A stretch of 64,000 nt of DNA from Chryseobacterium mulctrae (GTDB taxonomy: Bacteria > Bacteroidota > Bacteroidia > Flavobacteriales > Weeksellaceae): contig NZ_VAJL01000001.1 in assembly GCF_006175945.1 (NCBI RefSeq), forward strand, positions 3,357,001-3,421,000. Direction: 5' to 3'. Position 1 is the stretch's first letter. Each line of letters starts with the position of its first letter. Shown here one piece after another: positions 1 through 64,000 of this stretch. A program made the position numbers and the translations under genes. The notes below the pieces were generated by a model. That model made no database searches, was not told where the DNA came from, and saw only the letters and a program-made list of their open reading frames with translations.

Positions 1-1
1 C

Positions 2-958
2 CTAAATAATAAAAAACACAATATTATAGAGAAGGAATTCAATCTGCGCACCTATTTATTTGTCCTGAAAGATTTTTACAAAGGCGGAAGGTATGGAACG
101 ACTTTAAATGAAAGTGCCGATAATACGCTTTTTGACGAATCTTTTATTGTTTTTGAAATTGATAATGTGAAGGATAATCCCAAACTGTTTCCGATAGTAA
201 CGCTCATTATTATGGACACCTTTATTCAGAAAATGAGGTTAAGAAAAGACCGTAGAAAAGCACTCATCATCGAAGAAGCGTGGAAGGCCATTGCGAGTAA
301 ACTGATGGGAGGATACATCCTTTATTTGTACAAAACGGTGAGGAAATTTTGGGGAGAAGCGGTGGTGGTAACGCAGGAACTGGATGATATTATTGGAAAT
401 GCGGTGGTTAAAGATTCCATCATCAATAATTCGGACACTTTTATATTGCTGGATCAGACGAAGTTCAAAGATAATTTCGACAAGATAGCTTCGCTTCTTT
501 CACTTAATAAAGTAGAGCAAAACAAGATTTTCACCATCAACAATCTCAACAACAAATTCGGGCGAAGCCGATTCAAAGAATTCTATTTAAAGAGAGGTTC
601 GAAAGGAGAGGTCTATGGGAATGAAGTATCTCTGGAGCAATATTTAACCTATACCACAGAAAAACCGGAGAAATCGGCAGTTGAATATTATGTACATCAA
701 TATGGCGACTATGATGAAGCATTGCGCAGAATAGTTGGTGATCTCAAAGTCTTCGGAGACAGTCTGGAAAACTTAGTGTCACTCGTGAACTTATATCAAA
801 ATCCATTAGATAAAAAAATCAATTCTTTCTACAGAATAATGAAAAAAGAACACAAAGGGAAGAATGTTTTCAAAGTCATCTCACAGGAATTAGAAGACCG
901 CCAAATCACTTTTTCAGAATTAATCAGTAAACAAAATTACGCTTATGAAAACCTTTAA
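2..958 (+). CDS. traG: TraG, VirB4-like conjugation ATPase, C-terminal part
   Basis: The reading frame is open from base 2 and the gene begins outside the window. About 318 residues are visible. They contain a Walker B-like stretch (KALIIEEAWKAI, from about base 257) followed by the usual C-terminal portion of the Bacteroidetes TraG family. In this family TraG is the VirB4-type ATPase that energises assembly of the conjugation channel at the inner membrane. The Walker A region is not in the window. The stop overlaps the next start by 14 bases, so it is the upstream member of the tra operon that follows. The family call rests on the Walker B context and on the gene order after it. Confidence 0.85.
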   Translation, partial: LNNKKHNIIEKEFNLRTYLFVLKDFYKGGRYGTTLNESADNTLFDESFIVFEIDNVKDNPKLFPIVTLIIMDTFIQKMRLRKDRRKALIIEEAWKAIASKLMGGYILYLYKTVRKFWGEAVVVTQELDDIIGNAVVKDSIINNSDTFILLDQTKFKDNFDKIASLLSLNKVEQNKIFTINNLNNKFGRSRFKEFYLKRGSKGEVYGNEVSLEQYLTYTTEKPEKSAVEYYVHQYGDYDEALRRIVGDLKVFGDSLENLVSLVNLYQNPLDKKINSFYRIMKKEHKGKNVFKVISQELEDRQITFSELISKQNYAYENL

Positions 959-1670
959 AGCTATAAATTTTCCAAGAGGATTTCGTTACGTTTCATCTCT
1001 GGCGAACCACATTAGATTGAAGGTTTTTCTACTCATTTTCTCCCTATGGGGGACAATTGGATTCGCTCAAAACACTTACATCGACCCTACCGTAACGGCG
1101 GCAATGATTCTGTATTCTGAAAATCTAAAAGCCAAACAAAATGAAGTAATCGAAGAGACCTCAAAGTTAAAAGATGCTCAGATCTGGGTAGGAACACAGA
1201 TGGTGGCAGCCAATGACATTCAGAATAAAATTCTGAAAGGCTTGAAAGAAGTTTCAGGAACATTACAAAACGGAATTCAGGCACAGGAGATCTACTCAGA
1301 TCTCAATAAATGTTATAGTTATTCCTCACAAGTGGTACAACTAGCATCAGAACATCCTGAGTATGCCATTTTTGGGGTGAAAGCTTCACAAAAGACCTAT
1401 GAGCAAAGTCTAAAGATCGTGACAGATGTATCTGATATTCTCGCATCCGGAGAGCTGAATCTGGCTACTGCAGGAGATCGATATAAAATCTTGCATAATA
1501 TTTCCGGGAACGTCAAAAATCTGAAGCTTTGGCTTTTGGCGATTAAATTAAGACTGGAAAAAGCCAATCGACTAGGATTCTGGAATTCCATTAATCCATT
1601 TGCAGGCTACATCAATACAGACAAAGCTATTGTTGAAAATATAATGAACAGGTACAAACGGAATTTTTAA
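945..1670 (+). CDS. Exported conjugation protein, VirB5-slot paralogue 1
   Basis: 241 residues with a signal-peptide-like segment (LKVFLLIFSLWGTIGFAQ, residues about 26-43) after a longer than usual N-terminus. The rest is mostly helical and charged. It ends with INTDKAIVENIMNRYKRNF, a motif repeated in altered form at the end of the next three proteins. It lies between the VirB4-like TraG and the VirB6-like TraJ, where virB5 sits in classical type IV secretion operons, so a pilus-tip or channel-accessory role is inferred. TraI/DUF4141 proteins of Bacteroides conjugative transposons occupy the same place. The function is not shown directly. Confidence 0.7.
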   Translation: MKTFKAINFPRGFRYVSSLANHIRLKVFLLIFSLWGTIGFAQNTYIDPTVTAAMILYSENLKAKQNEVIEETSKLKDAQIWVGTQMVAANDIQNKILKGLKEVSGTLQNGIQAQEIYSDLNKCYSYSSQVVQLASEHPEYAIFGVKASQKTYEQSLKIVTDVSDILASGELNLATAGDRYKILHNISGNVKNLKLWLLAIKLRLEKANRLGFWNSINPFAGYINTDKAIVENIMNRYKRNF

Positions 1671-1681
1671 AAAATTACAAA

Positions 1682-2368
1682 ATGTTAAAGAAGATTCTTC
1701 TTAGCCTATCTATTCCGGCTGTTTATCTTGTGTTGACATCCTCCGGTGGTGGTTCTACACCAGCATGGCAACAGGAAAATGTATCATTTCCGATGATGGA
1801 TATAGAAATCAATGCCACGATGAAAGAACACGACAGGCAAAAAGAAATGCGACAAAAACAAATTGCGAATGCCACCGTAGAAACGGCCAATAGAAACCAA
1901 TGGAACAATTTTAAAGAAAAAATCACCAAAGTTCAGGACAGATTGCGAATTGTTTCATTTGCCATTCAAGCCATACCAACAGGAATAGCAATGAGCAGGG
2001 AAATAACAAAAATAACCAACAATCAGACTGCTATTATCAATGAAATAAACGATGCTCCTTATTCCATTATATCCGTTTTGCCTTCCCAAGTTCAGTTTGT
2101 TGATGATCTGCAAATGGTAACACGGCTTGTAACCGGGATCATTTTGTCTTACGGAGCCATCAATCAAATGGAAAAATCAGAACGTAAAGTATTATTAGAA
2201 TATGCTTTGGGCGAAATAAAAACATTGAGCAGGAATTCCACGCATATGCTTCTGAAGATAAGGGATATTAAAGCCAAAGTAAAACGCAATAAAAGAGCCT
2301 TTCAATATTATGTCAACAAAGATAAGCAGGTGGTTGAGAACATAATGAGTCACATCAAATCTTTCTAA
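1682..2368 (+). CDS. Exported conjugation protein, VirB5-slot paralogue 2
   Basis: 228 residues with an N-terminal hydrophobic segment (residues about 4-21) as a signal or anchor. A charged helical stretch rich in Lys, Glu and Gln covers roughly residues 35-80. The C-terminus, VNKDKQVVENIMSHIKSF, aligns with the ends of its three neighbours. It starts 11 bases after the previous stop and ends one base before the next start, so it is clearly cotranscribed. A VirB5-like or channel-accessory role is inferred from position only, and I recognise no named family with certainty. Confidence 0.65.
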   Translation: MLKKILLSLSIPAVYLVLTSSGGGSTPAWQQENVSFPMMDIEINATMKEHDRQKEMRQKQIANATVETANRNQWNNFKEKITKVQDRLRIVSFAIQAIPTGIAMSREITKITNNQTAIINEINDAPYSIISVLPSQVQFVDDLQMVTRLVTGIILSYGAINQMEKSERKVLLEYALGEIKTLSRNSTHMLLKIRDIKAKVKRNKRAFQYYVNKDKQVVENIMSHIKSF

Positions 2369-2369
2369 A

Positions 2370-3035
2370 ATGAAAAAAATATTTCTTTCCGGAGTTTTAT
2401 TCTTCTCCGTTGCATCGGTAAAAAGCCAGCAAATAGTCATTAATGATAAACTCCTTTCGCAGATCACCGTAAATCACGGTGTTCGATTGGGAAGCGAACA
2501 AGCTTTTTTGGATTCCTATGAAAAGCAAAAAGAATTGTATGATGACATCAACAATAAAATCACGCAGATCATAGCCATTCAGGAGTATATCTATCAACAA
2601 CTGAAAAATGTGAATTCAGCTTTGACCCAGAGCAAGAAACTTATTTATCTCTATCAATATTTAGGTAAAATAGTGACGAACTCCAATAAAATGCTGGATC
2701 TATCAGCGCAGCATCCTGAATATTCCGTACTCATTTCAAAATATTATGTTGAAATAGGCAAGCAGACGATGAAGCTTCAGCAGGAAGTTACCCAGGATAT
2801 TCTCAATGAAGACAAAGATTTTCTGATGGATGCAATGGATAGGGAAATGCTTATTGAAAAGATATTTACCCGTGTCAGAAATATCAACGGAAATATTCTG
2901 TACATCAATTTACGGTTAGAGAATGCCAAGAAAATCCCTTATCTGTATCAGGTTCCGGTTCTCCGCAATTACATCAATATAGACAAAGCCATTGTTGGCG
3001 ACATCATCACTAAATACCATTACCTCTTTAATTAA
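2370..3035 (+). CDS. Exported conjugation protein, VirB5-slot paralogue 3
   Basis: 221 residues beginning with a clear signal peptide (MKKIFLSGVLFFSVASVKSQ, cleavage likely near residue 19). The mature part is predicted helical, with a Gln/Lys-rich coiled-coil-like stretch at residues about 45-90. It also shares the segment around LSAQHPEYSVL with the ASEHPEYAIF segment of paralogue 1. It ends in INIDKAIVGDIITKYHYLF, the shared C-terminal motif. Two internal matches and one terminal match make common descent with 945-1670 convincing by eye. Exact role unknown; position points to a conjugation channel or pilus component. Confidence 0.68.
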   Translation: MKKIFLSGVLFFSVASVKSQQIVINDKLLSQITVNHGVRLGSEQAFLDSYEKQKELYDDINNKITQIIAIQEYIYQQLKNVNSALTQSKKLIYLYQYLGKIVTNSNKMLDLSAQHPEYSVLISKYYVEIGKQTMKLQQEVTQDILNEDKDFLMDAMDREMLIEKIFTRVRNINGNILYINLRLENAKKIPYLYQVPVLRNYINIDKAIVGDIITKYHYLFN

Positions 3036-3041
3036 AAAATT

Positions 3042-3872
3042 ATGGGAAATCTACTAAAAAAAATCAGTCTATTTCAGTTGCTCTTTTTTACAGCCACTGT
3101 GTTTGGACAATTGAGTGTAAAGAGATTGAATGACCCTTCCATTGTTGCTCAACATAAAAGAATTGTCTTTCAAGATTGGGGAGATTGGAGACCATATCCA
3201 AAATATTTTTTGGGAATCCAAACCAATTTTGCCTACGCAACAGTCTGGGGAATATGGGCTCCAAAGATCAACAGGGATTATAAAGACGGTGAAGATATTC
3301 GACCATTAAAACCTACAGGGGTGCAAAATCAGAGATTCGCCCAGTTAAAATTTCAGGAGGAAGAAGCAAAAAAAATAAAAGCAGCTTCAGATACCATTCA
3401 TAAAAGAAGTGTTCAGGATTTTGCCCATTGGACGTCCGCTACTGTTGATGCCGATCCTCTTTGGCTTTTGTATTACAAACGAATGTTAAAACCAATTACC
3501 GAATTCCCCGACCATCCACAAAATTTTATTGAATGGAGATTGAAAGACCAACAAACGTTTGAAACGCTCAATACGACAGGAACCATTAGAAGGCTTAAGG
3601 AAGAGCTGGATCTCATCAAAGAAAAATACGCAATGTCCAGAAGTATGGATATGCCAAGAGGAAAACGGTTCATTATGTACCACGAAACCCTTATTAAATG
3701 GAGAAAATTTGTGCGAGAGTTAAGGGATTACAATAACAAGACAACACTTCTTACAGATTACAAAAATATTTTAAAGAACCATTCAAATTATGCTTTGCCA
3801 CCTGGTTGGACACCCGCTTCAGACCAGCAAATTGTTCAAAATTTGATGAATCATTATAAACACCGATTTTAA
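3042..3872 (+). CDS. Exported conjugation protein, VirB5-slot paralogue 4
   Basis: 276 residues with an N-terminal signal peptide (ISLFQLLFFTATVFGQ, cleavage near residue 22). The first half is rich in Trp and Tyr (residues about 45-75, e.g. WGDWRPYPKYFLG) and unlike the other three paralogues. The C-terminus, ASDQQIVQNLMNHYKHRF, carries the same terminal motif as its three neighbours. The gene ends three bases before TraJ. The divergent N-terminal half may be a separate domain added to the shared terminal module. Function is inferred only from operon position. Confidence 0.65.
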   Translation: MGNLLKKISLFQLLFFTATVFGQLSVKRLNDPSIVAQHKRIVFQDWGDWRPYPKYFLGIQTNFAYATVWGIWAPKINRDYKDGEDIRPLKPTGVQNQRFAQLKFQEEEAKKIKAASDTIHKRSVQDFAHWTSATVDADPLWLLYYKRMLKPITEFPDHPQNFIEWRLKDQQTFETLNTTGTIRRLKEELDLIKEKYAMSRSMDMPRGKRFIMYHETLIKWRKFVRELRDYNNKTTLLTDYKNILKNHSNYALPPGWTPASDQQIVQNLMNHYKHRF

Positions 3873-3874
3873 AA

Positions 3875-5110
3875 ATGAATAAAACGATAACATTAACTTT
3901 TTGCTTATTAACAATTCTTTTACCTGTTATGGGTTTCGCCCAGACAGACGGTGATTACAGCAATCTACTCCAATTTTTAAAGGGAGATGGTGCCTTTGAA
4001 AAGTGGTTTATGGAAGTTTTTACAAAACTGGACAACAGTGTGCAGGATAGCGCCGCCGGTTCAGCTTTGGTAGGAAAAGCAATAGGCGGTTTAGGCGCTC
4101 TGATGTACCTCGGGTACATGGGTTGGCAAATGGCAGCCGGAGATAGAGAATGGGAAATCACACCGATGTTGAAACCAATTCTTATCGGATTTACCCTTGT
4201 TTACTGGAGTGGATTTGTCAGTATGATTCAAGCGCCATTTGAGGCCATTGCCGAACCCGGAATCTCAATTTTCAACGATATAGAATCGGAAGTCAATGAT
4301 TTACGGGTCGAGAGATTTAAAAAGCAGCAACAATTACTGGATGCTGTCATCAAATTAAAGGCGGAAGAAGATGCCAAACAGGAAGTCATTGAGAATACTA
4401 CTGAAGATGCGGATGATTCGTGGTATGACATCAGCGAAGGATTGGATAAACTCATTCAGCCCATCAAGGAATGGTCGATAAGAATGGAGTTCCAAATGCA
4501 AAAATTAGTAGCAGAACTCATTGAATTTTGTTGTCTTTCCATTCTTCGGATTTGTGTATATCTCATTTTCTTCATTCAAAAAATATGGTCTTACATTTTA
4601 ATTATTTTGGGGCCGATAGCTGTTGGAATGGCTCTTATTCCCGGATTTGAAAATTCATTATACAGTTGGGTATCAAAATTCATCAACATTAATCTTTACA
4701 CTTTTGTTGCCTATACGATCATCAACATCGGTCAGCAATTGATCGCTTCCGGTTATACAATGGAGATCGAAAGGTATGATACCTTATTATCCAATGGAAC
4801 CATTACCAACTTAGACGCTTTGATGGTCTATGTGAGCAACTCCGGAATGATCTACAATCAGCTTTTCACCTGTGTTGCCTATGTTGTTACGGGAATCGGA
4901 GTACTAATGACCCCAACCATTGCAGACAGTATTGTTTCTGCAGGAGGGGCGGGAGCAATGACGAAAATGAAAAGTGCAGCAGGAAAAATGGCAAGCAGTG
5001 CTAAAACAGCAATATTGGCTGCCAAAACAGGAGGAGCTTCTGTAGCAGCAAGTGCAGCAGCAGGTTCAGCATCAGGCAGAGTTCAAAGAGCGATGAAAAA
5101 AGGAAAATAA
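3875..5110 (+). CDS. traJ: TraJ, VirB6-like multi-span conjugation protein
   Basis: 411 residues starting with a signal peptide (residues about 1-22, ending GFAQ). Several membrane spans follow: near residues 65-90, 100-120, 220-260 and 320-350. The stretch at about 130-175 is charged and coiled-coil-like. The C-terminus is Ala/Gly/Ser/Lys-rich and low in complexity. This architecture and the place after the VirB5-slot genes match TraJ of Bacteroidetes conjugative transposons, thought to be the VirB6/TrbL-like polytopic inner-membrane subunit. A 54-base gap separates it from traK, the largest break in this part of the operon. Confidence 0.82.
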   Translation: MNKTITLTFCLLTILLPVMGFAQTDGDYSNLLQFLKGDGAFEKWFMEVFTKLDNSVQDSAAGSALVGKAIGGLGALMYLGYMGWQMAAGDREWEITPMLKPILIGFTLVYWSGFVSMIQAPFEAIAEPGISIFNDIESEVNDLRVERFKKQQQLLDAVIKLKAEEDAKQEVIENTTEDADDSWYDISEGLDKLIQPIKEWSIRMEFQMQKLVAELIEFCCLSILRICVYLIFFIQKIWSYILIILGPIAVGMALIPGFENSLYSWVSKFININLYTFVAYTIINIGQQLIASGYTMEIERYDTLLSNGTITNLDALMVYVSNSGMIYNQLFTCVAYVVTGIGVLMTPTIADSIVSAGGAGAMTKMKSAAGKMASSAKTAILAAKTGGASVAASAAAGSASGRVQRAMKKGK

Positions 5111-5164
5111 ATGTTGTACGAATGACCAACAACCAAACATTATCAACCAACAACTAAAATAAAG

Positions 5165-5779
5165 ATGCTTATCAAAAATATAGAACAAAGAATCAAGATC
5201 AACAAGGTCATTTCTTTATCCACCATTGCTTTTGCTGTTTTCATTGTCATTGCCGGATTTTTCTTTGCATACAGAATGATCGAGGATTCCAGAAAATCAA
5301 TTTACATTTTAGACAATGGCGTTCCGGTTCTTGCCAAGCAGACTGATGTCCTGCTGAACCGACCTGTTGAATATAAAGCTCAAATTGAATTATTCCACAG
5401 ATTGTTTTTCACACTCGCTCCCGATGATACCTATATCAAGGATAATATTCAAAAGTCATTGTATCTTATTGATGACAGCGGAAAAAAGGAATATACGAAC
5501 CTAAGGGAAAAAGGATTTTACAATCAAATAATAGCTTCCAGTTCGATGGTCAGTATCCATACCGATTCGATTACGCTTAGTATGGAACAAAAGAAATTTA
5601 GCTTTTTCGGTAAGCAGATGATCACAAGAAAATCTTCTGTCATTACGAGGAAGCTCATCACCGAAGGTTTCTTTGAAGACATCATCAGAAGTCCCAATAA
5701 TCCTCACGGTGTGATTCTTAAAAACTGGCGAATCATCAATAACGAGGAACTGTCCAATCAAAATAAAAATTCTTACTAA
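5165..5779 (+). CDS. traK: TraK, VirB8-like conjugation protein
   Basis: 204 residues: a short cytoplasmic N-terminus, one membrane span at about residues 17-38 (STIAFAVFIVIAGFFFAY), and a periplasmic domain. This matches TraK of Bacteroidetes conjugative transposons, an assembly-scaffold protein of VirB8 type. It lies in canonical order between TraJ and TraL and ends one base before the next start. The recognisable part is the segment after the span (RKSIYILDNGVPVLAKQTD), typical of the family. Confidence 0.88.
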   Translation: MLIKNIEQRIKINKVISLSTIAFAVFIVIAGFFFAYRMIEDSRKSIYILDNGVPVLAKQTDVLLNRPVEYKAQIELFHRLFFTLAPDDTYIKDNIQKSLYLIDDSGKKEYTNLREKGFYNQIIASSSMVSIHTDSITLSMEQKKFSFFGKQMITRKSSVITRKLITEGFFEDIIRSPNNPHGVILKNWRIINNEELSNQNKNSY

Positions 5780-5780
5780 A

Positions 5781-6134
5781 ATGGAAACTACATTAAAACA
5801 AAAGGGTCAGAAATGGCTGCAGTGGGCAGTTCAAAATCCAAAGAAATTCTTCACGTATTCAATGATTCTACTGTCGGTTTCATTTATAGGGTCTCTAATT
5901 CAAGGTATCTTTTTCCCTTCCGAAACAGCATTTAAAATAAGACCTCCGGTTCTCTATTCTAAAAATAAGTCGAGTCAAAATCTATCTGTCAACAATGATA
6001 AAGAGATGGAAAAAATAGTACAAGAACTGAAAACTTTAAAAGTGAAAAGAGACAAAAACGCACTGAAAAAAGAAGACAGTTTACGAATTGACTACTTGTT
6101 CAACCAATACCAAAAATTAAAAAATGGACATTAA
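5781..6134 (+). CDS. traL: TraL-like small membrane conjugation protein
   Basis: 117 residues with one membrane span (FFTYSMILLSVSFIGSLI, residues about 24-41). A lysine-rich, helical tail follows (ELKTLKVKRDKNALKKE). It lies between traK and traM and overlaps traM by 11 bases, suggesting translational coupling. TraL of Bacteroidetes elements has this size, topology and position, but the sequence is short and weakly conserved, so the name rests mainly on gene order. Confidence 0.65.
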   Translation: METTLKQKGQKWLQWAVQNPKKFFTYSMILLSVSFIGSLIQGIFFPSETAFKIRPPVLYSKNKSSQNLSVNNDKEMEKIVQELKTLKVKRDKNALKKEDSLRIDYLFNQYQKLKNGH

Positions 6135-7338
6135 AAAAATAAATTTTAAAGAAAAAAAATATGTTCTGCCTCTTTTGGCTCTGCCATTTCTTTTTCTTTT
6201 CGGCTACGTAGGAGCACAGTTTCTCAAAGAAGATACTTCTGAAAAAAATAAACCAAAAGAATTGTCACTATCACTCGGCGATACGCAAGATTCCATTATG
6301 ACCAAAAATGATGCGTATGATGCTTTTTTCAAAAAAGAGGATAACAGAACGATGCTTGGTGGTTTGGATAAAGAAGAAGATAGTTTATTGAACTATGATG
6401 ACCAATTGTCACTGGACCAAAAAAGAAAAATTGACTCCTTAAAAGCAGAAAACGGAAGACAAAACAGATACCAGGCAAAAGAAAATCAATCCTCGTATTA
6501 CAAACCAAATCAATCACAGAGGGATGACAAAGATTACAACAGGTCTTCAGAAATCATTAAAATGTTGAATGACAAATCTTACGGGAACCAAGAAGATAAA
6601 TACGCAGATACACCAAAAGAAAAGACACAAAGTGTCCAACCAGACCCTGTAAAATATCTGAAAGAACAAATGCTCGTGATGGATTCTTTAGAAAAATCCC
6701 GTGATCCTGAGTACCAAAGTAAACTCGCAGCAGAACAAAAACTGAAGTCCAATAAAGAGAAAATGGAAGATTTTCTTAATTCAACTTTCAATGTGAGCAA
6801 ATCCGGAATCAACAGTGGTTTCAATGCTTTCTATAAGGAGAAAGAAAACAGCTTTATCAAAGCGGTCATTGACGAAAATAACAAAGGCTTTCTTGGAAGC
6901 AGGATTAGGTTCCGATTGTTGGAAGACATCTTTGTCGGGAACAAAAAAATAATCAAAGGTTCGATATTATACGGACAAATCTCAGGATTTTCAATGCAGA
7001 GAGTCAATCTCAACATTGTATCTGTATTCACAAAAGGAGAAATCTATCCTGTCAATCTTTCGATTTATGATGTTGACGGGATGAAGGGATTGTACGTTCC
7101 GCAAAGCGTTTTCAGAGATATGATGCGGGAAATGGGAAGTAACTCAGTACAAGGAACTCAGATGGATATGGGCGGAAAAGGATTTTTCTCAAGCATTGGA
7201 TCCAGCCTGTTTACATCAACATCTAAATCTATTGCCAACCTGATCAAAGAAAATAAAGCAAAACTGAAATACAACTCATATGTCTTTTTGATCGACGAAA
7301 ATCAATTGAAAGATTCACAAAACCAACAAAAAAAATAA
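6124..7338 (+). CDS. traM: TraM, VirB10-like conjugation protein
   Basis: 404 residues: one N-terminal membrane span (YVLPLLALPFLFLFGYVGA, residues about 13-31). A long Lys/Glu/Asp/Gln-rich, probably disordered linker follows (about 35-225), then a folded C-terminal domain (about 235-395). The order span, periplasmic linker, C-terminal beta domain is that of VirB10/TrbI. TraM of Bacteroidetes conjugative transposons is the counterpart that links inner and outer membranes in the channel. The C-terminal block with GSILYGQISGFSMQRVNL is characteristic of the family. Confidence 0.88.
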   Translation: MDIKKINFKEKKYVLPLLALPFLFLFGYVGAQFLKEDTSEKNKPKELSLSLGDTQDSIMTKNDAYDAFFKKEDNRTMLGGLDKEEDSLLNYDDQLSLDQKRKIDSLKAENGRQNRYQAKENQSSYYKPNQSQRDDKDYNRSSEIIKMLNDKSYGNQEDKYADTPKEKTQSVQPDPVKYLKEQMLVMDSLEKSRDPEYQSKLAAEQKLKSNKEKMEDFLNSTFNVSKSGINSGFNAFYKEKENSFIKAVIDENNKGFLGSRIRFRLLEDIFVGNKKIIKGSILYGQISGFSMQRVNLNIVSVFTKGEIYPVNLSIYDVDGMKGLYVPQSVFRDMMREMGSNSVQGTQMDMGGKGFFSSIGSSLFTSTSKSIANLIKENKAKLKYNSYVFLIDENQLKDSQNQQKK

Positions 7339-7342
7339 AACA

Positions 7343-8212
7343 ATGAGAACTTTATTATACACCCTTTTAATATTCACAGCTCAATTTTTCACGGCTCAAA
7401 CTGCAACCAAAGAACAGATTGTTTCCGATTTACCTGAGATTGAAATTACCGAAGGCATCAACCTGCATATTATCTCGCCTGAGCCCATTCAGTACGTGGA
7501 TTTGTCAACAGAAAAACTGACTGGAGATTTGCCTTCTACAAACATTGCCAGAATAAAGATCACAGACCATCCTGATTCTGACGAGAAAGGAAAAATCAAT
7601 ATACCTTCCGTTTTTGTTAATGGAAATACTATTGGGATCATTACCGTTGTCGCACAATCTTTCATTGCACAGTATAAAGTGGTGCATAGAAATCAGGATA
7701 ACCTCAATACGATTACCAATATTCATATACAGCCCGAAGCGATGCAGCCTGTAGAATTTGATAAAATGGTGTTCTCTAATCTTGAACTGAGAAAATTTTC
7801 GATGGATATTATTCGAAAAAAATCTGAAAAAAATCCGATTAGAGAAGAAAAAAATCTAAAACTCAGCTTCCAGCTCAATAATGTCTATGTGATGAGTGCT
7901 TATATTTTTTTAGATATGACCATCAAGAATAATTCTAATCTGAACTATGATATTGAGGATTTGAAATTCTCCTTGGAAGACAAAAAAATACACAAAGCCA
8001 CCAATAACCAAAGTGTAGATCTAACACCCATTTTACAGCTCAATCCGCAGAAACACTTCAGAAAAAATTTCAGGAATATTTATGTTTTCAAAAAATTCAC
8101 TTACCCAAACAGTAAAGTGATGATGATTCGCTTGATTGAAGAACAGCTCTCGGGGCGCACCATAGAAATGAAAGTCAACTATTCAGATATTCTGAAAGCA
8201 GATACCTTTTAA
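7343..8212 (+). CDS. traN: TraN, VirB9-like conjugation protein (DUF4138)
   Basis: 289 residues with a signal peptide (residues about 1-19, ending FFTAQ). The mature protein is mostly beta, with segments such as ISPEPIQYVDLSTEKLTGDL that are typical of the TraN/DUF4138 family. In the Bacteroidetes type IV system TraN is the likely outer-membrane core partner of TraM, comparable to VirB9. It follows traM after four bases. No clear lipobox is visible. Confidence 0.87.
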   Translation: MRTLLYTLLIFTAQFFTAQTATKEQIVSDLPEIEITEGINLHIISPEPIQYVDLSTEKLTGDLPSTNIARIKITDHPDSDEKGKINIPSVFVNGNTIGIITVVAQSFIAQYKVVHRNQDNLNTITNIHIQPEAMQPVEFDKMVFSNLELRKFSMDIIRKKSEKNPIREEKNLKLSFQLNNVYVMSAYIFLDMTIKNNSNLNYDIEDLKFSLEDKKIHKATNNQSVDLTPILQLNPQKHFRKNFRNIYVFKKFTYPNSKVMMIRLIEEQLSGRTIEMKVNYSDILKADTF

Positions 8213-8222
8213 TATTAAGACT

Positions 8223-8579
8223 ATGGAAAATTTTACAGTTATGCTGTGTTTTGCACTGGTGATATTACTATTTACCTACCATTCTGTTGCTATAATTATT
8301 ATTTATAAAAAACGAAAAGAATTTATCATTGCCTATAAAAGGGTGTTAAACCTTAAAGATTGGTGTGATAAAATATCTGAAGAGCCAGGTCACTCATACA
8401 TTATCGAGAGTGTCGAAAAAAGAGGAAATGAATTAATAAATAAATTGAATCTGTTGAATGCCAAACTTGTTAAAATACAGGAACATCATAAAAATTTGCA
8501 GGAACGGCAACAGAAGCTACACGATAGTTTACTGGAAGAACACAAATTACTGAATCAATATTTCGAAAATTATTCTTAA
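8223..8579 (+). CDS. Small membrane protein with coiled coil, unknown
   Basis: 118 residues. One membrane span at about residues 5-27 (VMLCFALVILLFTYHSVAI) is followed by a Lys-rich cytoplasmic-looking stretch. A coiled coil covers about 70-115 (repeated Leu spacing in LLNAKLVKIQEHHKNLQERQ). It sits between traN and the coupling ATPase; its last base is the first base of the next gene. It has no name I recognise. Position suggests an accessory subunit linking the channel and the coupling protein, which is inference only. Confidence 0.6.
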   Translation: MENFTVMLCFALVILLFTYHSVAIIIIYKKRKEFIIAYKRVLNLKDWCDKISEEPGHSYIIESVEKRGNELINKLNLLNAKLVKIQEHHKNLQERQQKLHDSLLEEHKLLNQYFENYS

Positions 8580-10570
8580 TGCAAGAGCAACAACACCAAA
8601 TAAAGATCTATGGCTTTCTACAAAAAGCGGTGTACGCAGTCGTAGCACTCGATTGTGCTTCGCTTTTCTACCTTAATGCCAATGTTCCGGTAGTATCAAA
8701 CTTGTTGAAAAATTTTTCAAAGTTGAGTTTTATCTACCCTCCTATCAATGCCAAATTTGCAACATTGATTCTGATTGGATTAGTGGCTGTCGGAACAAAA
8801 GCCAAGAAAAAGAAAGACCTTAATATTAGTAAAGAGATTATTGCTCCTATGATTTTGGGATTGCTGATGATTTTTTCTTCACTGGTTTGGCAGAATGAGG
8901 CAGGAAATGAAAAACTTCCAAGAGTGTTTCCCGGATTTAATCTCTATCAGGGAATCTATGCAGTTCTTTCTTTTTTAGGGGCAGTTATTCTTCAAATGGG
9001 TGCAGATAGTATTTCAAAACTGATGCAGCAGAAAATGGGAAAAGACCGATGGAATGTTGAAGAAGAATCTTTCGACCAAAATCAGGAATTGGTAACATCG
9101 GATGTCACAATCAATATTCCATACTTGTTCCGTTACAAAAACAAAAGCAATAAAGGTTGGATGAACATCAATCCTTTTAGAGGAACGATGGTCATTGGAA
9201 CACCAGGTTCTGGTAAATCTTTTGGTGTGATCAATCCTGCCATAAGACAAATGATTGCAAAAGGTTTCTGTCTCTGCATCTACGATTTTAAATTTCCTGA
9301 TCTAGCACAGATTGCATACTACCATTATTTGTTGAAAAAAAGTAAGGAAGCAGACTACGATTACAATTTCCACGTCATTAATCTGAAAGAGGTTGAAAAA
9401 TCAAAACGAGTCAATCCATTTCACAAAAAGTACATCCAAACTTTAGCAGAAGCCCAGGAAATGGCAGAATCAATGGTTTCATCTCTACAGAAGGGAGGTT
9501 CGAGTTCCGGAGGTGGTTCTGAAGCTTTCTTTACCCAATCCGCCATCAATTTTCTGTCTTCCTGTATTTATTTTTTTGCAACATTTGAAAATGGAAAATA
9601 TTCTGATCTGCCTCATATTCTTTCCTTTATGAACCGCAGTTATAAAGAAATTTTTGACACACTTTTTACCAACGAAGAAATTTTCTCTTTGCTTTCGCCT
9701 TTCAAAACGGCGTATGACAACAAAGCGTTTGATCAGCTGGAAGGACAAATTGGAACTTTGAAAATATTCCTTTCCCGATTGGCAACTAAAGAAAGCTTTT
9801 GGGTGTTTTCGGGAGATGAAGTGGAATTGAAGATTACTGATCGTGAAAATCCATCCATTATCATATTAGCATCAGATCCGGGAACACAGGATATTAACTC
9901 AGCCCTTTATTCCTCGGTGTTAAACAGGACTTTAAGATTGATCAATTCCAAGCACAATTTACCGGGAGGAATTATCGCAGACGAATTTCCGACGATTTAT
10001 ATTCATAAAATTGATAACATCGTGGCCACTGCAAGAAGCAATAAAGTTGCTGTAATGCTTGGATTACAAGAAATTCCGCAGCTCAGACAGTTCTACAAAA
10101 AAGAAGTTGCAGATACTATTTCTGCGATTGTTGGAAATATTATTTCCGGTTCTGCCAGAGACAAAAATACATTGGATTGGTTGGAAAAACTATTTGGGAA
10201 AATTAAACAGAAATCATACTCACAATCAATTTCACAGCAAGGGACGACCACCAGTATTAATGAAAAGATGGACAATATGATTCCTGCCGGAAAAATTGCG
10301 GCTCTGAAAACCGGAGAAATGGTTGGAATGATCGCACAGGGAGAAGAAAATGATGCTGAGGAATATAAAACGTCTGCAATTAGTGGTAAAATTAACCTGG
10401 ATATGAAAGCGATTCAAGAAGAAGAAAAAAACTATGTTAAAATGCCATCTTATTACTCTTTTGTAGATAAAAAAGGGGTTAACCGCAAAGAAGAAGTGCT
10501 GATGACCAACTTTAGAAAGATCAACAAAGAAGTGGAACTCATTGTGAATGAAAATATTAAAGCTGCGTAA
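8579..10570 (+). CDS. Type IV coupling protein, VirD4/TraG-like ATPase
   Basis: 663 residues. Membrane spans lie near residues 12-32, 58-75, 88-104 and 118-140. A Walker A motif, GTPGSGKS, is at about residue 207. A Walker B-like stretch (GGIIADEFPTIY) is near residue 461. A TraM-recognition-like C-terminal region holds the segment ATARSNKVAVMLGLQEI. This is the coupling ATPase that delivers the relaxase-bound DNA strand to the channel. Bacteroidetes annotations often call it MobC or TraG-like, so I give no symbol to avoid a clash with the VirB4-type TraG. The relaxase itself is not in the window. Confidence 0.9.
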   Translation: MQEQQHQIKIYGFLQKAVYAVVALDCASLFYLNANVPVVSNLLKNFSKLSFIYPPINAKFATLILIGLVAVGTKAKKKKDLNISKEIIAPMILGLLMIFSSLVWQNEAGNEKLPRVFPGFNLYQGIYAVLSFLGAVILQMGADSISKLMQQKMGKDRWNVEEESFDQNQELVTSDVTINIPYLFRYKNKSNKGWMNINPFRGTMVIGTPGSGKSFGVINPAIRQMIAKGFCLCIYDFKFPDLAQIAYYHYLLKKSKEADYDYNFHVINLKEVEKSKRVNPFHKKYIQTLAEAQEMAESMVSSLQKGGSSSGGGSEAFFTQSAINFLSSCIYFFATFENGKYSDLPHILSFMNRSYKEIFDTLFTNEEIFSLLSPFKTAYDNKAFDQLEGQIGTLKIFLSRLATKESFWVFSGDEVELKITDRENPSIIILASDPGTQDINSALYSSVLNRTLRLINSKHNLPGGIIADEFPTIYIHKIDNIVATARSNKVAVMLGLQEIPQLRQFYKKEVADTISAIVGNIISGSARDKNTLDWLEKLFGKIKQKSYSQSISQQGTTTSINEKMDNMIPAGKIAALKTGEMVGMIAQGEENDAEEYKTSAISGKINLDMKAIQEEEKNYVKMPSYYSFVDKKGVNRKEEVLMTNFRKINKEVELIVNENIKAA

Positions 10571-10571
10571 A

Positions 10572-11444
10572 ATGAAAAAACTAAAATACACATTTACATT
10601 GATGGCGCTGTTTTACAGCTGCTTATGCTTTGCCCAATTCAATACGATTACACCAACAATACCGAAAAAATCTGAAAATCCAAAGGTATCCGAAAAATCT
10701 AATATTGAAGATCCGGTAAAACAAAAGAAGGCTAAGAAATCTTGGAAGCAAGTTTTAAATATCACCACAAAATCAGATTTAAAAAATGAAACCAAAGGTT
10801 CGACGAAGTGGTTAACGAGTCAAATAGATTCACTGAAAACACTGATTAAAGAGTATAGCAGTGTAAAAGAAATACGAAAAAATGAGTTTGAAAAACTGAA
10901 AGATTCTTTGATGCTGCAAGCACAAAATAGAGTAGAAGAAACAAAGAAAGCATCAAAAAAACAAAACTTTTTTACAACGTATGATTTTGTAGACGAACCT
11001 GCAGCATCTTTTTCAAAAATTGTAATGCCTCTTAAAAACAAGATCACCATTACATCTTCTTATGGGACAAGAACTCATCCTATTTTCGGAACAAAAAAAA
11101 CGCACAACGGCATCGACCTTAAAGCCAGTTATGAGAATGTCTATTCTGTAATGGATGGAATTGTTACAGCAACCGGTTGGGATTCTAAAGGCGGAGGGAA
11201 TTTCATAAAGGTAAAACATTTTAACCGTTTCGAAACTTCCTATCTACATCTTTCAGAAATGTATTATCGAGCTGGAGAAATAGTAAAAGCTGGATTTGTC
11301 ATCGGAAAAAGCGGGAATACCGGAAACTCCACAGGACCACATCTGCATTTTTCGGTGAAAGAATTCGGACAAAACATCAATCCTTCTCATTTTTTAAATG
11401 ACCTCATAAAAGTAAACAATTTAATAGCAACATACAATGAATAA
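10572..11444 (+). CDS. M23 (LytM-type) peptidase, exported
   Basis: 290 residues from ATG 10572, chosen because it lies just after the preceding stop and begins a signal peptide (ending CLCFAQ). A lysine-rich region, predicted helical or coiled at about residues 25-130, precedes an M23 domain. The zinc-site motifs are visible: HNGID at about residue 178 and HLHF at about 257. M23 enzymes cut peptidoglycan cross-links or bridges. In a conjugation operon such an enzyme probably opens the wall for channel assembly. It overlaps the next gene by eight bases. Confidence 0.9.
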   Translation: MKKLKYTFTLMALFYSCLCFAQFNTITPTIPKKSENPKVSEKSNIEDPVKQKKAKKSWKQVLNITTKSDLKNETKGSTKWLTSQIDSLKTLIKEYSSVKEIRKNEFEKLKDSLMLQAQNRVEETKKASKKQNFFTTYDFVDEPAASFSKIVMPLKNKITITSSYGTRTHPIFGTKKTHNGIDLKASYENVYSVMDGIVTATGWDSKGGGNFIKVKHFNRFETSYLHLSEMYYRAGEIVKAGFVIGKSGNTGNSTGPHLHFSVKEFGQNINPSHFLNDLIKVNNLIATYNE

Positions 11445-12144
11445 CATAACCTTACCTACCGATGAACTGAAAAAATACGGAATTATTAATGAGGATAATT
11501 CTTTCTCTAAAAAGCTAAATATAGAGGATGTTCAGAAATTTCTGCAAGGATATACCATCGTTGCAGACCACGACAAAAACAGGGCGACTTTTCAGCTGAC
11601 TGATAATAATACTAAACTGAAGGTCATCTTTTTGGAAAGAGATAAAAGTATTTCTGACATCCTCGAAAACAGTAAAAATAATATTCAATATACTGATGTC
11701 AAGAATGTTTCTAAATCTGAAAATGAACTGAGTTTCGAAAAAAAAGCTTTCATTTTTGACAAAGAGACCGAAAAAGTAGTTGAATTTGATTTCATTAAAA
11801 ATGCAAGAGAATTGACCGCAATTATTGCAGATAAAAAAAATACAGAAGAACTTAACCGTTACATAGCAGAACTTCTAAAACTTAAATCTTTTCTGCAAGA
11901 TAAAATTGTTCAGTTCCCAGAAATGGCAAAAGAAATTACGAATGATTTGAATATTGTATCCAAAGAATTTAATACAGTTGCTGGAATCTCTGAAAAGCAA
12001 AATCACTCTCAAAAGCAGGAAAAATCAGATTTACAACTAAATGTGAACGACCCTGATGTCTATCAGGATGCCAATCGAATGAGAGATGAGGAAAGCCAAG
12101 AGCAGGACGAGGAAATACCAAAGTCAAGAGGTTTTAGAAGATAG
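11437..12144 (+). CDS. Conjugation-operon protein of unknown function
   Basis: 235 residues, soluble, acidic and helical, without signal peptide or membrane span. The C-terminal third (about 185-235) is Gln/Glu/Asp/Lys-rich and looks disordered, ending in a basic PKSRGFRR. I recognise no domain. It overlaps the peptidase gene by eight bases and precedes another cytoplasmic unknown, so it belongs to the distal end of the transfer operon. It may be a DNA-processing or regulatory accessory; nothing visible decides this. Confidence 0.6.
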   Translation: MNNITLPTDELKKYGIINEDNSFSKKLNIEDVQKFLQGYTIVADHDKNRATFQLTDNNTKLKVIFLERDKSISDILENSKNNIQYTDVKNVSKSENELSFEKKAFIFDKETEKVVEFDFIKNARELTAIIADKKNTEELNRYIAELLKLKSFLQDKIVQFPEMAKEITNDLNIVSKEFNTVAGISEKQNHSQKQEKSDLQLNVNDPDVYQDANRMRDEESQEQDEEIPKSRGFRR

Positions 12145-12161
12145 CTTAATAGGTGGAAAAA

Positions 12162-14144
12162 ATGGAAGACAATCTAACCTGGTTTGATAAGAATATAGTT
12201 CCCAGAACGAAGGCTTATAAAAATTTTGTGAAGGAAATTGAAAACACTTCACCTGAACAGTTTTTTCGGGACGGAGAGAGGCTGTTTACCGATAGAGAGA
12301 AAAAGTTTATGGCAATTCATCAATCTAAGGGAAAAGAATTTATTCAAGGTTCAAATTTTACATTGAAAACATTTTTCAATTCAAATCAGGGTTTCCCTAT
12401 TGAGGATAAATTTAATACTACCGCTGAATTAGTCAGATTTATTGAAAAGCAGCAACTAGCCAATAAACATTTGATTTTGCAAAATAACAGGGAGTCTACT
12501 GAAATTGCTATAAGTAATGAGTCCATAAAACAGAAATTTCTCTCTGATCTCTGGGCTCAGGAATTGGAGAAAAAAACTGATTTAAGTTCCGGATTGACCT
12601 ATACGCAAATTGATGAAAAGCAAGCTCATCATTATCGAAATTATGAAGTTGAAGCTGTAAAGTTATCATTAGAAGGGGTTCATCAAATTGAAATGACTGA
12701 TCTGGAAGAAAATGCAGACTTTTTTTCAGATGAAGGCTTTGAAGAAAATTTAACCCCTGCATCTGACCTTCCGGACGGCTGGACCTGGAACGATTACGAT
12801 GATGGGAGTGGCTCGCTGAAGAGTCCAAGCGGTCATAGGTATTACAGCTATGATCTGCAAACTCAGGAATATACATTACCGTACGGTCGGCGAGAATGGA
12901 CAGGTATGAGAGATTTTTATGATGCTCCAAAAAGTTTGAACGAATTCAAAAGCTATGTCGAAAACGACTTAAAAGCAAAAGCGGTGCAAAATAATCTTTA
13001 TCCGAAACTTTCCGAAGAGGAAAAAAATGATATTCTCAAATACAGGATCTTTATGAAAGAAAACGAATTCATACTGGAGAACTTGCAGATCACAGCGAGC
13101 CAAAGAAAAGCTTATTCAGAGAAAATGGAATTCGGAACAACAGATGGAGATTATTCTCTTACAAAGGCACAAATGGACACAATCCCAAATGTTATTGATG
13201 GTCATACGTTGTCAAAAAATGACAAATACGAATTGGCTTTCGGCCTATTGGAAAAACAGCTATATGGGGAATCCTACGAATTATTGGATAGCGGTGAAAT
13301 TCTAAAAAATTATCTGGATGAAAATGTTTTTTCAAGAAACAGAATATTAACAATGAATGATATAAAATTTAACAATCAAACCCCAAACATTATGGAAACA
13401 CAGAACGAATATGAACCATCTCAGTATCCGAAATTTCAATTAAAATATCTTGGTTTCGGAGAAGGAGAACAACTGCACAAAGATTTAGAAAACGGAATTA
13501 ATGCTCCCGAAAAAGAGTTCGAAATTAAAACCACTTCCGACAAAACGATGCCCGGAAATGAAATGGAATTCACGTTAAAATTCAATAAGATAGAAAATGG
13601 AAGTGTCTTTATGAATTTTTATAATGCTAAACTCACTAAAGCAAATGGCGACGTTATCTCCCACAATTTTCCTGTTAACAGGGTGAATACATTTACTGCT
13701 AAAGAAGCAGTCAACCTTTTGGAAGGGCGTACGGTAAAAATACAATTTCACAATCCGAAAACAGAAAAAATAGAACCTGCATTTGCCAAACTGAATTTTA
13801 ACGAACCCAAAACCGAAAAAGGAAATTACAATTTCCAGAATTTTTACAAAAATTATGGAGTTGATACGGCTCAGATCGTAGAAAAATCCAAACTGATCTT
13901 CGATAAGCCGGAATGGAAGGAAAGTACCATAAAATCTTTGGAAAAAGGAAATATCGTGAAGGTAAAATTTGAATTGGATGATAAAGTAATAGAAGGCAAA
14001 GCGGTGCTGAATCCGCAATACAAAAATCTGAATCTGTATGATTCTGATATGAACAGAATCAATACCAACAAGCCTTTAGAAGGTTTGGAACAAGACAACA
14101 AGCACGAAAAAAATAACGTGAAAGAACAAAGTATTAAACGATAG
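12162..14144 (+). CDS. Large ICE protein, unknown, DUF3945-like C-terminus
   Basis: 660 residues from ATG 12162, which has an AGGTGG ribosome-site-like sequence five bases upstream; a GTG at 12153 is the alternative. No signal peptide. Three parts can be seen. The first is a charged N-terminal region. The second is a Trp/Tyr/Gly-rich block at about 204-250 (PDGWTWNDYDDGSGS). The third is a beta-rich C-terminal region (about 425-640) resembling the DUF3945-type proteins common on Bacteroidetes mobile elements. Its role is unknown; a DNA-processing or entry function is only a guess from the company it keeps. Confidence 0.6.
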   Translation: MEDNLTWFDKNIVPRTKAYKNFVKEIENTSPEQFFRDGERLFTDREKKFMAIHQSKGKEFIQGSNFTLKTFFNSNQGFPIEDKFNTTAELVRFIEKQQLANKHLILQNNRESTEIAISNESIKQKFLSDLWAQELEKKTDLSSGLTYTQIDEKQAHHYRNYEVEAVKLSLEGVHQIEMTDLEENADFFSDEGFEENLTPASDLPDGWTWNDYDDGSGSLKSPSGHRYYSYDLQTQEYTLPYGRREWTGMRDFYDAPKSLNEFKSYVENDLKAKAVQNNLYPKLSEEEKNDILKYRIFMKENEFILENLQITASQRKAYSEKMEFGTTDGDYSLTKAQMDTIPNVIDGHTLSKNDKYELAFGLLEKQLYGESYELLDSGEILKNYLDENVFSRNRILTMNDIKFNNQTPNIMETQNEYEPSQYPKFQLKYLGFGEGEQLHKDLENGINAPEKEFEIKTTSDKTMPGNEMEFTLKFNKIENGSVFMNFYNAKLTKANGDVISHNFPVNRVNTFTAKEAVNLLEGRTVKIQFHNPKTEKIEPAFAKLNFNEPKTEKGNYNFQNFYKNYGVDTAQIVEKSKLIFDKPEWKESTIKSLEKGNIVKVKFELDDKVIEGKAVLNPQYKNLNLYDSDMNRINTNKPLEGLEQDNKHEKNNVKEQSIKR

Positions 14145-14173
14145 ATAACACTTACAACCAATCATTTATTTCC

Positions 14174-14211
14174 CAGCGGTAAGTCAAATTAATTAGGCTG
14201 CCGCTTTTTTA
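14174..14211 (+). terminator. Weak terminator after tra operon
   Basis: A short inverted match (AGCGG ... CCGCT) is followed directly by six T residues, between the last tra-operon gene and the lipoprotein gene. The stem is only five or six pairs with a long loop, so this is a weak call. Confidence 0.35.
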
Positions 14212-14223
14212 AACCCTATATCT

Positions 14224-14904
14224 ATGAAAAAACTTTTAATACTACCCAGCTTGTTTTTTCTTTTTGTAAGCACTTCCTGCCACAAAGAAATCAAATCCGA
14301 AAAAGGAGGAATCGATGTTGTCTCCAATGTATATTTTGATGTTTCCAAAAATCTGAACAATATCCAAAGTTTTCATTTGTCAAGCCTTAATTATTCAGGA
14401 GATTCCATAATAGAAAGGATTCCGGATGTTGATGCTCCCGAAATAACCCAACAGATTTATTTCATTAAAGATTCATTGTGCTATACTATTGAAAATGAAA
14501 ATCCCGGCAAAATTATTCTGTCAGACATCATAAAGAAACAAAAGCCGCTTTCGGTTGAAAAGAAAAAAGGAGGAACATTGTTTTCTCAGGAAAAAATCCC
14601 CAATTACAGAAACAGAAAAAATCTGAATGATACGGTTTTGTTTAAGAAAAAATACAAACGATTTGAAATCAACTCACCTTGGATGTACACCCGGTTTTAC
14701 ATTTATCCAACGGATACTATTTTACCGTACTCTATTTACAAACACGCGGAAAAGGACTACCACGGAAGGCTCGAAAGGATTGATTCTTACAATAAAAAGA
14801 CGGACATATTCGTGACGCTTCAATTAATATCAAGAAAAAACTGGGACAGTGAAGCCAAAGAAATTTTTGAATTTAACCACTTCATAAAAAACAGAAAAAA
14901 GTGA
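14224..14904 (+). CDS. Putative lipoprotein, unknown
   Basis: 226 residues with a lipoprotein signal: a hydrophobic N-terminus (LLILPSLFFLFVST) followed by SCHKE, with Cys at about residue 19 as the lipidation site. The mature part mixes Lys and aromatic residues and gives no motif I recognise. It is the only envelope protein between cytoplasmic ICE genes and overlaps the next gene by four bases (GTGA), so the two are probably coupled. A surface- or entry-exclusion lipoprotein would fit this place, but that is conjecture. Confidence 0.55.
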   Translation: MKKLLILPSLFFLFVSTSCHKEIKSEKGGIDVVSNVYFDVSKNLNNIQSFHLSSLNYSGDSIIERIPDVDAPEITQQIYFIKDSLCYTIENENPGKIILSDIIKKQKPLSVEKKKGGTLFSQEKIPNYRNRKNLNDTVLFKKKYKRFEINSPWMYTRFYIYPTDTILPYSIYKHAEKDYHGRLERIDSYNKKTDIFVTLQLISRKNWDSEAKEIFEFNHFIKNRKK

Positions 14905-17900
14905 AAGATGAAGATTTTTTTAATGAGATAAATGATGACATTTCTGTAGTTGAAGGAAATAAAAAGGAACTTATTGTTTTCACAAACAGTAAGGATATGC
15001 TTTCATTCTTGGAGCTTCTTCAATTGAACAAGCAAGTCAATAATAGAACAATTATTACCTTAAATTCCGGTTCCAATAGCAAAAAGTTCCTCAATAGATA
15101 CCAGAATTATGATGGCAAAATGTTTTTATGTCTGAGCGGGGACAGAACAGGAAATGCAATAACCAGAAAAATTCTTACAGAATTTAATGGCAAAAATATC
15201 AAAGACGTTCGTCCGTTGTATGAAATTTCTGAAAATGGGAATCAAGACCTGACCGAATATTTAGAGAATAAACTCAATTTTCAAGATAAAAATACTAATT
15301 TAGTTGAACCAAAAATTTCTGAAAATGAAAGCAATGCAATTGAATCCGGAACAACATCCGATCCTCAGCAAGTGGGAAACGGAACACCTGAACAAAACAC
15401 TGGAGAACTTGGCTCAAAAATCCAATCCGAGCAAAACGGAAGTTACGAAAGCGGACAAGCAGTGGGCAGCAACAATGCTGGAAATGGACTTGCAGGCACA
15501 GAACGGAGCGATTTGGGAAACCGAAACCGAGGAAGAGGATCCAATGGAGGAACACAACCGCAAAATGATGAAAAAAATGAGGGAAGAGAATATTCCTTGG
15601 GCGGAATCGTATCCGGGAGAGCTATATCCGATAGAAGAAGATCCGATAGAAGACCTTCCGAGGTAAGTGAAAATTCAACAAATAAGGTAGAGCTAGATGT
15701 TCTCATTTCAAAATATAAAGGGCGAAAACTTAATAATGAACAAGTTGCGGAAGTAGTTTCTGCAGCTTGTTTTGTTTCTAATGACAACAGAATTCTTCTC
15801 AAAGAAAATCTGAAAGTCACGGATGATTTAAAAGAAATCTGCAATCAATTCCAAAGTGGCGGAACCGCAAAAGAAGGCAGAGGGATTTTAGATGAATATT
15901 ACACACAAGATAAAATTGTCGATGCAGTCCGCAATTTAATCAAAGACCATTTCAAAACTCAAAAAGAAATTTCTGTTTTAGAACCCAGCGTTGGTACAGG
16001 AAATTTTATCTATGCCACTCGCGAATTATCTGTAAATTCTAAAATTACAGGCTTTGAAATCAACGAAACCACGGCGAAAATTGCAAAAATTCTACATCCC
16101 GAAGTCGAGATCAACCTTCGTTCGTTTGAAACTGAATTTATTGATGACAGAGGTAATAAAAAAGACTCAAAAGATTTTTCAGAAAGATATGATTTGGTCA
16201 TCGGAAATCCGCCTTATGGCGAACATCGTGGGCTTTACAAAGGATTAGGCGAAGAACCTAAAATTTCAAAATACGAAGATTATTTTGTTAAACGGTCATT
16301 AGATTCTTTGAAACCCAACGGCGTTTTGGCGATGGTTCTTCCATCAGGTTGGCTCAACCGACAAAAGAATTTACAGAATGCTAGTGTTTTGGAAGGTTTC
16401 CGTTTACCCAATGGCGCTTTTGCAGGAACACAAATCGGAACGGATATTATCATTCTCAAAAAAAACAATCACCAGATTTCTGCGGATATTTCCAAATATT
16501 TTGAAAATAATCACACAAGAGTTCTCGGGGAAAACCGTGAGAAAACCAATCGTTTTGGGCGTTTGGAAAATTATATCCACGGAAATTTGGATGAAGCTCT
16601 CTTTAAGATTGAACAATTTAAAAATAAAAAAGAAACCGAGAGAATCGGAAATCTTTTTGAAGATTTGTTTTTAGAAAATACTGAGTCCAATTCTGTTACA
16701 AAAGTTCCTGTAAAAAAAGAAATTATTGCGGAGAAAATAGATGAGTTGAATTTAACAGAAACTCAAGAAAAAATTGAATTGGTACTTTCTAAACTCAATA
16801 ACATCAAGTTTAAATCTCCCACCATTACGACTGAAATAAGAAAGTATGAAAAACTGCGCGAAGATTTAATCACAAAACCAGCATCGTTTTCAGAAGAAAA
16901 ATTAAAAGAATTGATAGAAAAAAGTGATAGAATAATTTCTATTCACAATACGAGAACTGAGAAGGAATATAAAGTCCAAACGGAGCCTTCCATAAAGAAA
17001 GGAATTTTAAAATATCAATTCTCCAAACAGGATGAAATTGTAAATACTTCCTTGCAAAATAGTTCAAACATTACGAAAGAACAAATTGAAGCATTCAGAG
17101 ATACATCTTACGATGGAACGCTCAACAATCACGAAAAACATTCCAAATTTTCAAATTATTCTGATGGAGTTTGGATTCACGATTTTTATTATGCAGAAGG
17201 AAATATTTATGCGAAGTTAGAGCAGCTCGAAAAAGATTTTGCAGATAAAAATGCTGTTGGTGGAACGGAAAATCAGTACGAAAAACAAAAAGCATTATTA
17301 GAAAATGTTCTACCAAAAGCGAAATCTTTAGATGAAATTTATATCAGTCCGAACCACGAGTTCGTGCACAAATTTGAGTTAGGCCAAATAGAAAAAGACC
17401 AATATAATCATATTACAAAACGTACCGAATCAGTCATTGTAGATTACAATCTTGCGGAAAGATTCAAAGACTTTGTAGGCACTTTGTCAAGTGAAGCCTT
17501 TGCGGGTTCTTCAGCTTGGGAAGTGCGAAGCTTTGTAGATAATGAAACAGTTACAGGAAGCGATAAGGAGAGAAATGCGTTAGTCAGAGAAAGACGAAAA
17601 GCTGCTGCGAATGATTTGTTTTACAAATTTGTACGTGAAGAATTATCAGATGACATTAGAACTCGTTTTGTAAAAGATTTTAACCGCAATTACAATAACA
17701 TCCACGTTCCGGATTATTCTAAATTCCCATTGTTTTCAAAGATTCATAAGAATTTCAAAGGAAAGGAATTTAGATTAGCAGAGGTTCAGAAGGCGGGAAT
17801 CGGAAGACAGACCACAAAAGGCGTAGGACTTTTAGCGCACGAAGTGGGTTATGGAAAAACATTGTCCGGAATCCTTTCAATGCACGAAGCAATGGAAAGA

Positions 17901-20060
17901 GGAAATGCGAAAAGACCAATCATCGTAGTTCCGAATGACAGCATTATGAAACAATGGGTGGAAACGATTTTTGAAACGATTCCCAACGCGAAAGTTAATG
18001 TTTTAGGGAATTTGGGGAAAGATTATGACCTTTCAAAATTTGATAATAAAGACGGAGAAATAACCATCGTTACTTATGAAGGTTTTAACAATATTGGATT
18101 TTCATCAGAAATAACCGAAGAACTTTCGTCAAAATTCAGTTACATCTCTGCAAGTGAAATGAAGGGCGTTACCAATACCGAAAGAGACCTCCAAATTGAG
18201 TTTCAGAAAGAAAAGGAGATTGAGGGAAAAATGAAGCGTGGTAAAATCTATGACTGGGAAGATTTTGGATTCGACCATTTGACTTACGACGAAGTTCACA
18301 ATGCCAATCATATTGTAGGAAAAGTAAAAATTGAGGACCGAAGATTTGCGTCCGATTTTAGAAGTCAAAACCAACAGACTTCCAAACTGGGAATCAATAC
18401 CTGGATGGCAGCTCAGTACATTCAAGACAAAAACGACGGAAGAAATGTGACCTTGCTTTCCGCAACGCCTTTTACCAACAAGCCTTTGGAATATTATTCC
18501 ATTCTTTCTTTAATAGCAAATAAAAGATTAGAAGAATCGGGATATTTCAACGTCAATACTTTCTTCGAGACCTTTATGGAAGCGGATAATGATATGGAAA
18601 TTGATGCAAAGGGTGATGTGAAATTTAAAGCCAACGTTCGGAGATTTAAAAATAATTCGCTGTTTCAACAATTACTTTCGGAATTCATTGATATAAAAGG
18701 AGAAGAAGACAATCCTGAATTAATTCGTCCCAACAAAATTAACAAAGAATATAAAATTGAACAGAATGATCTCACAAGAGAACAGTATGAGCTGCTCAAT
18801 GAAAATTTCAGTGAGACTGAAAAAGGAGCAATTTTAACACATATTCTCAATGCCAGATTGATTGCTATTTCACCGTATTTATCGCCATTTTATGATGGCG
18901 AAGAACCTTCAATAAAAAAATTCATAGAAAATTCTCCGAAGTTAAAAGACACGATGGATTTGATAAGGCAGAACAAAAAAGATCTTCCTGACTCAGGACA
19001 AATTGTGTATTCTGAATTAGCAGTTGCTCAGTTTCCAAAAATAAAAGAATATCTCATAACAGAAATTGGTTACAAACCCGAAGAAATCGGAATCATTACC
19101 GGGGCGACCAATAAAAACCAAAGAATTTCTATTCAAAATGATTTTAATGAAGGAAAAATAAAAGTAGTTATTGGAAGTGAAGCCATTCAGGAAGGAATGA
19201 ACCTTCAGGAAAACACAACCGATGTTTATATGCTTACGTTGCCATATAATTTTACGTCACTCCGACAAGTGGAAGGACGAGCCTGGAGGCAAGGAAACAA
19301 GAACGAAAATGTGCGGGTTAATTTTATGCTGACCAATGACAGTATTGATGTGTTTATGCTTCAAAAACTGCAATCCAAACAGGCAAGATATTTAGAAGCA
19401 ATGAAAAAAGGAGCCGATGTTTTGGATATTTCAGACATCAGGACTCAAGAATTAAAAACCTCCATCATTACCAATCCCGAAACCAGAGCCAATATCGAAA
19501 TCGAACTCATTAAAAAGAAGATTGAAAGTGAAAAAAATAAACATTTGGCCGATAGTGCATTTGTTCTGAGAAAATATGAAGATGTTTTGAAAGTAAAAGA
19601 ATTGGTAACCCAAGCCGAGCATTCATATAATAGAATTGAAGGCTATTCGAAAAATGGCGATGCAAATGCTGAATATTGGGCAACCCAATTACCATCATAT
19701 CAAAAAACAATTGAACTTCATAAAGTTCAAGTACAAGAAGTAATTGAAAATTTAGCTCAGAAAGGAATAGATGTTACTCAAATTGAATATCAAACCAAAA
19801 TGACTGAAGATAAAATTGCGGAACTGGATAAAAAGCTGGAAGAGCTTCCAGCAGTTAGAGAAAATTTAGTAGTTCAATACAGAATAGAAAAAGAGGAACA
19901 GCTTAAAGCGAATGAAAATAGAAATTATGTGAGAGAAAGAGCGAGGGAAAATACAGTTTTATATAACAATTTAACAACAGTAGATTTTATAGATAAAGTA
20001 TTAAACCAAAAAGAGAATATTTACTTAGATAATTTTCAGAATGTTGTCCGAAGAAGGTAG
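14901..20060 (+). CDS. Toprim-like/N6-methylase/helicase fusion
   Basis: 1719 residues from GTG 14901. Order of parts: a Toprim-like N-terminus (about 25-125, with LSGDRTGNAITRKI); a Gly/Asn/Ser/Arg-rich linker (about 135-255); and an adenine methyltransferase domain with the SAM motif LEPSVGTGNF (about 360) and catalytic NPPY (about 436). After a spacer comes an SF2 helicase with HEVGYGKT (about 979), DEVH (about 1130), LLSATPF (about 1184) and QVEGRAWRQG (about 1456), then a coiled-coil tail. Methylase-helicase fusions are known in mobile-element proteins such as P1 DarB, which protects incoming DNA from restriction. A similar protective role is inferred here. Confidence 0.8.
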   Translation: MKDEDFFNEINDDISVVEGNKKELIVFTNSKDMLSFLELLQLNKQVNNRTIITLNSGSNSKKFLNRYQNYDGKMFLCLSGDRTGNAITRKILTEFNGKNIKDVRPLYEISENGNQDLTEYLENKLNFQDKNTNLVEPKISENESNAIESGTTSDPQQVGNGTPEQNTGELGSKIQSEQNGSYESGQAVGSNNAGNGLAGTERSDLGNRNRGRGSNGGTQPQNDEKNEGREYSLGGIVSGRAISDRRRSDRRPSEVSENSTNKVELDVLISKYKGRKLNNEQVAEVVSAACFVSNDNRILLKENLKVTDDLKEICNQFQSGGTAKEGRGILDEYYTQDKIVDAVRNLIKDHFKTQKEISVLEPSVGTGNFIYATRELSVNSKITGFEINETTAKIAKILHPEVEINLRSFETEFIDDRGNKKDSKDFSERYDLVIGNPPYGEHRGLYKGLGEEPKISKYEDYFVKRSLDSLKPNGVLAMVLPSGWLNRQKNLQNASVLEGFRLPNGAFAGTQIGTDIIILKKNNHQISADISKYFENNHTRVLGENREKTNRFGRLENYIHGNLDEALFKIEQFKNKKETERIGNLFEDLFLENTESNSVTKVPVKKEIIAEKIDELNLTETQEKIELVLSKLNNIKFKSPTITTEIRKYEKLREDLITKPASFSEEKLKELIEKSDRIISIHNTRTEKEYKVQTEPSIKKGILKYQFSKQDEIVNTSLQNSSNITKEQIEAFRDTSYDGTLNNHEKHSKFSNYSDGVWIHDFYYAEGNIYAKLEQLEKDFADKNAVGGTENQYEKQKALLENVLPKAKSLDEIYISPNHEFVHKFELGQIEKDQYNHITKRTESVIVDYNLAERFKDFVGTLSSEAFAGSSAWEVRSFVDNETVTGSDKERNALVRERRKAAANDLFYKFVREELSDDIRTRFVKDFNRNYNNIHVPDYSKFPLFSKIHKNFKGKEFRLAEVQKAGIGRQTTKGVGLLAHEVGYGKTLSGILSMHEAMERGNAKRPIIVVPNDSIMKQWVETIFETIPNAKVNVLGNLGKDYDLSKFDNKDGEITIVTYEGFNNIGFSSEITEELSSKFSYISASEMKGVTNTERDLQIEFQKEKEIEGKMKRGKIYDWEDFGFDHLTYDEVHNANHIVGKVKIEDRRFASDFRSQNQQTSKLGINTWMAAQYIQDKNDGRNVTLLSATPFTNKPLEYYSILSLIANKRLEESGYFNVNTFFETFMEADNDMEIDAKGDVKFKANVRRFKNNSLFQQLLSEFIDIKGEEDNPELIRPNKINKEYKIEQNDLTREQYELLNENFSETEKGAILTHILNARLIAISPYLSPFYDGEEPSIKKFIENSPKLKDTMDLIRQNKKDLPDSGQIVYSELAVAQFPKIKEYLITEIGYKPEEIGIITGATNKNQRISIQNDFNEGKIKVVIGSEAIQEGMNLQENTTDVYMLTLPYNFTSLRQVEGRAWRQGNKNENVRVNFMLTNDSIDVFMLQKLQSKQARYLEAMKKGADVLDISDIRTQELKTSIITNPETRANIEIELIKKKIESEKNKHLADSAFVLRKYEDVLKVKELVTQAEHSYNRIEGYSKNGDANAEYWATQLPSYQKTIELHKVQVQEVIENLAQKGIDVTQIEYQTKMTEDKIAELDKKLEELPAVRENLVVQYRIEKEEQLKANENRNYVRERARENTVLYNNLTTVDFIDKVLNQKENIYLDNFQNVVRRR

Positions 20061-20241
20061 TTATTTATTTGTATATAGCTTAGTAAGATATATTTATATT
20101 GATTGTTTAGTACGGATTATTAAAAGAGATTTGTGCTTTGTAAGATACTGTAGTATAAATAATTTTTTTTAAAAGTCTTGTTAGTAATAAATTTTAAAAA
20201 AATAGATAAAATTTAATATATATTTATAAATATAAAATAAT
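20061..20241. other. Gene-free AT-rich spacer between ICE core and cargo
   Basis: About 180 bases with no credible reading frame, very AT-rich, ending at the promoter before 20254. It marks the change from transfer genes to cargo. I see no hairpin strong enough to call a terminator for the fusion gene. Confidence 0.5.
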
Positions 20242-20249
20242 TAACTTTG
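20242..20249 (+). promoter_or_regulatory. Promoter -7 box, nearly leaderless
   Basis: TAACTTTG matches the Bacteroidetes -7 consensus TAnnTTTG and ends four bases before ATG 20254. The transcript would therefore start at or beside the start codon. No good TTG is seen at the -33 position, so the call rests on the -7 box and spacing. Confidence 0.55.
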
Positions 20250-20253
20250 TCGC

Positions 20254-20583
20254 ATGAATTTTCTAAGATTGCTTTTTACAGTCTACTTCATGGCATTATC
20301 ATTAATGCCATGCATGGATGTTGCAAAAGCGCAATCAAAAAATGAAAATGTATCATATTCCTATATAAAATCTGAGCAAAACGATGCTCATTCAAAAACA
20401 GATTCTTGTTCTCCTTTTTGTTATTGTAATTGCTGCAGAATCAGCGTTACTTCGCTCAAAATAAATCCTGTTTTAGAATATCGTAAACAGATAAAAGAGT
20501 ACTATTCTAAAAAAATTCTTTTCATAAAGAATGACTTTGCATATTTGGTGTACGATCAGATATGGCAACCTCCTAAAATATAA
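20254..20583 (+). CDS. Small exported Cys/His protein ahead of metal pump
   Basis: 109 residues with a signal peptide (ending AKAQ, about residue 27). A short cysteine cluster, SCSPFCYCNCC (about residues 50-60), follows one histidine and could bind metal. This resembles the DUF6660-type small proteins found before CusA/CzcA pumps in Flavobacteriia; that family name is from memory. It is the first gene of the cargo island, directly behind the promoter box, so a periplasmic metal-sensing or carrier role is inferred. Confidence 0.6.
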   Translation: MNFLRLLFTVYFMALSLMPCMDVAKAQSKNENVSYSYIKSEQNDAHSKTDSCSPFCYCNCCRISVTSLKINPVLEYRKQIKEYYSKKILFIKNDFAYLVYDQIWQPPKI

Positions 20584-20742
20584 TTTTTGTTAATCAGACG
20601 GAAGAATTGTCTTTCGTCAAAACAGTTATGGAAACATTGCAATAGCATTGCGTTGTATTCTTACTCATTTTTGTCGCTCGATTTTTAGAACAAATAGTTG
20701 TTCCAAAAGGTAGTTGTGACATTCAATAAAAATTATATTCTC

Positions 20743-23700
20743 ATGTTAGATAAAATCATAAGATTTAGCATCAAGAACAAGATTGTCATTGGTATAATGA
20801 CCTTGTTGTTGATTATTTGGGGAGTTTGGAGCGCAACCAAACTTCCGATCGATGCCACACCCGACATCACCAACAATCAGGTTCAAATAATCACGGTATG
20901 TCCTACTTTGGCCGGTCAGGAAGTTGAACAGTTGGTGACATTCCCTATAGAACAGAGTATTGCTAATGTTCCTGATATTGAGGAGACCAGAAGTATTTCA
21001 CGATTCGGTTTGTCTGTAATCACTGTTGTATTTAAAGAAGAGGTTGACGTTTATTTTGCCCGCCAATTGATCAGTGAAAAGCTGAAGCAGGCTGCTGAAG
21101 AAATTCCAAAAGGAATTGGCACACCAGAGTTGGCTCCGGTAAGTACAGGACTTGGGGAAGTATATCAATACATCCTTCATCCAAAGAAAGGAAGTGAGAA
21201 AAAATACGATTCCAAAGAACTTCGTACAATGCAGGACTGGATCGTTCGAAGACAGCTTAATGGTACTCCCGGAGTTGCAGAGATTAACAGCTTCGGAGGA
21301 CAGCTAAAACAATATGAGGTCGCTGTTAACCCTGATCGTCTACGAGCGATGGGAGTTAGTATTTCTGATATTTTTGCAGCTCTTGAAAAAAATAATCAGA
21401 ACACAGGCGGAGCCTACATTGACAAAAAGCCTAATGCTTATTTTATCCGTGGAATTGGACTTGTGACCTCTCTTGAAGATGTTGGGAATGTTGTAGTTAA
21501 AAATGAAACAGGGAGTGTGCCTATATTCATTAAAGATGTTGCTGAGGTTCGTTTGGGAAGTGCGGTTCGATATGGTGCCATGACATTTAATGGTGAGGTG
21601 GATGCTGTAGGTGGAGTGGTGATGATGCTTAAAGGTGCTAATAGTAATGAGGTAGTGCAATTAATCAAAGAAAAAATACCAACTATTCAAAAATCTTTAC
21701 CTACTGATGTGATTATTGAGCCTTATTTAGACAGAACTAATCTAGTTGGCAGAGCTATTGATACTGTCGAGAAAAATCTTATCGAAGGAGCGTTGATAGT
21801 GATTTTTGTGCTGGTAGTATTTCTCGGTAATTTACGAGCCGGTCTTATTGTGGCATCTGCCATTCCGTTGTCCTTACTCTTTGCTTTGGGAATGATGAAC
21901 GTTTTCGGAGTAAGTGCCAACTTAATGAGTTTAGGGGCGATTGATTTTGGATTAATTGTCGACGGAGCTGTTATTATTGTTGAAGCGACTCTTCATCACT
22001 TAGGATTGCGGAAAACAACACGTCTTCTTACCCAGTCTGAGATGGATGAAGAGGTATTTCTTTCAGCTTCTAAAATCAGAAGCAGCGCAGCATTTGGGGA
22101 GATTATTATTTTGATTGTCTACATTCCTATTTTAACGTTAGTAGGTGTTGAGGGTAAGATGTTTACTCCGATGGCTAAAACTGTAGGTTTTGCAATCTTT
22201 GGTGCATTGATATTATCATTGACCTATATTCCAATGATGAGTGCACTTTTTTTATCGAAGAAAATCTCGCATAAAGAAAATTTCTCAGATAAAATGATGA
22301 ACCGACTCCAAAAAATCTATCAACCTCTACTAGAGAAAGCTTTAAAAGTAAAATATTGGTTAGTAAGTGTTACTGTTGCATTATTTGCAGTTTCATTATT
22401 TATATTTGGAAGAATGGGGGGCGAGTTTATCCCTCAACTCCAAGAAGGTGATTTTGCTTTTCACTGTATTCTTCCACAGGGAAGTTCATTAAGTCAGAGT
22501 ATTGAAACCTCTATGCAGGCCTCCAGGCTGATCAAGCAGTTTGACGAAGTTAAAATGGTTGTAGGGAAGACCGGTGCTGCTGAAGTGCCTACTGATCCAA
22601 TGCCTCCTGAAGCTACTGATATGATGGTGATCTTAAAACCGCAAAGTGAATGGAAAACAAAAAAATCATATGATGAATTAGCAGATGAGATCTCTGAAAA
22701 GCTTGAAGCTATTCCCGGGGTATTTTTCGAAAAAAATCAACCGATCCAGATGCGTTTCAATGAGTTGATGACAGGAATCAGACAAGATGTAGCGGTTAAA
22801 ATTTTCGGTGAAAATTTAGATTCTTTAGCGATATATGCGGATAAAACAGCAAAAATTATTCAGTCTGTTAATGGTGCGAGTGCTCCACAGATCGAACGTG
22901 TTAGTGGTCTTCCGCAAATTAATGTTGAATATGACCGCACAAGAATGGCTAATTACGGGCTGAATATTGAAGACGTAAATACTGCTGTAAGTACTGCTTT
23001 TGCAGGTCAGGCTGCAGGTCAGGTATTTGAGAATGAAAGAAGGTTTGATCTGGTGGTTCGTTTGGATAGTTTACATAGAACCAGTATTGATGATGTCAAC
23101 AATCTGATGGTGTCTACGAAGACAGGAATACAGATCCCGCTTTCACAGGTGTCCAATATCAATTATAAACTTGGCCCCGCACAGATTAGTCGTGAGGCAG
23201 GTAAAAGGAGAATCGTCATTGGTTTTAACGTAAAAGGCCGAGATGTAGAAAGTGTAGTAGAAGAAATCCAGCAGAAGCTTAATAAAGAAAAATTACCATC
23301 AGGATATTATTATACATATGGCGGACAATTTGAGAATCTTAAAGCTGCCAGTAAACGACTGACCATTGCTGTACCTGTATCATTATTTTTGATCTTTATG
23401 CTGTTATATTTTACTTTTGGTTCGCTAAAGCAGGCTGCCTTGATCTTTACGGCAATTCCAATGAGTGCTATCGGCGGTATATTCGCGTTAATGCTTCGCG
23501 GTATGCCTTTTAGTATCAGCGCGGGAATTGGGTTTATTGCATTATTTGGTGTAGCGGTACTTAATGGTATTGTGTTGATCGGAACATTTAACGAGTTAGA
23601 GAAGGAAGGTGAAACCAATATTTTAAAACGTGTGATGGAAGGAACTAAAACTCGTCTGAGACCTGTTTTAATGACAGCCACAGTCGCATCATTAGGATTT

Positions 23701-25107
23701 TTACCTATGGCAATTTCAACCGGAGCCGGGGCAGAAGTTCAGAAACCTTTGGCGACCGTTGTAATCGGGGGACTGGTTACAGCAACTTTCTTGACTCTTT
23801 TTGTTTTACCGATGTTATACATTATCTTCAGTACTAAACTAAAAATCAAAAAGCCTTCAGGTAATAAGCCACTGACAGCGGTTTTAGTTTTAGGTTTTTT
23901 ATTCATTGGACAGACCTTTAACGCACAACAAGGTACCCCTGTTACAGTTGAGGAAGCTACGAGCATCGCATTGACCAACAATAATTTAATGCGGTCGAAA
24001 GATTTGGATATTAAAGTAACAGAGGCACTGAAACCTACTGCTAAAGAACTTCCAAAAATGAGTTTAGATGCTCAGTTAGGCCAATACAACAGTAAAAAAT
24101 TCGATCAATCTTTTTCTATATCTCAAAGTATTCCGTTTCCAACATTGTTTAAAGCAAGAAGAGAACTTATCGCTGAACAGATCAAAGGAAAGCAGATCAA
24201 TAAGGAGATTTCGGTCAACGAACTTGCAAGACAGGTTAGGACCTATTACTATCAGATCGAATATCTGCAATTTAACCAGTCAAAATTAAAAAATCTGGAT
24301 AGTTTATATCAGGATTTTATAAGAATTGCTACGGTCAGATTTAAATCAGGAGATATTAAAAAGATAGAGATCAATACTGCAGAAACTCAGAAAGGGGAGA
24401 TCAATTTGTTGTTGAAGCAAAATGAAGTTTATTTGAATAATGCATACAAAAACTTAAAAACCTTATTGAATACTTCGGGAGACATCTCGGTTCCTTATAA
24501 CACAAATTATGAGCCCCTGAAAGCTAATTATGTATTTGACAGCGCGTCAATAGCGAATCATCCAACAGTAAGGTCTTACTATCAGGAGATGACCATAGCA
24601 GAAAAAAATAAAAACGTTGAAAGGTCTCTGGGCCTACCTGATTTCAGTATAGGTTACACCAATCAGTCTTTAATCGGTACCCAGACGATCAATGGTATGG
24701 ATCGGAATTTTAATGCGGGAAATAGATTTCACGCAGCAACTATTGGCGTTACGATTCCCCTGACTTTCGGTGCTACAAAAGCGAGAATGCAATCTTGGGA
24801 GTTCCAAAAGCAAGTAGCGGAATCTAATGCAAAATTACAGCAAAAACAGCTGGAAGCGCAACTGGAAAACGCTTTGAATCAATATCAGCAGGATGTAGAG
24901 CAATATAATTATTATATTAATCAGGCTATACCCAATGCTGAGAAAATAGCTAAAGCCGGACAATTGGGATATAAAACAGGAGAAATTTCCTACGTTGAAT
25001 ATCTTTTTGCGCTTCAGACTTCTACCAATATTCAATTAAAGTATCTCGAATCGATTCAACAGGTTAATCAATCTGTTATTACCATTAATTCTATCATAAA
25101 CAAATAA
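20743..25107 (+). CDS. czcA: CzcA/CusA RND pump fused to TolC-type outer-membrane protein
   Basis: 1454 residues from ATG 20743 (MLDKIIRFSIKNKIVIG, the usual start of this family). Residues about 1-1035 are a heavy-metal RND pump, with the span-4 motif DFGLIVDGAVIIVE near residue 400 that places it in the Czc/Cus group. Residues about 1062-1450 are a TolC/CzcC-like outer-membrane factor (VEEATSIALTNNN onward). The joint carries a hydrophobic stretch ending FNAQ. The protein would export divalent metals, probably Co/Zn/Cd, or Cu/Ag, across both membranes with the adaptor encoded downstream. Such fusions occur in Bacteroidetes. Confidence 0.92.
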   Translation: MLDKIIRFSIKNKIVIGIMTLLLIIWGVWSATKLPIDATPDITNNQVQIITVCPTLAGQEVEQLVTFPIEQSIANVPDIEETRSISRFGLSVITVVFKEEVDVYFARQLISEKLKQAAEEIPKGIGTPELAPVSTGLGEVYQYILHPKKGSEKKYDSKELRTMQDWIVRRQLNGTPGVAEINSFGGQLKQYEVAVNPDRLRAMGVSISDIFAALEKNNQNTGGAYIDKKPNAYFIRGIGLVTSLEDVGNVVVKNETGSVPIFIKDVAEVRLGSAVRYGAMTFNGEVDAVGGVVMMLKGANSNEVVQLIKEKIPTIQKSLPTDVIIEPYLDRTNLVGRAIDTVEKNLIEGALIVIFVLVVFLGNLRAGLIVASAIPLSLLFALGMMNVFGVSANLMSLGAIDFGLIVDGAVIIVEATLHHLGLRKTTRLLTQSEMDEEVFLSASKIRSSAAFGEIIILIVYIPILTLVGVEGKMFTPMAKTVGFAIFGALILSLTYIPMMSALFLSKKISHKENFSDKMMNRLQKIYQPLLEKALKVKYWLVSVTVALFAVSLFIFGRMGGEFIPQLQEGDFAFHCILPQGSSLSQSIETSMQASRLIKQFDEVKMVVGKTGAAEVPTDPMPPEATDMMVILKPQSEWKTKKSYDELADEISEKLEAIPGVFFEKNQPIQMRFNELMTGIRQDVAVKIFGENLDSLAIYADKTAKIIQSVNGASAPQIERVSGLPQINVEYDRTRMANYGLNIEDVNTAVSTAFAGQAAGQVFENERRFDLVVRLDSLHRTSIDDVNNLMVSTKTGIQIPLSQVSNINYKLGPAQISREAGKRRIVIGFNVKGRDVESVVEEIQQKLNKEKLPSGYYYTYGGQFENLKAASKRLTIAVPVSLFLIFMLLYFTFGSLKQAALIFTAIPMSAIGGIFALMLRGMPFSISAGIGFIALFGVAVLNGIVLIGTFNELEKEGETNILKRVMEGTKTRLRPVLMTATVASLGFLPMAISTGAGAEVQKPLATVVIGGLVTATFLTLFVLPMLYIIFSTKLKIKKPSGNKPLTAVLVLGFLFIGQTFNAQQGTPVTVEEATSIALTNNNLMRSKDLDIKVTEALKPTAKELPKMSLDAQLGQYNSKKFDQSFSISQSIPFPTLFKARRELIAEQIKGKQINKEISVNELARQVRTYYYQIEYLQFNQSKLKNLDSLYQDFIRIATVRFKSGDIKKIEINTAETQKGEINLLLKQNEVYLNNAYKNLKTLLNTSGDISVPYNTNYEPLKANYVFDSASIANHPTVRSYYQEMTIAEKNKNVERSLGLPDFSIGYTNQSLIGTQTINGMDRNFNAGNRFHAATIGVTIPLTFGATKARMQSWEFQKQVAESNAKLQQKQLEAQLENALNQYQQDVEQYNYYINQAIPNAEKIAKAGQLGYKTGEISYVEYLFALQTSTNIQLKYLESIQQVNQSVITINSIINK

Positions 25108-25108
25108 A

Positions 25109-26383
25109 ATGAAAATTAAATATAATATAGTATCTACGCTGTTAATTTCTTTTTTAGTCTTAAGCTGTGGAAAAAAAGAAGCCTCTGAGGAAACGGAAGT
25201 AAAAGCAAAAACCGAACAGGTAGAGGAGGCTCATGAAGAGGCACCGCAAACGATCGCGGCATTAACAGAAGAACAAATGAAAGCAGTCGGAATCTCCTTA
25301 GGTAAAATTGAGATGAAAGATCTGACCTCACTTGTTAAAGCCAATGGTGTATTGAGTGTTCCCAACAATAGAAAAGCTACCGTTACCTCTCTGTATGGTG
25401 GGGTGATTAAGACATTAAATGTACAGATAGGAGATCATGTGAGGAAAGGGCAGGTAATTGCATCAATCAATAATCCCGAGTATATTCAGCTTCAGGAGCA
25501 ATATCTTACAGTGAACAGCAGGATCGCGTTTGCTGAACAGGAATATAGAAGGCAACGTGAACTATTTGATAATGATGCCGGAGCAAAAAAGAATCTGCAA
25601 AGCTCTGATGCTGAATTAAAAAGTTTAAGAACCCAAAGATCATCACTACAGAGACAGCTCCAGCTTATGGGGATCAGCCCGGGTAAAGTAAGCAATGGTA
25701 ATCTACGATCTGGGTTGGTTATAACTTCACCGATCAGTGGAACCGTAAGCAGTATCAATGCGCAGATTGGAAGTTATGTTGATGTGGCATCACCAGTTCT
25801 TGATATTATTGATAATAGTTCTATCCATTTAGATCTTCAGGTTTTTGAAAAGGATCTACCTAAAATGAAAGTTGGACAAACTGTACAGTTTAAGCTGACC
25901 AATAATCCGGAAACTTTGTATAACGCTACCGTATTTAGTATCGGGTCGTCATTCGAAAATGAGAGTAAAACGATCTCTGTACATGCGAGTGTTACAGGAA
26001 ATAAAGTGGGGTTGATCGATGGGATGAATGTTACCGGAATGGTAAGCCTTGGAAACTCAAGCACCGCTGCCGTTCCTGATGAAGCAATCGTGGAAGCTGA
26101 CGGTAAATTCTATGTTTTCATACAGACTTCTAAAAAGCCTGAAGAACATGCTGAAGAGGAAGAAGGGGGTGAGAAAGAGGAAGGTACAAAAGAGGCAGCG
26201 CATACCAAGAATCAAGGAAAAACATTGAATTTTGAGAAAATAGAAATTGTTAAAGGTTCTTCAGATCTAGGTTATACTGCAATCACTCCAGTGACCAAAA
26301 TTGCACCTGATACAAACATTGTGGTAAAAGGTGCATTCTTCGTCAATGCTAAATTATCTAATTCAGGAGGGCATGAAGATTAG
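25109..26383 (+). CDS. czcB: CzcB-type RND periplasmic adaptor lipoprotein
   Basis: 424 residues with a lipobox, LVLSCGKKE (Cys about residue 20). A Glu-rich N-terminal region leads to a barrel-sandwich/hairpin adaptor. Two lipoyl-like halves flank a coiled-coil hairpin (about 130-190, QLQEQYLTVNSRIAFAEQEY). A Glu/His-rich insert lies near 340-370 (EEHAEEEEGGEKEEG), which may bind metal. It starts one base after the pump stop, so pump and adaptor form one operon. The adaptor bridges the inner-membrane pump and the outer-membrane factor. Confidence 0.9.
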   Translation: MKIKYNIVSTLLISFLVLSCGKKEASEETEVKAKTEQVEEAHEEAPQTIAALTEEQMKAVGISLGKIEMKDLTSLVKANGVLSVPNNRKATVTSLYGGVIKTLNVQIGDHVRKGQVIASINNPEYIQLQEQYLTVNSRIAFAEQEYRRQRELFDNDAGAKKNLQSSDAELKSLRTQRSSLQRQLQLMGISPGKVSNGNLRSGLVITSPISGTVSSINAQIGSYVDVASPVLDIIDNSSIHLDLQVFEKDLPKMKVGQTVQFKLTNNPETLYNATVFSIGSSFENESKTISVHASVTGNKVGLIDGMNVTGMVSLGNSSTAAVPDEAIVEADGKFYVFIQTSKKPEEHAEEEEGGEKEEGTKEAAHTKNQGKTLNFEKIEIVKGSSDLGYTAITPVTKIAPDTNIVVKGAFFVNAKLSNSGGHED

Positions 26384-26434
26384 ATTTATTATTACGAAAG
26401 CCTTTATATAAAAGTTTCAGCTGTAATAAAAAAT

Positions 26435-26484
26435 AACATTATGCTACGAATCGAATTAAATCGTGAACTACGTATCATAATGTT
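26435..26484. repeat. Imperfect palindrome before bestrophin gene
   Basis: Arms AACATTATGCTACG (26435-26448) and CGTATCATAATGTT (26471-26484) are complementary at 13 of 14 positions around a 22-base centre. No T-run follows, so an operator or recombination site is more likely than a terminator. It ends 24 bases before ATG 26509. Confidence 0.55.
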
Positions 26485-26508
26485 ATATCAAATCTATAAA
26501 CAAAAGTT

Positions 26509-27387
26509 ATGTTACTAAACAAGAAAATTTCAATCTGGTATTTTATTGATCAAATTAAAAGCCAAATATTACTGATTGTTATACTTGCTGTAGGTATAGG
26601 TTTGTTGGATCTGCATCCTATTTTCAAAAAAATATCAATTCCATTAAGCATTCCCGCAATTTTAGGAACTGCTGTATCACTGCTACTTGCATTTAGGACG
26701 GCGCAGTCATACGAGAGATGGTGGGAAGCAAGAACCGTTTGGGGTGCTATTGTTAATGATTCCAGGTCTCTTATCCGATTAATTATTCAGTTCATTCCTC
26801 AGGATAGTGCGGACGTTAAAATATTTGCAGAAAGACAAATCGTATGGGTCTATGCGTTAGGCGAAGCATTAAGAAAACAGCCTTTTTCCGGTAAAGTAGG
26901 GGAGTATTTGAATATGCATCAGATTAACGCTGTTAATATACCCAATGCAATTTTGGATGAACATTCTTATCACTTAAGACAAATAGCCGAAAAAGGATTG
27001 GTATCAGATTTCAAGGAGGTTCAGCTTAACGAAGTTCTCATGAGGCTGTGTGACAATATGGGAAAATGTGAAAGATTGAAAAATACGGTATTTCCACGTG
27101 CCTATAGTATTTTACTGCATACTCTTATATATGTTTTTGCTTTTATACTCCCTTTCGGATTGGAAGATTCCCAGCTCACCTTGGAAATTATTACAACGAT
27201 CACTATTCCTCTGCTATTTATAGCCATTGAGAAAACAGCAATCATCATGCAGGATCCTTTCGAGAATACTCCTGTGGATACGCCAATGACATCTATTGCA
27301 CAAACTATAGAAATCAATATTTTACAGATGATCAAAGAAAATGATATTCCTGTTAAAAAAGAAAATAATACTTACTTCGAAATGTAG
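26509..27387 (+). CDS. Bestrophin-family anion channel
   Basis: 292 residues with the bestrophin/YneE pattern. A membrane span (about 18-34) and a second (about 47-62) are followed by the family stretch AFRTAQSYERWWEARTVWGA (about 63-82). Further membrane segments lie at about 203-235. A proline-rich end piece, DPFENTPVDTPMTSI, lies near 250-265. Bacterial bestrophins are pentameric ion channels. It lies between the metal pump and the CDF exporter, so it may balance charge during metal stress; this is inference. A second member lies at 45801. Confidence 0.85.
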   Translation: MLLNKKISIWYFIDQIKSQILLIVILAVGIGLLDLHPIFKKISIPLSIPAILGTAVSLLLAFRTAQSYERWWEARTVWGAIVNDSRSLIRLIIQFIPQDSADVKIFAERQIVWVYALGEALRKQPFSGKVGEYLNMHQINAVNIPNAILDEHSYHLRQIAEKGLVSDFKEVQLNEVLMRLCDNMGKCERLKNTVFPRAYSILLHTLIYVFAFILPFGLEDSQLTLEIITTITIPLLFIAIEKTAIIMQDPFENTPVDTPMTSIAQTIEINILQMIKENDIPVKKENNTYFEM

Positions 27388-27413
27388 AGTCAATCTAGTA
27401 AATACATAAAATT

Positions 27414-28310
27414 ATGAGCGACACAAATAAACAGACTGGATCTGCATCAAGCAGACATAAGAAAAATTTACTCATCGTCCTAGCACTAAGTGGTACTTAT
27501 CTTATTGCTGAAGTCATTGGAGGAATTGCAACAAAAAGTCTTGCATTGCTTGCGGATGCTGCTCACATGCTAACAGATGTTGTCGGTTTACTCCTAGCAT
27601 TTATTGCAATCAAAATTGGTGAGAGAAAGGCTAGTCCTGAAAAAACATTTGGGTACTATCGCACAGAGATTTTGGCTGCTGTGATTAATGCTGTTGTGCT
27701 ATTGGGTATCTCATTATTTGTTTTATATGAGGCATTTCAAAGATTTAAAAATCCTCCTGAAGTGCAAAGTGGCTCCATGATGATCGTTGCAGGAATTGGT
27801 TTTGTGGTCAATATCATCGGTATCCTTATCATAAGAAAGGACTCCAATGAAAGTCTTAATATGAAAGGTGCTTATTTTGAGGTCTTGTCGGATATGCTGA
27901 CATCCGTAGGAGTAATGATCGCAGGTGTGATAATGCTGACAACACAATGGTATTACGCAGATCCGATCATTTCTGCGGCAATAGGTCTATTAATCATTCC
28001 CAGAACCTTAAAGTTGCTTATGGAAGCGGTTAATGTCTTATTGGAAGGTACACCGAAAGATGTAGATATCAGCAAGCTTCGATCTTCACTGGAAGAACTT
28101 TCGGGAATCAAGGAAATCCACGATCTACATGTCTGGTCGCTTACATCAGGCGTTAATGCCATGAGCGCACATGTGATTGCAGATGATAACAAAAATCGCA
28201 ATGAACTCCTGCAAATATTAATAGATAAAGCAACGACAGATTTTAAAATAACCCATACCACTTTTCAAATCGAATATGAAGGTTATGATGAAACTGAAAT
28301 ACACTTGTAG
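27414..28310 (+). CDS. czcD: CDF-family metal cation exporter, CzcD/ZitB-like
   Basis: 298 residues with the CDF layout: six membrane spans and a C-terminal cytoplasmic domain. The metal-site motif LLADAAHMLTDVVGLLLA (about 44-61) carries the expected HxxxD. A second metal-binding pair lies in the segment FEVLSDMLTSVGVM near 145-158. CDF proteins exchange Zn, Cd or Co for protons across the inner membrane. It sits in the metal island on the same strand as the pump. Confidence 0.92.
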   Translation: MSDTNKQTGSASSRHKKNLLIVLALSGTYLIAEVIGGIATKSLALLADAAHMLTDVVGLLLAFIAIKIGERKASPEKTFGYYRTEILAAVINAVVLLGISLFVLYEAFQRFKNPPEVQSGSMMIVAGIGFVVNIIGILIIRKDSNESLNMKGAYFEVLSDMLTSVGVMIAGVIMLTTQWYYADPIISAAIGLLIIPRTLKLLMEAVNVLLEGTPKDVDISKLRSSLEELSGIKEIHDLHVWSLTSGVNAMSAHVIADDNKNRNELLQILIDKATTDFKITHTTFQIEYEGYDETEIHL

Positions 28311-28421
28311 ATGAATGATCAGAATAGATTGAAAATGAAATGAAATCTAAATGATTATTTCTATATCAAATAAAATTGATTTCTAAAGAATTAATGATGT
28401 AATCACTTATAAAACTTGTTT

Positions 28422-30416
28422 ATGAAACTAATTAAAATTAAGCGAAGCAGTTATAGCCTGCTCATTAATTTTTTCTTATTATATATAATTTTTTCCTTTG
28501 TCCTCAGGATAGGATTTTCTATTGCCAGCCTTCAAAAGGCAGAGATTAGTTTTCTTTCATTGCTGAATGTATTTGCTCTGGGATTTTTATTTGATATAGG
28601 GGTAGGGGTGTTTTTTGTGCTACCGTACAGTCTGTACCTGCTTTTATTTCCTCAGAAATATAATAATTCGCTTTTCAATAGAGCTATGACTTTTTTTTGC
28701 TTTAATGTAGCTGTGCTTATATTGTTGTTTTCATTTTTTGCTGAAGTAACATTCTGGCAGGAATTTGAAAGCCGGTTTAATTTTATTGCAGTTGATTATC
28801 TGGTTTATACCTATGAAGTAATCAATAATATTAATGAATCATATCCTTTGCCATTGCTCATTACAGCCATGTTAATAATGACTTCTTTGGTGTTTTTACT
28901 TTTCTATAAAAGGCATTACTTCACAGATAATTTTAAGGGCAGTACACCTTTTTTACAAAGATTCTTTATCTTTTTCGGATTGCTTTTCATTTCAGTCATT
29001 TATGCATTTTTTATTGACAACAGTTTAGCAGAGAATAGCGAAAACAGGTATCGGAATGAGCTGTCAAAATCAGGAATCTATTCTTTTTTTTCTGCATATA
29101 AAAATAACGAGATCAATTATGAACACTTCTATAAACTCATCGATAATAGGGTGGCGTTTAATATTGTGAGAACTGATCTCCAGGAATCTAACTCAGATTA
29201 CTTATCAAATGATTTCTCAATCTTACGTAACATTAAGGGAGCTGACTCCTATGAGAAGCCCAATGTTATTATGATCACATTGGAAAGTTTCAGTGCAGAC
29301 TTTATGAAAACATTTGGCAACAATCAGAATCTGACACCTACGTTGGACTCATTGGCGAATCAAAGCATTTTATTTACCAATATGTATGCTACCGGAACAA
29401 GAACCGTGCGAGGAATGGAGGCACTTTCACTTGCCGTTCCGCCTACACCGGGGAATAGTATTGTCCGCAGGAAAGAAAATGATAATCTGAGCACTGTAGG
29501 ATCGATCTTCAGTCAAAAGGGATATGATACTTCTTTCTTATATGGTGGTGATGGTTATTTTGATAATATGAATAATTATTTCGGTAATAATGGATACACA
29601 ATTGTAGACCGGAAAAGAAATTCTTTTGTAGGGGAAGATTATCAGTCTCCAAGAATACCAATAGAAGACAAGGAGGTCACTTTTGAAAATGCCTGGGGTA
29701 TTAGTGATGAAAATCTTTATGATCAGGTGATAAAGCAAGCAGATCAAAAATTTGCAGCGGGGAAACCTTTTTACGATTTTGTAATGAACACTTCCAATCA
29801 TCGTCCTTATACATATCCTGAAGGAAAGATTGATATTCCCTCGGGATCGGGAAGGGAAGGCGCCGTGAAATACACAGATTATGCGATCGGTCAGTTTTTT
29901 AAAAAGATAAAGAATAAATCCTGGTACAAAAATACCATTGTTATAATTGTTGCAGATCATTGTGCCAGCAGTGCGGGCAAGAACGATATCGATGTCGCAA
30001 AATACCATATCCCTGCAATGATTGTCAACCTGAACGACAACGAACCATTCAGAATTGAAAAAATGTGCTCTCAGATCGATTTGTATCCAACACTTTTCGC
30101 ACTTTTAGGTTGGACATATCAGAGTAATCTTTATGGTAAAAATGTTTTAGGCGAAAGCTATATTCCAAGAATATTTGTAAGTACCTATCAGAAACTTGGA
30201 TATATGGAAAACAACAAATTGGTTATTCTAGGTCCACAGCAAAAAACAGAGACGTATTTGTATGACAAGGAGAAAAATAAACAAAATCCAGAGATGCTGT
30301 CTGAACAGTATGTAAAAAAAGCGATAGCAAATTATCAGTCGGCCTACTATCTTTTCAAGAATGAAGGATTAAAACAGAAGCGGATTAAAAAGGGAAATAT
30401 AACCACAACTAGATAA
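28422..30416 (+). CDS. LTA-synthase-like sulfatase-family membrane enzyme
   Basis: 664 residues from ATG 28422. Five N-terminal membrane spans (about 10-205) precede an extracytoplasmic sulfatase-fold domain (about 285-610). The opening metal-site segment VIMITLESFSADFMKTFG and the nucleophile region ATGTRTVRGMEAL are visible. Later segments include NTSNHRPYTYP and IVADHC. The family includes lipoteichoic acid synthases and Gram-negative phosphoglycerol or phosphoethanolamine transferases. In this organism the substrate is unknown; an envelope lipid or glycan change is the likely outcome. Confidence 0.85.
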   Translation: MKLIKIKRSSYSLLINFFLLYIIFSFVLRIGFSIASLQKAEISFLSLLNVFALGFLFDIGVGVFFVLPYSLYLLLFPQKYNNSLFNRAMTFFCFNVAVLILLFSFFAEVTFWQEFESRFNFIAVDYLVYTYEVINNINESYPLPLLITAMLIMTSLVFLLFYKRHYFTDNFKGSTPFLQRFFIFFGLLFISVIYAFFIDNSLAENSENRYRNELSKSGIYSFFSAYKNNEINYEHFYKLIDNRVAFNIVRTDLQESNSDYLSNDFSILRNIKGADSYEKPNVIMITLESFSADFMKTFGNNQNLTPTLDSLANQSILFTNMYATGTRTVRGMEALSLAVPPTPGNSIVRRKENDNLSTVGSIFSQKGYDTSFLYGGDGYFDNMNNYFGNNGYTIVDRKRNSFVGEDYQSPRIPIEDKEVTFENAWGISDENLYDQVIKQADQKFAAGKPFYDFVMNTSNHRPYTYPEGKIDIPSGSGREGAVKYTDYAIGQFFKKIKNKSWYKNTIVIIVADHCASSAGKNDIDVAKYHIPAMIVNLNDNEPFRIEKMCSQIDLYPTLFALLGWTYQSNLYGKNVLGESYIPRIFVSTYQKLGYMENNKLVILGPQQKTETYLYDKEKNKQNPEMLSEQYVKKAIANYQSAYYLFKNEGLKQKRIKKGNITTTR

Positions 30417-30427
30417 AGTGATATAAA

Positions 30428-30889
30428 ATGGATCTAAAATTTGAACTTTTACTTGCCGGAAAATTATTATTAGCACTGTTTTTTGGCGCGATAATAGGTT
30501 TCGAAAGAGAAACTGCCCATAAAGATGCAGGGGTTCGCACTTTTGGCGTTCTCTGTATGGCTTCTTGCTTATTTGTGGCAGTTGCCTCGCATCTTACAGA
30601 TGATAAATCTGCAATAGCGAGAATGTTGGCGGCGATACCTGCCGGTTTAGGATTTATCGGAGCTGGACTGGCATTTAAAGATAGTTCCAAAAGCATGCAG
30701 GGGCTTACAACATCCACTGCTTTATGGGCTGCATCGGCAATAGGATCTGCCCTTGCACTGAACATGTTTTTGTTATCTTTTTTAGCAACTGTTCTTACCT
30801 TGTTCATCTTAAGTATTAACAAATTTGGCTGGTATAAAAAAATTCTAAAAACCGGAAGACAATCAGACCAGGATATATATATAAAGTAA
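30428..30889 (+). CDS. MgtC/SapB-family membrane protein
   Basis: 153 residues: the hydrophobic MgtC domain only, with the family opening LLLALFFGAIIGFERE (about 14-29) and AGVRTFGVLCMASCLF (about 34-49). The C-terminal soluble domain of MgtC is absent, as in many SapB-type members. MgtC proteins are linked to magnesium limitation and ATP-synthase control in other bacteria. It begins 12 bases after the sulfatase gene, so they are probably one unit. Confidence 0.88.
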   Translation: MDLKFELLLAGKLLLALFFGAIIGFERETAHKDAGVRTFGVLCMASCLFVAVASHLTDDKSAIARMLAAIPAGLGFIGAGLAFKDSSKSMQGLTTSTALWAASAIGSALALNMFLLSFLATVLTLFILSINKFGWYKKILKTGRQSDQDIYIK

Positions 30890-30916
30890 CCTAAAAATCA
30901 TAAAAATAATATTATT

Positions 30917-32965
30917 ATGGAACATAAACACATCTACGACGAAAATGGAAAGCAGCTCTGCTGTACTCCACAGGAAGGCAAAATCTATAAAGATGCTGGA
31001 GCCAAAAAATTAGTTGAAGAAGACGGATGCTGCGCTCCAAAGAAGAAAACGGAAGATCATCAACATACAGATGATGATGGACATGATCATGCAGAAACTG
31101 ATAAAACAGCGTTTCAGATGTTCTTGCCTGCGATTATTTCTTTGGTATTGTTATTAGCAGGCATTGCATTGGACAATTACATTAAGCCTGAATGGTTTAA
31201 AGACTGGGTACGTATTGTCTGGTACGGTGTTGCTTATCTACCGGTAGGCCTACCGGTTTTAAAAGAGGCATTTGAAAGTATCAAACAAGGTGATGTGTTT
31301 TCAGAATTTTTCCTTATGAGCATTGCAACGATAGGGGCTTTCATTATCGGAGAATTTCCTGAAGGAGTAGCGGTTATGTTGTTCTATGCAGTAGGAGAGG
31401 TTTTTCAGACTCTGGCTGTGTCGAGAGCTAAAACCAATATTAAGGCTCTTTTAGATCAACGTCCTGATGAGGTAACGATTATTGAAAATAATCAGCCTAA
31501 AAAAATCAAAGCTGCCGAAGCCAAAATCGGGGATACGATTCAGTTAAAATCAGGAGAAAAACTGGCATTGGACGGAGAACTGATCTCCGATTCTGCGTCT
31601 TTCAATACCGCAGCGTTAACAGGAGAGAGCAAACCTGATTCTAAAAATAAAGGTGAAACAGTTTTAGCCGGAATGATCAATATGAACAGCGTAGCTTTGA
31701 TTAAGGTTAATACAGCTTATGAGGATAGCAAACTCAGTAAGATCCTTGAACTGGTACAAAATGCAACAGCTCAAAAAGCTCCGACTGAACTTTTTATCAG
31801 AAAATTTGCAAGAATTTACACCCCAATTGTGGTTGCATTAGCTGTTTTGATCTGCTTAGTACCTTATTTCTTTGTTGATGATTATGTTTTCAGAGATTGG
31901 TTGTACAGAGCATTGATTTTCTTAGTTATATCTTGTCCGTGTGCATTGGTGATCTCTATCCCGCTTGGCTATTTTGGAGGTATCGGAGCAGCGAGCCGCA
32001 ATGGTATATTATTTAAAGGAAGCAACTTTTTGGATAAGATCGCTGAGATTCAGAATGTGGTAATGGATAAGACCGGAACTATGACAGAAGGTGTTTTCAA
32101 AGTTCAGGACGTTACCATTAAAGAAGGATTTGACAAAGATGAGATTCTCCAATTGGTCAATGTTGTTGAAAGTAAAAGTACCCATCCTGTGGCTACTGCT
32201 GTTCACGAGTTTGTAGGAGAGATCAACAATTCGATCAATTTAGAGGATACTGAAGAAATTGCAGGGCATGGGCTTAAAGCGAGAGCTAATGGGAAGGAAA
32301 TCCTGGTGGGTAATTTTAAACTATTGGATAAATTTAAGATCGGTTATGATGTAGACCCATCCAAAATCGTATATACGGTGATAGCTATCGCATATGATGG
32401 AAAATTTGCAGGATTCATTACGATTGCCGACCGAATCAAGGACGATGCAAAGCAAGCAGTTGAAAAACTTCATAGCTTGAATGTAAAAGCGACTATGCTA
32501 AGTGGTGACAAGACAACTGTAGTAAAATATGTGGCTGAGCAGATCGGTATTGACAATGCTTTTGGAGACCTGCTTCCGGAAGATAAGGTCAACAAGGTCA
32601 AAGAAATCAAAGCAAGAAATGAAAGTGTGGCTTTTGTTGGTGATGGTGTAAATGATGCGCCTGTAGTAGCATTAAGTGATGTTGGAATAGCAATGGGTGG
32701 ACTTGGCAGCGATGCGACCATCGAAACTGCCGATGTTGTGATCCAGGATGATAAACCATCAAAAATACCTATGGCGATCAATATTGGAAAGAAGACCAAA
32801 AGGATCGTCTGGCAGAATATCATTCTTGCCTTTGTTGTAAAAGCCATCGTGCTCGTACTTGGAGCTGGTGGACTGGCTACGATGTGGGAAGCTGTATTTG
32901 CTGATGTGGGAGTTGCTTTGATTGCAATACTCAATGCAGTCAGGATTCAAAGAATGAAATTTTAA
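30917..32965 (+). CDS. P1B heavy-metal ATPase, ZntA/CadA type
   Basis: 682 residues. Motifs in order: TGES (about 239), SCPCALV (about 343), phosphorylated DKTGT (about 383), the HP pair in STHPVA (about 422) and GDGVNDAP (about 574). The CPC motif and the remaining spans indicate Zn/Cd/Pb export. In place of a folded heavy-metal-associated domain there is a Cys/His-rich N-terminus with LCCTP, DGCCAP and HQHTDDDGHDHAE (about 13-58), probably a flexible metal-binding tail. It lies in the metal island on the same strand as czcA and czcD. Confidence 0.93.
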   Translation: MEHKHIYDENGKQLCCTPQEGKIYKDAGAKKLVEEDGCCAPKKKTEDHQHTDDDGHDHAETDKTAFQMFLPAIISLVLLLAGIALDNYIKPEWFKDWVRIVWYGVAYLPVGLPVLKEAFESIKQGDVFSEFFLMSIATIGAFIIGEFPEGVAVMLFYAVGEVFQTLAVSRAKTNIKALLDQRPDEVTIIENNQPKKIKAAEAKIGDTIQLKSGEKLALDGELISDSASFNTAALTGESKPDSKNKGETVLAGMINMNSVALIKVNTAYEDSKLSKILELVQNATAQKAPTELFIRKFARIYTPIVVALAVLICLVPYFFVDDYVFRDWLYRALIFLVISCPCALVISIPLGYFGGIGAASRNGILFKGSNFLDKIAEIQNVVMDKTGTMTEGVFKVQDVTIKEGFDKDEILQLVNVVESKSTHPVATAVHEFVGEINNSINLEDTEEIAGHGLKARANGKEILVGNFKLLDKFKIGYDVDPSKIVYTVIAIAYDGKFAGFITIADRIKDDAKQAVEKLHSLNVKATMLSGDKTTVVKYVAEQIGIDNAFGDLLPEDKVNKVKEIKARNESVAFVGDGVNDAPVVALSDVGIAMGGLGSDATIETADVVIQDDKPSKIPMAINIGKKTKRIVWQNIILAFVVKAIVLVLGAGGLATMWEAVFADVGVALIAILNAVRIQRMKF

Positions 32966-33009
32966 AAGAGATTATCACAGATAAAAATAGAGCAAATTCT
33001 AGTATCCTG

Positions 33010-33039
33010 TTTCCTTAGGATATTACAATTCTAAGGAAA
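33010..33039. repeat. Perfect 9-bp inverted repeat downstream of ATPase gene
   Basis: TTTCCTTAG and CTAAGGAAA pair perfectly across a 12-base spacer. No T-run follows, so it is more like an operator than a terminator. It lies between the ATPase gene and the PAP2 gene. Confidence 0.5.
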
Positions 33040-33069
33040 ATTTGCCTCCACTCATATTATTAAGATTGA

Positions 33070-33090
33070 GTTCCCATAAAAGATGGGAAC
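33070..33090. repeat. Second perfect hairpin before PAP2 gene
   Basis: GTTCCCAT and ATGGGAAC form eight perfect pairs around the five-base loop AAAAG. No poly-T follows. It lies 31 bases after the first inverted repeat and about 85 bases before ATG 33176. Confidence 0.5.
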
Positions 33091-33175
33091 AGGGAAGTTA
33101 CATCCAATTTTACGATATAAAATTGAATACTATTAATGTTAGATCCGAACAATAAAAATCAGAAATATAATTTTT

Positions 33176-33967
33176 ATGTGGACTTATGTAAAAAAAAACT
33201 CAATACTAATCCTTTTACTGAAATTCTCTCTAAGTATTTATGCTCAGGATAGTTTGTCATTGCAAAAAACTGCTCAACAAGATTCTTTAATAATAAGAGA
33301 TGATACTTTGGATTATAAAAAACTTATTGTTCCGGTTAGCTTGATATCGGCAGGTGCAATTGGTTTTACAATTCCTGAAATCAAAAAGTTTGATTATGAT
33401 GTGAGAAGGGAGGTAAACGATCATACATTAAACAATTCAAAATTAGACAACTATACCTTATTTGTACCAGCTGCGCTCGTTTATGGTTTAAACATAGCGG
33501 GTGTTCGAGGGAAACATAACTTAAAAGATCGAACGATCATTTTAGCAACATCACAAGCTATCTTATTGGCAATAGTTATTCCTTCAAAATCATTGATCGG
33601 CAGGGAGCGGCCTGATCAATCAAATTATATGTCATTTCCCTCAGGTCATGCAGCGATCGCATTTTCAACTGCACAGTTTATGTTCAGAGAATATAGGGAC
33701 AGCAATTATTGGATCAGTCTGTCAGGATATCCGTTTGCCATTTTTACTAGTGTGTACAGAATCATCAATAATAAGCATTGGGTTACAGATGTCCTGTCTG
33801 GTGCTGGTATCGGAATTTTTTCTACTGAGATAGCATATTGGTTATATCCAAAGATCAAAACTTTATTTAAAAGTAAGAATGAAAAAACATTATCTATGAT
33901 TTCTCCTTATTTCCAGAAGAGTTATCAGCAGAAAAGTTTGGGTTTGAATTACCAGCTATTTTTTTAA
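33176..33967 (+). CDS. PAP2-family membrane phosphatase
   Basis: 263 residues with a signal-like N-terminus (ending YAQD, about residue 24) and several membrane spans. The three PAP2 motifs are visible: K-x6-RP as KSLIGRERP (about 141-149), PSGH (about 157-160), and R-x5-H-x3-D in YRIINNKHWVTD (about 197-208). PAP2 enzymes dephosphorylate lipid pyrophosphates or phosphatidate. With the LTA-synthase-like enzyme it suggests envelope lipid or carrier modification as part of the cargo. The substrate cannot be read from sequence. Confidence 0.87.
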   Translation: MWTYVKKNSILILLLKFSLSIYAQDSLSLQKTAQQDSLIIRDDTLDYKKLIVPVSLISAGAIGFTIPEIKKFDYDVRREVNDHTLNNSKLDNYTLFVPAALVYGLNIAGVRGKHNLKDRTIILATSQAILLAIVIPSKSLIGRERPDQSNYMSFPSGHAAIAFSTAQFMFREYRDSNYWISLSGYPFAIFTSVYRIINNKHWVTDVLSGAGIGIFSTEIAYWLYPKIKTLFKSKNEKTLSMISPYFQKSYQQKSLGLNYQLFF

Positions 33968-33977
33968 ATGAGAAATT

Positions 33978-34163
33978 ATGGGATTTAAAAGACGATTTAG
34001 GAGACGAATAATCAGGAGGGGAAAGCATCGGCTTGCGTCAGAAGATATATTCTATTTGATAGTTTTTAGTATCCTGATACTATCTCTTATAACATATGGA
34101 TTTAAGAAATATTTTCATCCTGTCAAAGACCATCATTTTAAATATCATCAAAGTAAAAACTAA
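33978..34163 (+). CDS. Small basic membrane protein, unknown
   Basis: 61 residues: a strongly basic start (MGFKRRFRRRIIRRGKHR), one membrane span (IFYLIVFSILILSLITYGF) and a His-containing tail (DHHFKYHQ). It lies 10 bases after the PAP2 gene on the same strand. It has no family name I know. It may be an accessory membrane peptide of the cargo island; a chance frame cannot be excluded. Confidence 0.5.
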   Translation: MGFKRRFRRRIIRRGKHRLASEDIFYLIVFSILILSLITYGFKKYFHPVKDHHFKYHQSKN

Positions 34164-34331
34164 TCAATCTACTTCCTAAAACGATCAATAGTTAACTATG
34201 GACAGATAGAAATAATATTTTTTTAGAGTAATGTTTTAACATATCACGTTTTTAAAGGACATTTAAAATTATTTAGATGTTTGAAGCAATATTGTTTAAA
34301 ACAATGGAAAGTATTTAAAATCAGTAGATTA

Positions 34332-34339
34332 TAGCTTTG
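34332..34339 (+). promoter_or_regulatory. Promoter -7 box for the His-rich peptide gene
   Basis: TAGCTTTG matches the Bacteroidetes -7 pattern TAnnTTTG. A transcript from it would carry a leader of roughly 70 bases before ATG 34412. No clear TTG lies 19 bases upstream, so support is partial. Confidence 0.4.
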
Positions 34340-34411
34340 TTTTGGCATCTTATTTGCCTTTCACAAATAACAACATATATAAATTAATATTCACCTTTAA
34401 ATTAAAATGTT

Positions 34412-34606
34412 ATGAACAGCGAAGATCAAAAAAAAGAGACACACGACCATCCAGAACATCACGAACACAAAGAACATCATCCGCACAAGGAACATCACGA
34501 GGGTCCTGAACATGCAGATGAGCCGGAGCATCACGATGAGGCCGAGCATCATCAAGAAAAAGAACATCACGATGAGAAAGAACATCATGATGAGAATAAG
34601 AAGTAA
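34412..34606 (+). CDS. Histidine-rich small metal-binding peptide
   Basis: 64 residues, of which 19 are His, with many Glu and Asp and no Cys, in repeats of the form EHH-x-x-x-EHH. No signal peptide, so it is probably cytoplasmic. Such peptides can buffer Zn, Ni, Co or Cu. It has a promoter-like box and its own terminator and lies at the end of the metal island, suggesting a separate, possibly metal-controlled unit. The complementary strand is open as well, but it reads as Met/Leu/Phe-rich nonsense. Confidence 0.7.
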   Translation: MNSEDQKKETHDHPEHHEHKEHHPHKEHHEGPEHADEPEHHDEAEHHQEKEHHDEKEHHDENKK

Positions 34607-34624
34607 ATAGCATAGTTCTTATAA

Positions 34625-34661
34625 ATACTGAATTTCAATACTGGAATTCAGTATATTTTTA
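34625..34661 (+). terminator. Terminator after His-rich gene
   Basis: Arms ATACTGAATT and AATTCAGTAT (34625-34634 and 34645-34654) are perfectly complementary around a 10-base loop and lead into ATTTTTAAT. It starts 19 bases after the His-rich stop codon. Confidence 0.65.
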
Positions 34662-34891
34662 ATAATATAATGTACCGTATTTTAATCTTTCTTCATAAGT
34701 GAGCATTTTCAAATATTAATATTTAATTGAGTCGTTATGTATAAAATCTAGATTGAATTCGCTAATTCCAGTAATCCTACGAAACAGTCTTTCTTGCTTT
34801 TTGTCCCTTAACAAAAACATAAAGAATATCCACGGAGTATTAACTCAAGAATGACTTTTTGCTCAATCCTAAGATCTGCGGAGGCAAATTA

Positions 34892-36112
34892 TTAGAAATA
34901 CGTTGAAATACCAAAGCTGAAGCCTACAGTTTTTGCCGCAGGGTTCGCAAAAATGTCTTTCTGTTTCTGAAATCTATAATTAAGTCTAAAAACAGTTTGT
35001 GCATTGGGTCTAAAACTGATTGCAGGCATAATACTCCATAAATCTTCTCCAATTTTGCTGTTGTCTTCTCTGAAATGACCTACGTTCCAATCTACATACT
35101 CTAAACGGCATGCAAGATTAACGGTTGCTCTTTCCCAATCCAAAATTTTTCTTTTAATTATTGGCTGAACAATGTCTATAAATCCTCCATGCTGCCTGTC
35201 TCCATATTGTTGTGTATAAGTTTCCGGGACATCTACTTTAACCCAAGCCCATTCTGCAGTAATTAAAGTTCCAAGGTTTGGAAGTGTATTATTATAATCC
35301 AATGCAAATACCCGAACCCTTCTTTTATCGTCAACCTGAAGACCTTCATCCTGAAATTTATTATAGATTCCTCCCATATAAGAGACTCCAAATTCTCCTG
35401 CTTTTTCATGTCTTGTGGCAATTTTTGCTGTTAAAAGAGGAACACCGCTGTTAATTTCTTCAAAACGTTCAGGATTACTTTTGGCAGCAGGTAAGTACGT
35501 TTTGTTTTGATTATTGTCAATAATTGAATTATCAAAATTTCCTGATAGATATACCTCGTATCCGAACATCCACTCGGCTTTATACATTTTTCCATAAAAT
35601 CCGAAACCAGCATTACTGAATGTAGCAGGCAACATTTCTGTAGCAGATATAGGACGATCGGTAAACTCCCATTTCGGACCGTCATGATTTTGGTTGAAAG
35701 CACCAATTGGATTCATAATAATTCCTCCTCTCAAATTAAGCAAGGGATTAAACTCTACATCAATGGCAGCAAATTCAATATTAATCTCTTTACCTCCTTC
35801 TTCTAATTCTATTTCACTCAGAAATTTAATTTTTGAGGAAATTGTAGAAGATACAAAAAGTGTCATCCTACGTAATTGAAATTGATGTCCATCAGATATA
35901 CCATCAGTGCTGATATGCTGCCAATTGGCTTCCGCATAGCCACCAATAGAGACAGGCACTTTCCCTAATCCTAAGAAGGGACGCTTGTAAACGGCATCCA
36001 TGTTCAAAGAGCGAGAACTGTCTACAGGTATTCTTTTTAGTAATTCAGAATCTATCTGTGCTGTGGCTTCCTGAAAAATTAAAATTATAATTAGATAGAT
36101 AATTTTTTTCAT
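34892..36112 (-). CDS. Outer-membrane porin, OprP/OprO-like
   Basis: 406 residues with a signal peptide (IIYLIIILIFQEATA, ending about residue 18) and a beta-barrel pattern of alternating residues, ending in an aromatic residue (SFGISTYF). It resembles phosphate-selective porin-like proteins (OprP/OprO). Its start overlaps the Rieske gene stop by four bases, so it is the last gene of a three-gene operon. What passes through it is unknown; an anion or an iron compound would fit the operon's palindrome, but this is inference. Confidence 0.8.
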   Translation of the reverse strand: MKKIIYLIIILIFQEATAQIDSELLKRIPVDSSRSLNMDAVYKRPFLGLGKVPVSIGGYAEANWQHISTDGISDGHQFQLRRMTLFVSSTISSKIKFLSEIELEEGGKEINIEFAAIDVEFNPLLNLRGGIIMNPIGAFNQNHDGPKWEFTDRPISATEMLPATFSNAGFGFYGKMYKAEWMFGYEVYLSGNFDNSIIDNNQNKTYLPAAKSNPERFEEINSGVPLLTAKIATRHEKAGEFGVSYMGGIYNKFQDEGLQVDDKRRVRVFALDYNNTLPNLGTLITAEWAWVKVDVPETYTQQYGDRQHGGFIDIVQPIIKRKILDWERATVNLACRLEYVDWNVGHFREDNSKIGEDLWSIMPAISFRPNAQTVFRLNYRFQKQKDIFANPAAKTVGFSFGISTYF

Positions 36113-36555
36113 ACCGGTTTTTTTAAAGAAATTTTCAAAAAATCCGATTCTATGTATACTGGAAATTTTCTTAAGGTCTGATCAGCAGGACCGTTTTGTA
36201 CTAAACCTTGGTTGGAAAATTCACTACCATGTGCAGGACACTGTAGCTTATCTCCAAATACTTGTAACTGGCTACCCTGATGGGTACATTGCATCCATAA
36301 TGCTTCATACTCAGTTTCCGAAAAACGAAATACACAAATGGGATATTTGAGAGATTCATTTTGAATAATTACATAGGATAATTTTTTGTCAGGATATTTT
36401 GTATCCATAAAATCCTCCAAAGGCAATATGATATAATCGTCTTTAATCGCTCCTGAAATCATTTTATTGCTTATACACCCTGAAAGAATGGGAGGAATTG
36501 CAGTAAAGCCTAAACAGACCAAACTGCATTTTTTGAGAAATTCAAGTCTGTCCAT
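36109..36555 (-). CDS. Rieske [2Fe-2S] protein, membrane-tethered
   Basis: 148 residues with a hydrophobic N-terminus and a possible lipobox (LSGCISNK, Cys about residue 27). The Rieske ligand boxes are present: CTHQG (about residue 93) and CPAHG (about residue 111). The domain accepts and passes single electrons. It lies two bases after the di-heme gene and overlaps the porin gene, so the three are one operon. A periplasmic or outer-membrane-facing electron relay to or from the di-heme protein is inferred. Confidence 0.88.
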   Translation of the reverse strand: MDRLEFLKKCSLVCLGFTAIPPILSGCISNKMISGAIKDDYIILPLEDFMDTKYPDKKLSYVIIQNESLKYPICVFRFSETEYEALWMQCTHQGSQLQVFGDKLQCPAHGSEFSNQGLVQNGPADQTLRKFPVYIESDFLKISLKKPV

Positions 36556-36557
36556 AA

Positions 36558-37760
36558 TTATAAGGATTTCAAAAATTTAATAATAGCTTCTTTTTCTTGG
36601 ACTGGTAATTGAGTGTAATTGGTTCTGCTGGTTGCAGCCTCTCCCCCGTGAAGCTGTATTGCTTCTTCTATACTTTTTGCCCTGCCATCATGCATTAAGA
36701 AGTATTGACCGCCTTGTGATTTTGGAGATAAACCTAACCCCCACAGTGCAGGCGTACGCCATTCATAAGTTTTCGCAGTGCCTTCCGTATAGTTGTCATC
36801 CAAAGAAGCACCCATATCATGAAGTAATAAGTCTGTGTACGGATAAAACTTTTTATTGGATAATGGTGAAATTGAGGAGGATGAAGTTTTCAGTTCCGGG
36901 ACATGACATTTATTACAACTTATCTGAGAAAATATAGTCTGACCTTGTTTAATGATACTATTTTCTGCGTCTCGCTGAATAGGTGTTTTCAATGTACGAA
37001 GATAAAATACAACATCTGCGATGGTCTTATCAGAAACTTCGGGATCAACATTCATTCCTGAATAAACATCGTGAGGATTAAAAGTTGAAGTAATGCCCAT
37101 ATCTTGATTGTAAGCATTAACGGTTTGTTGTAGTAAACTGTATGTGGATGCCTTTTTACCAAATCTTCCGATATACTTCCCTCCTTTTGTTACAGCAAAG
37201 AAGAATGGTGCTTGATATGCCGGAAGATCAATATAATTGGGGACTCCTGAGATGCCATCATTATTTGTATCACAAGGGTCAGCCATTGCCAAAATATCCA
37301 TATCAGAAACCAATTCAATAAAACCTAATCCGGTATTGGCAGGCGGAGTAAATTTAGAAAATGTTGCTCCGGGAGGAATTGCTTCCGGAGTATAACCTGG
37401 TATCGCCCTATTTTGCAATTGAGGACCACCTAAAAGCAAAAATAAATTTCCTGTTTCGTCAGTCTGTCCAAAACGTATAAGAGTAGTAAAGGGAGTCCCT
37501 TTTCCATCACCAGCATGACAGCTTCCACAACTTGTTGCCACGAAGGTTGGACCAAGACCTTTCCCGACCGTGAAGGTTTCATCGTTAAAGGCGATATCCC
37601 CTCGCAAAAATTGTTGGTTTTCAGCATATGATAACCCCACAATGGAGCCATCAAGTAATTCACTCTCATCTATCGCTTCAGGCTGAAGTTTATCACAAGC
37701 TTGTACGATCAGAAAAAGAAGATAGAAAATTATAATAATAGGTATATATCTCTTGCTCAC
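36558..37760 (-). CDS. Di-heme cytochrome c lipoprotein (DUF1111-like)
   Basis: 400 residues from GTG 37760. An N-terminal lipoprotein signal (LFLIVQACDKLQ, Cys about residue 22) precedes two c-type heme sites: CGSCH (about residue 78) and CNKCH (about residue 283). The layout matches the DUF1111 di-heme oxidoreductase family, often labelled thiol oxidoreductase, whose substrate is not settled. It heads an operon with a Rieske protein and a porin and lies behind a perfect palindrome overlapping its promoter. A redox step linked to metal or iron handling is inferred. Confidence 0.85.
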   Translation of the reverse strand: MSKRYIPIIIIFYLLFLIVQACDKLQPEAIDESELLDGSIVGLSYAENQQFLRGDIAFNDETFTVGKGLGPTFVATSCGSCHAGDGKGTPFTTLIRFGQTDETGNLFLLLGGPQLQNRAIPGYTPEAIPPGATFSKFTPPANTGLGFIELVSDMDILAMADPCDTNNDGISGVPNYIDLPAYQAPFFFAVTKGGKYIGRFGKKASTYSLLQQTVNAYNQDMGITSTFNPHDVYSGMNVDPEVSDKTIADVVFYLRTLKTPIQRDAENSIIKQGQTIFSQISCNKCHVPELKTSSSSISPLSNKKFYPYTDLLLHDMGASLDDNYTEGTAKTYEWRTPALWGLGLSPKSQGGQYFLMHDGRAKSIEEAIQLHGGEAATSRTNYTQLPVQEKEAIIKFLKSL

Positions 37761-37770
37761 GTTTTTTTTT

Positions 37771-37778
37771 CAAATATA
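37771..37778 (-). promoter_or_regulatory. Promoter -7 box of the di-heme operon
   Basis: On the minus strand this reads TATATTTG, a match to the Bacteroidetes -7 box TAnnTTTG, 10 bases before GTG 37760. The -33 position, 19 bases upstream, has TTA in place of TTG and lies inside the palindrome. Confidence 0.6.
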
Positions 37779-37780
37779 AT

Positions 37781-37806
37781 AAAAAGTTAGATTAATCTAA
37801 CTTTTT
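37781..37806. promoter_or_regulatory. Perfect 26-bp palindrome, DtxR-like operator
   Basis: A perfect inverted repeat whose core reads TTAGATTAATCTAA, flanked by AAAAAG and CTTTTT. It covers the -33 and spacer region of the di-heme operon promoter. DtxR/IdeR-family sites follow TTAGGTTAGCCTAACCTAA, so the resemblance suggests metal-dependent repression. No regulator gene for it is seen in the window. Confidence 0.6.
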
Positions 37807-38243
37807 ATTTCGCTATGTCTAATTATTTTTATGACTGCTGTGCATTTATAGCAAACACTATAAATAAAGATTAGATAATTTGAAACGGAATTTAATCTCA
37901 GGATATGTGCTGTTAGGATATTTTTCTTGAAAAACAATAACCTTTATCGCATAGTAAATTAATGTGGATATTGAACAGTCCTAGTGTACAAATTTTAATA
38001 GCCAGACGAAACAGTTGGTTGCCAAGTGCTAAGGTTGACCGTCTTAATAGTAGTAGGTAATTATTTTTTGTAAATTATACAATTTTACCATCTAAACTTA
38101 CCAAAGATAAAAAGGATGATAGTTCATTAATGATTTTTGGTTTGGGGATTTATATCAAAAGCGAAAAATGATTAGGGCAGGGTATATTTGTTATTTGAAA
38201 ATCTGTGGATTATGGAAGAGATAGAAAAAAGATCTACATTTAT
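37807..38243. other. Gene-free stretch before the att region
   Basis: About 440 AT-rich bases with no supported gene on either strand. It lies between the di-heme operon promoter and the promoter at 38244. I see no other structure in it. Confidence 0.5.
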
Positions 38244-38273
38244 TTGTGAAAAATAAAAAAAAACATATCTTTG
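38244..38273 (+). promoter_or_regulatory. Strong promoter with no gene behind it
   Basis: TTG (38244-38246), a 19-base spacer and TATCTTTG (38266-38273) match the Bacteroidetes consensus exactly. The same TTG-N19 geometry precedes tRNA-Asp at 46931. The transcript would run into the att core at 38387 and stop at the hairpin near 38426, with no reading frame in between. Confidence 0.7.
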
Positions 38274-38312
38274 CACCAGTAAAAACGACGCACTCTATTT
38301 TTGTTTATTAAA

Positions 38313-38331
38313 GTGACCTATTCGGTGACCT
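38313..38331 (+). repeat. Direct repeats GTGACCT, probable integrase arm sites
   Basis: GTGACCT occurs at 38313 and 38325, 12 bases apart, left of the att core. The same pair with the same spacing and nearly the same joining bases (ATTCG or ATTCA) occurs at 47180 and 47192, right of the tRNA-Asp core. Paired arm sites of this kind are bound by tyrosine integrases. Confidence 0.6.
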
Positions 38332-38386
38332 AAAAATAAGAGAACGACATAAAGCTTATGGATAGGGAGTTTTTCAAATAAGAACA

Positions 38387-38405
38387 AGTCCCGTCCGGAT
38401 CGCAA
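38387..38405 (+). repeat. att core: 19-bp copy of tRNA-Asp 3' end
   Basis: AGTCCCGTCCGGATCGCAA is identical to 47061-47079, which covers the 3' end of tRNA-Asp. Here no tRNA body precedes it, so this is the tRNA-less boundary of an element inserted in a tRNA-Asp gene. The element to its left, which holds the tra genes, is the likely owner. Confidence 0.8.
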
Positions 38406-38425
38406 GCAGAAATGCAAATTATTAC

Positions 38426-38465
38426 AAAACCCTTTAAATCTTGTGATTTGAAGGGTTTTTCTTTT
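38426..38465 (+). terminator. Terminator after att core
   Basis: Arms 38426-38440 (AAAACCCTTTAAATC) and 38445-38459 (GATTTGAAGGGTTTT) pair around TTGT and continue into a T-rich tract. The intact tRNA-Asp at 47003 is likewise followed by a terminator. Confidence 0.75.
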
Positions 38466-38542
38466 TGTTAAAATTGCATATTCCGGTAATTATTTTCAAA
38501 AATAAGGGGTCAAATTCGGGGGCTCTAAAATTTTTGAAAAAA

Positions 38543-38667
38543 GGGACACCTATTTTTTAGAATTTTAGTCTGGATTTTGGGATCTTTTTTTGAAATGAAA
38601 AATCAAACTAAAAAAAGAGGTGTCCCCTAAAGAAAAAGGACACCGAATTTTCAAAAAAAGGGACACC
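38543..38667. repeat. Iterons GGGACACC near integrase 1
   Basis: Four copies: GGGACACC at 38543 and 38660, GGACACC at 38638, and the inverted GGTGTCCC at 38619. Each lies beside an A-rich run. They sit between the att core and the integrase gene and are probable arm or excisionase sites, different in sequence from the GTGACCT pair. Confidence 0.6.
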
Positions 38668-38762
38668 GAATCTCTCTTAAAGCCATCCAGTAGGGCGTTT
38701 ACGAATTGAACATCTTGTAGGTAAAAAACAGCACAATTATTTTTAACCTATAAGTCACCACT

Positions 38763-40004
38763 ATGAACACAAAGCTTTCAATTCTCTTTTATATCAAAAG
38801 AGCAAAAACAACATCCCAAGGAAAATCTCCAATCTATTTACGTGTAACTGTTGACAGCAAAAGAACAGAATTTAGCATCAAAAGATTTGTTGAAACTCAT
38901 AAATGGAGTTCCGAACAAAACAAGATGAAAGGCAATTCTGAAGAATCCAGAACGCTTAATACCTATTTGGATATACTCAAATCCAGAATTTATGAAATTC
39001 AGAAAGACCTCATCCATTCTGATAAAGAAGTCAATGGAGAAGCTATTAAAAATATACTGTTGGGAATTGATGAAAGAAAGCGAATGCTTATTCCGATTTT
39101 TCAGGAGCATAATAGCAGAATGGAGGCATTGCTGGGAAAAGAATATGCAAAAGGAACTTTGACGAGATATAAAACCTGTCTGAGCCATATCAAAGAATTC
39201 CTAAAATGGAAGTTTAATATTTCGGATATCGAGATTACAGAGATAGATCACGCTTTCATTTATGACTTTGAGTTTTTCCTGAGAACAGAAAAATCCTGCG
39301 CTAATAATTCAGCAGTTAAGTATGTCAAAAATTTTGGTAAAATTATTAGAATATGCTTAGCTAATAAGTGGATGATTCACGATCCTTTTTTAGGATATAA
39401 TTCTAAATTCGTTGAGGTAAACAGAGGTTTTTTGGATGAAGAAGAACTAGCACGTTTGCAAAATAAAGTACTGAAGATAGAACGCATTGCTTTGGTTCGT
39501 GATGTCTTTCTTTTTAGTTGCTATACAGGGCTTTCATTCATCGATGCGTGGAATCTTTCAAAAGACAATATCGGAACTGGAATTGATGGGAATAAATGGA
39601 TTTTTACCGCTCGTCAGAAAACAAAGATAGCTTCTCATATACCTTTGCTCCCTATTGCCGAAGATATTATAAAGAAATATGAAAAACATCCGATGTGTGC
39701 AATTTCCGGCAAACTGCTTCCTGTTCTCAGTAATCAGAAAATGAATGCCTATCTTAAAGAAATTGCGGATTTGTGCGACATATCTAAAGAACTCACTTTT
39801 CACATTGCCAGACACACATTTGCAACAACAGTAACGCTCTCCAATGGCGTACCTATTGAAAGCGTGAGCAAAATGCTTGGTCACAAAAGCATCAAGACTA
39901 CTCAACATTATGCAAAAATTCTGGATAAGAAAGTGAGTGAGGATATGTTAATATTAAAGAATAAGCTTCAAAATAAAGCAGAGGTTAAGGAGATTTCCTG
40001 TTAG
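38763..40004 (+). CDS. Tyrosine integrase 1 (Bacteroidetes ICE type)
   Basis: 413 residues. The N-terminal arm-binding and SAM-like domains (about 1-200) precede the catalytic domain. Catalytic positions visible: Arg in [14 protein letters not shown] (about 243), HIARHTF (about 343), [14 protein letters not shown] with the final Tyr (about 381). It integrates or excises an element at an att site, here most simply the tRNA-Asp core 360 bases upstream. A close relative is at 47325 and a broken third copy at 59627. It may belong to a different element from the one ending at 38405. Confidence 0.9.
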
Positions 40005-40058
40005 TGATATTTAAATAATCCTTCCTTTAGATTTGATTAAAATAATCTATTCGGTTAC

Positions 40059-40098
40059 AAGAAAGACTTGGATTATAAAATCCAAGCCTTTCTTTATA
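40059..40098. terminator. Terminator between integrase 1 and OMP gene
   Basis: AAGAAAGACTTGGATT and ATCCAAGCCTTTCTT (40059-40074, 40080-40094) form a long stem with one mismatch and a small loop. T-rich on one side and A-rich on the other, it can serve both converging genes. Confidence 0.65.
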
Positions 40099-40140
40099 AA
40101 CCTGAGAAAATGTATTTAATAACTATTAAAATTTGAAAAA

Positions 40141-40677
40141 TTAAGGTTTAAAAGCAAAAGCAGTTCTAAGCCCTATAAAATTTTGGTTAATACCATTTCT
40201 TGACCATCCTTCAAAACGTAAGCCTATATCAAGGCCGTATTTTTCAGAAATGCGGATATTTGTTCCAACTGTTGGAGTATAAGTAAATGCTGTACCGCCT
40301 TCTTCATCAGTACTTATAGCTGCACCAGCCTCTGCCCCTACATATAATTTTTGAAGAAAATAATATGTAGCCCCTACTTTTAATGGAATTGCACCACTAC
40401 CTTTAGTATCATCACCAAAATATTTTAGAAGGTCACGAATATCTTTTTTTAATGAAAAATGCATATAACCTGCAGAAGCTGTAAGATTTAGTTTTTCCAT
40501 AAGTTTGAACTCACCCTTTGCAGAAGCTCCATAACCAAAACTATATGTATCTCCGGAATCTCCCAATGGCAATGCAAAGTCTGTCCCCAAGCTTATCTTT
40601 TGAATTTTGCCGACTTGCGCATTACTGAAAGAATAGACGCCAAATACTGCAATAACTGATAAGAATAATTTTTTCAT
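40141..40677 (-). CDS. Outer-membrane beta-barrel protein, unknown
   Basis: 178 residues with a signal peptide (MKKLFLSVIAVFGVYSFSNA, cleavage about residue 20). Alternating hydrophobic strands make up a small barrel, ending in a family-like TAFAFKP. It matches the general outer-membrane beta-barrel group of Bacteroidota without a known function. It stands alone between an integrase and an insertion element, converging on the integrase terminator. Confidence 0.75.
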   Translation of the reverse strand: MKKLFLSVIAVFGVYSFSNAQVGKIQKISLGTDFALPLGDSGDTYSFGYGASAKGEFKLMEKLNLTASAGYMHFSLKKDIRDLLKYFGDDTKGSGAIPLKVGATYYFLQKLYVGAEAGAAISTDEEGGTAFTYTPTVGTNIRISEKYGLDIGLRFEGWSRNGINQNFIGLRTAFAFKP

Positions 40678-41041
40678 ATTTCTTATAATTTTTAATTTAA
40701 ATATTGATGCAAATGTCTATTTATTGCTACCATATTACAATCTGTTTATCTATGGGTTGAGGATTTTACTAGATGAATTGTACTTTCAGGCATATAGAAT
40801 ATCAAATTCACGTGAAATAATAGCTAAGTTTTCGTTGCGTGCGAAGCACGAACAATGAAAACCCTGTTGAACGGAAGCTTCGGGAGCTTTTTTCAGCATT
40901 ATGGGTTTACCGACGAAGGATTTTAAAGATATACAGGAGACTTTCAGAAAGGTCTCTTTTTTTGTGGGTGAATTTGATGGTTTTTCTTGGTTTTATCGTG
41001 TTTTCCTTCACTTTTAGGCATAAATACCCTTACCCAAAATG
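40678..41041. other. Spacer with hairpins before IS91-type element
   Basis: No gene is supported in about 360 bases. It holds a small perfect hairpin CGTGC-GAA-GCACG near 40840. A stem with a T-run (GAGACTTT/AAAGGTCTC then poly-T) lies at about 40937-40965 and could be a terminator or an element end. Confidence 0.4.
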
Positions 41042-42334
41042 CTAGATTTTTGGCTTTTCAAAGTTTTGGCTCATCTCCAAAAACCAAAGGGGCGGACCGC
41101 GCAAATCGAACGTTGCAATCGTTACCAAATTCCCAACTTTGCAGCAACTACATTTCGGCTGAAAAGTTTTGGGTGGAAATTTTCCTTTGGGCTGAATGCC
41201 TAAATTCTGTTGCAGATTTTTTAGCTTCATTCGTTTCCATGTGCTGCTGAGAAAACCGTAATGGCGGATTTTCACAAATCTTTTCGGCAAAATATGCATC
41301 GCAAAACGGCGGATAAACTCCTCATGGCTCAAAACCATCTGCTTTTTGATGCCTTTTTGGCGGTAATCTTTGTACTCCAACGTTACATTTTCCGCATCAA
41401 CTTTCCTGATTCTCTGGTTGCTGATCGCGATTTTGTGCGTATATCTTCCCAAATATTCCACCACAGATTTCGGGCTGCCAAAGGGTTTTTTAGCGAAAAC
41501 TACCCAAGGTTTTTCCCAAAGTTTTTGTCTGAGTTTTTCATAAGTTTCTGCTTCATTTTTTCGGTTTTCAAATTGATTTTCATCATTTTCCGTCTGATTT
41601 TTATTACATTTTAATGATAACCGAACCTTCAGCTTCTCACAAAATTTAGCCCTGAAAACTTTGCTCAAAGCCTTTACAGGAAACAAAAAATTACCGTCGC
41701 TTCTGATGTTTTTCCAAACTCCGTTTTCATCCACGCCGCCACCCGGAACGATGCAGTGCAAATGCGGATGCAGACTCAGATTCTGTCCCCAAGTATGCAA
41801 AATAGCGATCATTCCCATTTTTAAACCTCGATTTTCACCAAAGGTTTGCAGCGTTTCCCAAGCCGATTCAAATAAAATATCATACAACATTTTCGGAGCA
41901 TGAAGTGCGGTTTTGTTCAGCACTTCCGGAACGGTAAAAACCACGTGAAAATAAGGCACTGGAAGCAGTTCGGTTTCCCGGTTTTCAATCCATTTTTCGC
42001 GGTTTTTGCCCTGACATTTCGGGCAGTGCCGGTTTCGGCAGGAGTTGTAGCTGATGCTGATATTTCCGCATTCGTCACAAGCGTCAATATGACCGCCCAA
42101 AGCCGATGTACGGCACTTTTTTAACGCAAATAAAGTTCTTAATTGCCAGGAATTTAATCCTAAATTTTCTAGTTTTGAACCTAAAATATTCAACACATCT
42201 GCGACTTCGTATCGAGGTTGAGATTCAGGTTGAGCAGACTGTATTTTTGAGATTTCTAAACGTTGATTTTCATTAAATTTAAAGCTTGAATTTTGGCTTT
42301 TAACAAATTCAAAACCAACTACTTCGCTCTGCAT
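41042..42334 (-). CDS. IS91-family transposase (HUH type)
   Basis: 430 residues. An N-terminal zinc-binding region has paired Cys (CDECGNISISYNSCRNRHCP, about 86-105). The HUH motif (HLHCIVPGGG) lies near residue 190, and the C-terminal region carries the catalytic Tyr candidates (e.g. YLGRYTHKIAIS, about 290). A second Cys pair (CSCCKVG) lies near the end. These enzymes move DNA by rolling-circle replication. The gene overlaps the recombinase gene upstream and appears full length. Confidence 0.88.
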   Translation of the reverse strand: MQSEVVGFEFVKSQNSSFKFNENQRLEISKIQSAQPESQPRYEVADVLNILGSKLENLGLNSWQLRTLFALKKCRTSALGGHIDACDECGNISISYNSCRNRHCPKCQGKNREKWIENRETELLPVPYFHVVFTVPEVLNKTALHAPKMLYDILFESAWETLQTFGENRGLKMGMIAILHTWGQNLSLHPHLHCIVPGGGVDENGVWKNIRSDGNFLFPVKALSKVFRAKFCEKLKVRLSLKCNKNQTENDENQFENRKNEAETYEKLRQKLWEKPWVVFAKKPFGSPKSVVEYLGRYTHKIAISNQRIRKVDAENVTLEYKDYRQKGIKKQMVLSHEEFIRRFAMHILPKRFVKIRHYGFLSSTWKRMKLKNLQQNLGIQPKGKFPPKTFQPKCSCCKVGNLVTIATFDLRGPPLWFLEMSQNFEKPKI

Positions 42335-43200
42335 TCCTCAAACAAAGTATCCAGTGGAGAGAAGAGTTTTTGGGTAGAAAGTTGGGCGATTTGAAGGTAA
42401 ACGAGGGTCGTTTCGATGTTTTCGTGGCCGAGGAGATTTTTGATGCTCACAATGTTCATCCCATCCTCCAAAAGATGCGTCGCAAAACTGTGCCGAAGCG
42501 TATGAACACTCACTTCTTTCAATATTTTTGCCGTTTTTGAAGCCTGTTTCACCGCCCATTGTACGCCACGTTGCGAATATCTTGAATCGAATTCTCCACC
42601 TGCACGATTTGCTCGAGGTTCTCCAAAGAGAAAATCTTCCGGTTTTTCCGCTTCAATATATTTTTTCAAACCCCGAATCAAATGTTCCGACAAAGGCAAA
42701 TAGCGGTCTTTTTTGCCTTTTCCCTGAACCACTTTCAGCTGTTTTCGGTAAAAATCCAAATCGCATAAACGGAGATTTCTGACCTCCAGACAGCGCAATC
42801 CGCAACCGTAAAGCAACCCGATTAAGATTTTATGTTTTAAAAGTTTACAGCATGACAACATCTGCCAAACCTCCTGTTTACTGAGCACAACAGGCAGTTT
42901 TTTCTCTTTTTTAATTTCCGGAAGACTTAGATAATCGTAGCTCAAACCTTCCGATTTCAACAGAAACCGAAGTCCGTAAACCGTGTGTTTAAAATACGAT
43001 TGCGAGGGTGATCTTGATTTTTTCTGAAGGTAAAAAAGGTAATCGTGGATCTGCTCAGGATCCAATTCTGTCGGGATTTTCCCGAAATGCAGCGACACCG
43101 CCGCGACGTGTCTGGAGTAATTATTGAACGTGCTCTGACTGCGTCCCAACACCGAAACCGTACGTTCAAAACGGCTTAAAAGTTCTGTAAAACCAGGCAC
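42319..43200 (-). CDS. Tyrosine recombinase paired with IS91-type transposase
   Basis: 293 residues. An N-terminal core-binding domain precedes a catalytic domain with LLYGCGLRCLEVRNL (Arg, about 144), HTLRHSFATHLLEDG (about 243) and LGHENIETTLVYLQIA (Tyr, about 272). It resembles XerC/D-type recombinases and is unlike the long Bacteroidetes ICE integrases at 38763 and 47325. It probably resolves or assists transposition of the same element. Confidence 0.87.
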   Translation of the reverse strand: MPGFTELLSRFERTVSVLGRSQSTFNNYSRHVAAVSLHFGKIPTELDPEQIHDYLFYLQKKSRSPSQSYFKHTVYGLRFLLKSEGLSYDYLSLPEIKKEKKLPVVLSKQEVWQMLSCCKLLKHKILIGLLYGCGLRCLEVRNLRLCDLDFYRKQLKVVQGKGKKDRYLPLSEHLIRGLKKYIEAEKPEDFLFGEPRANRAGGEFDSRYSQRGVQWAVKQASKTAKILKEVSVHTLRHSFATHLLEDGMNIVSIKNLLGHENIETTLVYLQIAQLSTQKLFSPLDTLFEECRAK

Positions 43201-43321
43201 TTCGCGCTTTGCCTGATTGATGATTTTGTTTTCTCTGAGCTCGTCTAAACTCTTTTTTTTGTAGCCATTCTATTGATTTTTTAATTAACTTTACAAAGTA
43301 ACTGATTTATGCGATTGGGAA

Positions 43322-43924
43322 AGCTACCGAAGGTTTAGTTCAACTCAGGCTATACAAAATGTTCCTGTGGGAGATTATTGGGTTATCTTAGAATTTAATG
43401 GTTGTAAAACCAAGCAGTTTGTGAAAGTACATGCTTTTCCGCTTCCAAAAATTAAAAAAATAAATGTTAGCAATAACACAGCAACAGTGATTGCAGAAGG
43501 TGGAACGGCTCCTTACAAATACTCTAATGATGGATTTTTCTGGCAAGATTCTAATGTATTTACAAACCTTCCTCGAGGTAAAAATATATTTTATGTAAAA
43601 GATATCAACGATTGTGCTCCGGTTCAGGCTCAGATCACTGTTCCTAATCTTGTGAATGCAATTACGCCTAACGGAGACGGTAGAAATGATACTTTAGATT
43701 ATTCGGCATTGGCTTATCTTAAAGATTTAAAAATCTCGATCTTCAACAGATATGGTCATATGATTTATTCTTCAGATATAGATAAAACCTATAAATGGGA
43801 CGGGAAAATTGGTGGAATGCCAATAAGCACCGGAACATATTGGTACGAAATAAAATGGACAGAGCCAGAAACTCAGGTGTCGGTAATGTATGCCGACTGG
43901 ATTTTGGTGAAAAACAGAGAATAA
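43322..43924 (+). pseudogene. T9SS gliding-motility type protein, C-terminal remnant
   Basis: The open frame extends upstream of the first GTG (43367) to about 43289, and protein-like sequence (WESYRRFSSTQAIQNVPVGD) begins near 43315. The visible part holds a repeat-like region and a gliding-motility C-terminal domain (NAITPNGDGRNDTLDYSALA, about 43655-43715; then ISIFNRYGHMIYSS), the T9SS type B sorting signal. Such proteins are normally much longer. The N-terminal part is missing at the IS91-type element, so it is probably a broken gene. Confidence 0.75.
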
Positions 43925-43969
43925 TACAGTAGAGTATTAGGGATTGATGAAGAGGGTTAGTTTTGTTTT

Positions 43970-44005
43970 GAGGTTGTCTTCTGGGAAAAGACAGCCTCTT
44001 TTTTT
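43970..44005 (+). terminator. First of two tandem terminators
   Basis: GAGGTTGTCTT and AAGACAGCCTC pair at 43970-43980 and 43988-43998, with seven T residues after. It follows the T9SS remnant by about 45 bases. Confidence 0.8.
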
Positions 44006-44026
44006 AACATGATCAAAGTTTTAATT

Positions 44027-44058
44027 AAAGCAGTGAAATTTATTTTACTGCTTTTTTT
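44027..44058 (+). terminator. Second of two tandem terminators
   Basis: AAAGCAGTGAAA and TTTTACTGCTTT pair with one mismatch at 44027-44038 and 44043-44054, leading into a T-run. Two strong terminators in a row isolate the antiporter unit. Confidence 0.75.
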
Positions 44059-44172
44059 GTATCATTACTATCTTATTTTAATATAAATATTAAAATTAAT
44101 AATCGTGTATAGGTAATTAATATTTAAAATAATAATTTCGCCCAGATTATTTACACAAACTGAAAAAATAAA

Positions 44173-45783
44173 ATGCATCATTCTATATTATTGGTCTTAG
44201 GACTTTTGTTTTCTGTGTTTATGCTGGTCATGTTGGCTCAGCGTATCAAAGTGGCTTATCCTATTTTTCTTGTTATTGCAGGTTTGGGAATCAGTTTTAT
44301 TCCGGGAATTCCGCATGTAGGGTTAGATCCGGAAATCATATTTCTGATATTTTTACCACCATTATTATATGAAGCGGCTTGGTACACTTCATGGACAGAT
44401 TTTTGGAAATGGAAACGCCCAATCGCTTTACTGGCTTTTGGTTTGGTGTTTTTTACTTCAACAATTGTCGCTTACTTTACCTCTTCTTTTATTCCTGGGT
44501 TTACGCTTGCTTTAGGATTTCTTTTGGGTGGAATTATTTCACCTCCCGATGCAGTTGCAGCAGCTACTGTTTTAAAAGGAATGGGAGTTCCAAAAAGATT
44601 GATGACGATTTTGGAAGGCGAAAGTTTGGTAAATGATGCCTCATCGTTAATTGTTTTTAAATTCGCGTTACTTGCCGTAATTACCGGAACTTTTTCAATG
44701 CAGGAAGCAACCGGACAGTTTTTCCTTGTTGCAGGAATGGGAATTGTAATCGGTCTAGTCGGAGCGCATATTATGTATGTCATTCACCGATTTTTACCGA
44801 CAACTCCGGCAATTGATGCAGCTTTAACGGTAATGACGCCTTATATTTTATTTCTCGCGGCAGAGCAGTTTCATTTTTCAGGAGTAATGGCAGTGGTTAC
44901 GGGAGGATTATTTATTTCGTGGCGTTCTCATGAGATTTTTAAAACAGGAAGCACAAGATTAAATATGCTTGGAGTTTGGACAACATTAATTTTCGTAATG
45001 AATGCGGTTGTTTTTGTTTTGATTGGATTGGAACTTCCCCAGATTGTTGAGTCTTTGGGAAATTACTCAGTTTGGCAGGGCGTAAAATATGGAGCAATTG
45101 TAAGTTTAATCATTATTTTACTAAGATTTTTATGGGTTTTTCCTATTGCCCATATTCCGAGATGGTTGAGTTCGAAAGCCAGACAAGATCCTTCTCCGGG
45201 TTGGAAAGGTCCTGTTGTAATCAGTTGGGCGGGGATGAGAGGAGTTGTTTCATTGGCGACTGCGCTTTCAATTCCGTTTTATCTGGATGATAAGGGAACA
45301 CTTTTTCCCCAACGTAATCTTATTATTTTCATCACCTTTGTTGTGATATTCATTACTTTGGTTTTTCAGGGTTTGACCTTACCTTTTATTATTAAATTAA
45401 TTAAGCTTAAAGAAATAGATAATATTGCTCCTGAAGAAGAGCAAAAAACAGGAATTCAGCTTATTTTAGACAATACTGCGCTTCAAATCGTCAATAAGAA
45501 ATATGAAGGTGAGTTAAATGACAATGAACTGGTTGCTTTTTACAGATCTAATTTAGAATCTGATATTCAGGTTGCCAATAAACGATTAGAATCTTTAGAA
45601 TGCGAGGAAACCGAACATCGGGAAATCAAAAAATACCATCATCTTCTTTTAGAAATTTATGCTATTCAAAGAAAAGAATTATTCAGAATGAGAAAAGAAA
45701 AGCTTTTTTCAGATGAAGAAATCCGTAAAGCCGAGCTTCAGCTCGATTTGAATGAACTGAAAATCACAGGAGGAGGTCATTAA
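44173..45783 (+). CDS. CPA1-family Na+/H+ antiporter
   Basis: 536 residues: about 12 membrane spans (to about 410) and a charged cytoplasmic tail. The ion site segment ISPPDAVAAATVLKGMGVP (about 118) and LEGESLVNDASSLIVFKFAL (about 140), with the ND pair, are typical of the Nha/NhaP group of CPA1 exchangers. It would exchange Na+ (or K+) for H+ at the inner membrane. It sits 17 bases before a bestrophin gene, a pairing that suggests joint ion and charge balance. Confidence 0.9.
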   Translation: MHHSILLVLGLLFSVFMLVMLAQRIKVAYPIFLVIAGLGISFIPGIPHVGLDPEIIFLIFLPPLLYEAAWYTSWTDFWKWKRPIALLAFGLVFFTSTIVAYFTSSFIPGFTLALGFLLGGIISPPDAVAAATVLKGMGVPKRLMTILEGESLVNDASSLIVFKFALLAVITGTFSMQEATGQFFLVAGMGIVIGLVGAHIMYVIHRFLPTTPAIDAALTVMTPYILFLAAEQFHFSGVMAVVTGGLFISWRSHEIFKTGSTRLNMLGVWTTLIFVMNAVVFVLIGLELPQIVESLGNYSVWQGVKYGAIVSLIIILLRFLWVFPIAHIPRWLSSKARQDPSPGWKGPVVISWAGMRGVVSLATALSIPFYLDDKGTLFPQRNLIIFITFVVIFITLVFQGLTLPFIIKLIKLKEIDNIAPEEEQKTGIQLILDNTALQIVNKKYEGELNDNELVAFYRSNLESDIQVANKRLESLECEETEHREIKKYHHLLLEIYAIQRKELFRMRKEKLFSDEEIRKAELQLDLNELKITGGGH

Positions 45784-45800
45784 CTTATTTAAAGAAAAAC

Positions 45801-46817
45801 ATGAATACAAATTCTCATTACAAGCTTCAGCATTTCATTCCCTGGACGCGTGCTAAAATTTACAAAATGCTCGTGTTGAGTATCATTCCCACGCTTCTTT
45901 TTTATTTTTTAGAATTAAACTGGTTGGCAATTCCTTGGGTTCCGATTGCGTTGTTGGGAACAGCAACCGCTTTCATTTCAGGATTTAAAAATACACAAAC
46001 CTACAACCGAACCTGGGAAGCGAGACAGATTTATGGAGCAATCATCAATAGCAGTCGTGCATTCGGAATTATGGTGAAAGATTTTGTAAGGAATAATGAT
46101 AAACTGAAAGAATCTGAACTTCATACCGAAATTATTTACCGCCATTTTGCATGGCTTACTGCCATAAGATTTCAGTTGAGAGAAACCAAAAGCTGGGAAA
46201 ATGTAAAAGTAAGAAGTTACTACAAAGAATATCTGAAATATTACAAAGTTCCGGAGTGGGAGAGTGATTTATCGGAAGAGCTTAAACCTTTTCTTTCTGA
46301 AAAAGAGCTTGGTTATATCTTATCGACCAAAAACAGAGCGACACAAATTCTCGCAATTCAGTCAGAACATTTGAGAAAGCTTAATGAGGAGGGCTTAATA
46401 TCAGACTACAATTATGTGGCTTTAGAAAATCAGCTGAAAGATCTTTATGATCAACAGGGAAAATGTGAGCGGATTAAAAACTTTCCGTACCCGAGACAGT
46501 TTACAAGCATCAATTTATATTTTACCAATATGTTGTGTTTCTTGCTGCCATTTGGTTTTTTAGGAGAATTTTCTAAAATGATCGAGAAATTTGGTGAGCA
46601 TATTATTTGGCTTACTATTCCTTTTACTGTTTTGGTGGGATGGGTGTTCCTTGTTTTGGAGCAAATCGGTGAAAGTACCGAAAATCCTTTTGAAGGAAAT
46701 CCCAATGATGTTCCGATCACTCAGATTTCAAGAAATATTGAGATTGATCTTCGGGAAATGCTTGGTGAAACGGATCTTCCACCTGCATTGCAACCTGTCA
46801 ATAATATTTTAATGTAA
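45801..46817 (+). CDS. Bestrophin-family channel, second copy
   Basis: 338 residues with the bestrophin layout: membrane spans at about 20-58, the segment KNTQTYNRTWEARQIYGAII (about 63-82), and further spans near 232-275. The sequence is clearly different from the member at 26509, so this is an older divergence and no recent copy. It follows the antiporter at once, probably in one transcript. Role: ion channel, possibly coupled to the antiporter. Confidence 0.87.
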   Translation: MNTNSHYKLQHFIPWTRAKIYKMLVLSIIPTLLFYFLELNWLAIPWVPIALLGTATAFISGFKNTQTYNRTWEARQIYGAIINSSRAFGIMVKDFVRNNDKLKESELHTEIIYRHFAWLTAIRFQLRETKSWENVKVRSYYKEYLKYYKVPEWESDLSEELKPFLSEKELGYILSTKNRATQILAIQSEHLRKLNEEGLISDYNYVALENQLKDLYDQQGKCERIKNFPYPRQFTSINLYFTNMLCFLLPFGFLGEFSKMIEKFGEHIIWLTIPFTVLVGWVFLVLEQIGESTENPFEGNPNDVPITQISRNIEIDLREMLGETDLPPALQPVNNILM

Positions 46818-46930
46818 TATTTTGTCTAAACTTTAAGTCTGTAATTAATCAGATTAAATGATTTCTTAAAAATAATACGATTGATACTCTGTAATTTATC
46901 TCTAATTCTAATAAAATTAATAATTATAGT

Positions 46931-46960
46931 TTGCAGATAATGAAAAAAGCTATATATTTG
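46931..46960 (+). promoter_or_regulatory. tRNA-Asp promoter
   Basis: TTG at 46931-46933, 19 bases, then TATATTTG at 46953-46960: a full match to the Bacteroidetes consensus. The tRNA begins about 42 bases downstream. Confidence 0.8.
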
Positions 46961-47002
46961 CAACCACAATAACGGAAGATAATTCTTCCAGGCATTGCAA
47001 AA

Positions 47003-47076
47003 GATCCGGTAGTTCAGCTGGTTAGAATGCCGCCCTGTCACGGCGGAGGTCGCGGGTTCGAGTCCCGTCCGGATCG
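47003..47076 (+). tRNA. tRNA-Asp (GTC)
   Basis: 74 bases with an acceptor stem GATCCGG/CCGGATC, a D-arm (AGTTCAGCTGGTTAGAAT), an anticodon stem-loop with GTC at 47037-47039, and a TpsiC arm (GGTTCGAGTCC). No CCA is encoded. Its 3' end is the core used as attachment site by integrating elements (47061-47079). Confidence 0.95.
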
Positions 47077-47079
47077 CAA
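47061..47079 (+). repeat. att core in tRNA-Asp
   Basis: The same 19 bases as 38387-38405, here inside the intact tRNA. An integrase gene lies 246 bases downstream, the usual place for an element that entered the tRNA 3' end and restored it. Confidence 0.8.
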
Positions 47080-47099
47080 CTACAATATTAATGTAGTAC

Positions 47100-47136
47100 A
47101 AAAAGCTTTAAAACATATGTTTTAAAGCTTTTTTTG
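47100..47136 (+). terminator. tRNA-Asp terminator carried by the element
   Basis: A near-perfect hairpin, AAAAAGCTTTAAAACA pairing with its complement across TA, followed by a T-run. A smaller hairpin CTACA-TGTAG lies just before (about 47080-47097). Confidence 0.8.
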
Positions 47137-47179
47137 TTTTATGTCGGTTCAAAGAGAACTAAAAAAGCACAATCTGAAA

Positions 47180-47223
47180 GTGACCTATTCAGTGACCTGT
47201 TAAAGCAGGTGTAAAAAGGTCAC
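47180..47223 (+). repeat. GTGACCT arm-type repeats by integrase 2
   Basis: GTGACCT at 47180 and 47192, spaced 12, and the inverted AGGTCAC at 47217. They match the pair at 38313 and lie between the att core and the integrase gene, as arm sites do. Confidence 0.65.
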
Positions 47224-47324
47224 TGAAAATTCAGAGAAACCCTGTTCAGTAGCTAGTTTAGCAAATGAATATCTTGTGATAAGTTTTTGCTAAGGTTAAT
47301 TTTAAATCTTAAACGCTAAACGAA

Positions 47325-48548
47325 ATGAACAAGACATTCAATTTACTTTTCTATGTAAAAAAAGCTAAAATCAATTCTGTAGGAGAGTGTCCTATTTATT
47401 TACGAATTACAATTGATGGCAAAATATCCGAGATTAGCACAAAACGTACAGTAAAGCCTTCAAAATGGAACTCTGCAATGCAGAAGGTTAGTGGCTCTTC
47501 AGAAGAATGCAGATCATTGAATTATTATTTGAAAACATTTGAGCAGAAAGTTTACGATACATACCACGGATTAATGAGAGATAAGGAAACAGTAACTTGT
47601 GAGACTCTTAAAAATAAGTTATTGGGTAAAGGCGAGCTGAACAGAACACTTATACCTATTTTTCAAGATCACAATGACCGTATGGAGAAACTGATAGGAA
47701 AAGAATTTGCAAAAGGAAAGTTAACAAGATATAATACCTGCATTAGCCACACAAAAGAATTTTTGAAATGGAAATATAATCTTACCGATATCAACATCAT
47801 AAAAATTGATTACGGATTTCTTAACGACTTTGAATTTTTTCTTCGTACAGAAAAATCTTGCAATAATAATTCGGCTGTAAAATACATCAAAAATTTTGGT
47901 AAGATCGTTAGAATTTGTTTGGGCAATGGCTGGATAGATAAAGATCCTTTCATTAATTACAAATCCAAATTTACCGAAGTAACGAGATCATTCTTGAATG
48001 AGCAGGAAATTGAAATTCTTAGAACAAAAGATTTCAAAAACCAAAGAATATCGCAAGTAAGAGATATTTTTCTGTTTAGTTGCTTTACAGGTCTTGCTTA
48101 CATTGATACACAACAATTGACGACTCAAAATATTAATATTGGATTAGATGGCAAGAAGTGGATTTTTACCAAACGCCAAAAAACAAAAACAACCTCTAAT
48201 ATTCCTTTGCTCCCGCAGGCAGAAAAAATTATTGAAAAATATCAAAATAACCCAATTTGTATCAACAACAATAGATTGCTACCTGTATTAAGTAATCAGA
48301 AAATGAACGCGTACTTAAAAGAAATCGCTGATATTTGCGGTGTAGAAAAAGATTTAACTTATCATATTGCGCGTCATACTTTTGCTACCACAATCACTTT
48401 ATCTAATGGAGTTTCTATTGAGAGTGTAAGTAAAATGCTAGGTCATAAAAGTATCAGAACAACTCAACATTATGCTAAGATTTTAGACAAAAAAGTGAGT
48501 GAAGATATGAGTGTGCTAAAAGTTGTTTTGTTGAAAAAAAGTGTATAA
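47325..48548 (+). CDS. Tyrosine integrase 2 at tRNA-Asp
   Basis: 407 residues, clearly related along its full length to integrase 1. Catalytic positions: Arg in QVRDIFLFSCFTGL (about 246), [14 protein letters not shown] (about 347), [16 protein letters not shown] with Tyr (about 385). It stands beside the tRNA-Asp core, so it is the likely enzyme of the element that entered this site. Shared GTGACCT arms suggest that the ICE ending at 38405 used an integrase of the same specificity. Confidence 0.9.
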   Translation: MNKTFNLLFYVKKAKINSVGECPIYLRITIDGKISEISTKRTVKPSKWNSAMQKVSGSSEECRSLNYYLKTFEQKVYDTYHGLMRDKETVTCETLKNKLLGKGELNRTLIPIFQDHNDRMEKLIGKEFAKGKLTRYNTCISHTKEFLKWKYNLTDINIIKIDYGFLNDFEFFLRTEKSCNNNSAVKYIKNFGKIVRICLGNGWIDKDPFINYKSKFTEVTRSFLNEQEIEILRTKDFKNQRISQVRDIFLFSCFTGLAYIDTQQLTTQNINIGLDGKKWIFTKRQKTKTTSNIPLLPQAEKIIEKYQNNPICINNNRLLPVLSNQKMNAYLKEIADICGVEKDLTYHIARHTFATTITLSNGVSIESVSKMLGHKSIRTTQHYAKILDKKVSEDMSVLKVVLLKKSV

Positions 48549-48774
48549 TTTGATTGAAAGGGACAATGTTATTTTTCTTGAATTTTATACAAATAGCAAA
48601 GAAACCAAATTTTAATTCCCGTTTTAATTTTTAAACTTCTTACTTGATTTTCAGTTATACCAATATTCGGTTGATGTATGTTGCATAGTGTTGAATAACA
48701 ATCACAGATGTATTGAATATCATTCCGGGTAAATTCTTCCAAAAATCCATACTCAAATTTATTCGTAAAGTATT
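48549..48774. other. Gene-free spacer after integrase 2
   Basis: About 225 AT-rich bases between the integrase and the broken gene that converges on it. I see no gene or clear hairpin. Confidence 0.5.
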
Positions 48775-49466
48775 CTATTTTTTACTTCGAGATACTTTAA
48801 CAAAATAGATTTCTTGTTTTCCTTGATGATATTTTTTAAATTCAGATTTGAACATTTCATCATTTTTGATCTTTTCAATTGGTGCGAGTTGATCATCAAT
48901 CAGGTATTCGAGGATTGTTCTTAATGAAATTAAGCAATGTCTTAATTTATCCGGATTTTCTGAAGATTCAAAGCGTAATTGGCTCCCAACCATAAGTCTT
49001 CTAATTGTAATTCAGATAAGAGAGGGATTAAGTTTTTGTCAAGTAGATTTTCTTTTTCTGTTATTGTTTCATCGGCAAGACTGTCAACTAAGAATTCATT
49101 CAATTCTTCAGTTGATTTGAGATTTAAAATCTCTAAATCTGTTATGAAGGCAAATTGAACTTCTGGATTATTTGATATTTTTTCACCGATTTTTGAGATT
49201 CCCTTTAGAGATTCGAATACATCAGAATTATAAAAAATATTATTAGAAAAATCTGGAATCAATTTTTTATAATCTGGGAAATCAAAATTTGGAACTACAT
49301 CTTCAGGAAGTGTAATTTTTGGAAACATTGAACTTATTCTTTTTTGAGTGTCAATCATATTTTGAAACTCCTTTGGGAGTGAAAATATACTTATTTGTTT
49401 AGAAAGTTTCCATGGATCGGAATTTATGCCCGAAAGCTCTTTAATTTTGTCGAAATTGTTTGTCAT
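48775..49466 (-). pseudogene. Frameshifted helical protein, possible defence nuclease
   Basis: Two minus-strand frames join into one protein of about 230 residues. The first frame runs to LWLGANYALN, and the continuation SSENPDKLRHCLISLRTILE is in another frame. Adding one T in AAT(T)CT near 48964-48970 restores the reading. The stretch WLGANYAL-x-NPDKLRHxLISLR resembles small proteins of mobile-element defence loci, such as predicted pPIWI-associating nucleases, but I recall this only by pattern. It lies next to a broken helicase tail on the same strand. Confidence 0.55.
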
Positions 49467-49512
49467 AGAAGTTTTGTTAATTGATTAAAATAAGATTGTT
49501 ATGCCATATATC

Positions 49513-50226
49513 TCAGTCTCCAATCGCAATAAATCTATATTTTGCTTCAGTAATTGCAACATTTAGTAAATTAGGTTTTTGAGAAGCCCAATTAGCTGCA
49601 CCTTTCGATTTTTCGTCTAATCCCAAACATAAAATTACTCCTTCTGCCTGTTTTCTTTGAAAAGTAAGGACGGTTCCAATATGAGTTTTTAACCATTCAC
49701 TCATTTCATTCGTGCTTACTTCTTTATACTGTTTTGTTTCGTTGATTAAATGTTTAAAGAGAAAAGAATAAAGAGAATAGCTGATTTCACTGCATGGCGT
49801 TATAACAAATACATCTGGGAGATCTTTATTAAAATTTATTTCAGCTTTTAAAAATTCTTTGATTATTTCTGCCTGTTCTTGCACAAAATGTCTGCCGATG
49901 ACATTTCCTTTACAGTGTATAAACGAAGTTTGAAATTTGACATTAATATTGTCAGGATTTAAAGTGGATTTATACATGGTGTTGTCATATGCGATACTAT
50001 CTGAAATTTCAAACATTGGACTTATGCAGCGTCTATGTACCCTTAATGGCATTCCTATCCATTCTTGTTTACTATTGATTGTGAGGTATGAGCCTAAAGG
50101 ATTTATTCTGTCAGGCATTGATCGAACAGTTAGTTCAGAACTTATTTTATTTTCTTCCAAGCCAAAGTATTTACTGATATTATCTGTAATCGATTTTGGA
50201 ATTGTTACACAGGACAGGTTTTACTT
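49513..50226 (-). pseudogene. C-terminal remnant of a DNA2/NAM7-like SF1 helicase
   Basis: About 237 residues remain, with the family segments DRINPLGSY, MPLRVHRRC, IGTVLTFQRKQAEGVIL and LLNVAITEAK. These match the AAA_12/DNA2-like C-terminal helicase half. The helicase motif Gly of FQGKE is replaced (FQRKQ) and the Arg of motif VI (usually TRAK) is Glu. A TGA follows GD where GDRDIW would be usual (Arg codon CGA to TGA). The N-terminal ATPase half is gone; the frame ends upstream at a T9SS fragment on the other strand. Confidence 0.72.
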
Positions 50227-50234
50227 TCAACCAT

Positions 50235-50592
50235 CGGAACTATAGCTGTTAATTCTGACATTAATGCCAACCAATCACTTTTAGCAACTCCAGGGTCTTT
50301 TCAGTAAACTAAGGCTTTAATGTCAGTGACAAAATTAAATGTAGCTGACGGAACCAGAGATTGGGGGACTTATTATGGAGATCCATTCATACAGAATGCA
50401 GGTACACAGTCTATTGTTGCACAATCCGACGGACTTTATATTTTGGGAGGTATTTATAATCTATTAGGAAATGCAAATGGTTATTTTGCAAGTACAGGAG
50501 CATTTCAGACTCAAAGTATGGGTGGTGAATCTGATCTTTTTATTGCGAAATTTGATCCTGAAGTTGAAAAGACGGTCAAATTGACCACCTAA
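50235..50592 (+). pseudogene. Fragment of a T9SS repeat (SBBP-like) protein
   Basis: The reading LLATPGSFQ, an in-frame TAA, then LNVADGTRDWGTYYG and SDLFIAKFDP is typical of T9SS-secreted SBBP repeat proteins of Flavobacteriia. It starts abruptly at the helicase remnant and ends abruptly near 50590. Too short and broken to be functional. Confidence 0.65.
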
Positions 50593-50609
50593 TTTCGGAG
50601 TAAATCCAG

Positions 50610-50756
50610 TTGGGGAAAAAGAGTAAAGAGATTGCGGATGCTCTTTTTATCAGTATTAATAACGTGAATCGCCACAGGCAAAATATTCTTGAAAAAATGA
50701 GGGTTTCCAATACTACAGAAGCTTGTACTTTGGCAGCAAAACTTAGATGGATCTGA
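50610..50756 (+). pseudogene. LuxR-type HTH C-terminal fragment
   Basis: 49 codons read KKSKEIADALFISINNVNRH and QNILEKMRVSNTTEA, ending in a stop: the C-terminal half of a LuxR-type helix-turn-helix domain, as found in Flavobacteriia regulators. The N-terminal part is missing. It directly follows the T9SS fragment. Confidence 0.65.
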
Positions 50757-50812
50757 CGCATCTTTAGCCTTACAGACCTATCAAGATGAAAATTGCAACA
50801 CCTGTTTCGTCA

Positions 50813-50850
50813 AAATAAAAAACCCAGAACTGCTACAATCCTGAGTTTTC
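50813..50850 (-). terminator. Terminator after encapsulin gene
   Basis: On the minus strand the hairpin AACTCAGGA ... TTCTGGGTT is followed by TTTTTATTTT. It lies 25 bases past the encapsulin stop. A similar hairpin occurs at 52868. Confidence 0.65.
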
Positions 50851-50874
50851 TATCAATTGATTGATTAAAAAAAA

Positions 50875-51678
50875 TTACTCTGCAGGATCCAGCACAACGA
50901 CAGCCTCCGAAGTATAAAACTGGAAGGTAAAACTCTCCTGAAGATAGAGCTTCACCGAAGTATCAGTATGGCTTAGATAACCGATGGAAATGTCCTGGCC
51001 AAGAGTGAGCTTAAAATCACCACCACGGGTAGAGATTACAAAACCACCTTTGATTGCCGGTGCCCAGATAATTTCGCCATCAATCAGTTCCTGCAGGTGG
51101 TGCAGCATTGGATAACCTTCATCGCTCCCGCCACTGGCCACCGTATAAGCATCAGCTCCCAGAACCAAAACATAAGGCCCGTTGACTCCGGCAAACCTCA
51201 GTTCACTTAATGCACGGGCAATTGTGTCGGGATAATTTTTGATGCTTGCCGGCAGTTTGAGCGCACGATTGCTGCTGCCTTCACGAATCCCCTGAATGCC
51301 TGCCGCGGCATAACCTTCAAAAATGGCGCGGTCCTCTGCAAAAGCTATTTTCTCTGCAGCGTCTTTTAACGGCTGCCAGTCTGAGTCTGCGGAACCGCGT
51401 TCGACATCATCAATCGCCTCTCGTGTCAGTTCAAAAGGAACCCGGAACTCAACCACTGGGTTTACTTTGCGCACAGCCGCCTGTACCCCTTCGCCCGGTG
51501 ACTCAACTGGCTGAATATGCCCAGTGCCAACGGCAGAAAGATCAAAACCATTAGGGCCGTCAACATCTACCACTTTTCTTGCGGCAAGATATCTTTTGAG
51601 TGTGCGTACCGCTTCTTCTTCGATTTGCGCCCACGCTCCTTCGGAAATGGGAGCCAACTTACGGTGTAAATTATTCAT
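50875..51678 (-). CDS. Encapsulin, family 1 shell protein
   Basis: 267 residues from ATG 51678 (MNNLHRKLAPISEGAWAQIE, the usual start of the family); an upstream in-frame start would add 13 unlikely residues. HK97-type segments are recognisable, such as the E-loop region VVEFRVPFELTREAIDDVE (about 80-98), LSELRFAGVNGPYVLVLG and the end segment. It forms the protein shell of a nanocompartment. It lies downstream of the DyP peroxidase gene with a 94-base gap, which supplies its cargo. Expected role: housing the peroxidase under oxidative stress. Confidence 0.93.
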   Translation of the reverse strand: MNNLHRKLAPISEGAWAQIEEEAVRTLKRYLAARKVVDVDGPNGFDLSAVGTGHIQPVESPGEGVQAAVRKVNPVVEFRVPFELTREAIDDVERGSADSDWQPLKDAAEKIAFAEDRAIFEGYAAAGIQGIREGSSNRALKLPASIKNYPDTIARALSELRFAGVNGPYVLVLGADAYTVASGGSDEGYPMLHHLQELIDGEIIWAPAIKGGFVISTRGGDFKLTLGQDISIGYLSHTDTSVKLYLQESFTFQFYTSEAVVVLDPAE

Positions 51679-51772
51679 ATCGTTTAGTTTTTTATATAAT
51701 GTGTAAAATTTGATCAATATAAAGGCATCGTTACTCTGATGTTTCTATCGTTTTAACTTTGCCAAAGCTTAC

Positions 51773-52792
51773 TTATTTTAAAGAGCCAATTCCCAAAGAG
51801 CCGTCATTTTTTGGCAGTACGGTATCCACGGCTTCCGGATGATTTTCAGTTGATGTCGTTTCTTCATCTCCAGAGGAAAAATCATCCAACATATCCATCG
51901 TCGGAACAAAAAACAGGCTGCCGGTTTTTGCGGTGCTAAAATCCAGCAAACGGTCATAATTGCCTGGAGGATTGCCAATAAACATATTGTTAAGCATCAG
52001 TTTCACCGTGTTGAAAGTACTTGCATAAGCAATGAAGTACGTTCCCATCTCGTTGGTTGACATATTACCAAACGGGAGGTTATCGCGGATAATTTTGAAA
52101 TCATCACCCACATTGGCCAATGCAGAATGTGAATTTTGGGGTTTGATGTCATCCGTCATTTCTACATCGCTGTCTTTGTAGCGGCCAAAAACTTTTTCCT
52201 GTTCTTCTACCGGAAGTGCCTTAAAGGCCGCCAAATCATGAATATACTTTTGGACAAAAAGATAACTGCCACCTTTGTAAACCTCATCCTCATCACCTAT
52301 TAAACCAAAATATTCGCGCAAATTGCTTTCAGGATTTTCTGTTCCGTCTACAAAACCGAGAATGGAACGGCCATCCCAATAACGGAATCCGTGGACTTCT
52401 TCCACGCAATCTGCCACCGGAGAAAGTACTTTGGCAATATCTGCTGCCATATCATAACAGATGCTTGAGTTGGATCCTTTCAGGTGAAAATGCAAATCGC
52501 CTTTGGTAGAAACGGCAGTATAACGGCTTCCAACAATAGGTTCAAATTCCTCCAGCTCTTTCGGTAATGGTTTGGGCAAATCCAGCCAATGCCATGCACT
52601 GTAACCAATCCCCATGATGCAGCTGGCGTTATCATCCGGAAAACGGACATAAGCAGAATGGTTAAGGTTGATTACCAAAGCACAGATGCGCTGAAAAACT
52701 TCTTTGATTGGTGCACCTTCCTTAAAATTCCAAACCGTAAAAATGGTGTTTGTTCCGTGATTGCCGAGTACATCCTGTGGTCCCTGTCTCAT
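51773..52792 (-). CDS. DyP-type peroxidase, encapsulin cargo
   Basis: 339 residues. The catalytic segment GFVDGTENP lies near residue 142. The proximal His region NSHSALANVGDD is near 219, and the distal Arg segment IIRDNLPFG near 234. The C-terminus is DGSLGIGSLK, the canonical encapsulin cargo-loading peptide. The enzyme oxidises substrates with hydrogen peroxide using heme and is packaged into the encapsulin shell encoded directly downstream. A long acid/Ser linker (about 300-325) precedes the peptide, as in other cargo. Confidence 0.95.
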   Translation of the reverse strand: MRQGPQDVLGNHGTNTIFTVWNFKEGAPIKEVFQRICALVINLNHSAYVRFPDDNASCIMGIGYSAWHWLDLPKPLPKELEEFEPIVGSRYTAVSTKGDLHFHLKGSNSSICYDMAADIAKVLSPVADCVEEVHGFRYWDGRSILGFVDGTENPESNLREYFGLIGDEDEVYKGGSYLFVQKYIHDLAAFKALPVEEQEKVFGRYKDSDVEMTDDIKPQNSHSALANVGDDFKIIRDNLPFGNMSTNEMGTYFIAYASTFNTVKLMLNNMFIGNPPGNYDRLLDFSTAKTGSLFFVPTMDMLDDFSSGDEETTSTENHPEAVDTVLPKNDGSLGIGSLK

Positions 52793-52867
52793 GTGTCTGT
52801 TTTGATTCGGTTATTAACAGTGGCTAATTTAGGAAAAAATCAATGAATTTTGACTATTTATAGTTTA

Positions 52868-52901
52868 AAATAAAAAAACTCAGGACCACTGACGATCCTG
52901 A
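52868..52901. terminator. Hairpin resembling the encapsulin terminator
   Basis: ACTCAGGA and TCCTGAGT pair across a short loop, with T-runs on the minus-strand side. It sits upstream of the DyP gene, between it and the IS982 copy, and closely resembles the hairpin at 50813. It may be the terminator of a gene that the insertion sequences have displaced. Confidence 0.55.
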
Positions 52902-52991
52902 GTTTCTAACAAATACTCGTAGTGCATTATAAAAGGTTATTCATAATACGAAAAAAATCGTATATTGTATTGACTACCAATCGAACACACT

Positions 52992-53583
52992 ATGAATAAA
53001 CTAGATGCAATTTACGATTTTATTTTAAATGAATTAAGAAAATTAACCTTAAATGAGAATTTTTATTTTAAACCTATTAAACCAAAATTGAGTGATTTAG
53101 AACTTATTGCCATAAATATTTCTGCAGAATATTTATCATTAGATTCAGAATATCAGTTATTTAGATATCTTTCAAATTCAAAACTAAAAGGAATGATAGA
53201 AAGAAGTGTTTATAATCGCAGGAAAAGAAAACTCTTCTTGCATATGGAAAATATCAGAAAGATTATGGTTGAAAGATTTCATGATATTGAAAGCATTTTT
53301 ATTGTAGATTCAATGCCTTTAGAAATTTGCAAAAACGCAAGAGCAAACCGCTCTAAAATCTGTAAAGAAGATGAATTTTCATTTCCAAGCAAAGGATATT
53401 GCGCTTCTCAATCGAGTTATTATTATGGTTACAAATTACACGCTATATGTTCTGTTTCAGGAATATTTCAAAGTTTTGATATTTCTACTGCAAGCATTCA
53501 TGATATCCATTTTTTGCAAGACATAAAGCATCAAATAAACAATTGCACATTAATCGGAGATAGAGGTTATTTAGTCTCTCCTT

Positions 53584-53585
<2 letters not shown>
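52992..53585 (+). pseudogene. IS982-family transposase, C-terminally truncated
   Basis: 197 residues of an IS982-type transposase (usual length near 290). The helical N-terminus and the first part of the DDE domain are present (FIVDSMPLEICKN, about 108; YYGYKLHAICS, about 145; TLIGDRGYL at the end). The sequence stops abruptly at GDRGYLVSP where the second inserted element begins, so the last catalytic residue is missing. The element is probably inactive. Confidence 0.8.
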
Positions 53586-55601
<2,016 letters not shown>

Positions 55602-55602
55602 T

Positions 55603-56196
55603 TTAGGGCACAGGTTTTTTCAGAAAGAACAAAGTCAATGTCCGTGCGCCCTGTGCACCGTGTACCAAAACGGCGCTGATGTCCGCTGTTGCAGATGGCC
55701 CCATCACAAAACAGCCATAATGTGAGTGTGGAAAATCTACTCTTTTGTAGGCGGTATGCATATTTTCGGTCAAATCTTCAGGATCCAGCAAAACAGCGAG
55801 GTGTTGAGATAAATAACCTAATGAATTGGTAACCAGAGATTTTTCGGAGACCCAGACCATTCCCATCTCCGCCACACCAAACTCTGCACGGAAAATACCC
55901 AAATCCACATCATTAAGATCCGCGGGCTTTTGCACGTGTATATCTTTATTCCCTCTCCATTCAGGCGTTGCAGAGCAAGTGACCTTACCATCAGGAAGCT
56001 TTTTTCGCATAATTTCCTGCGCTTCTTCTACCGATGCGACATCATAAAAATCGACGGCAGCAATTTTGGCGTTAATTTCAAAAACAGCTTTAAGATCTGT
56101 CCCTGGCTTTTTATAATCCGGGATGGCGGGATAATCCACTTTTTCGCGGTTAGCAAGATTGGTTCTTACCGAACTCAGTAATTCTTCTTTAGTCAT
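55603..56196 (-). CDS. lutC: LutC, LUD-domain lactate utilisation protein
   Basis: 197 residues with the LUD fold: the charged N-terminus, a Ser/Thr-rich central region and GVAEMGMVWVSEKSLVTNSL (about 107). The C-terminal block is MGPSATADISAVLVHGAQG (about 163-181). LutC forms a complex with LutA and LutB to oxidise lactate to pyruvate. It overlaps lutB by eight bases and is followed by the nucleosidase gene. Confidence 0.9.
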   Translation of the reverse strand: MTKEELLSSVRTNLANREKVDYPAIPDYKKPGTDLKAVFEINAKIAAVDFYDVASVEEAQEIMRKKLPDGKVTCSATPEWRGNKDIHVQKPADLNDVDLGIFRAEFGVAEMGMVWVSEKSLVTNSLGYLSQHLAVLLDPEDLTENMHTAYKRVDFPHSHYGCFVMGPSATADISAVLVHGAQGARTLTLFFLKKPVP

Positions 56197-57574
56197 TGTT
56201 TTTTCGGTTTTTTTTGTACCAGTCTCTGAAGGTTTCTTTTTTCACGTCAGGCAATTCACGGTCTTCTACCCAAGGATCCAACGTGCTGTTTTCCAATAGA
56301 GATTTTGGGAGAATATTCAGCATATTGTAAGTGGTCTTTTCCATCATTTTAAAAGCAGTTGCACTGCCCAGCATTCTGTCAGCAGCAGCAAATGCCAGCC
56401 TTCTGCCAAAAGGTGTTTTCTTTTTCTCCATCATCACTTTGCGCCACTCGATAATCTGGTCCGAAATATTAATATGAACGGGGCAAATCTCTGTACACGA
56501 GCCGCAAAGCGATGAATGGAAAGGTAATTCTGAATAGGTGTCTTCATCAAAAGTAGGATCCAGAATAATCCCAATCGGGCCGGAATAAGTAGCACCATAA
56601 GACAATCCGCCACTCCTTCTGTACACCGGGCAGGTATTCATACAGGCACCACAACGGATACATTTGAGAGAATGCCAGAATTTGTCCATAGACAATCGTT
56701 TGCTCCTACCATTATCTGTGAGTACAATGTGCATCTCAGATCCTTCTCTTGGGCCTGAAAAATGAGAAGTATACTGCGTTGCCGGCGTCCCTAAAGCACT
56801 GCGGGAAAGTAGTCTGATAAAAACACCCAGATCTTCTACCTTCGGCAGGATCTTTTCTATACCAATACTTGCAATATGAAGCGGTGGAATGCTTGCAGTA
56901 AGATCGGCATTACCTTCATTAGTACAGACTACAAAAGTACCGGTTTCGGCAACGGCAAAATTGGCGCCTGTCATCCCGGCATCTGCCACCAAAAATTTGG
57001 GCCGGGCATTGTTCCTCATTGCTTCTGCGAGAGAATGCGGATCATCATCGTTGGGATCCGTACCAATTTTATCTGCAAATAGTTTGGCAATATCTTCTGT
57101 CGTTTTTTGGATGGCAGGCATTACAATATGACTTGGGCGCTCGTCCGATAGTTGCTGGATTCGTTCACCCAGATCGGTCTCCAGGACATCAATTCCTCTT
57201 TCTTCAAGAAAAGGCGTCATCCCGCATTCTTCCTGCAGCATCGATTTGCTTTTGATGATGCGCTTTGCGCCGTGAGAATTCAGAATATTAAAAACAATAG
57301 CGTTGTGTTCATCGGCATCTTTTGCAAAATGAACTGTGATACCGTTTTCCTCTGCTTTTGTTGCAAACTGGTCTATGTAGTGATCCAGATGCGTCAGCGC
57401 ATGTTCCTTAATTTGTGAAGCCAGATTCCTAAGCTCTTCCCATTCCGGGATCTCAGAGGATACTTTACCACGCTTGATAATTGTATTGTAAAGATTCTTG
57501 TCGTGTTGAGCCTCGTGAACATCATCCTGCTTGATGAACTTGCGGGCGTTATCTTCTACGTTTACTTTTCCCAT
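56189..57574 (-). CDS. lutB: LutB, iron-sulfur lactate utilisation protein
   Basis: 461 residues: an N-terminal LUD domain (about 60-290) and a C-terminal ferredoxin-like part with two 4Fe-4S sites, CIRCGACMNTCPVYR (about 306) and CGSCTEICPVHI (about 356). LutB transfers electrons from lactate oxidation with LutA and LutC. It follows lutA after 12 bases and overlaps lutC. Confidence 0.93.
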   Translation of the reverse strand: MGKVNVEDNARKFIKQDDVHEAQHDKNLYNTIIKRGKVSSEIPEWEELRNLASQIKEHALTHLDHYIDQFATKAEENGITVHFAKDADEHNAIVFNILNSHGAKRIIKSKSMLQEECGMTPFLEERGIDVLETDLGERIQQLSDERPSHIVMPAIQKTTEDIAKLFADKIGTDPNDDDPHSLAEAMRNNARPKFLVADAGMTGANFAVAETGTFVVCTNEGNADLTASIPPLHIASIGIEKILPKVEDLGVFIRLLSRSALGTPATQYTSHFSGPREGSEMHIVLTDNGRSKRLSMDKFWHSLKCIRCGACMNTCPVYRRSGGLSYGATYSGPIGIILDPTFDEDTYSELPFHSSLCGSCTEICPVHINISDQIIEWRKVMMEKKKTPFGRRLAFAAADRMLGSATAFKMMEKTTYNMLNILPKSLLENSTLDPWVEDRELPDVKKETFRDWYKKNRKNND

Positions 57575-57586
57575 TGTTTGTGATTT

Positions 57587-58336
57587 TTAGAATGGTCCGT
57601 TATTCAAAACCTGAGCAATATGTACAAATTTGAGGTCTGACTTTTCTCTTTTGGCAATGCCTTCCTGATGCATCAGGCAAGACATATCCGGCGAAACTAC
57701 ATATTCTACTTTATGCCTTGTGTAATCAGCAACTTTGTCCTGCCCCATCTTGGCACTCACCGCTTCATCGGTTACACAAAACGTCCCACCAAAGCCACAG
57801 CATTCTTGTGGCCTGTCAATCGTTTCTACTTTAACTCCTGACACCTTCTTTAACAGATCTTCGGTTTTATTAAAGTAAGGTTCCTGCCACTCAAAACGGG
57901 ATGCAATGTGTAAGCCGCGGATAGAACTGCAGGAATTATGGATAGCCACCGTATGCTGGAAATCTGCCCAAGGGAATTCTTCTATCTTGAGAACATCGTG
58001 TAAAAACTCTACTAATTCTATGGTTTTGTGACGGATTTCTGTAACAGTTTCGGTTTGAGGAATTGCATCCATATGGAGCTTGACGTGCTTGACACAACTC
58101 CCTGCCGGCCCAACGATATAATCAAAATTCAAATCCTTAAAATTTTCACAAAACTGAGTTTCTGTCCTTATAGAATGTTTCTGATCGCCCTCATTGGCCA
58201 TAGGCTGTCCACAACAAGTCTGCTGCAAAGGTACTGTGACCTCTACGCCCAATCGCTCCAAAAGCTCAAGTGTGGCAATACCGACTTTGGGGTAAATCAG
58301 ATCTATATAACAGGGGATAAAGAGTGCTACTTTCAT
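57587..58336 (-). CDS. lutA: LutA, CCG-domain lactate utilisation protein
   Basis: 249 residues with two CCG (cysteine-rich) domains, CCGQPMANEGD (about 41) and CCGFGGTFC (about 187), which hold iron-sulfur or heterodisulfide-type sites. First gene of the lutABC unit on the minus strand. On that strand TAATTTTG, matching the -7 box TAnnTTTG, lies at 58358-58365, about 22 bases upstream of the start. Confidence 0.93.
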   Translation of the reverse strand: MKVALFIPCYIDLIYPKVGIATLELLERLGVEVTVPLQQTCCGQPMANEGDQKHSIRTETQFCENFKDLNFDYIVGPAGSCVKHVKLHMDAIPQTETVTEIRHKTIELVEFLHDVLKIEEFPWADFQHTVAIHNSCSSIRGLHIASRFEWQEPYFNKTEDLLKKVSGVKVETIDRPQECCGFGGTFCVTDEAVSAKMGQDKVADYTRHKVEYVVSPDMSCLMHQEGIAKREKSDLKFVHIAQVLNNGPF

Positions 58337-58463
58337 TACAAAATTTTATAGAAACTCAAAATTAGCACTATTTCTTCTTTTCCTGATTAGGCTTAGGATG
58401 AAAAAAGCCTATACGAGAGGTTATTTATATTGAGTAAAAATAATTTACCTGGCATTAAGACAA

Positions 58464-58497
58464 TAAAAAAGACTTTTGAAATCAAAAGTCTTTTTTA
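58464..58497 (-). terminator. Terminator after fabG
   Basis: A near-perfect hairpin, AAAAAAGACTTTTGA with its complement, carries poly-T on both strands. It lies 18 bases past the fabG stop and upstream of lutA. Confidence 0.8.
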
Positions 58498-58514
58498 TTG
58501 AATATTAAATTCTA

Positions 58515-59258
58515 TTATGTCAGCATTCCGCCGTCAACATTCAGAACCTGGCCGGTGATGTAGGAAGACATATAACTTGCTAAGAAAACGCAGGCATTAG
58601 CCACGTCTTCCGGCTGTCCACCACGTTTCAACGGGATACCATCTCTCCATCCCTGTACGGTTTTCTCATCAAGGGCGGCCGTCATTTCGGTTTCTATAAA
58701 ACCTGGTGCCACGGCATTGCAACGGATATTTCTGGATCCTAATTCTAATGCAATCGACTTAGAAAAACCAATAACACCAGCTTTAGAAGCCGCATAATTG
58801 GCCTGCCCGGCATTCCCTTTAACGCCTACTACAGAAGTCATATTGATAATTGAGCCCGATTTGGCCTTCATCATTGGCTTGATAACCGCTTTGGTCAGGT
58901 TAAAAACAGAATCCAAATTAACTTTGATAATCGTATCCCAATCGTCTTTGGACATTCTTAACATCAGATTATCTCTGGTAATCCCGGCATTGTTTACCAG
59001 AATATCAATCGTCCCAAACTCTGCCAATACATCTTCTACCAGCTTTTGGGCAGCATCATAATCCGACGCATCGGACTGATAGCCTTTGATTTCTGTAATA
59101 TTACTTAATTCTGATTCTAATGCTTTTGCTTTGTCTACAGAACCGGCGTAGGTGACTGCTATTTTTGCGCCTTCTTTGGCAAAAACTTCTGCAATACCTT
59201 TCCCGATACCTCTTGTTGCGCCTGTAATGATGGCAACTTTACCTTGTAATAATCCCAT
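58515..59258 (-). CDS. fabG: FabG, 3-oxoacyl-ACP reductase
   Basis: 247 residues of a short-chain dehydrogenase with the NADP-binding TGATRGIGKG (about 14), NNAG (about 89), catalytic Ser in NMTSVVG (about 139) and YAASKAG (Tyr-x3-Lys, about 154). The full-length match and residues such as GFIETEMT support FabG of fatty-acid synthesis. It has its own terminator and a possible promoter box TATATTTG on the minus strand at 59291-59298. Confidence 0.9.
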   Translation of the reverse strand: MGLLQGKVAIITGATRGIGKGIAEVFAKEGAKIAVTYAGSVDKAKALESELSNITEIKGYQSDASDYDAAQKLVEDVLAEFGTIDILVNNAGITRDNLMLRMSKDDWDTIIKVNLDSVFNLTKAVIKPMMKAKSGSIINMTSVVGVKGNAGQANYAASKAGVIGFSKSIALELGSRNIRCNAVAPGFIETEMTAALDEKTVQGWRDGIPLKRGGQPEDVANACVFLASYMSSYITGQVLNVDGGMLT

Positions 59259-59388
59259 TTGAAATGTTAGATAAATTAATCTTTAAAAGACAAATATATG
59301 AAATCGCCATGATTTGGAAACCAATCACCCATGAAGAGGCGATTGTGCATGACTTCAGAAAAAATATAAATATGCCTATGAAAAAGTT

Positions 59389-59630
59389 TTATTTATTAAG
59401 TTCATTATGATATTCATTTTTAAGTGATTCAATTTTGTCTTTCAACTCTTTGCTGATTTTGTTTGGATAGTTTTTCAGTTTTTTGAGATTGAATGCAAGA
59501 ATTATTGCAGAGATACCTGAAAAAATAAATGCCACAGCTGTTATAACAACCAGAGAAATTCCGGCTAAAACAGGATTAAGAATAAGAATAACAGACCCGA
59601 TAAGGCCAAGAAAACTGATCAGCGCCAGAT
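59389..59630 (-). pseudogene. HdeD-family membrane protein, C-terminal fragment
   Basis: On the minus strand, a frame with no visible start reads LALISFLGLIGSVILILNPV, AGISLVVITAVAFIFSG and a Lys/Glu tail ending NELNK, then TAA. Three short loops with hydrophobic spans match the C-terminal half of HdeD/DUF308 acid-resistance proteins. The N-terminal half is lost at the junction with an integrase fragment on the other strand. Confidence 0.7.
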
Positions 59631-60285
59631 TCTGTATTGCAAATGGTTGGATTGATAGAGATCCGTTCCTTAATTATAGTTCCACTTTTAATGAAGTGAC
59701 CAGAGTATTTTTAAATGAGGAGGAAATAGAAAAACTTTTCAATAAAGATTTTAAAAATGAGCGATTATCACAGGTTAGGTATATATTTCTGTTCAGTTGT
59801 TTTACTGGCTTAGCTTATATAGATACACAGAAATTAACCAATGATAATGTAAGCATAGGCTTAGATGGGAATAAGTGGATTTATACGAAACGTCAGAAAA
59901 CCAAAACAACATCCAATATCCCGGTACTGCCTCAAGCAGAGCAGATTATTGATAAATACAGAAACCACCCTTCTTGCCTGAATAGTGGAAAGCTCCTTCC
60001 CGTTCTCAGTAATCAGAAGATGAATGCTTATCTCAAAGAAATCGCAGACCTATGTGGAATTAACAAAGAACTTACATACCATATCATATCGCACGCCATA
60101 CTTTTGCTACAACTGTGACCTTATCCAATGGGGTACCAATAGAAAGTGTCAGCAAAATGCTCGGGCATAAGAACATCAAGACCACCCAGCATTACGCTAA
60201 AATTTTGGACAAAAAAATAAGTGAAGATATGTCAGCCTTGAAAATTGTTCTACAGGAAAAAGAAAAGTTGAAGGCAATAGGGTAG
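59627..60285 (+). pseudogene. Tyrosine integrase 3, C-terminal half with frameshift
   Basis: Integrase sequence close to integrase 2 starts near RFCIANGWIDRDPFLNY, without an N-terminus. At 60081-60090 the five bases ATATC occur twice in tandem. Dropping one copy restores [16 protein letters not shown], then [16 protein letters not shown], ending at TAG 60283-60285. The gene is dead twice: truncated and frameshifted. An open frame running in from 59483 reads HdeD antisense and is chance. Confidence 0.85.
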
Positions 60286-60308
60286 CTATTATTTATACTA
60301 AATAACTA

Positions 60309-60340
60309 AACACCGTAAAAATTATTTGCGGTGTTTTTTT
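60309..60340 (+). terminator. Terminator after integrase 3
   Basis: AACACCG and CGGTGTT pair around an AT-rich loop and run into seven T residues. It lies 24 bases after the integrase stop. Confidence 0.75.
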
Positions 60341-60808
60341 AGTGAATGTTTTCTATGAATAAATTATTCTCTTTTGTATTTTTGGTGATCCATAATGCAG
60401 TGGAGAATCAGGTCACTGAAATTTTGGAAAAACTGGAGATAAAATTAGTACAGAAACAATCTTTGGCAATTTATTTAGTCACTATTAATATTAAATGCGC
60501 ATGTTGAATCCGTAGTTTTTATATATTAAAATATTACGTTAAGCAAATCATTTTCTTCGTTCAAATACTCGAAATATAAATACTAAAGAAATATGATTAT
60601 GAGATGTGCCCTTGCGAGGCGTGTTTTGCGTCATATCTTTAGTGGGTTATTCGAGTAACCTGAACGGAGAGTGATGTCAATTCACGCTCTTTTTTTTATT
60701 TAATGAATGTAATGATAAGTTTATTAATAACTATAAAAGCAAGTAGAAATACTATTTCATATTTCTGAAAAATTTATTAAACTTATACCAACAAAAAACA
60801 AATAACTA
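60341..60808. other. Gene-free stretch with a structured RNA candidate
   Basis: No protein gene is supported in about 470 bases. Its right half holds the hairpins at 60645-60697 described separately. The rest is AT-rich and without clear signals. Confidence 0.5.
60601..60697 (+). ncRNA. Possible small structured RNA with terminator
   Basis: GGTTA-TTCGAG-TAACC (60645-60660) forms a perfect small stem. GAGAGTGA/TCACGCTC (60667-60674, 60682-60689) follows with eight T residues, a good intrinsic terminator. Its left part is less AT-rich than the surroundings. I see no clear promoter, and the family is unknown. Confidence 0.35.
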
Positions 60809-62075
60809 ATGAAATGCAAAAAAAATTATTTTCTATTCACCTGCCTATTTATTAGTCAATTAGGATTTGCACAGATTCCTAATCTGCCCACACCACATAA
60901 TATTACACCATCTACTGTTTTTAGTCCGCCGGATGTGGTTAATATGTCAAGTTACAGTGTTAAAAATAAAATGAATGTTCCTTTATCAGGAAATATAGCT
61001 CTTCAAAAGCAAAATGAAACATTGATAGACCAAACACAAAAAGTTATTAACGCACAAATTGAAGAGCAGCAACATCAAATTTACTACCAACAGCAGGAAA
61101 AGGAATTTGCTAAAACTTATTTTTTACCTTCGTTATCGGATAAAGCAGGAGCAACGGCGTACTATTCCGCTTTTGAAAGCCTGTCAAAGCTCAATCCTGA
61201 CAATTATTCAATTGCTGATGCAACTTTTTTGGTTGAAAACGCTTTTTACAACAACGATAAAAATTTTCAGAATACCTATCAGAACTACATTCAAAAAGCA
61301 ACAAAAATCATTCAAACCGAAATCAACAAAAAAGGAATTTCAGATGATGATAATGCTTCAAAAAATTTCACTCTTTTCAAATATTTCGCAAAAGACATCA
61401 CTGGTGATGTCCCCGAATCATTCTTATATCCGATTTACAGATAATGATGGTGAAACTCTGAACGTGGAACTTACCAATGGAATGTTCACGGCAAATTCCT
61501 TCGTTTTGAATAATGGTTATATCAAATCCGAAGCCCTGGAAAATAAAATGTATATGCAGAATCTGACCAAGAAAGAAATACTTTCCCAGACTTATACGGA
61601 TTTGGCTAGCGGATACATTCATAAGTTCGGTTATGATGAATTTGTCGGAAAGATTTTGGATAAAGCTCAACAACTGAATCTCAATAACATCGGAGCAGTG
61701 CTTTCGGAATCCAATCTCAATCAGGAACGGTTTATACAAGCGTGTAATAATGTAGGAATCAATCCTCACGATAAGGAAGATTTGCAGAACATTAAACATT
61801 TCCCGGAGTTGGTTTTACAACTGAGAAATATCAACGGGCAGTTTGATTATATCGACCAGTCGGGATTTGCACAGATGCCTCCGGAGCAATACGAAAAGTG
61901 GCTCGGTTCTTTGCAAAAGGCAGAAAATAAGCAGGAAAGTGATGAGATTTTAGAAAGAATACAGGCAATAGAAGCACAAAAAAGAAAGGAAGCATTACAG
62001 AAGCAGAAAGAGCAAACAATTACACCGAAGAAAGAAGCTCCGAAAACTTATGTGATTCCGAAAGAATATTTATAA
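60809..62075 (+). pseudogene. Unknown exported protein with one frameshift
   Basis: A signal peptide (MKCKKNYFLFTCLFISQLGFAQ) starts a 211-residue frame ending at 61444. The protein continues in another frame from NHSYIRFTDNDGETLNVELT to a stop at 62075. Removing one C from the run CCCC at 61411-61414 joins them as DVPNHSYIRFTDNDG. The joined protein would be about 420 residues, helical and rich in Gln, ending PKTYVIPKEYL. An ATG at 61407 could alternatively start a second gene. No family is recognised. Confidence 0.6.
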
Positions 62076-62099
62076 TTTTACCAATAACAAAATATAACT

Positions 62100-63052
62100 A
62101 TGAAAAAAATTCTATTTTTTTACTTGTTTATTTTTGACAGTTTCTTTTCAGGCACAGATTAAGAAGAAAACTGAAAAGACAAAAACTGAGAAAGAATGGG
62201 TAAATCCCGTAAAGCTCACAAAAGAGGAACGAAGCCGTCGGTATATGGATGAGGTTCTGAAAACCAGAGATTCTCTAACTCCACAGGAAGCTGAACGCAG
62301 AAGAAAAAATATTCTGGCAGGCAATCCTTTTGCAAAATATGGATATTACCCGAAAGTCGCTACTTTGAGCAAAGGAAAGTATCTGGAATTTCACGATAAG
62401 GATTCTATTGTGGTTATTGGTTCTGTAAAATACAATACGAAACAACAGAAGTTATAGAAGTTCTGGATATTGATTTATCTGATCCTGATGCACAGCCAAT
62501 CGGCGACACTCACGGAATGTGGATGAGCCCTGACCCCTTGAGTGAGGAATTTCCGAGCTGGTCACCATATAGTTATGCTTTTCAAAACCCTATTCGGAAT
62601 GTAGACCCAACAGGAATGGCTACTGAAGATGCTGTTGAAAGTTGTTGTTGGGGATTATTTCGGTTAATGCCGATGTTTGAAAACTCCTCTATAAAGCCTA
62701 CCGTTGTAGAAGTGGCTACAAAAACCGGAGAAACAACAAAAACTCAGGAACATCACATTATTCCTCGACAATTTAAAAATAATTAAATAGTTAAAGAAGC
62801 CAAAGATCAAAATACAATCATCAGATTTCGGAACTTCTAAAAGAAGTTCCGAAATCTGATGCATTGAATGGCGTTAGAAATATAAAAGATAAAGTGTCCG
62901 ATATTATTAAATCTAATCCTGATACAAAAATTAATGATCTCAAATTTAAAAATGCTCCTTCTGCTAAAGTTGATAATACCACCGTAGAAAAAGAAAGACC
63001 TGCGATTATGTTTCCAACACCCAAACCAAAAGAATATGACACTTGTATCTAA
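62100..63052 (+). pseudogene. Decayed Rhs-type polymorphic toxin
   Basis: A signal peptide (MKKILFFTCLFLTVSFQAQ) is restored by removing one T at 62115-62121. A second frame break near 62434-62440 joins GSVKYNT to TEVIEVLDIDLSDPDAQPIG. The Rhs-core-like MWMSPDPLSEEF, PYSYAFQNPIRNVDPTGM follows. The toxin end carries HHIIPRQF, an HNH/endonuclease VII-like nuclease motif, then an in-frame TAA after FKNN and a shift near 62817, before QISELLKEVPKSD. Multiple breaks make it inactive, whether by real decay or sequence error. Confidence 0.7.
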
Positions 63053-63064
63053 AATATAGTATGT

Positions 63065-63838
63065 ATGAATAATAAAGCAAAAATAGAAGTAAGCAATGAG
63101 TATTTATACGTATTGTATAAAGCTAAAAATACGCTTTGGCATTTTATAAATCAATTAGAAAAGCGATCTTTTGATTACAATGCAGTAAAATTTAAGGATG
63201 AAAAAGGTATCTATGTATGGCTGGAAACCGTAAAGTATGAAAATAATTTTTTCAGTGGGATATTACCTGAAAACAATGGAAAAAAGAATGTTTCTGCAGA
63301 TGGTGTAATTGATTGGATGTTGGTAGAAAAAGGCAGATTAATCGGCGGTTATACTATCAGGTTTTATAGAGATAGTTTATCTGACGAAGAAAAAATAAAC
63401 TTTGATATAGATTTTGGTTTGAGGATAGATAATGGAAATGATTTTTTTAAGCCGGATTTATCTACACCTGAAGGAGCTCTTATTTCATTAGAGAATTTTT
63501 ATACAGAACATTCTTTAGAGGGAGCTTTATCTTGCAAAGATTTTTATAAGGAGGCTATAAATGTCTTATTAGAAACAGGAAAGGATGTAGAGGAAAAATT
63601 AATACAGGAAACAGCAGAATTATTAAAATTAGCTTTTATTGAAAATTTACAGGACAATGGAATGCCTAACTTCAAAAATGTAGAACGTGTATTTAATCGG
63701 ATTATCTATAATAAAGAGGAAAAGAAGCAATTAATAGAGGAAAAATTAATATATGATAATGGAGAAGAACAGATCAATAAATTTTGGATTTCAGAGAATG
63801 AAGAAAAAAAATGGAAAATTTTAGACCTTGTAGAATAA
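63065..63838 (+). CDS. Possible immunity protein, DUF2314-like
   Basis: 257 residues, acidic and soluble, without signal peptide. The middle segment KFKDEKGIYVWLETVKYENN and FFSGILPENNGKK (about 41-80) resembles the DUF2314/YegJ domain. It follows the toxin remnant by 12 bases, the usual place for an immunity gene, so an inhibitor role is inferred. The C-terminal half (about 170-257) is helical and gives no further clue. It is intact although the toxin is broken. Confidence 0.6.
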   Translation: MNNKAKIEVSNEYLYVLYKAKNTLWHFINQLEKRSFDYNAVKFKDEKGIYVWLETVKYENNFFSGILPENNGKKNVSADGVIDWMLVEKGRLIGGYTIRFYRDSLSDEEKINFDIDFGLRIDNGNDFFKPDLSTPEGALISLENFYTEHSLEGALSCKDFYKEAINVLLETGKDVEEKLIQETAELLKLAFIENLQDNGMPNFKNVERVFNRIIYNKEEKKQLIEEKLIYDNGEEQINKFWISENEEKKWKILDLVE

Positions 63839-64000
63839 TGTCCAAATATTATATAAAACAACTCTTTGCATTACTTTTAATTATAATCGGACAGTCCGTA
63901 AAATCCCAAGAAAACAAATTTTATTCTGACGCTTATGAAACTATTTATAATATGCTTGCCGATAAGCAGAAATACAGTTTCAAAGAAGGAGTCTTTTATG
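63838..64000 (+). CDS. Exported protein, N-terminal part
   Basis: The frame opens at ATG 63838 (TAATG overlap with the previous stop) and runs off the window after 54 codons. It begins with a signal peptide (QLFALLLIIIGQSVKSQ, cleavage about residue 24), followed by ENKFYSDAYETIYNMLADK. I recognise no family. The overlap suggests co-expression with the immunity-like gene. Confidence 0.6.
   Translation, partial: MSKYYIKQLFALLLIIIGQSVKSQENKFYSDAYETIYNMLADKQKYSFKEGVFY

Follow-up and report, generated by a model that had tools for sequence, protein, structure and literature searches.

Why do four genes stand in a single slot of a conjugation operon of Chryseobacterium mulctrae? The window, the whole 64,000-nucleotide stretch of DNA analysed here, begins within TraG, which ends at 958, and four successive open reading frames, p1-p4, lie between TraG (VirB4) and TraJ (VirB6). 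This is the position of VirB5-type genes, and the initial annotation was right to place p1-p3 in the VirB5/TraI slot. According to the accounts in PMC9259494 and PMC12857230, proteins of the VirB5 type are believed to contact the recipient and to initiate the pilus, and that of R388 forms a ring of five. The features are as follows.

2..958, forward strand: TraG (VirB4-type ATPase), 3' part (P-loop_TraG E 1e-84; TIGR03783 E 1.9e-77)
945..1670, forward strand: p1, TraI-like subunit 1 (p1-p3 blastp E 2e-20)
1611..1667, forward strand: p1 C-terminal tail (tail-model searches)
1682..2368, forward strand: p2, paralogue of p1 and p3 (profiles p1-p2 E 9.6e-26, p2-p3 E 1.2e-22)
2312..2365, forward strand: p2 C-terminal tail (tail-model searches)
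2370..3035, forward strand: p3, TraI-like subunit 3 (mature p3 profile against CTnDOT-type TraI)
2973..3032, forward strand: p3 C-terminal tail (tail-model searches)
3042..3872, forward strand: p4, exported partner from another family (C-terminal match to the p1-p3 tail)
3819..3869, forward strand: p4 C-terminal tail, degenerate form (tail-model searches)
3875..5110, forward strand: TraJ (VirB6-like), proposed base of the assembly (TrbL E 8e-5 and TIGR03782 E 7.5e-25, both under their cut-offs)
5165..5779, forward strand: TraK (TIGR03781 E 1.1e-65, above cut-off)

Each of p1-p4 opens with a stretch that was judged hydrophobic by eye. Translation of p1 from ATG 945 gives 241 residues and from TTG 1017 gives 217; TTG 1017 is the likely start, because most orthologues align only from about residue 17-26. 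The extension at 945-1016 is missing from the second copy of the operon in the same genome and is shared with a single close relative, L002 (97% across residues 1-241). It was also considered as a dispersed repeat, an idea rejected on finding one weak 30-base match elsewhere.

Profile comparisons bear out an origin of p1-p3 by duplication. E-values range from 1e-22 to 1e-49 across the p1/p2/p3 pairs (1.4e-49 for the extended p1-p3 profiles), and by this measure the three are true paralogues. The four tandem exported paralogues originally described are indeed four consecutive reading frames with p1-p3 related, but p4, as judged from its sequence, is of a different family and resembles the others in the tail and perhaps the C-terminal half. 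The HPEY segment said to be common to p1 and p3 is present in both. Searches of Pfam, NCBIfam and PHROG with p1-p4 gave no family above cut-off, and a PDB sequence search with p1 gave no match. Between paralogues, likeness is far higher in the tail than in the body; for p2 and p3 of one locus, the mean BLOSUM62 score per column is 2.47 in the tail versus 0.21 in the body.

The common C-terminal motif, (I/V)N-x-DK-x-(I/V)V-x-x-I(M/I), had been reported for all four proteins. It fits p1 (INTDKAIVENIM), p2 (VNKDKQVVENIM) and p3 (INIDKAIVGDII) literally, whereas p4 has only the degenerate form ASDQQIVQNLM. Three comparisons set the motif against background. First, a profile built from p1-p3 tails alone (15 rows, the window's three included) was searched against the whole genome of the host; the top six matches are the C-termini of p1-p3 in two operons (E 4e-15 to 1e-8), and the p4 C-termini follow at ranks 7 and 8 (E 0.057 and 0.064), so that under a model built without p4 the p4 tail is not significant genome-wide. 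Second, with p4 included, the eight C-termini of the two operons pass and the next match has E 0.83, a result obtained partly by construction: all four tails of the window went into the model, and the other operon nearly duplicates the window's. Third, the highest-scoring tail window falls at the C-terminus in 19 of the 22 scorable p4 among 23 representatives (the 14-column tail core was chosen after the result of a 32-column model had been viewed) and is absent there in the remaining 3/22, versus 1/22 for TraJ, 0/22 for TraK and, for shuffled p4, a mean of 1.15 and a maximum of 4 of 23. The 32-column model proved too long for p4, placing the C-terminus first in only 3/22 (controls: 0/22 for TraJ and TraK, 4/32 for other reading frames). 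Loci L122 and L123, in which p3 or p4 is shortened, were dropped before representatives were chosen. In its own genome the common motif is restricted to this set, and these placements indicate that the tail in p1-p4 is more than chance.

That the terminus might serve as a docking signal, as first suggested, fits a terminus that is real, and docking is what we infer from it. An alternative, unlikely in our judgement, is that the tail serves as a signal for sorting, for a chaperone or for processing, and not as a docking helix in the finished machine. It is consistent with a tail that is C-terminal, short, common to four exported proteins and absent elsewhere in the genome, and with the Cag system, where CagH and CagI were partly mislocalised once a hexapeptide had been lost, and where a sorting role was hypothesised in the same report (PMC3164655). 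However, in AlphaFold models of p1 and p4, themselves weak (pLDDT 72 and 76, pTM 0.50 and 0.45), the tail is predicted to be a helix after a linker, with which docking fits equally.

Matching of tails within loci was taken as a possible mark of a common partner. When all loci are pooled, the six tail pairs match better within than between loci, by shuffles that ignore relatedness; single clades give a mixed picture. Among the non-Weeksellaceae loci the p2-p3 signal is confined to the tail (tail p 0.0001, body p 0.48), p1-p2 exhibits no within-locus matching, and p1-p3 matching appears in the body as well as the tail. The p4 rows of L198, L104, L244 and L044 were excluded from these p4 comparisons.

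Where did the paralogues come from? The mature p3 profile matches 5/5 CTnDOT-type TraI (E 4e-5 to 1e-7) and 0/117 TraK. Direct comparison of p3 and TraI profiles gives E 2.2e-8, or 1.5e-4 with signal peptides removed; p1 is weaker (9e-5 to 0.005), and p2 has no direct TraI match, being joined only via p1 and p3. By these profiles CTnDOT TraI (DUF4141) has a distant relative in p3 and, more faintly, in p1, with p3 and, less firmly, p1 related over the mature protein to the wider TraI superfamily. PF13605, a 53-position model, matches none of p1-p4 at E up to 10, and the genome's own TraI passes it at E 4.7e-18. CTnDOT-type TraI resembles p1-p3 in its TraG-TraJ slot, its length and its N-terminal hydrophobic segment, but is encoded by one gene, with no p4 found and a different C-terminal motif. 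The rule of one VirB5-like gene per known operon holds for the 5/5 CTnDOT-type operons looked at, but a separate array, of three genes, is common in other parts of the phylum. Nor is it the case that only one of the window's proteins is VirB5/TraI-related, since p1-p3 are interrelated and at least p3 and p1 are related to TraI.

The other array, here the t-trio, likewise consists of three tandem TraI paralogues between TraG and TraJ, but has no p4 match and no p-type tail. Its members form one group in the tree (t1+t2+t3, 97/90), and AU tests reject p1+t1, p2+t2 and p3+t3 each; because of this grouping and the rejected positional orthology, the t-trio is, on the tree, a separate triplication of TraI. 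The mature p3 model matched 0/27 t-trio, distant, plasmid and d1 sequences. Among TraI and t-trio proteins the best tail window is C-terminal in 2/30 and the p-type tail was not seen, so docking through it would be lineage-specific.

The array is constant in the window-type loci read. Among 120 window-type loci from Weeksellaceae, Sphingobacteriaceae and Algoriphagus (116 distinct places; L104=L234, L105=L173, L106=L218, L107=L246), p1-p3 are all present in 120/120 and p4 in 119/120, the exception being one contig end; the 121 p1+p2+p3 sets comprise 113 distinct ones. For the 80 named loci the figures are 80/80 and 79/80. The order TraG-p1-p2-p3-p4-TraJ is kept in 20/20 same-genus loci and 20/20 further loci, L123 with its shortened p4 among the latter. 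In the host family, p4 is present in 62/197 genomes and 16/33 genera, and a 1+1 set is found on two plasmids of Hymenobacteraceae. A p1 profile search found 4/247 genomes class-wide and 6/296 phylum-wide, so overall the p-type array appears to be uncommon, in a first look that scored only about 10 candidates per genome. Two annotated plasmids with the full set list all four genes as hypothetical proteins; one of them, pWB8 of Sphingobacterium faecium, is classed as non-mobilizable in PLSDB. No description of the array was found in the titles and abstract openings of the open-access papers searched.

Because p1-p3 occur in all 120 loci and p4 in 119, the set is no local amplification. The initial annotation had proposed amplification for different recipients, and the copies could in principle be alternative tip or adhesin variants, as in Bartonella Trw, where trwJ (VirB5) is amplified in tandem with trwI and trwH, as is trwL, and amplification is linked with host specificity (PMC2883598). 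Both systems have tandem VirB5-slot copies, and p2-p4 are somewhat more variable than their neighbours (mean identity 72-74% versus 83-84% for TraG and TraK). Yet the Bartonella copies are accompanied by trwI and trwH and vary in number between species (PMC2883598), whereas number is constant in window-type loci. The positions are also old: p2 and each t-position form single clades and p1 moderately so, although the best tree does not recover p3 as a single clade (it needs two changes, and 23% of bootstrap trees unite p3). Mean same-genus identity of p1 is 81%, like that of TraJ (79%). By these identities the p1-p4 genes are not hypervariable, and p1 is conserved to about the same degree as TraG and TraJ; this lack of hypervariability, together with the fixed copy number, disfavours recipient-specific amplification, which we regard as improbable. 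The fixed set of three plus p4 suggests instead a mixed-subunit tip or stalk.

Are these proteins VirB5-like at all? TraI matches TIGR02791 (VirB5) at E 5.2e-7 with its signal peptide; for four mature TraI the values are 0.005-0.018 in 4/4, the TrbJ model PRK13874 scores 0.008-0.032 on the same four, and unrelated models score like VirB5 (glycosyltransferase 0.0019, GalR 0.0023). A link from TraI to VirB5/TrbJ is a lead only. With signal peptides cut, VirB5-p1 profile comparison gives E 0.003 at a probability of 10%, VirB5 versus p2, p3, p4 and TraI is at noise (0.17-0.51), and a 13-sequence VirB5 set gave no significant profile match to p1-p3. Neither PF07996 nor TIGR02791 matches p1-p4, and no VirB5 model matched mature p1, mature p3 or the Hymenobacteraceae protein. 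R388 TrwJ, identified as VirB5 by both models, served as positive control (2.6e-35 against PF07996); PF07996 found no match in the window's own genome, where the controls were silent too, which makes that search uninformative. The p1 and p4 structure models are too weak to establish a VirB5 fold, and Foldseek gave no usable match (best E 0.28 for p1, 2.5 for p4) and no VirB5 among the best 50 of 316 matches for p1.

TraI-type proteins, p1-p3 included, might then be a helical periplasmic factor that is unrelated to VirB5 and occupies its slot, as sequence links that are weak or at noise without signal peptides and the want of a fold match would allow. However, the gene position is identical, VirB5 and TrbJ recur among the weak matches of 4/4 mature TraI in a search of 18,950 models (unrelated models score similarly), and PF07996 and a distant TraI-like protein align in register (2-142 of the former to 1-141 of the latter), though at an E of only 0.11. 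We consider an unrelated factor rather unlikely, on a par with the sorting signal.

The preferred reading is a VirB5-like stalk or tip that is hetero-oligomeric, each subunit docking via the shared C-terminal helix, as has been proposed for CagH/CagI/CagL; we assign it a probability of roughly one half (0.48). In this view p1, p2 and p3 would be three anciently diverged copies of the one TraI subunit, possibly VirB5-like, with which conjugation systems of Bacteroidota are equipped. Together with p4 they may make up a single, obligate hetero-oligomeric subassembly, located in the periplasm or at the tip of the pilus. TraJ (VirB6-like) would carry it, much as in R388 a VirB6 pentamer carries the VirB5 pentamer (PMC9259494). 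The common C-terminal helix, reached via a short linker, would be an equivalent docking element, on TraJ or mutually. A fixed mixed set of three or four, if it evolved twice, would mean that many Bacteroidota conjugative elements, a widespread class, have a tip or stalk of different construction; four hypothetical-protein genes gain a family and a likely role, and the shared tail is a short peptide whose removal tests the docking idea directly.

R388 TrwJ shares with p1-p3 the slot between VirB4 and VirB6, but is one gene. The Helicobacter pylori proteins CagH, CagI and CagL, like p1-p4, are encoded side by side in an operon for type IV secretion and have a shared C-terminal motif, with CagH and CagL alike in their C-terminal part, as described in PMC3164655. 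A wider and more doubtful proposal is that Bacteroidota twice independently swapped a homo-oligomeric VirB5-like tip or stalk for an obligate three-subunit one, the window lineage adding a fourth protein and plugging all of them in via the same C-terminal helix, in convergence with CagH/CagI/CagL. That likeness is one of description, and there are differences: the Cag motif is a hexapeptide versus about 18 residues in p1-p4, and the Cag system injects proteins, whereas that of the window is conjugative.

p1–p4, four consecutive genes for exported proteins between TraG and the VirB6-like TraJ, are more aptly seen as a long-standing, fixed set of 3+1 genes that occupies the TraI slot in one branch of the conjugation systems of Bacteroidota. 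The locus contains the following genes.

Genes at the p1–p4 locus (window positions)
TraG (VirB4-type ATPase): ends at 958; the window opens inside the gene
p1: 945–1670
p2: 1682–2368
p3: 2370–3035
p4: 3042–3872
TraJ: 3875–5110
TraK: 5165–5779, followed 3' by a small ORF, TraM and TraN

From TraG through TraJ, adjacent genes either overlap or are spaced by at most about a dozen bases, and TraG-p1-p2-p3-p4-TraJ is therefore likely one operon. The start of p1 is uncertain. Alignments of most p1 orthologues begin at about residue 17–26, near a TTG at 1017, and the 5' extension of about 72 bases (945–1023) is missing from the genome's second operon copy, is otherwise unique within the genome except for a weak 30-base match, and recurs in one close relative (L002). 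The second p1–p4 operon (C1:4006000–4018000, L031; operon at about 4.009 Mb of contig C1) is 92–97% identical to that of the window and lies about 650 kb away.

Sequence comparisons provide evidence that p1, p2 and p3 are paralogues. First, p1 and p3 align by BLASTP at 32% identity over 159 residues (E 2e-20). Second, profiles of 21 orthologues each match p1 to p3 at E 2e-21, p1 to p2 at 3e-10 and p2 to p3 at 4e-5, with no TraJ or TraK control below 0.04. Third, profiles of 121 sequences each (113 distinct p1+p2+p3 sets) give 1.4e-49, 9.6e-26 and 1.2e-22 for the same pairs, with TraK controls at 0.02 or worse. The best profile matches of p4 to p1–p3 involve the C-terminal part alone, in consistent register (E 1e-4 to 2e-3; 6e-5, 0.015 and 0.019 once signal peptides are removed), which argues that p4 has its tail, a short C-terminal motif, in common with p1–p3; the resemblance possibly extends over the C-terminal half. 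The four paralogues with a common motif proposed in the initial annotation are therefore partly confirmed: p1–p3 carry the literal motif, and p4 has a degenerate form.

The p1–p3 tail follows the approximate pattern NPF-x-x-Y-(I/V)-N-x-D-K-x-(I/V)-x-x-x-I-I; within the window's family, many p2 and p3 lack NPF. About eight lineage-dependent residues come after this pattern, namely YK-x-x-F for p1 in the window's family and NAKYLK across much of Mucilaginibacter and Pedobacter. p4 mostly retains (S/T)-D-x-x-I-(V/A)-x-x-(I/V/L)-(L/M). Between paralogues the tail is much more conserved than the body. A 14-column model built from p1–p3 sequences alone scores highest at the C-terminus in 19 of the 22 scored p4 representatives and, near copies included, 98 of 119 scored p4 sequences; the corresponding counts are 1/22 for TraJ, 0/22 for TraK, and 2/30 for TraI, distant TraI-like proteins and the t-trio (t1–t3, three tandem TraI-like genes between TraG and TraJ in other Bacteroidota elements). 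Searching the genome with a tail model that includes p4 retrieves just eight C-termini, those of the two operons (E 2e-13 to 3e-7; next 0.83), four of these being in the model and the second operon being a near copy. Once p4 is removed from the model, the p4 C-termini rank seventh and eighth (E 0.057 and 0.064). In a tail scan of 138 window ORFs, the forward-strand ORF ending at 25107 comes next after p1–p3 (score 19.4 versus 9.3 for p4), probably by chance, since it is absent from the results of the genome-wide tail searches.

Because p1 or p4 served as the bait for every locus, that one gene is bound to be there; the remaining genes of the set occur in order in 20/20 same-genus loci and in 20/20 further loci. 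Among 80 named loci from Sphingobacterium, Parapedobacter, Pedobacter, Mucilaginibacter, Algoriphagus and two unclassified Bacteroidetes bins (the best 80 of 191 confirmed, four duplicating earlier loci), p1–p3 occur in all 80 and p4 in 79, the exception (L179) being a short contig that ends at that point. The 120 loci in total represent 116 distinct places. A shortened p4 in L123 and a p3 without its C-terminus and tail in L122 reflect possible decay of the array. Both array loci of one Mucilaginibacter genome have an extra ORF between p1 and p2 (L106:4942–5463 and L107:6952–7650). p4 is present in 62 of 197 genomes and 16 of 33 genera of the window's family; a single-sequence p1 search matches 26 of 117 relatives, every one from one genus of 31. 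Nine plasmid records match p1, and the four examined comprise two with the full set and two with a 1+1 set.

The genome holds four tra clusters of three kinds, including a CTnDOT-type operon with one TraI (DUF4141) between TraG and TraJ (C1:450000–462000, L053) as well as another TraI-like operon, located on a small contig (C3:26000–40000, L054). TraJ and TraK of the CTnDOT-type operon score above NCBIfam cut-offs, and a single TraI is found in 5/5 CTnDOT-type loci, four of them picked by TraI identity (79–82%). p3 matches the TraI profile at E 2.2e-8 (1.5e-4 with signal peptides cut), and a mature p3 model matches 5/5 TraI (4e-5 to 1e-7), 0/117 TraK and 0/27 t-trio, distant, plasmid and d1 sequences. 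The mature p1 model matches TraI more weakly (9e-5 to 0.005), with a few matches of similar strength in other groups, and the p2 model gives no match to TraI. Full-length TraI, signal peptide included, scores 5.2e-7 against the VirB5 model TIGR02791; with the peptide removed, TIGR02791 gives 0.005 to 0.018 in 4/4 TraI and the TrbJ model PRK13874 gives 0.008 to 0.032 for the same four, all far below cut-off, and unrelated models score equally well. p1–p3 have no match to VirB5 models. A VirB5 profile built from 13 plasmid sequences matches mature p1 at E 0.003, returns noise for p2, p3, p4 and TraI, and alone among the rest matches one distant TraI-like group (6e-5, 19 columns). These profile results support kinship of p3 and p1 to TraI and make VirB5 kinship of p1–p3, reached through TraI, a lead.

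Downstream of the operon, 25109–33967 and 38763–43200 encode HlyD/CusB-type efflux, cation-efflux and P-type ATPase proteins, followed by a tyrosine integrase, an IS91-type transposase and a second integrase; the two segments resemble metal-resistance cargo close to an integration module.

Adhaeribacter and Pontibacter plasmids have the order TraG-A-B-TraJ, in which A matches p1 (5e-37 and 9e-37), p3 (1e-34 and 1e-36) and p2 (3e-20 and 1e-25), and B matches p4 weakly (0.0015 and 4e-4). This 1+1 state may be the precursor of the window-type set; the best tree places A beside p2 (97/97, both branches long), which would instead imply loss of p1 and p3. A phylum search with TraI-like sequences, whose first pass scored seven candidates per genome, yields at least 53 clusters, spread over 40 of the 395 genomes: 29 single, some being distant or partial matches, six of two, 17 of three, and one listed as four that is in fact three (one ORF matched twice). 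Three of the six two-gene clusters have a gap at the expected middle-copy site. In a 71-sequence tree, p1, p2, p3 and A separate from TraI, the t-trio and all other sequences (98/99), t1–t3 form one group (97/90), and p3 is not recovered as a single clade. The simplest reading of these sequences is two separate triplications, to be taken with caution since branches are long and the two sides share about 20% identity. Groupings of p1 with t1, p2 with t2 and p3 with t3 are rejected (AU p 2.5e-39, 1.2e-5 and 1.1e-7). One genome (G118) carries a 3+1 set, a t-trio and a single-TraI operon side by side (L105, L154, L166).

An alternative reading, in which the copies would be variants suited to different recipients, has a precedent in Bartonella (PMC2883598), where copy number is variable, whereas it is fixed in the p1–p4 set. 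Mean pairwise identities in the same-genus set are 84% for TraK, 83% for TraG, 81% for p1, 79% for TraJ, 74% for p2 and p4, and 72% for p3; by this measure p2–p4 are more variable than the core, yet not hypervariable.

Low-confidence predicted structures have a long helical bundle, a linker and a terminal helix (p1 201–216 in the 217-residue form, p4 261–273), and Foldseek returns no match for the p1 and p4 models. p1–p3 together with p4 may form a mixed stalk or tip mounted on TraJ, each subunit docking via its own C-terminal helix. Such an arrangement would resemble two known systems: that of R388, in which a VirB6 pentamer carries a VirB5 pentamer on top (PMC9259494), and the Cag system, in which the adjacent genes cagH, cagI and cagL encode co-purifying proteins with a common C-terminal hexapeptide that is required for function (PMC3164655).
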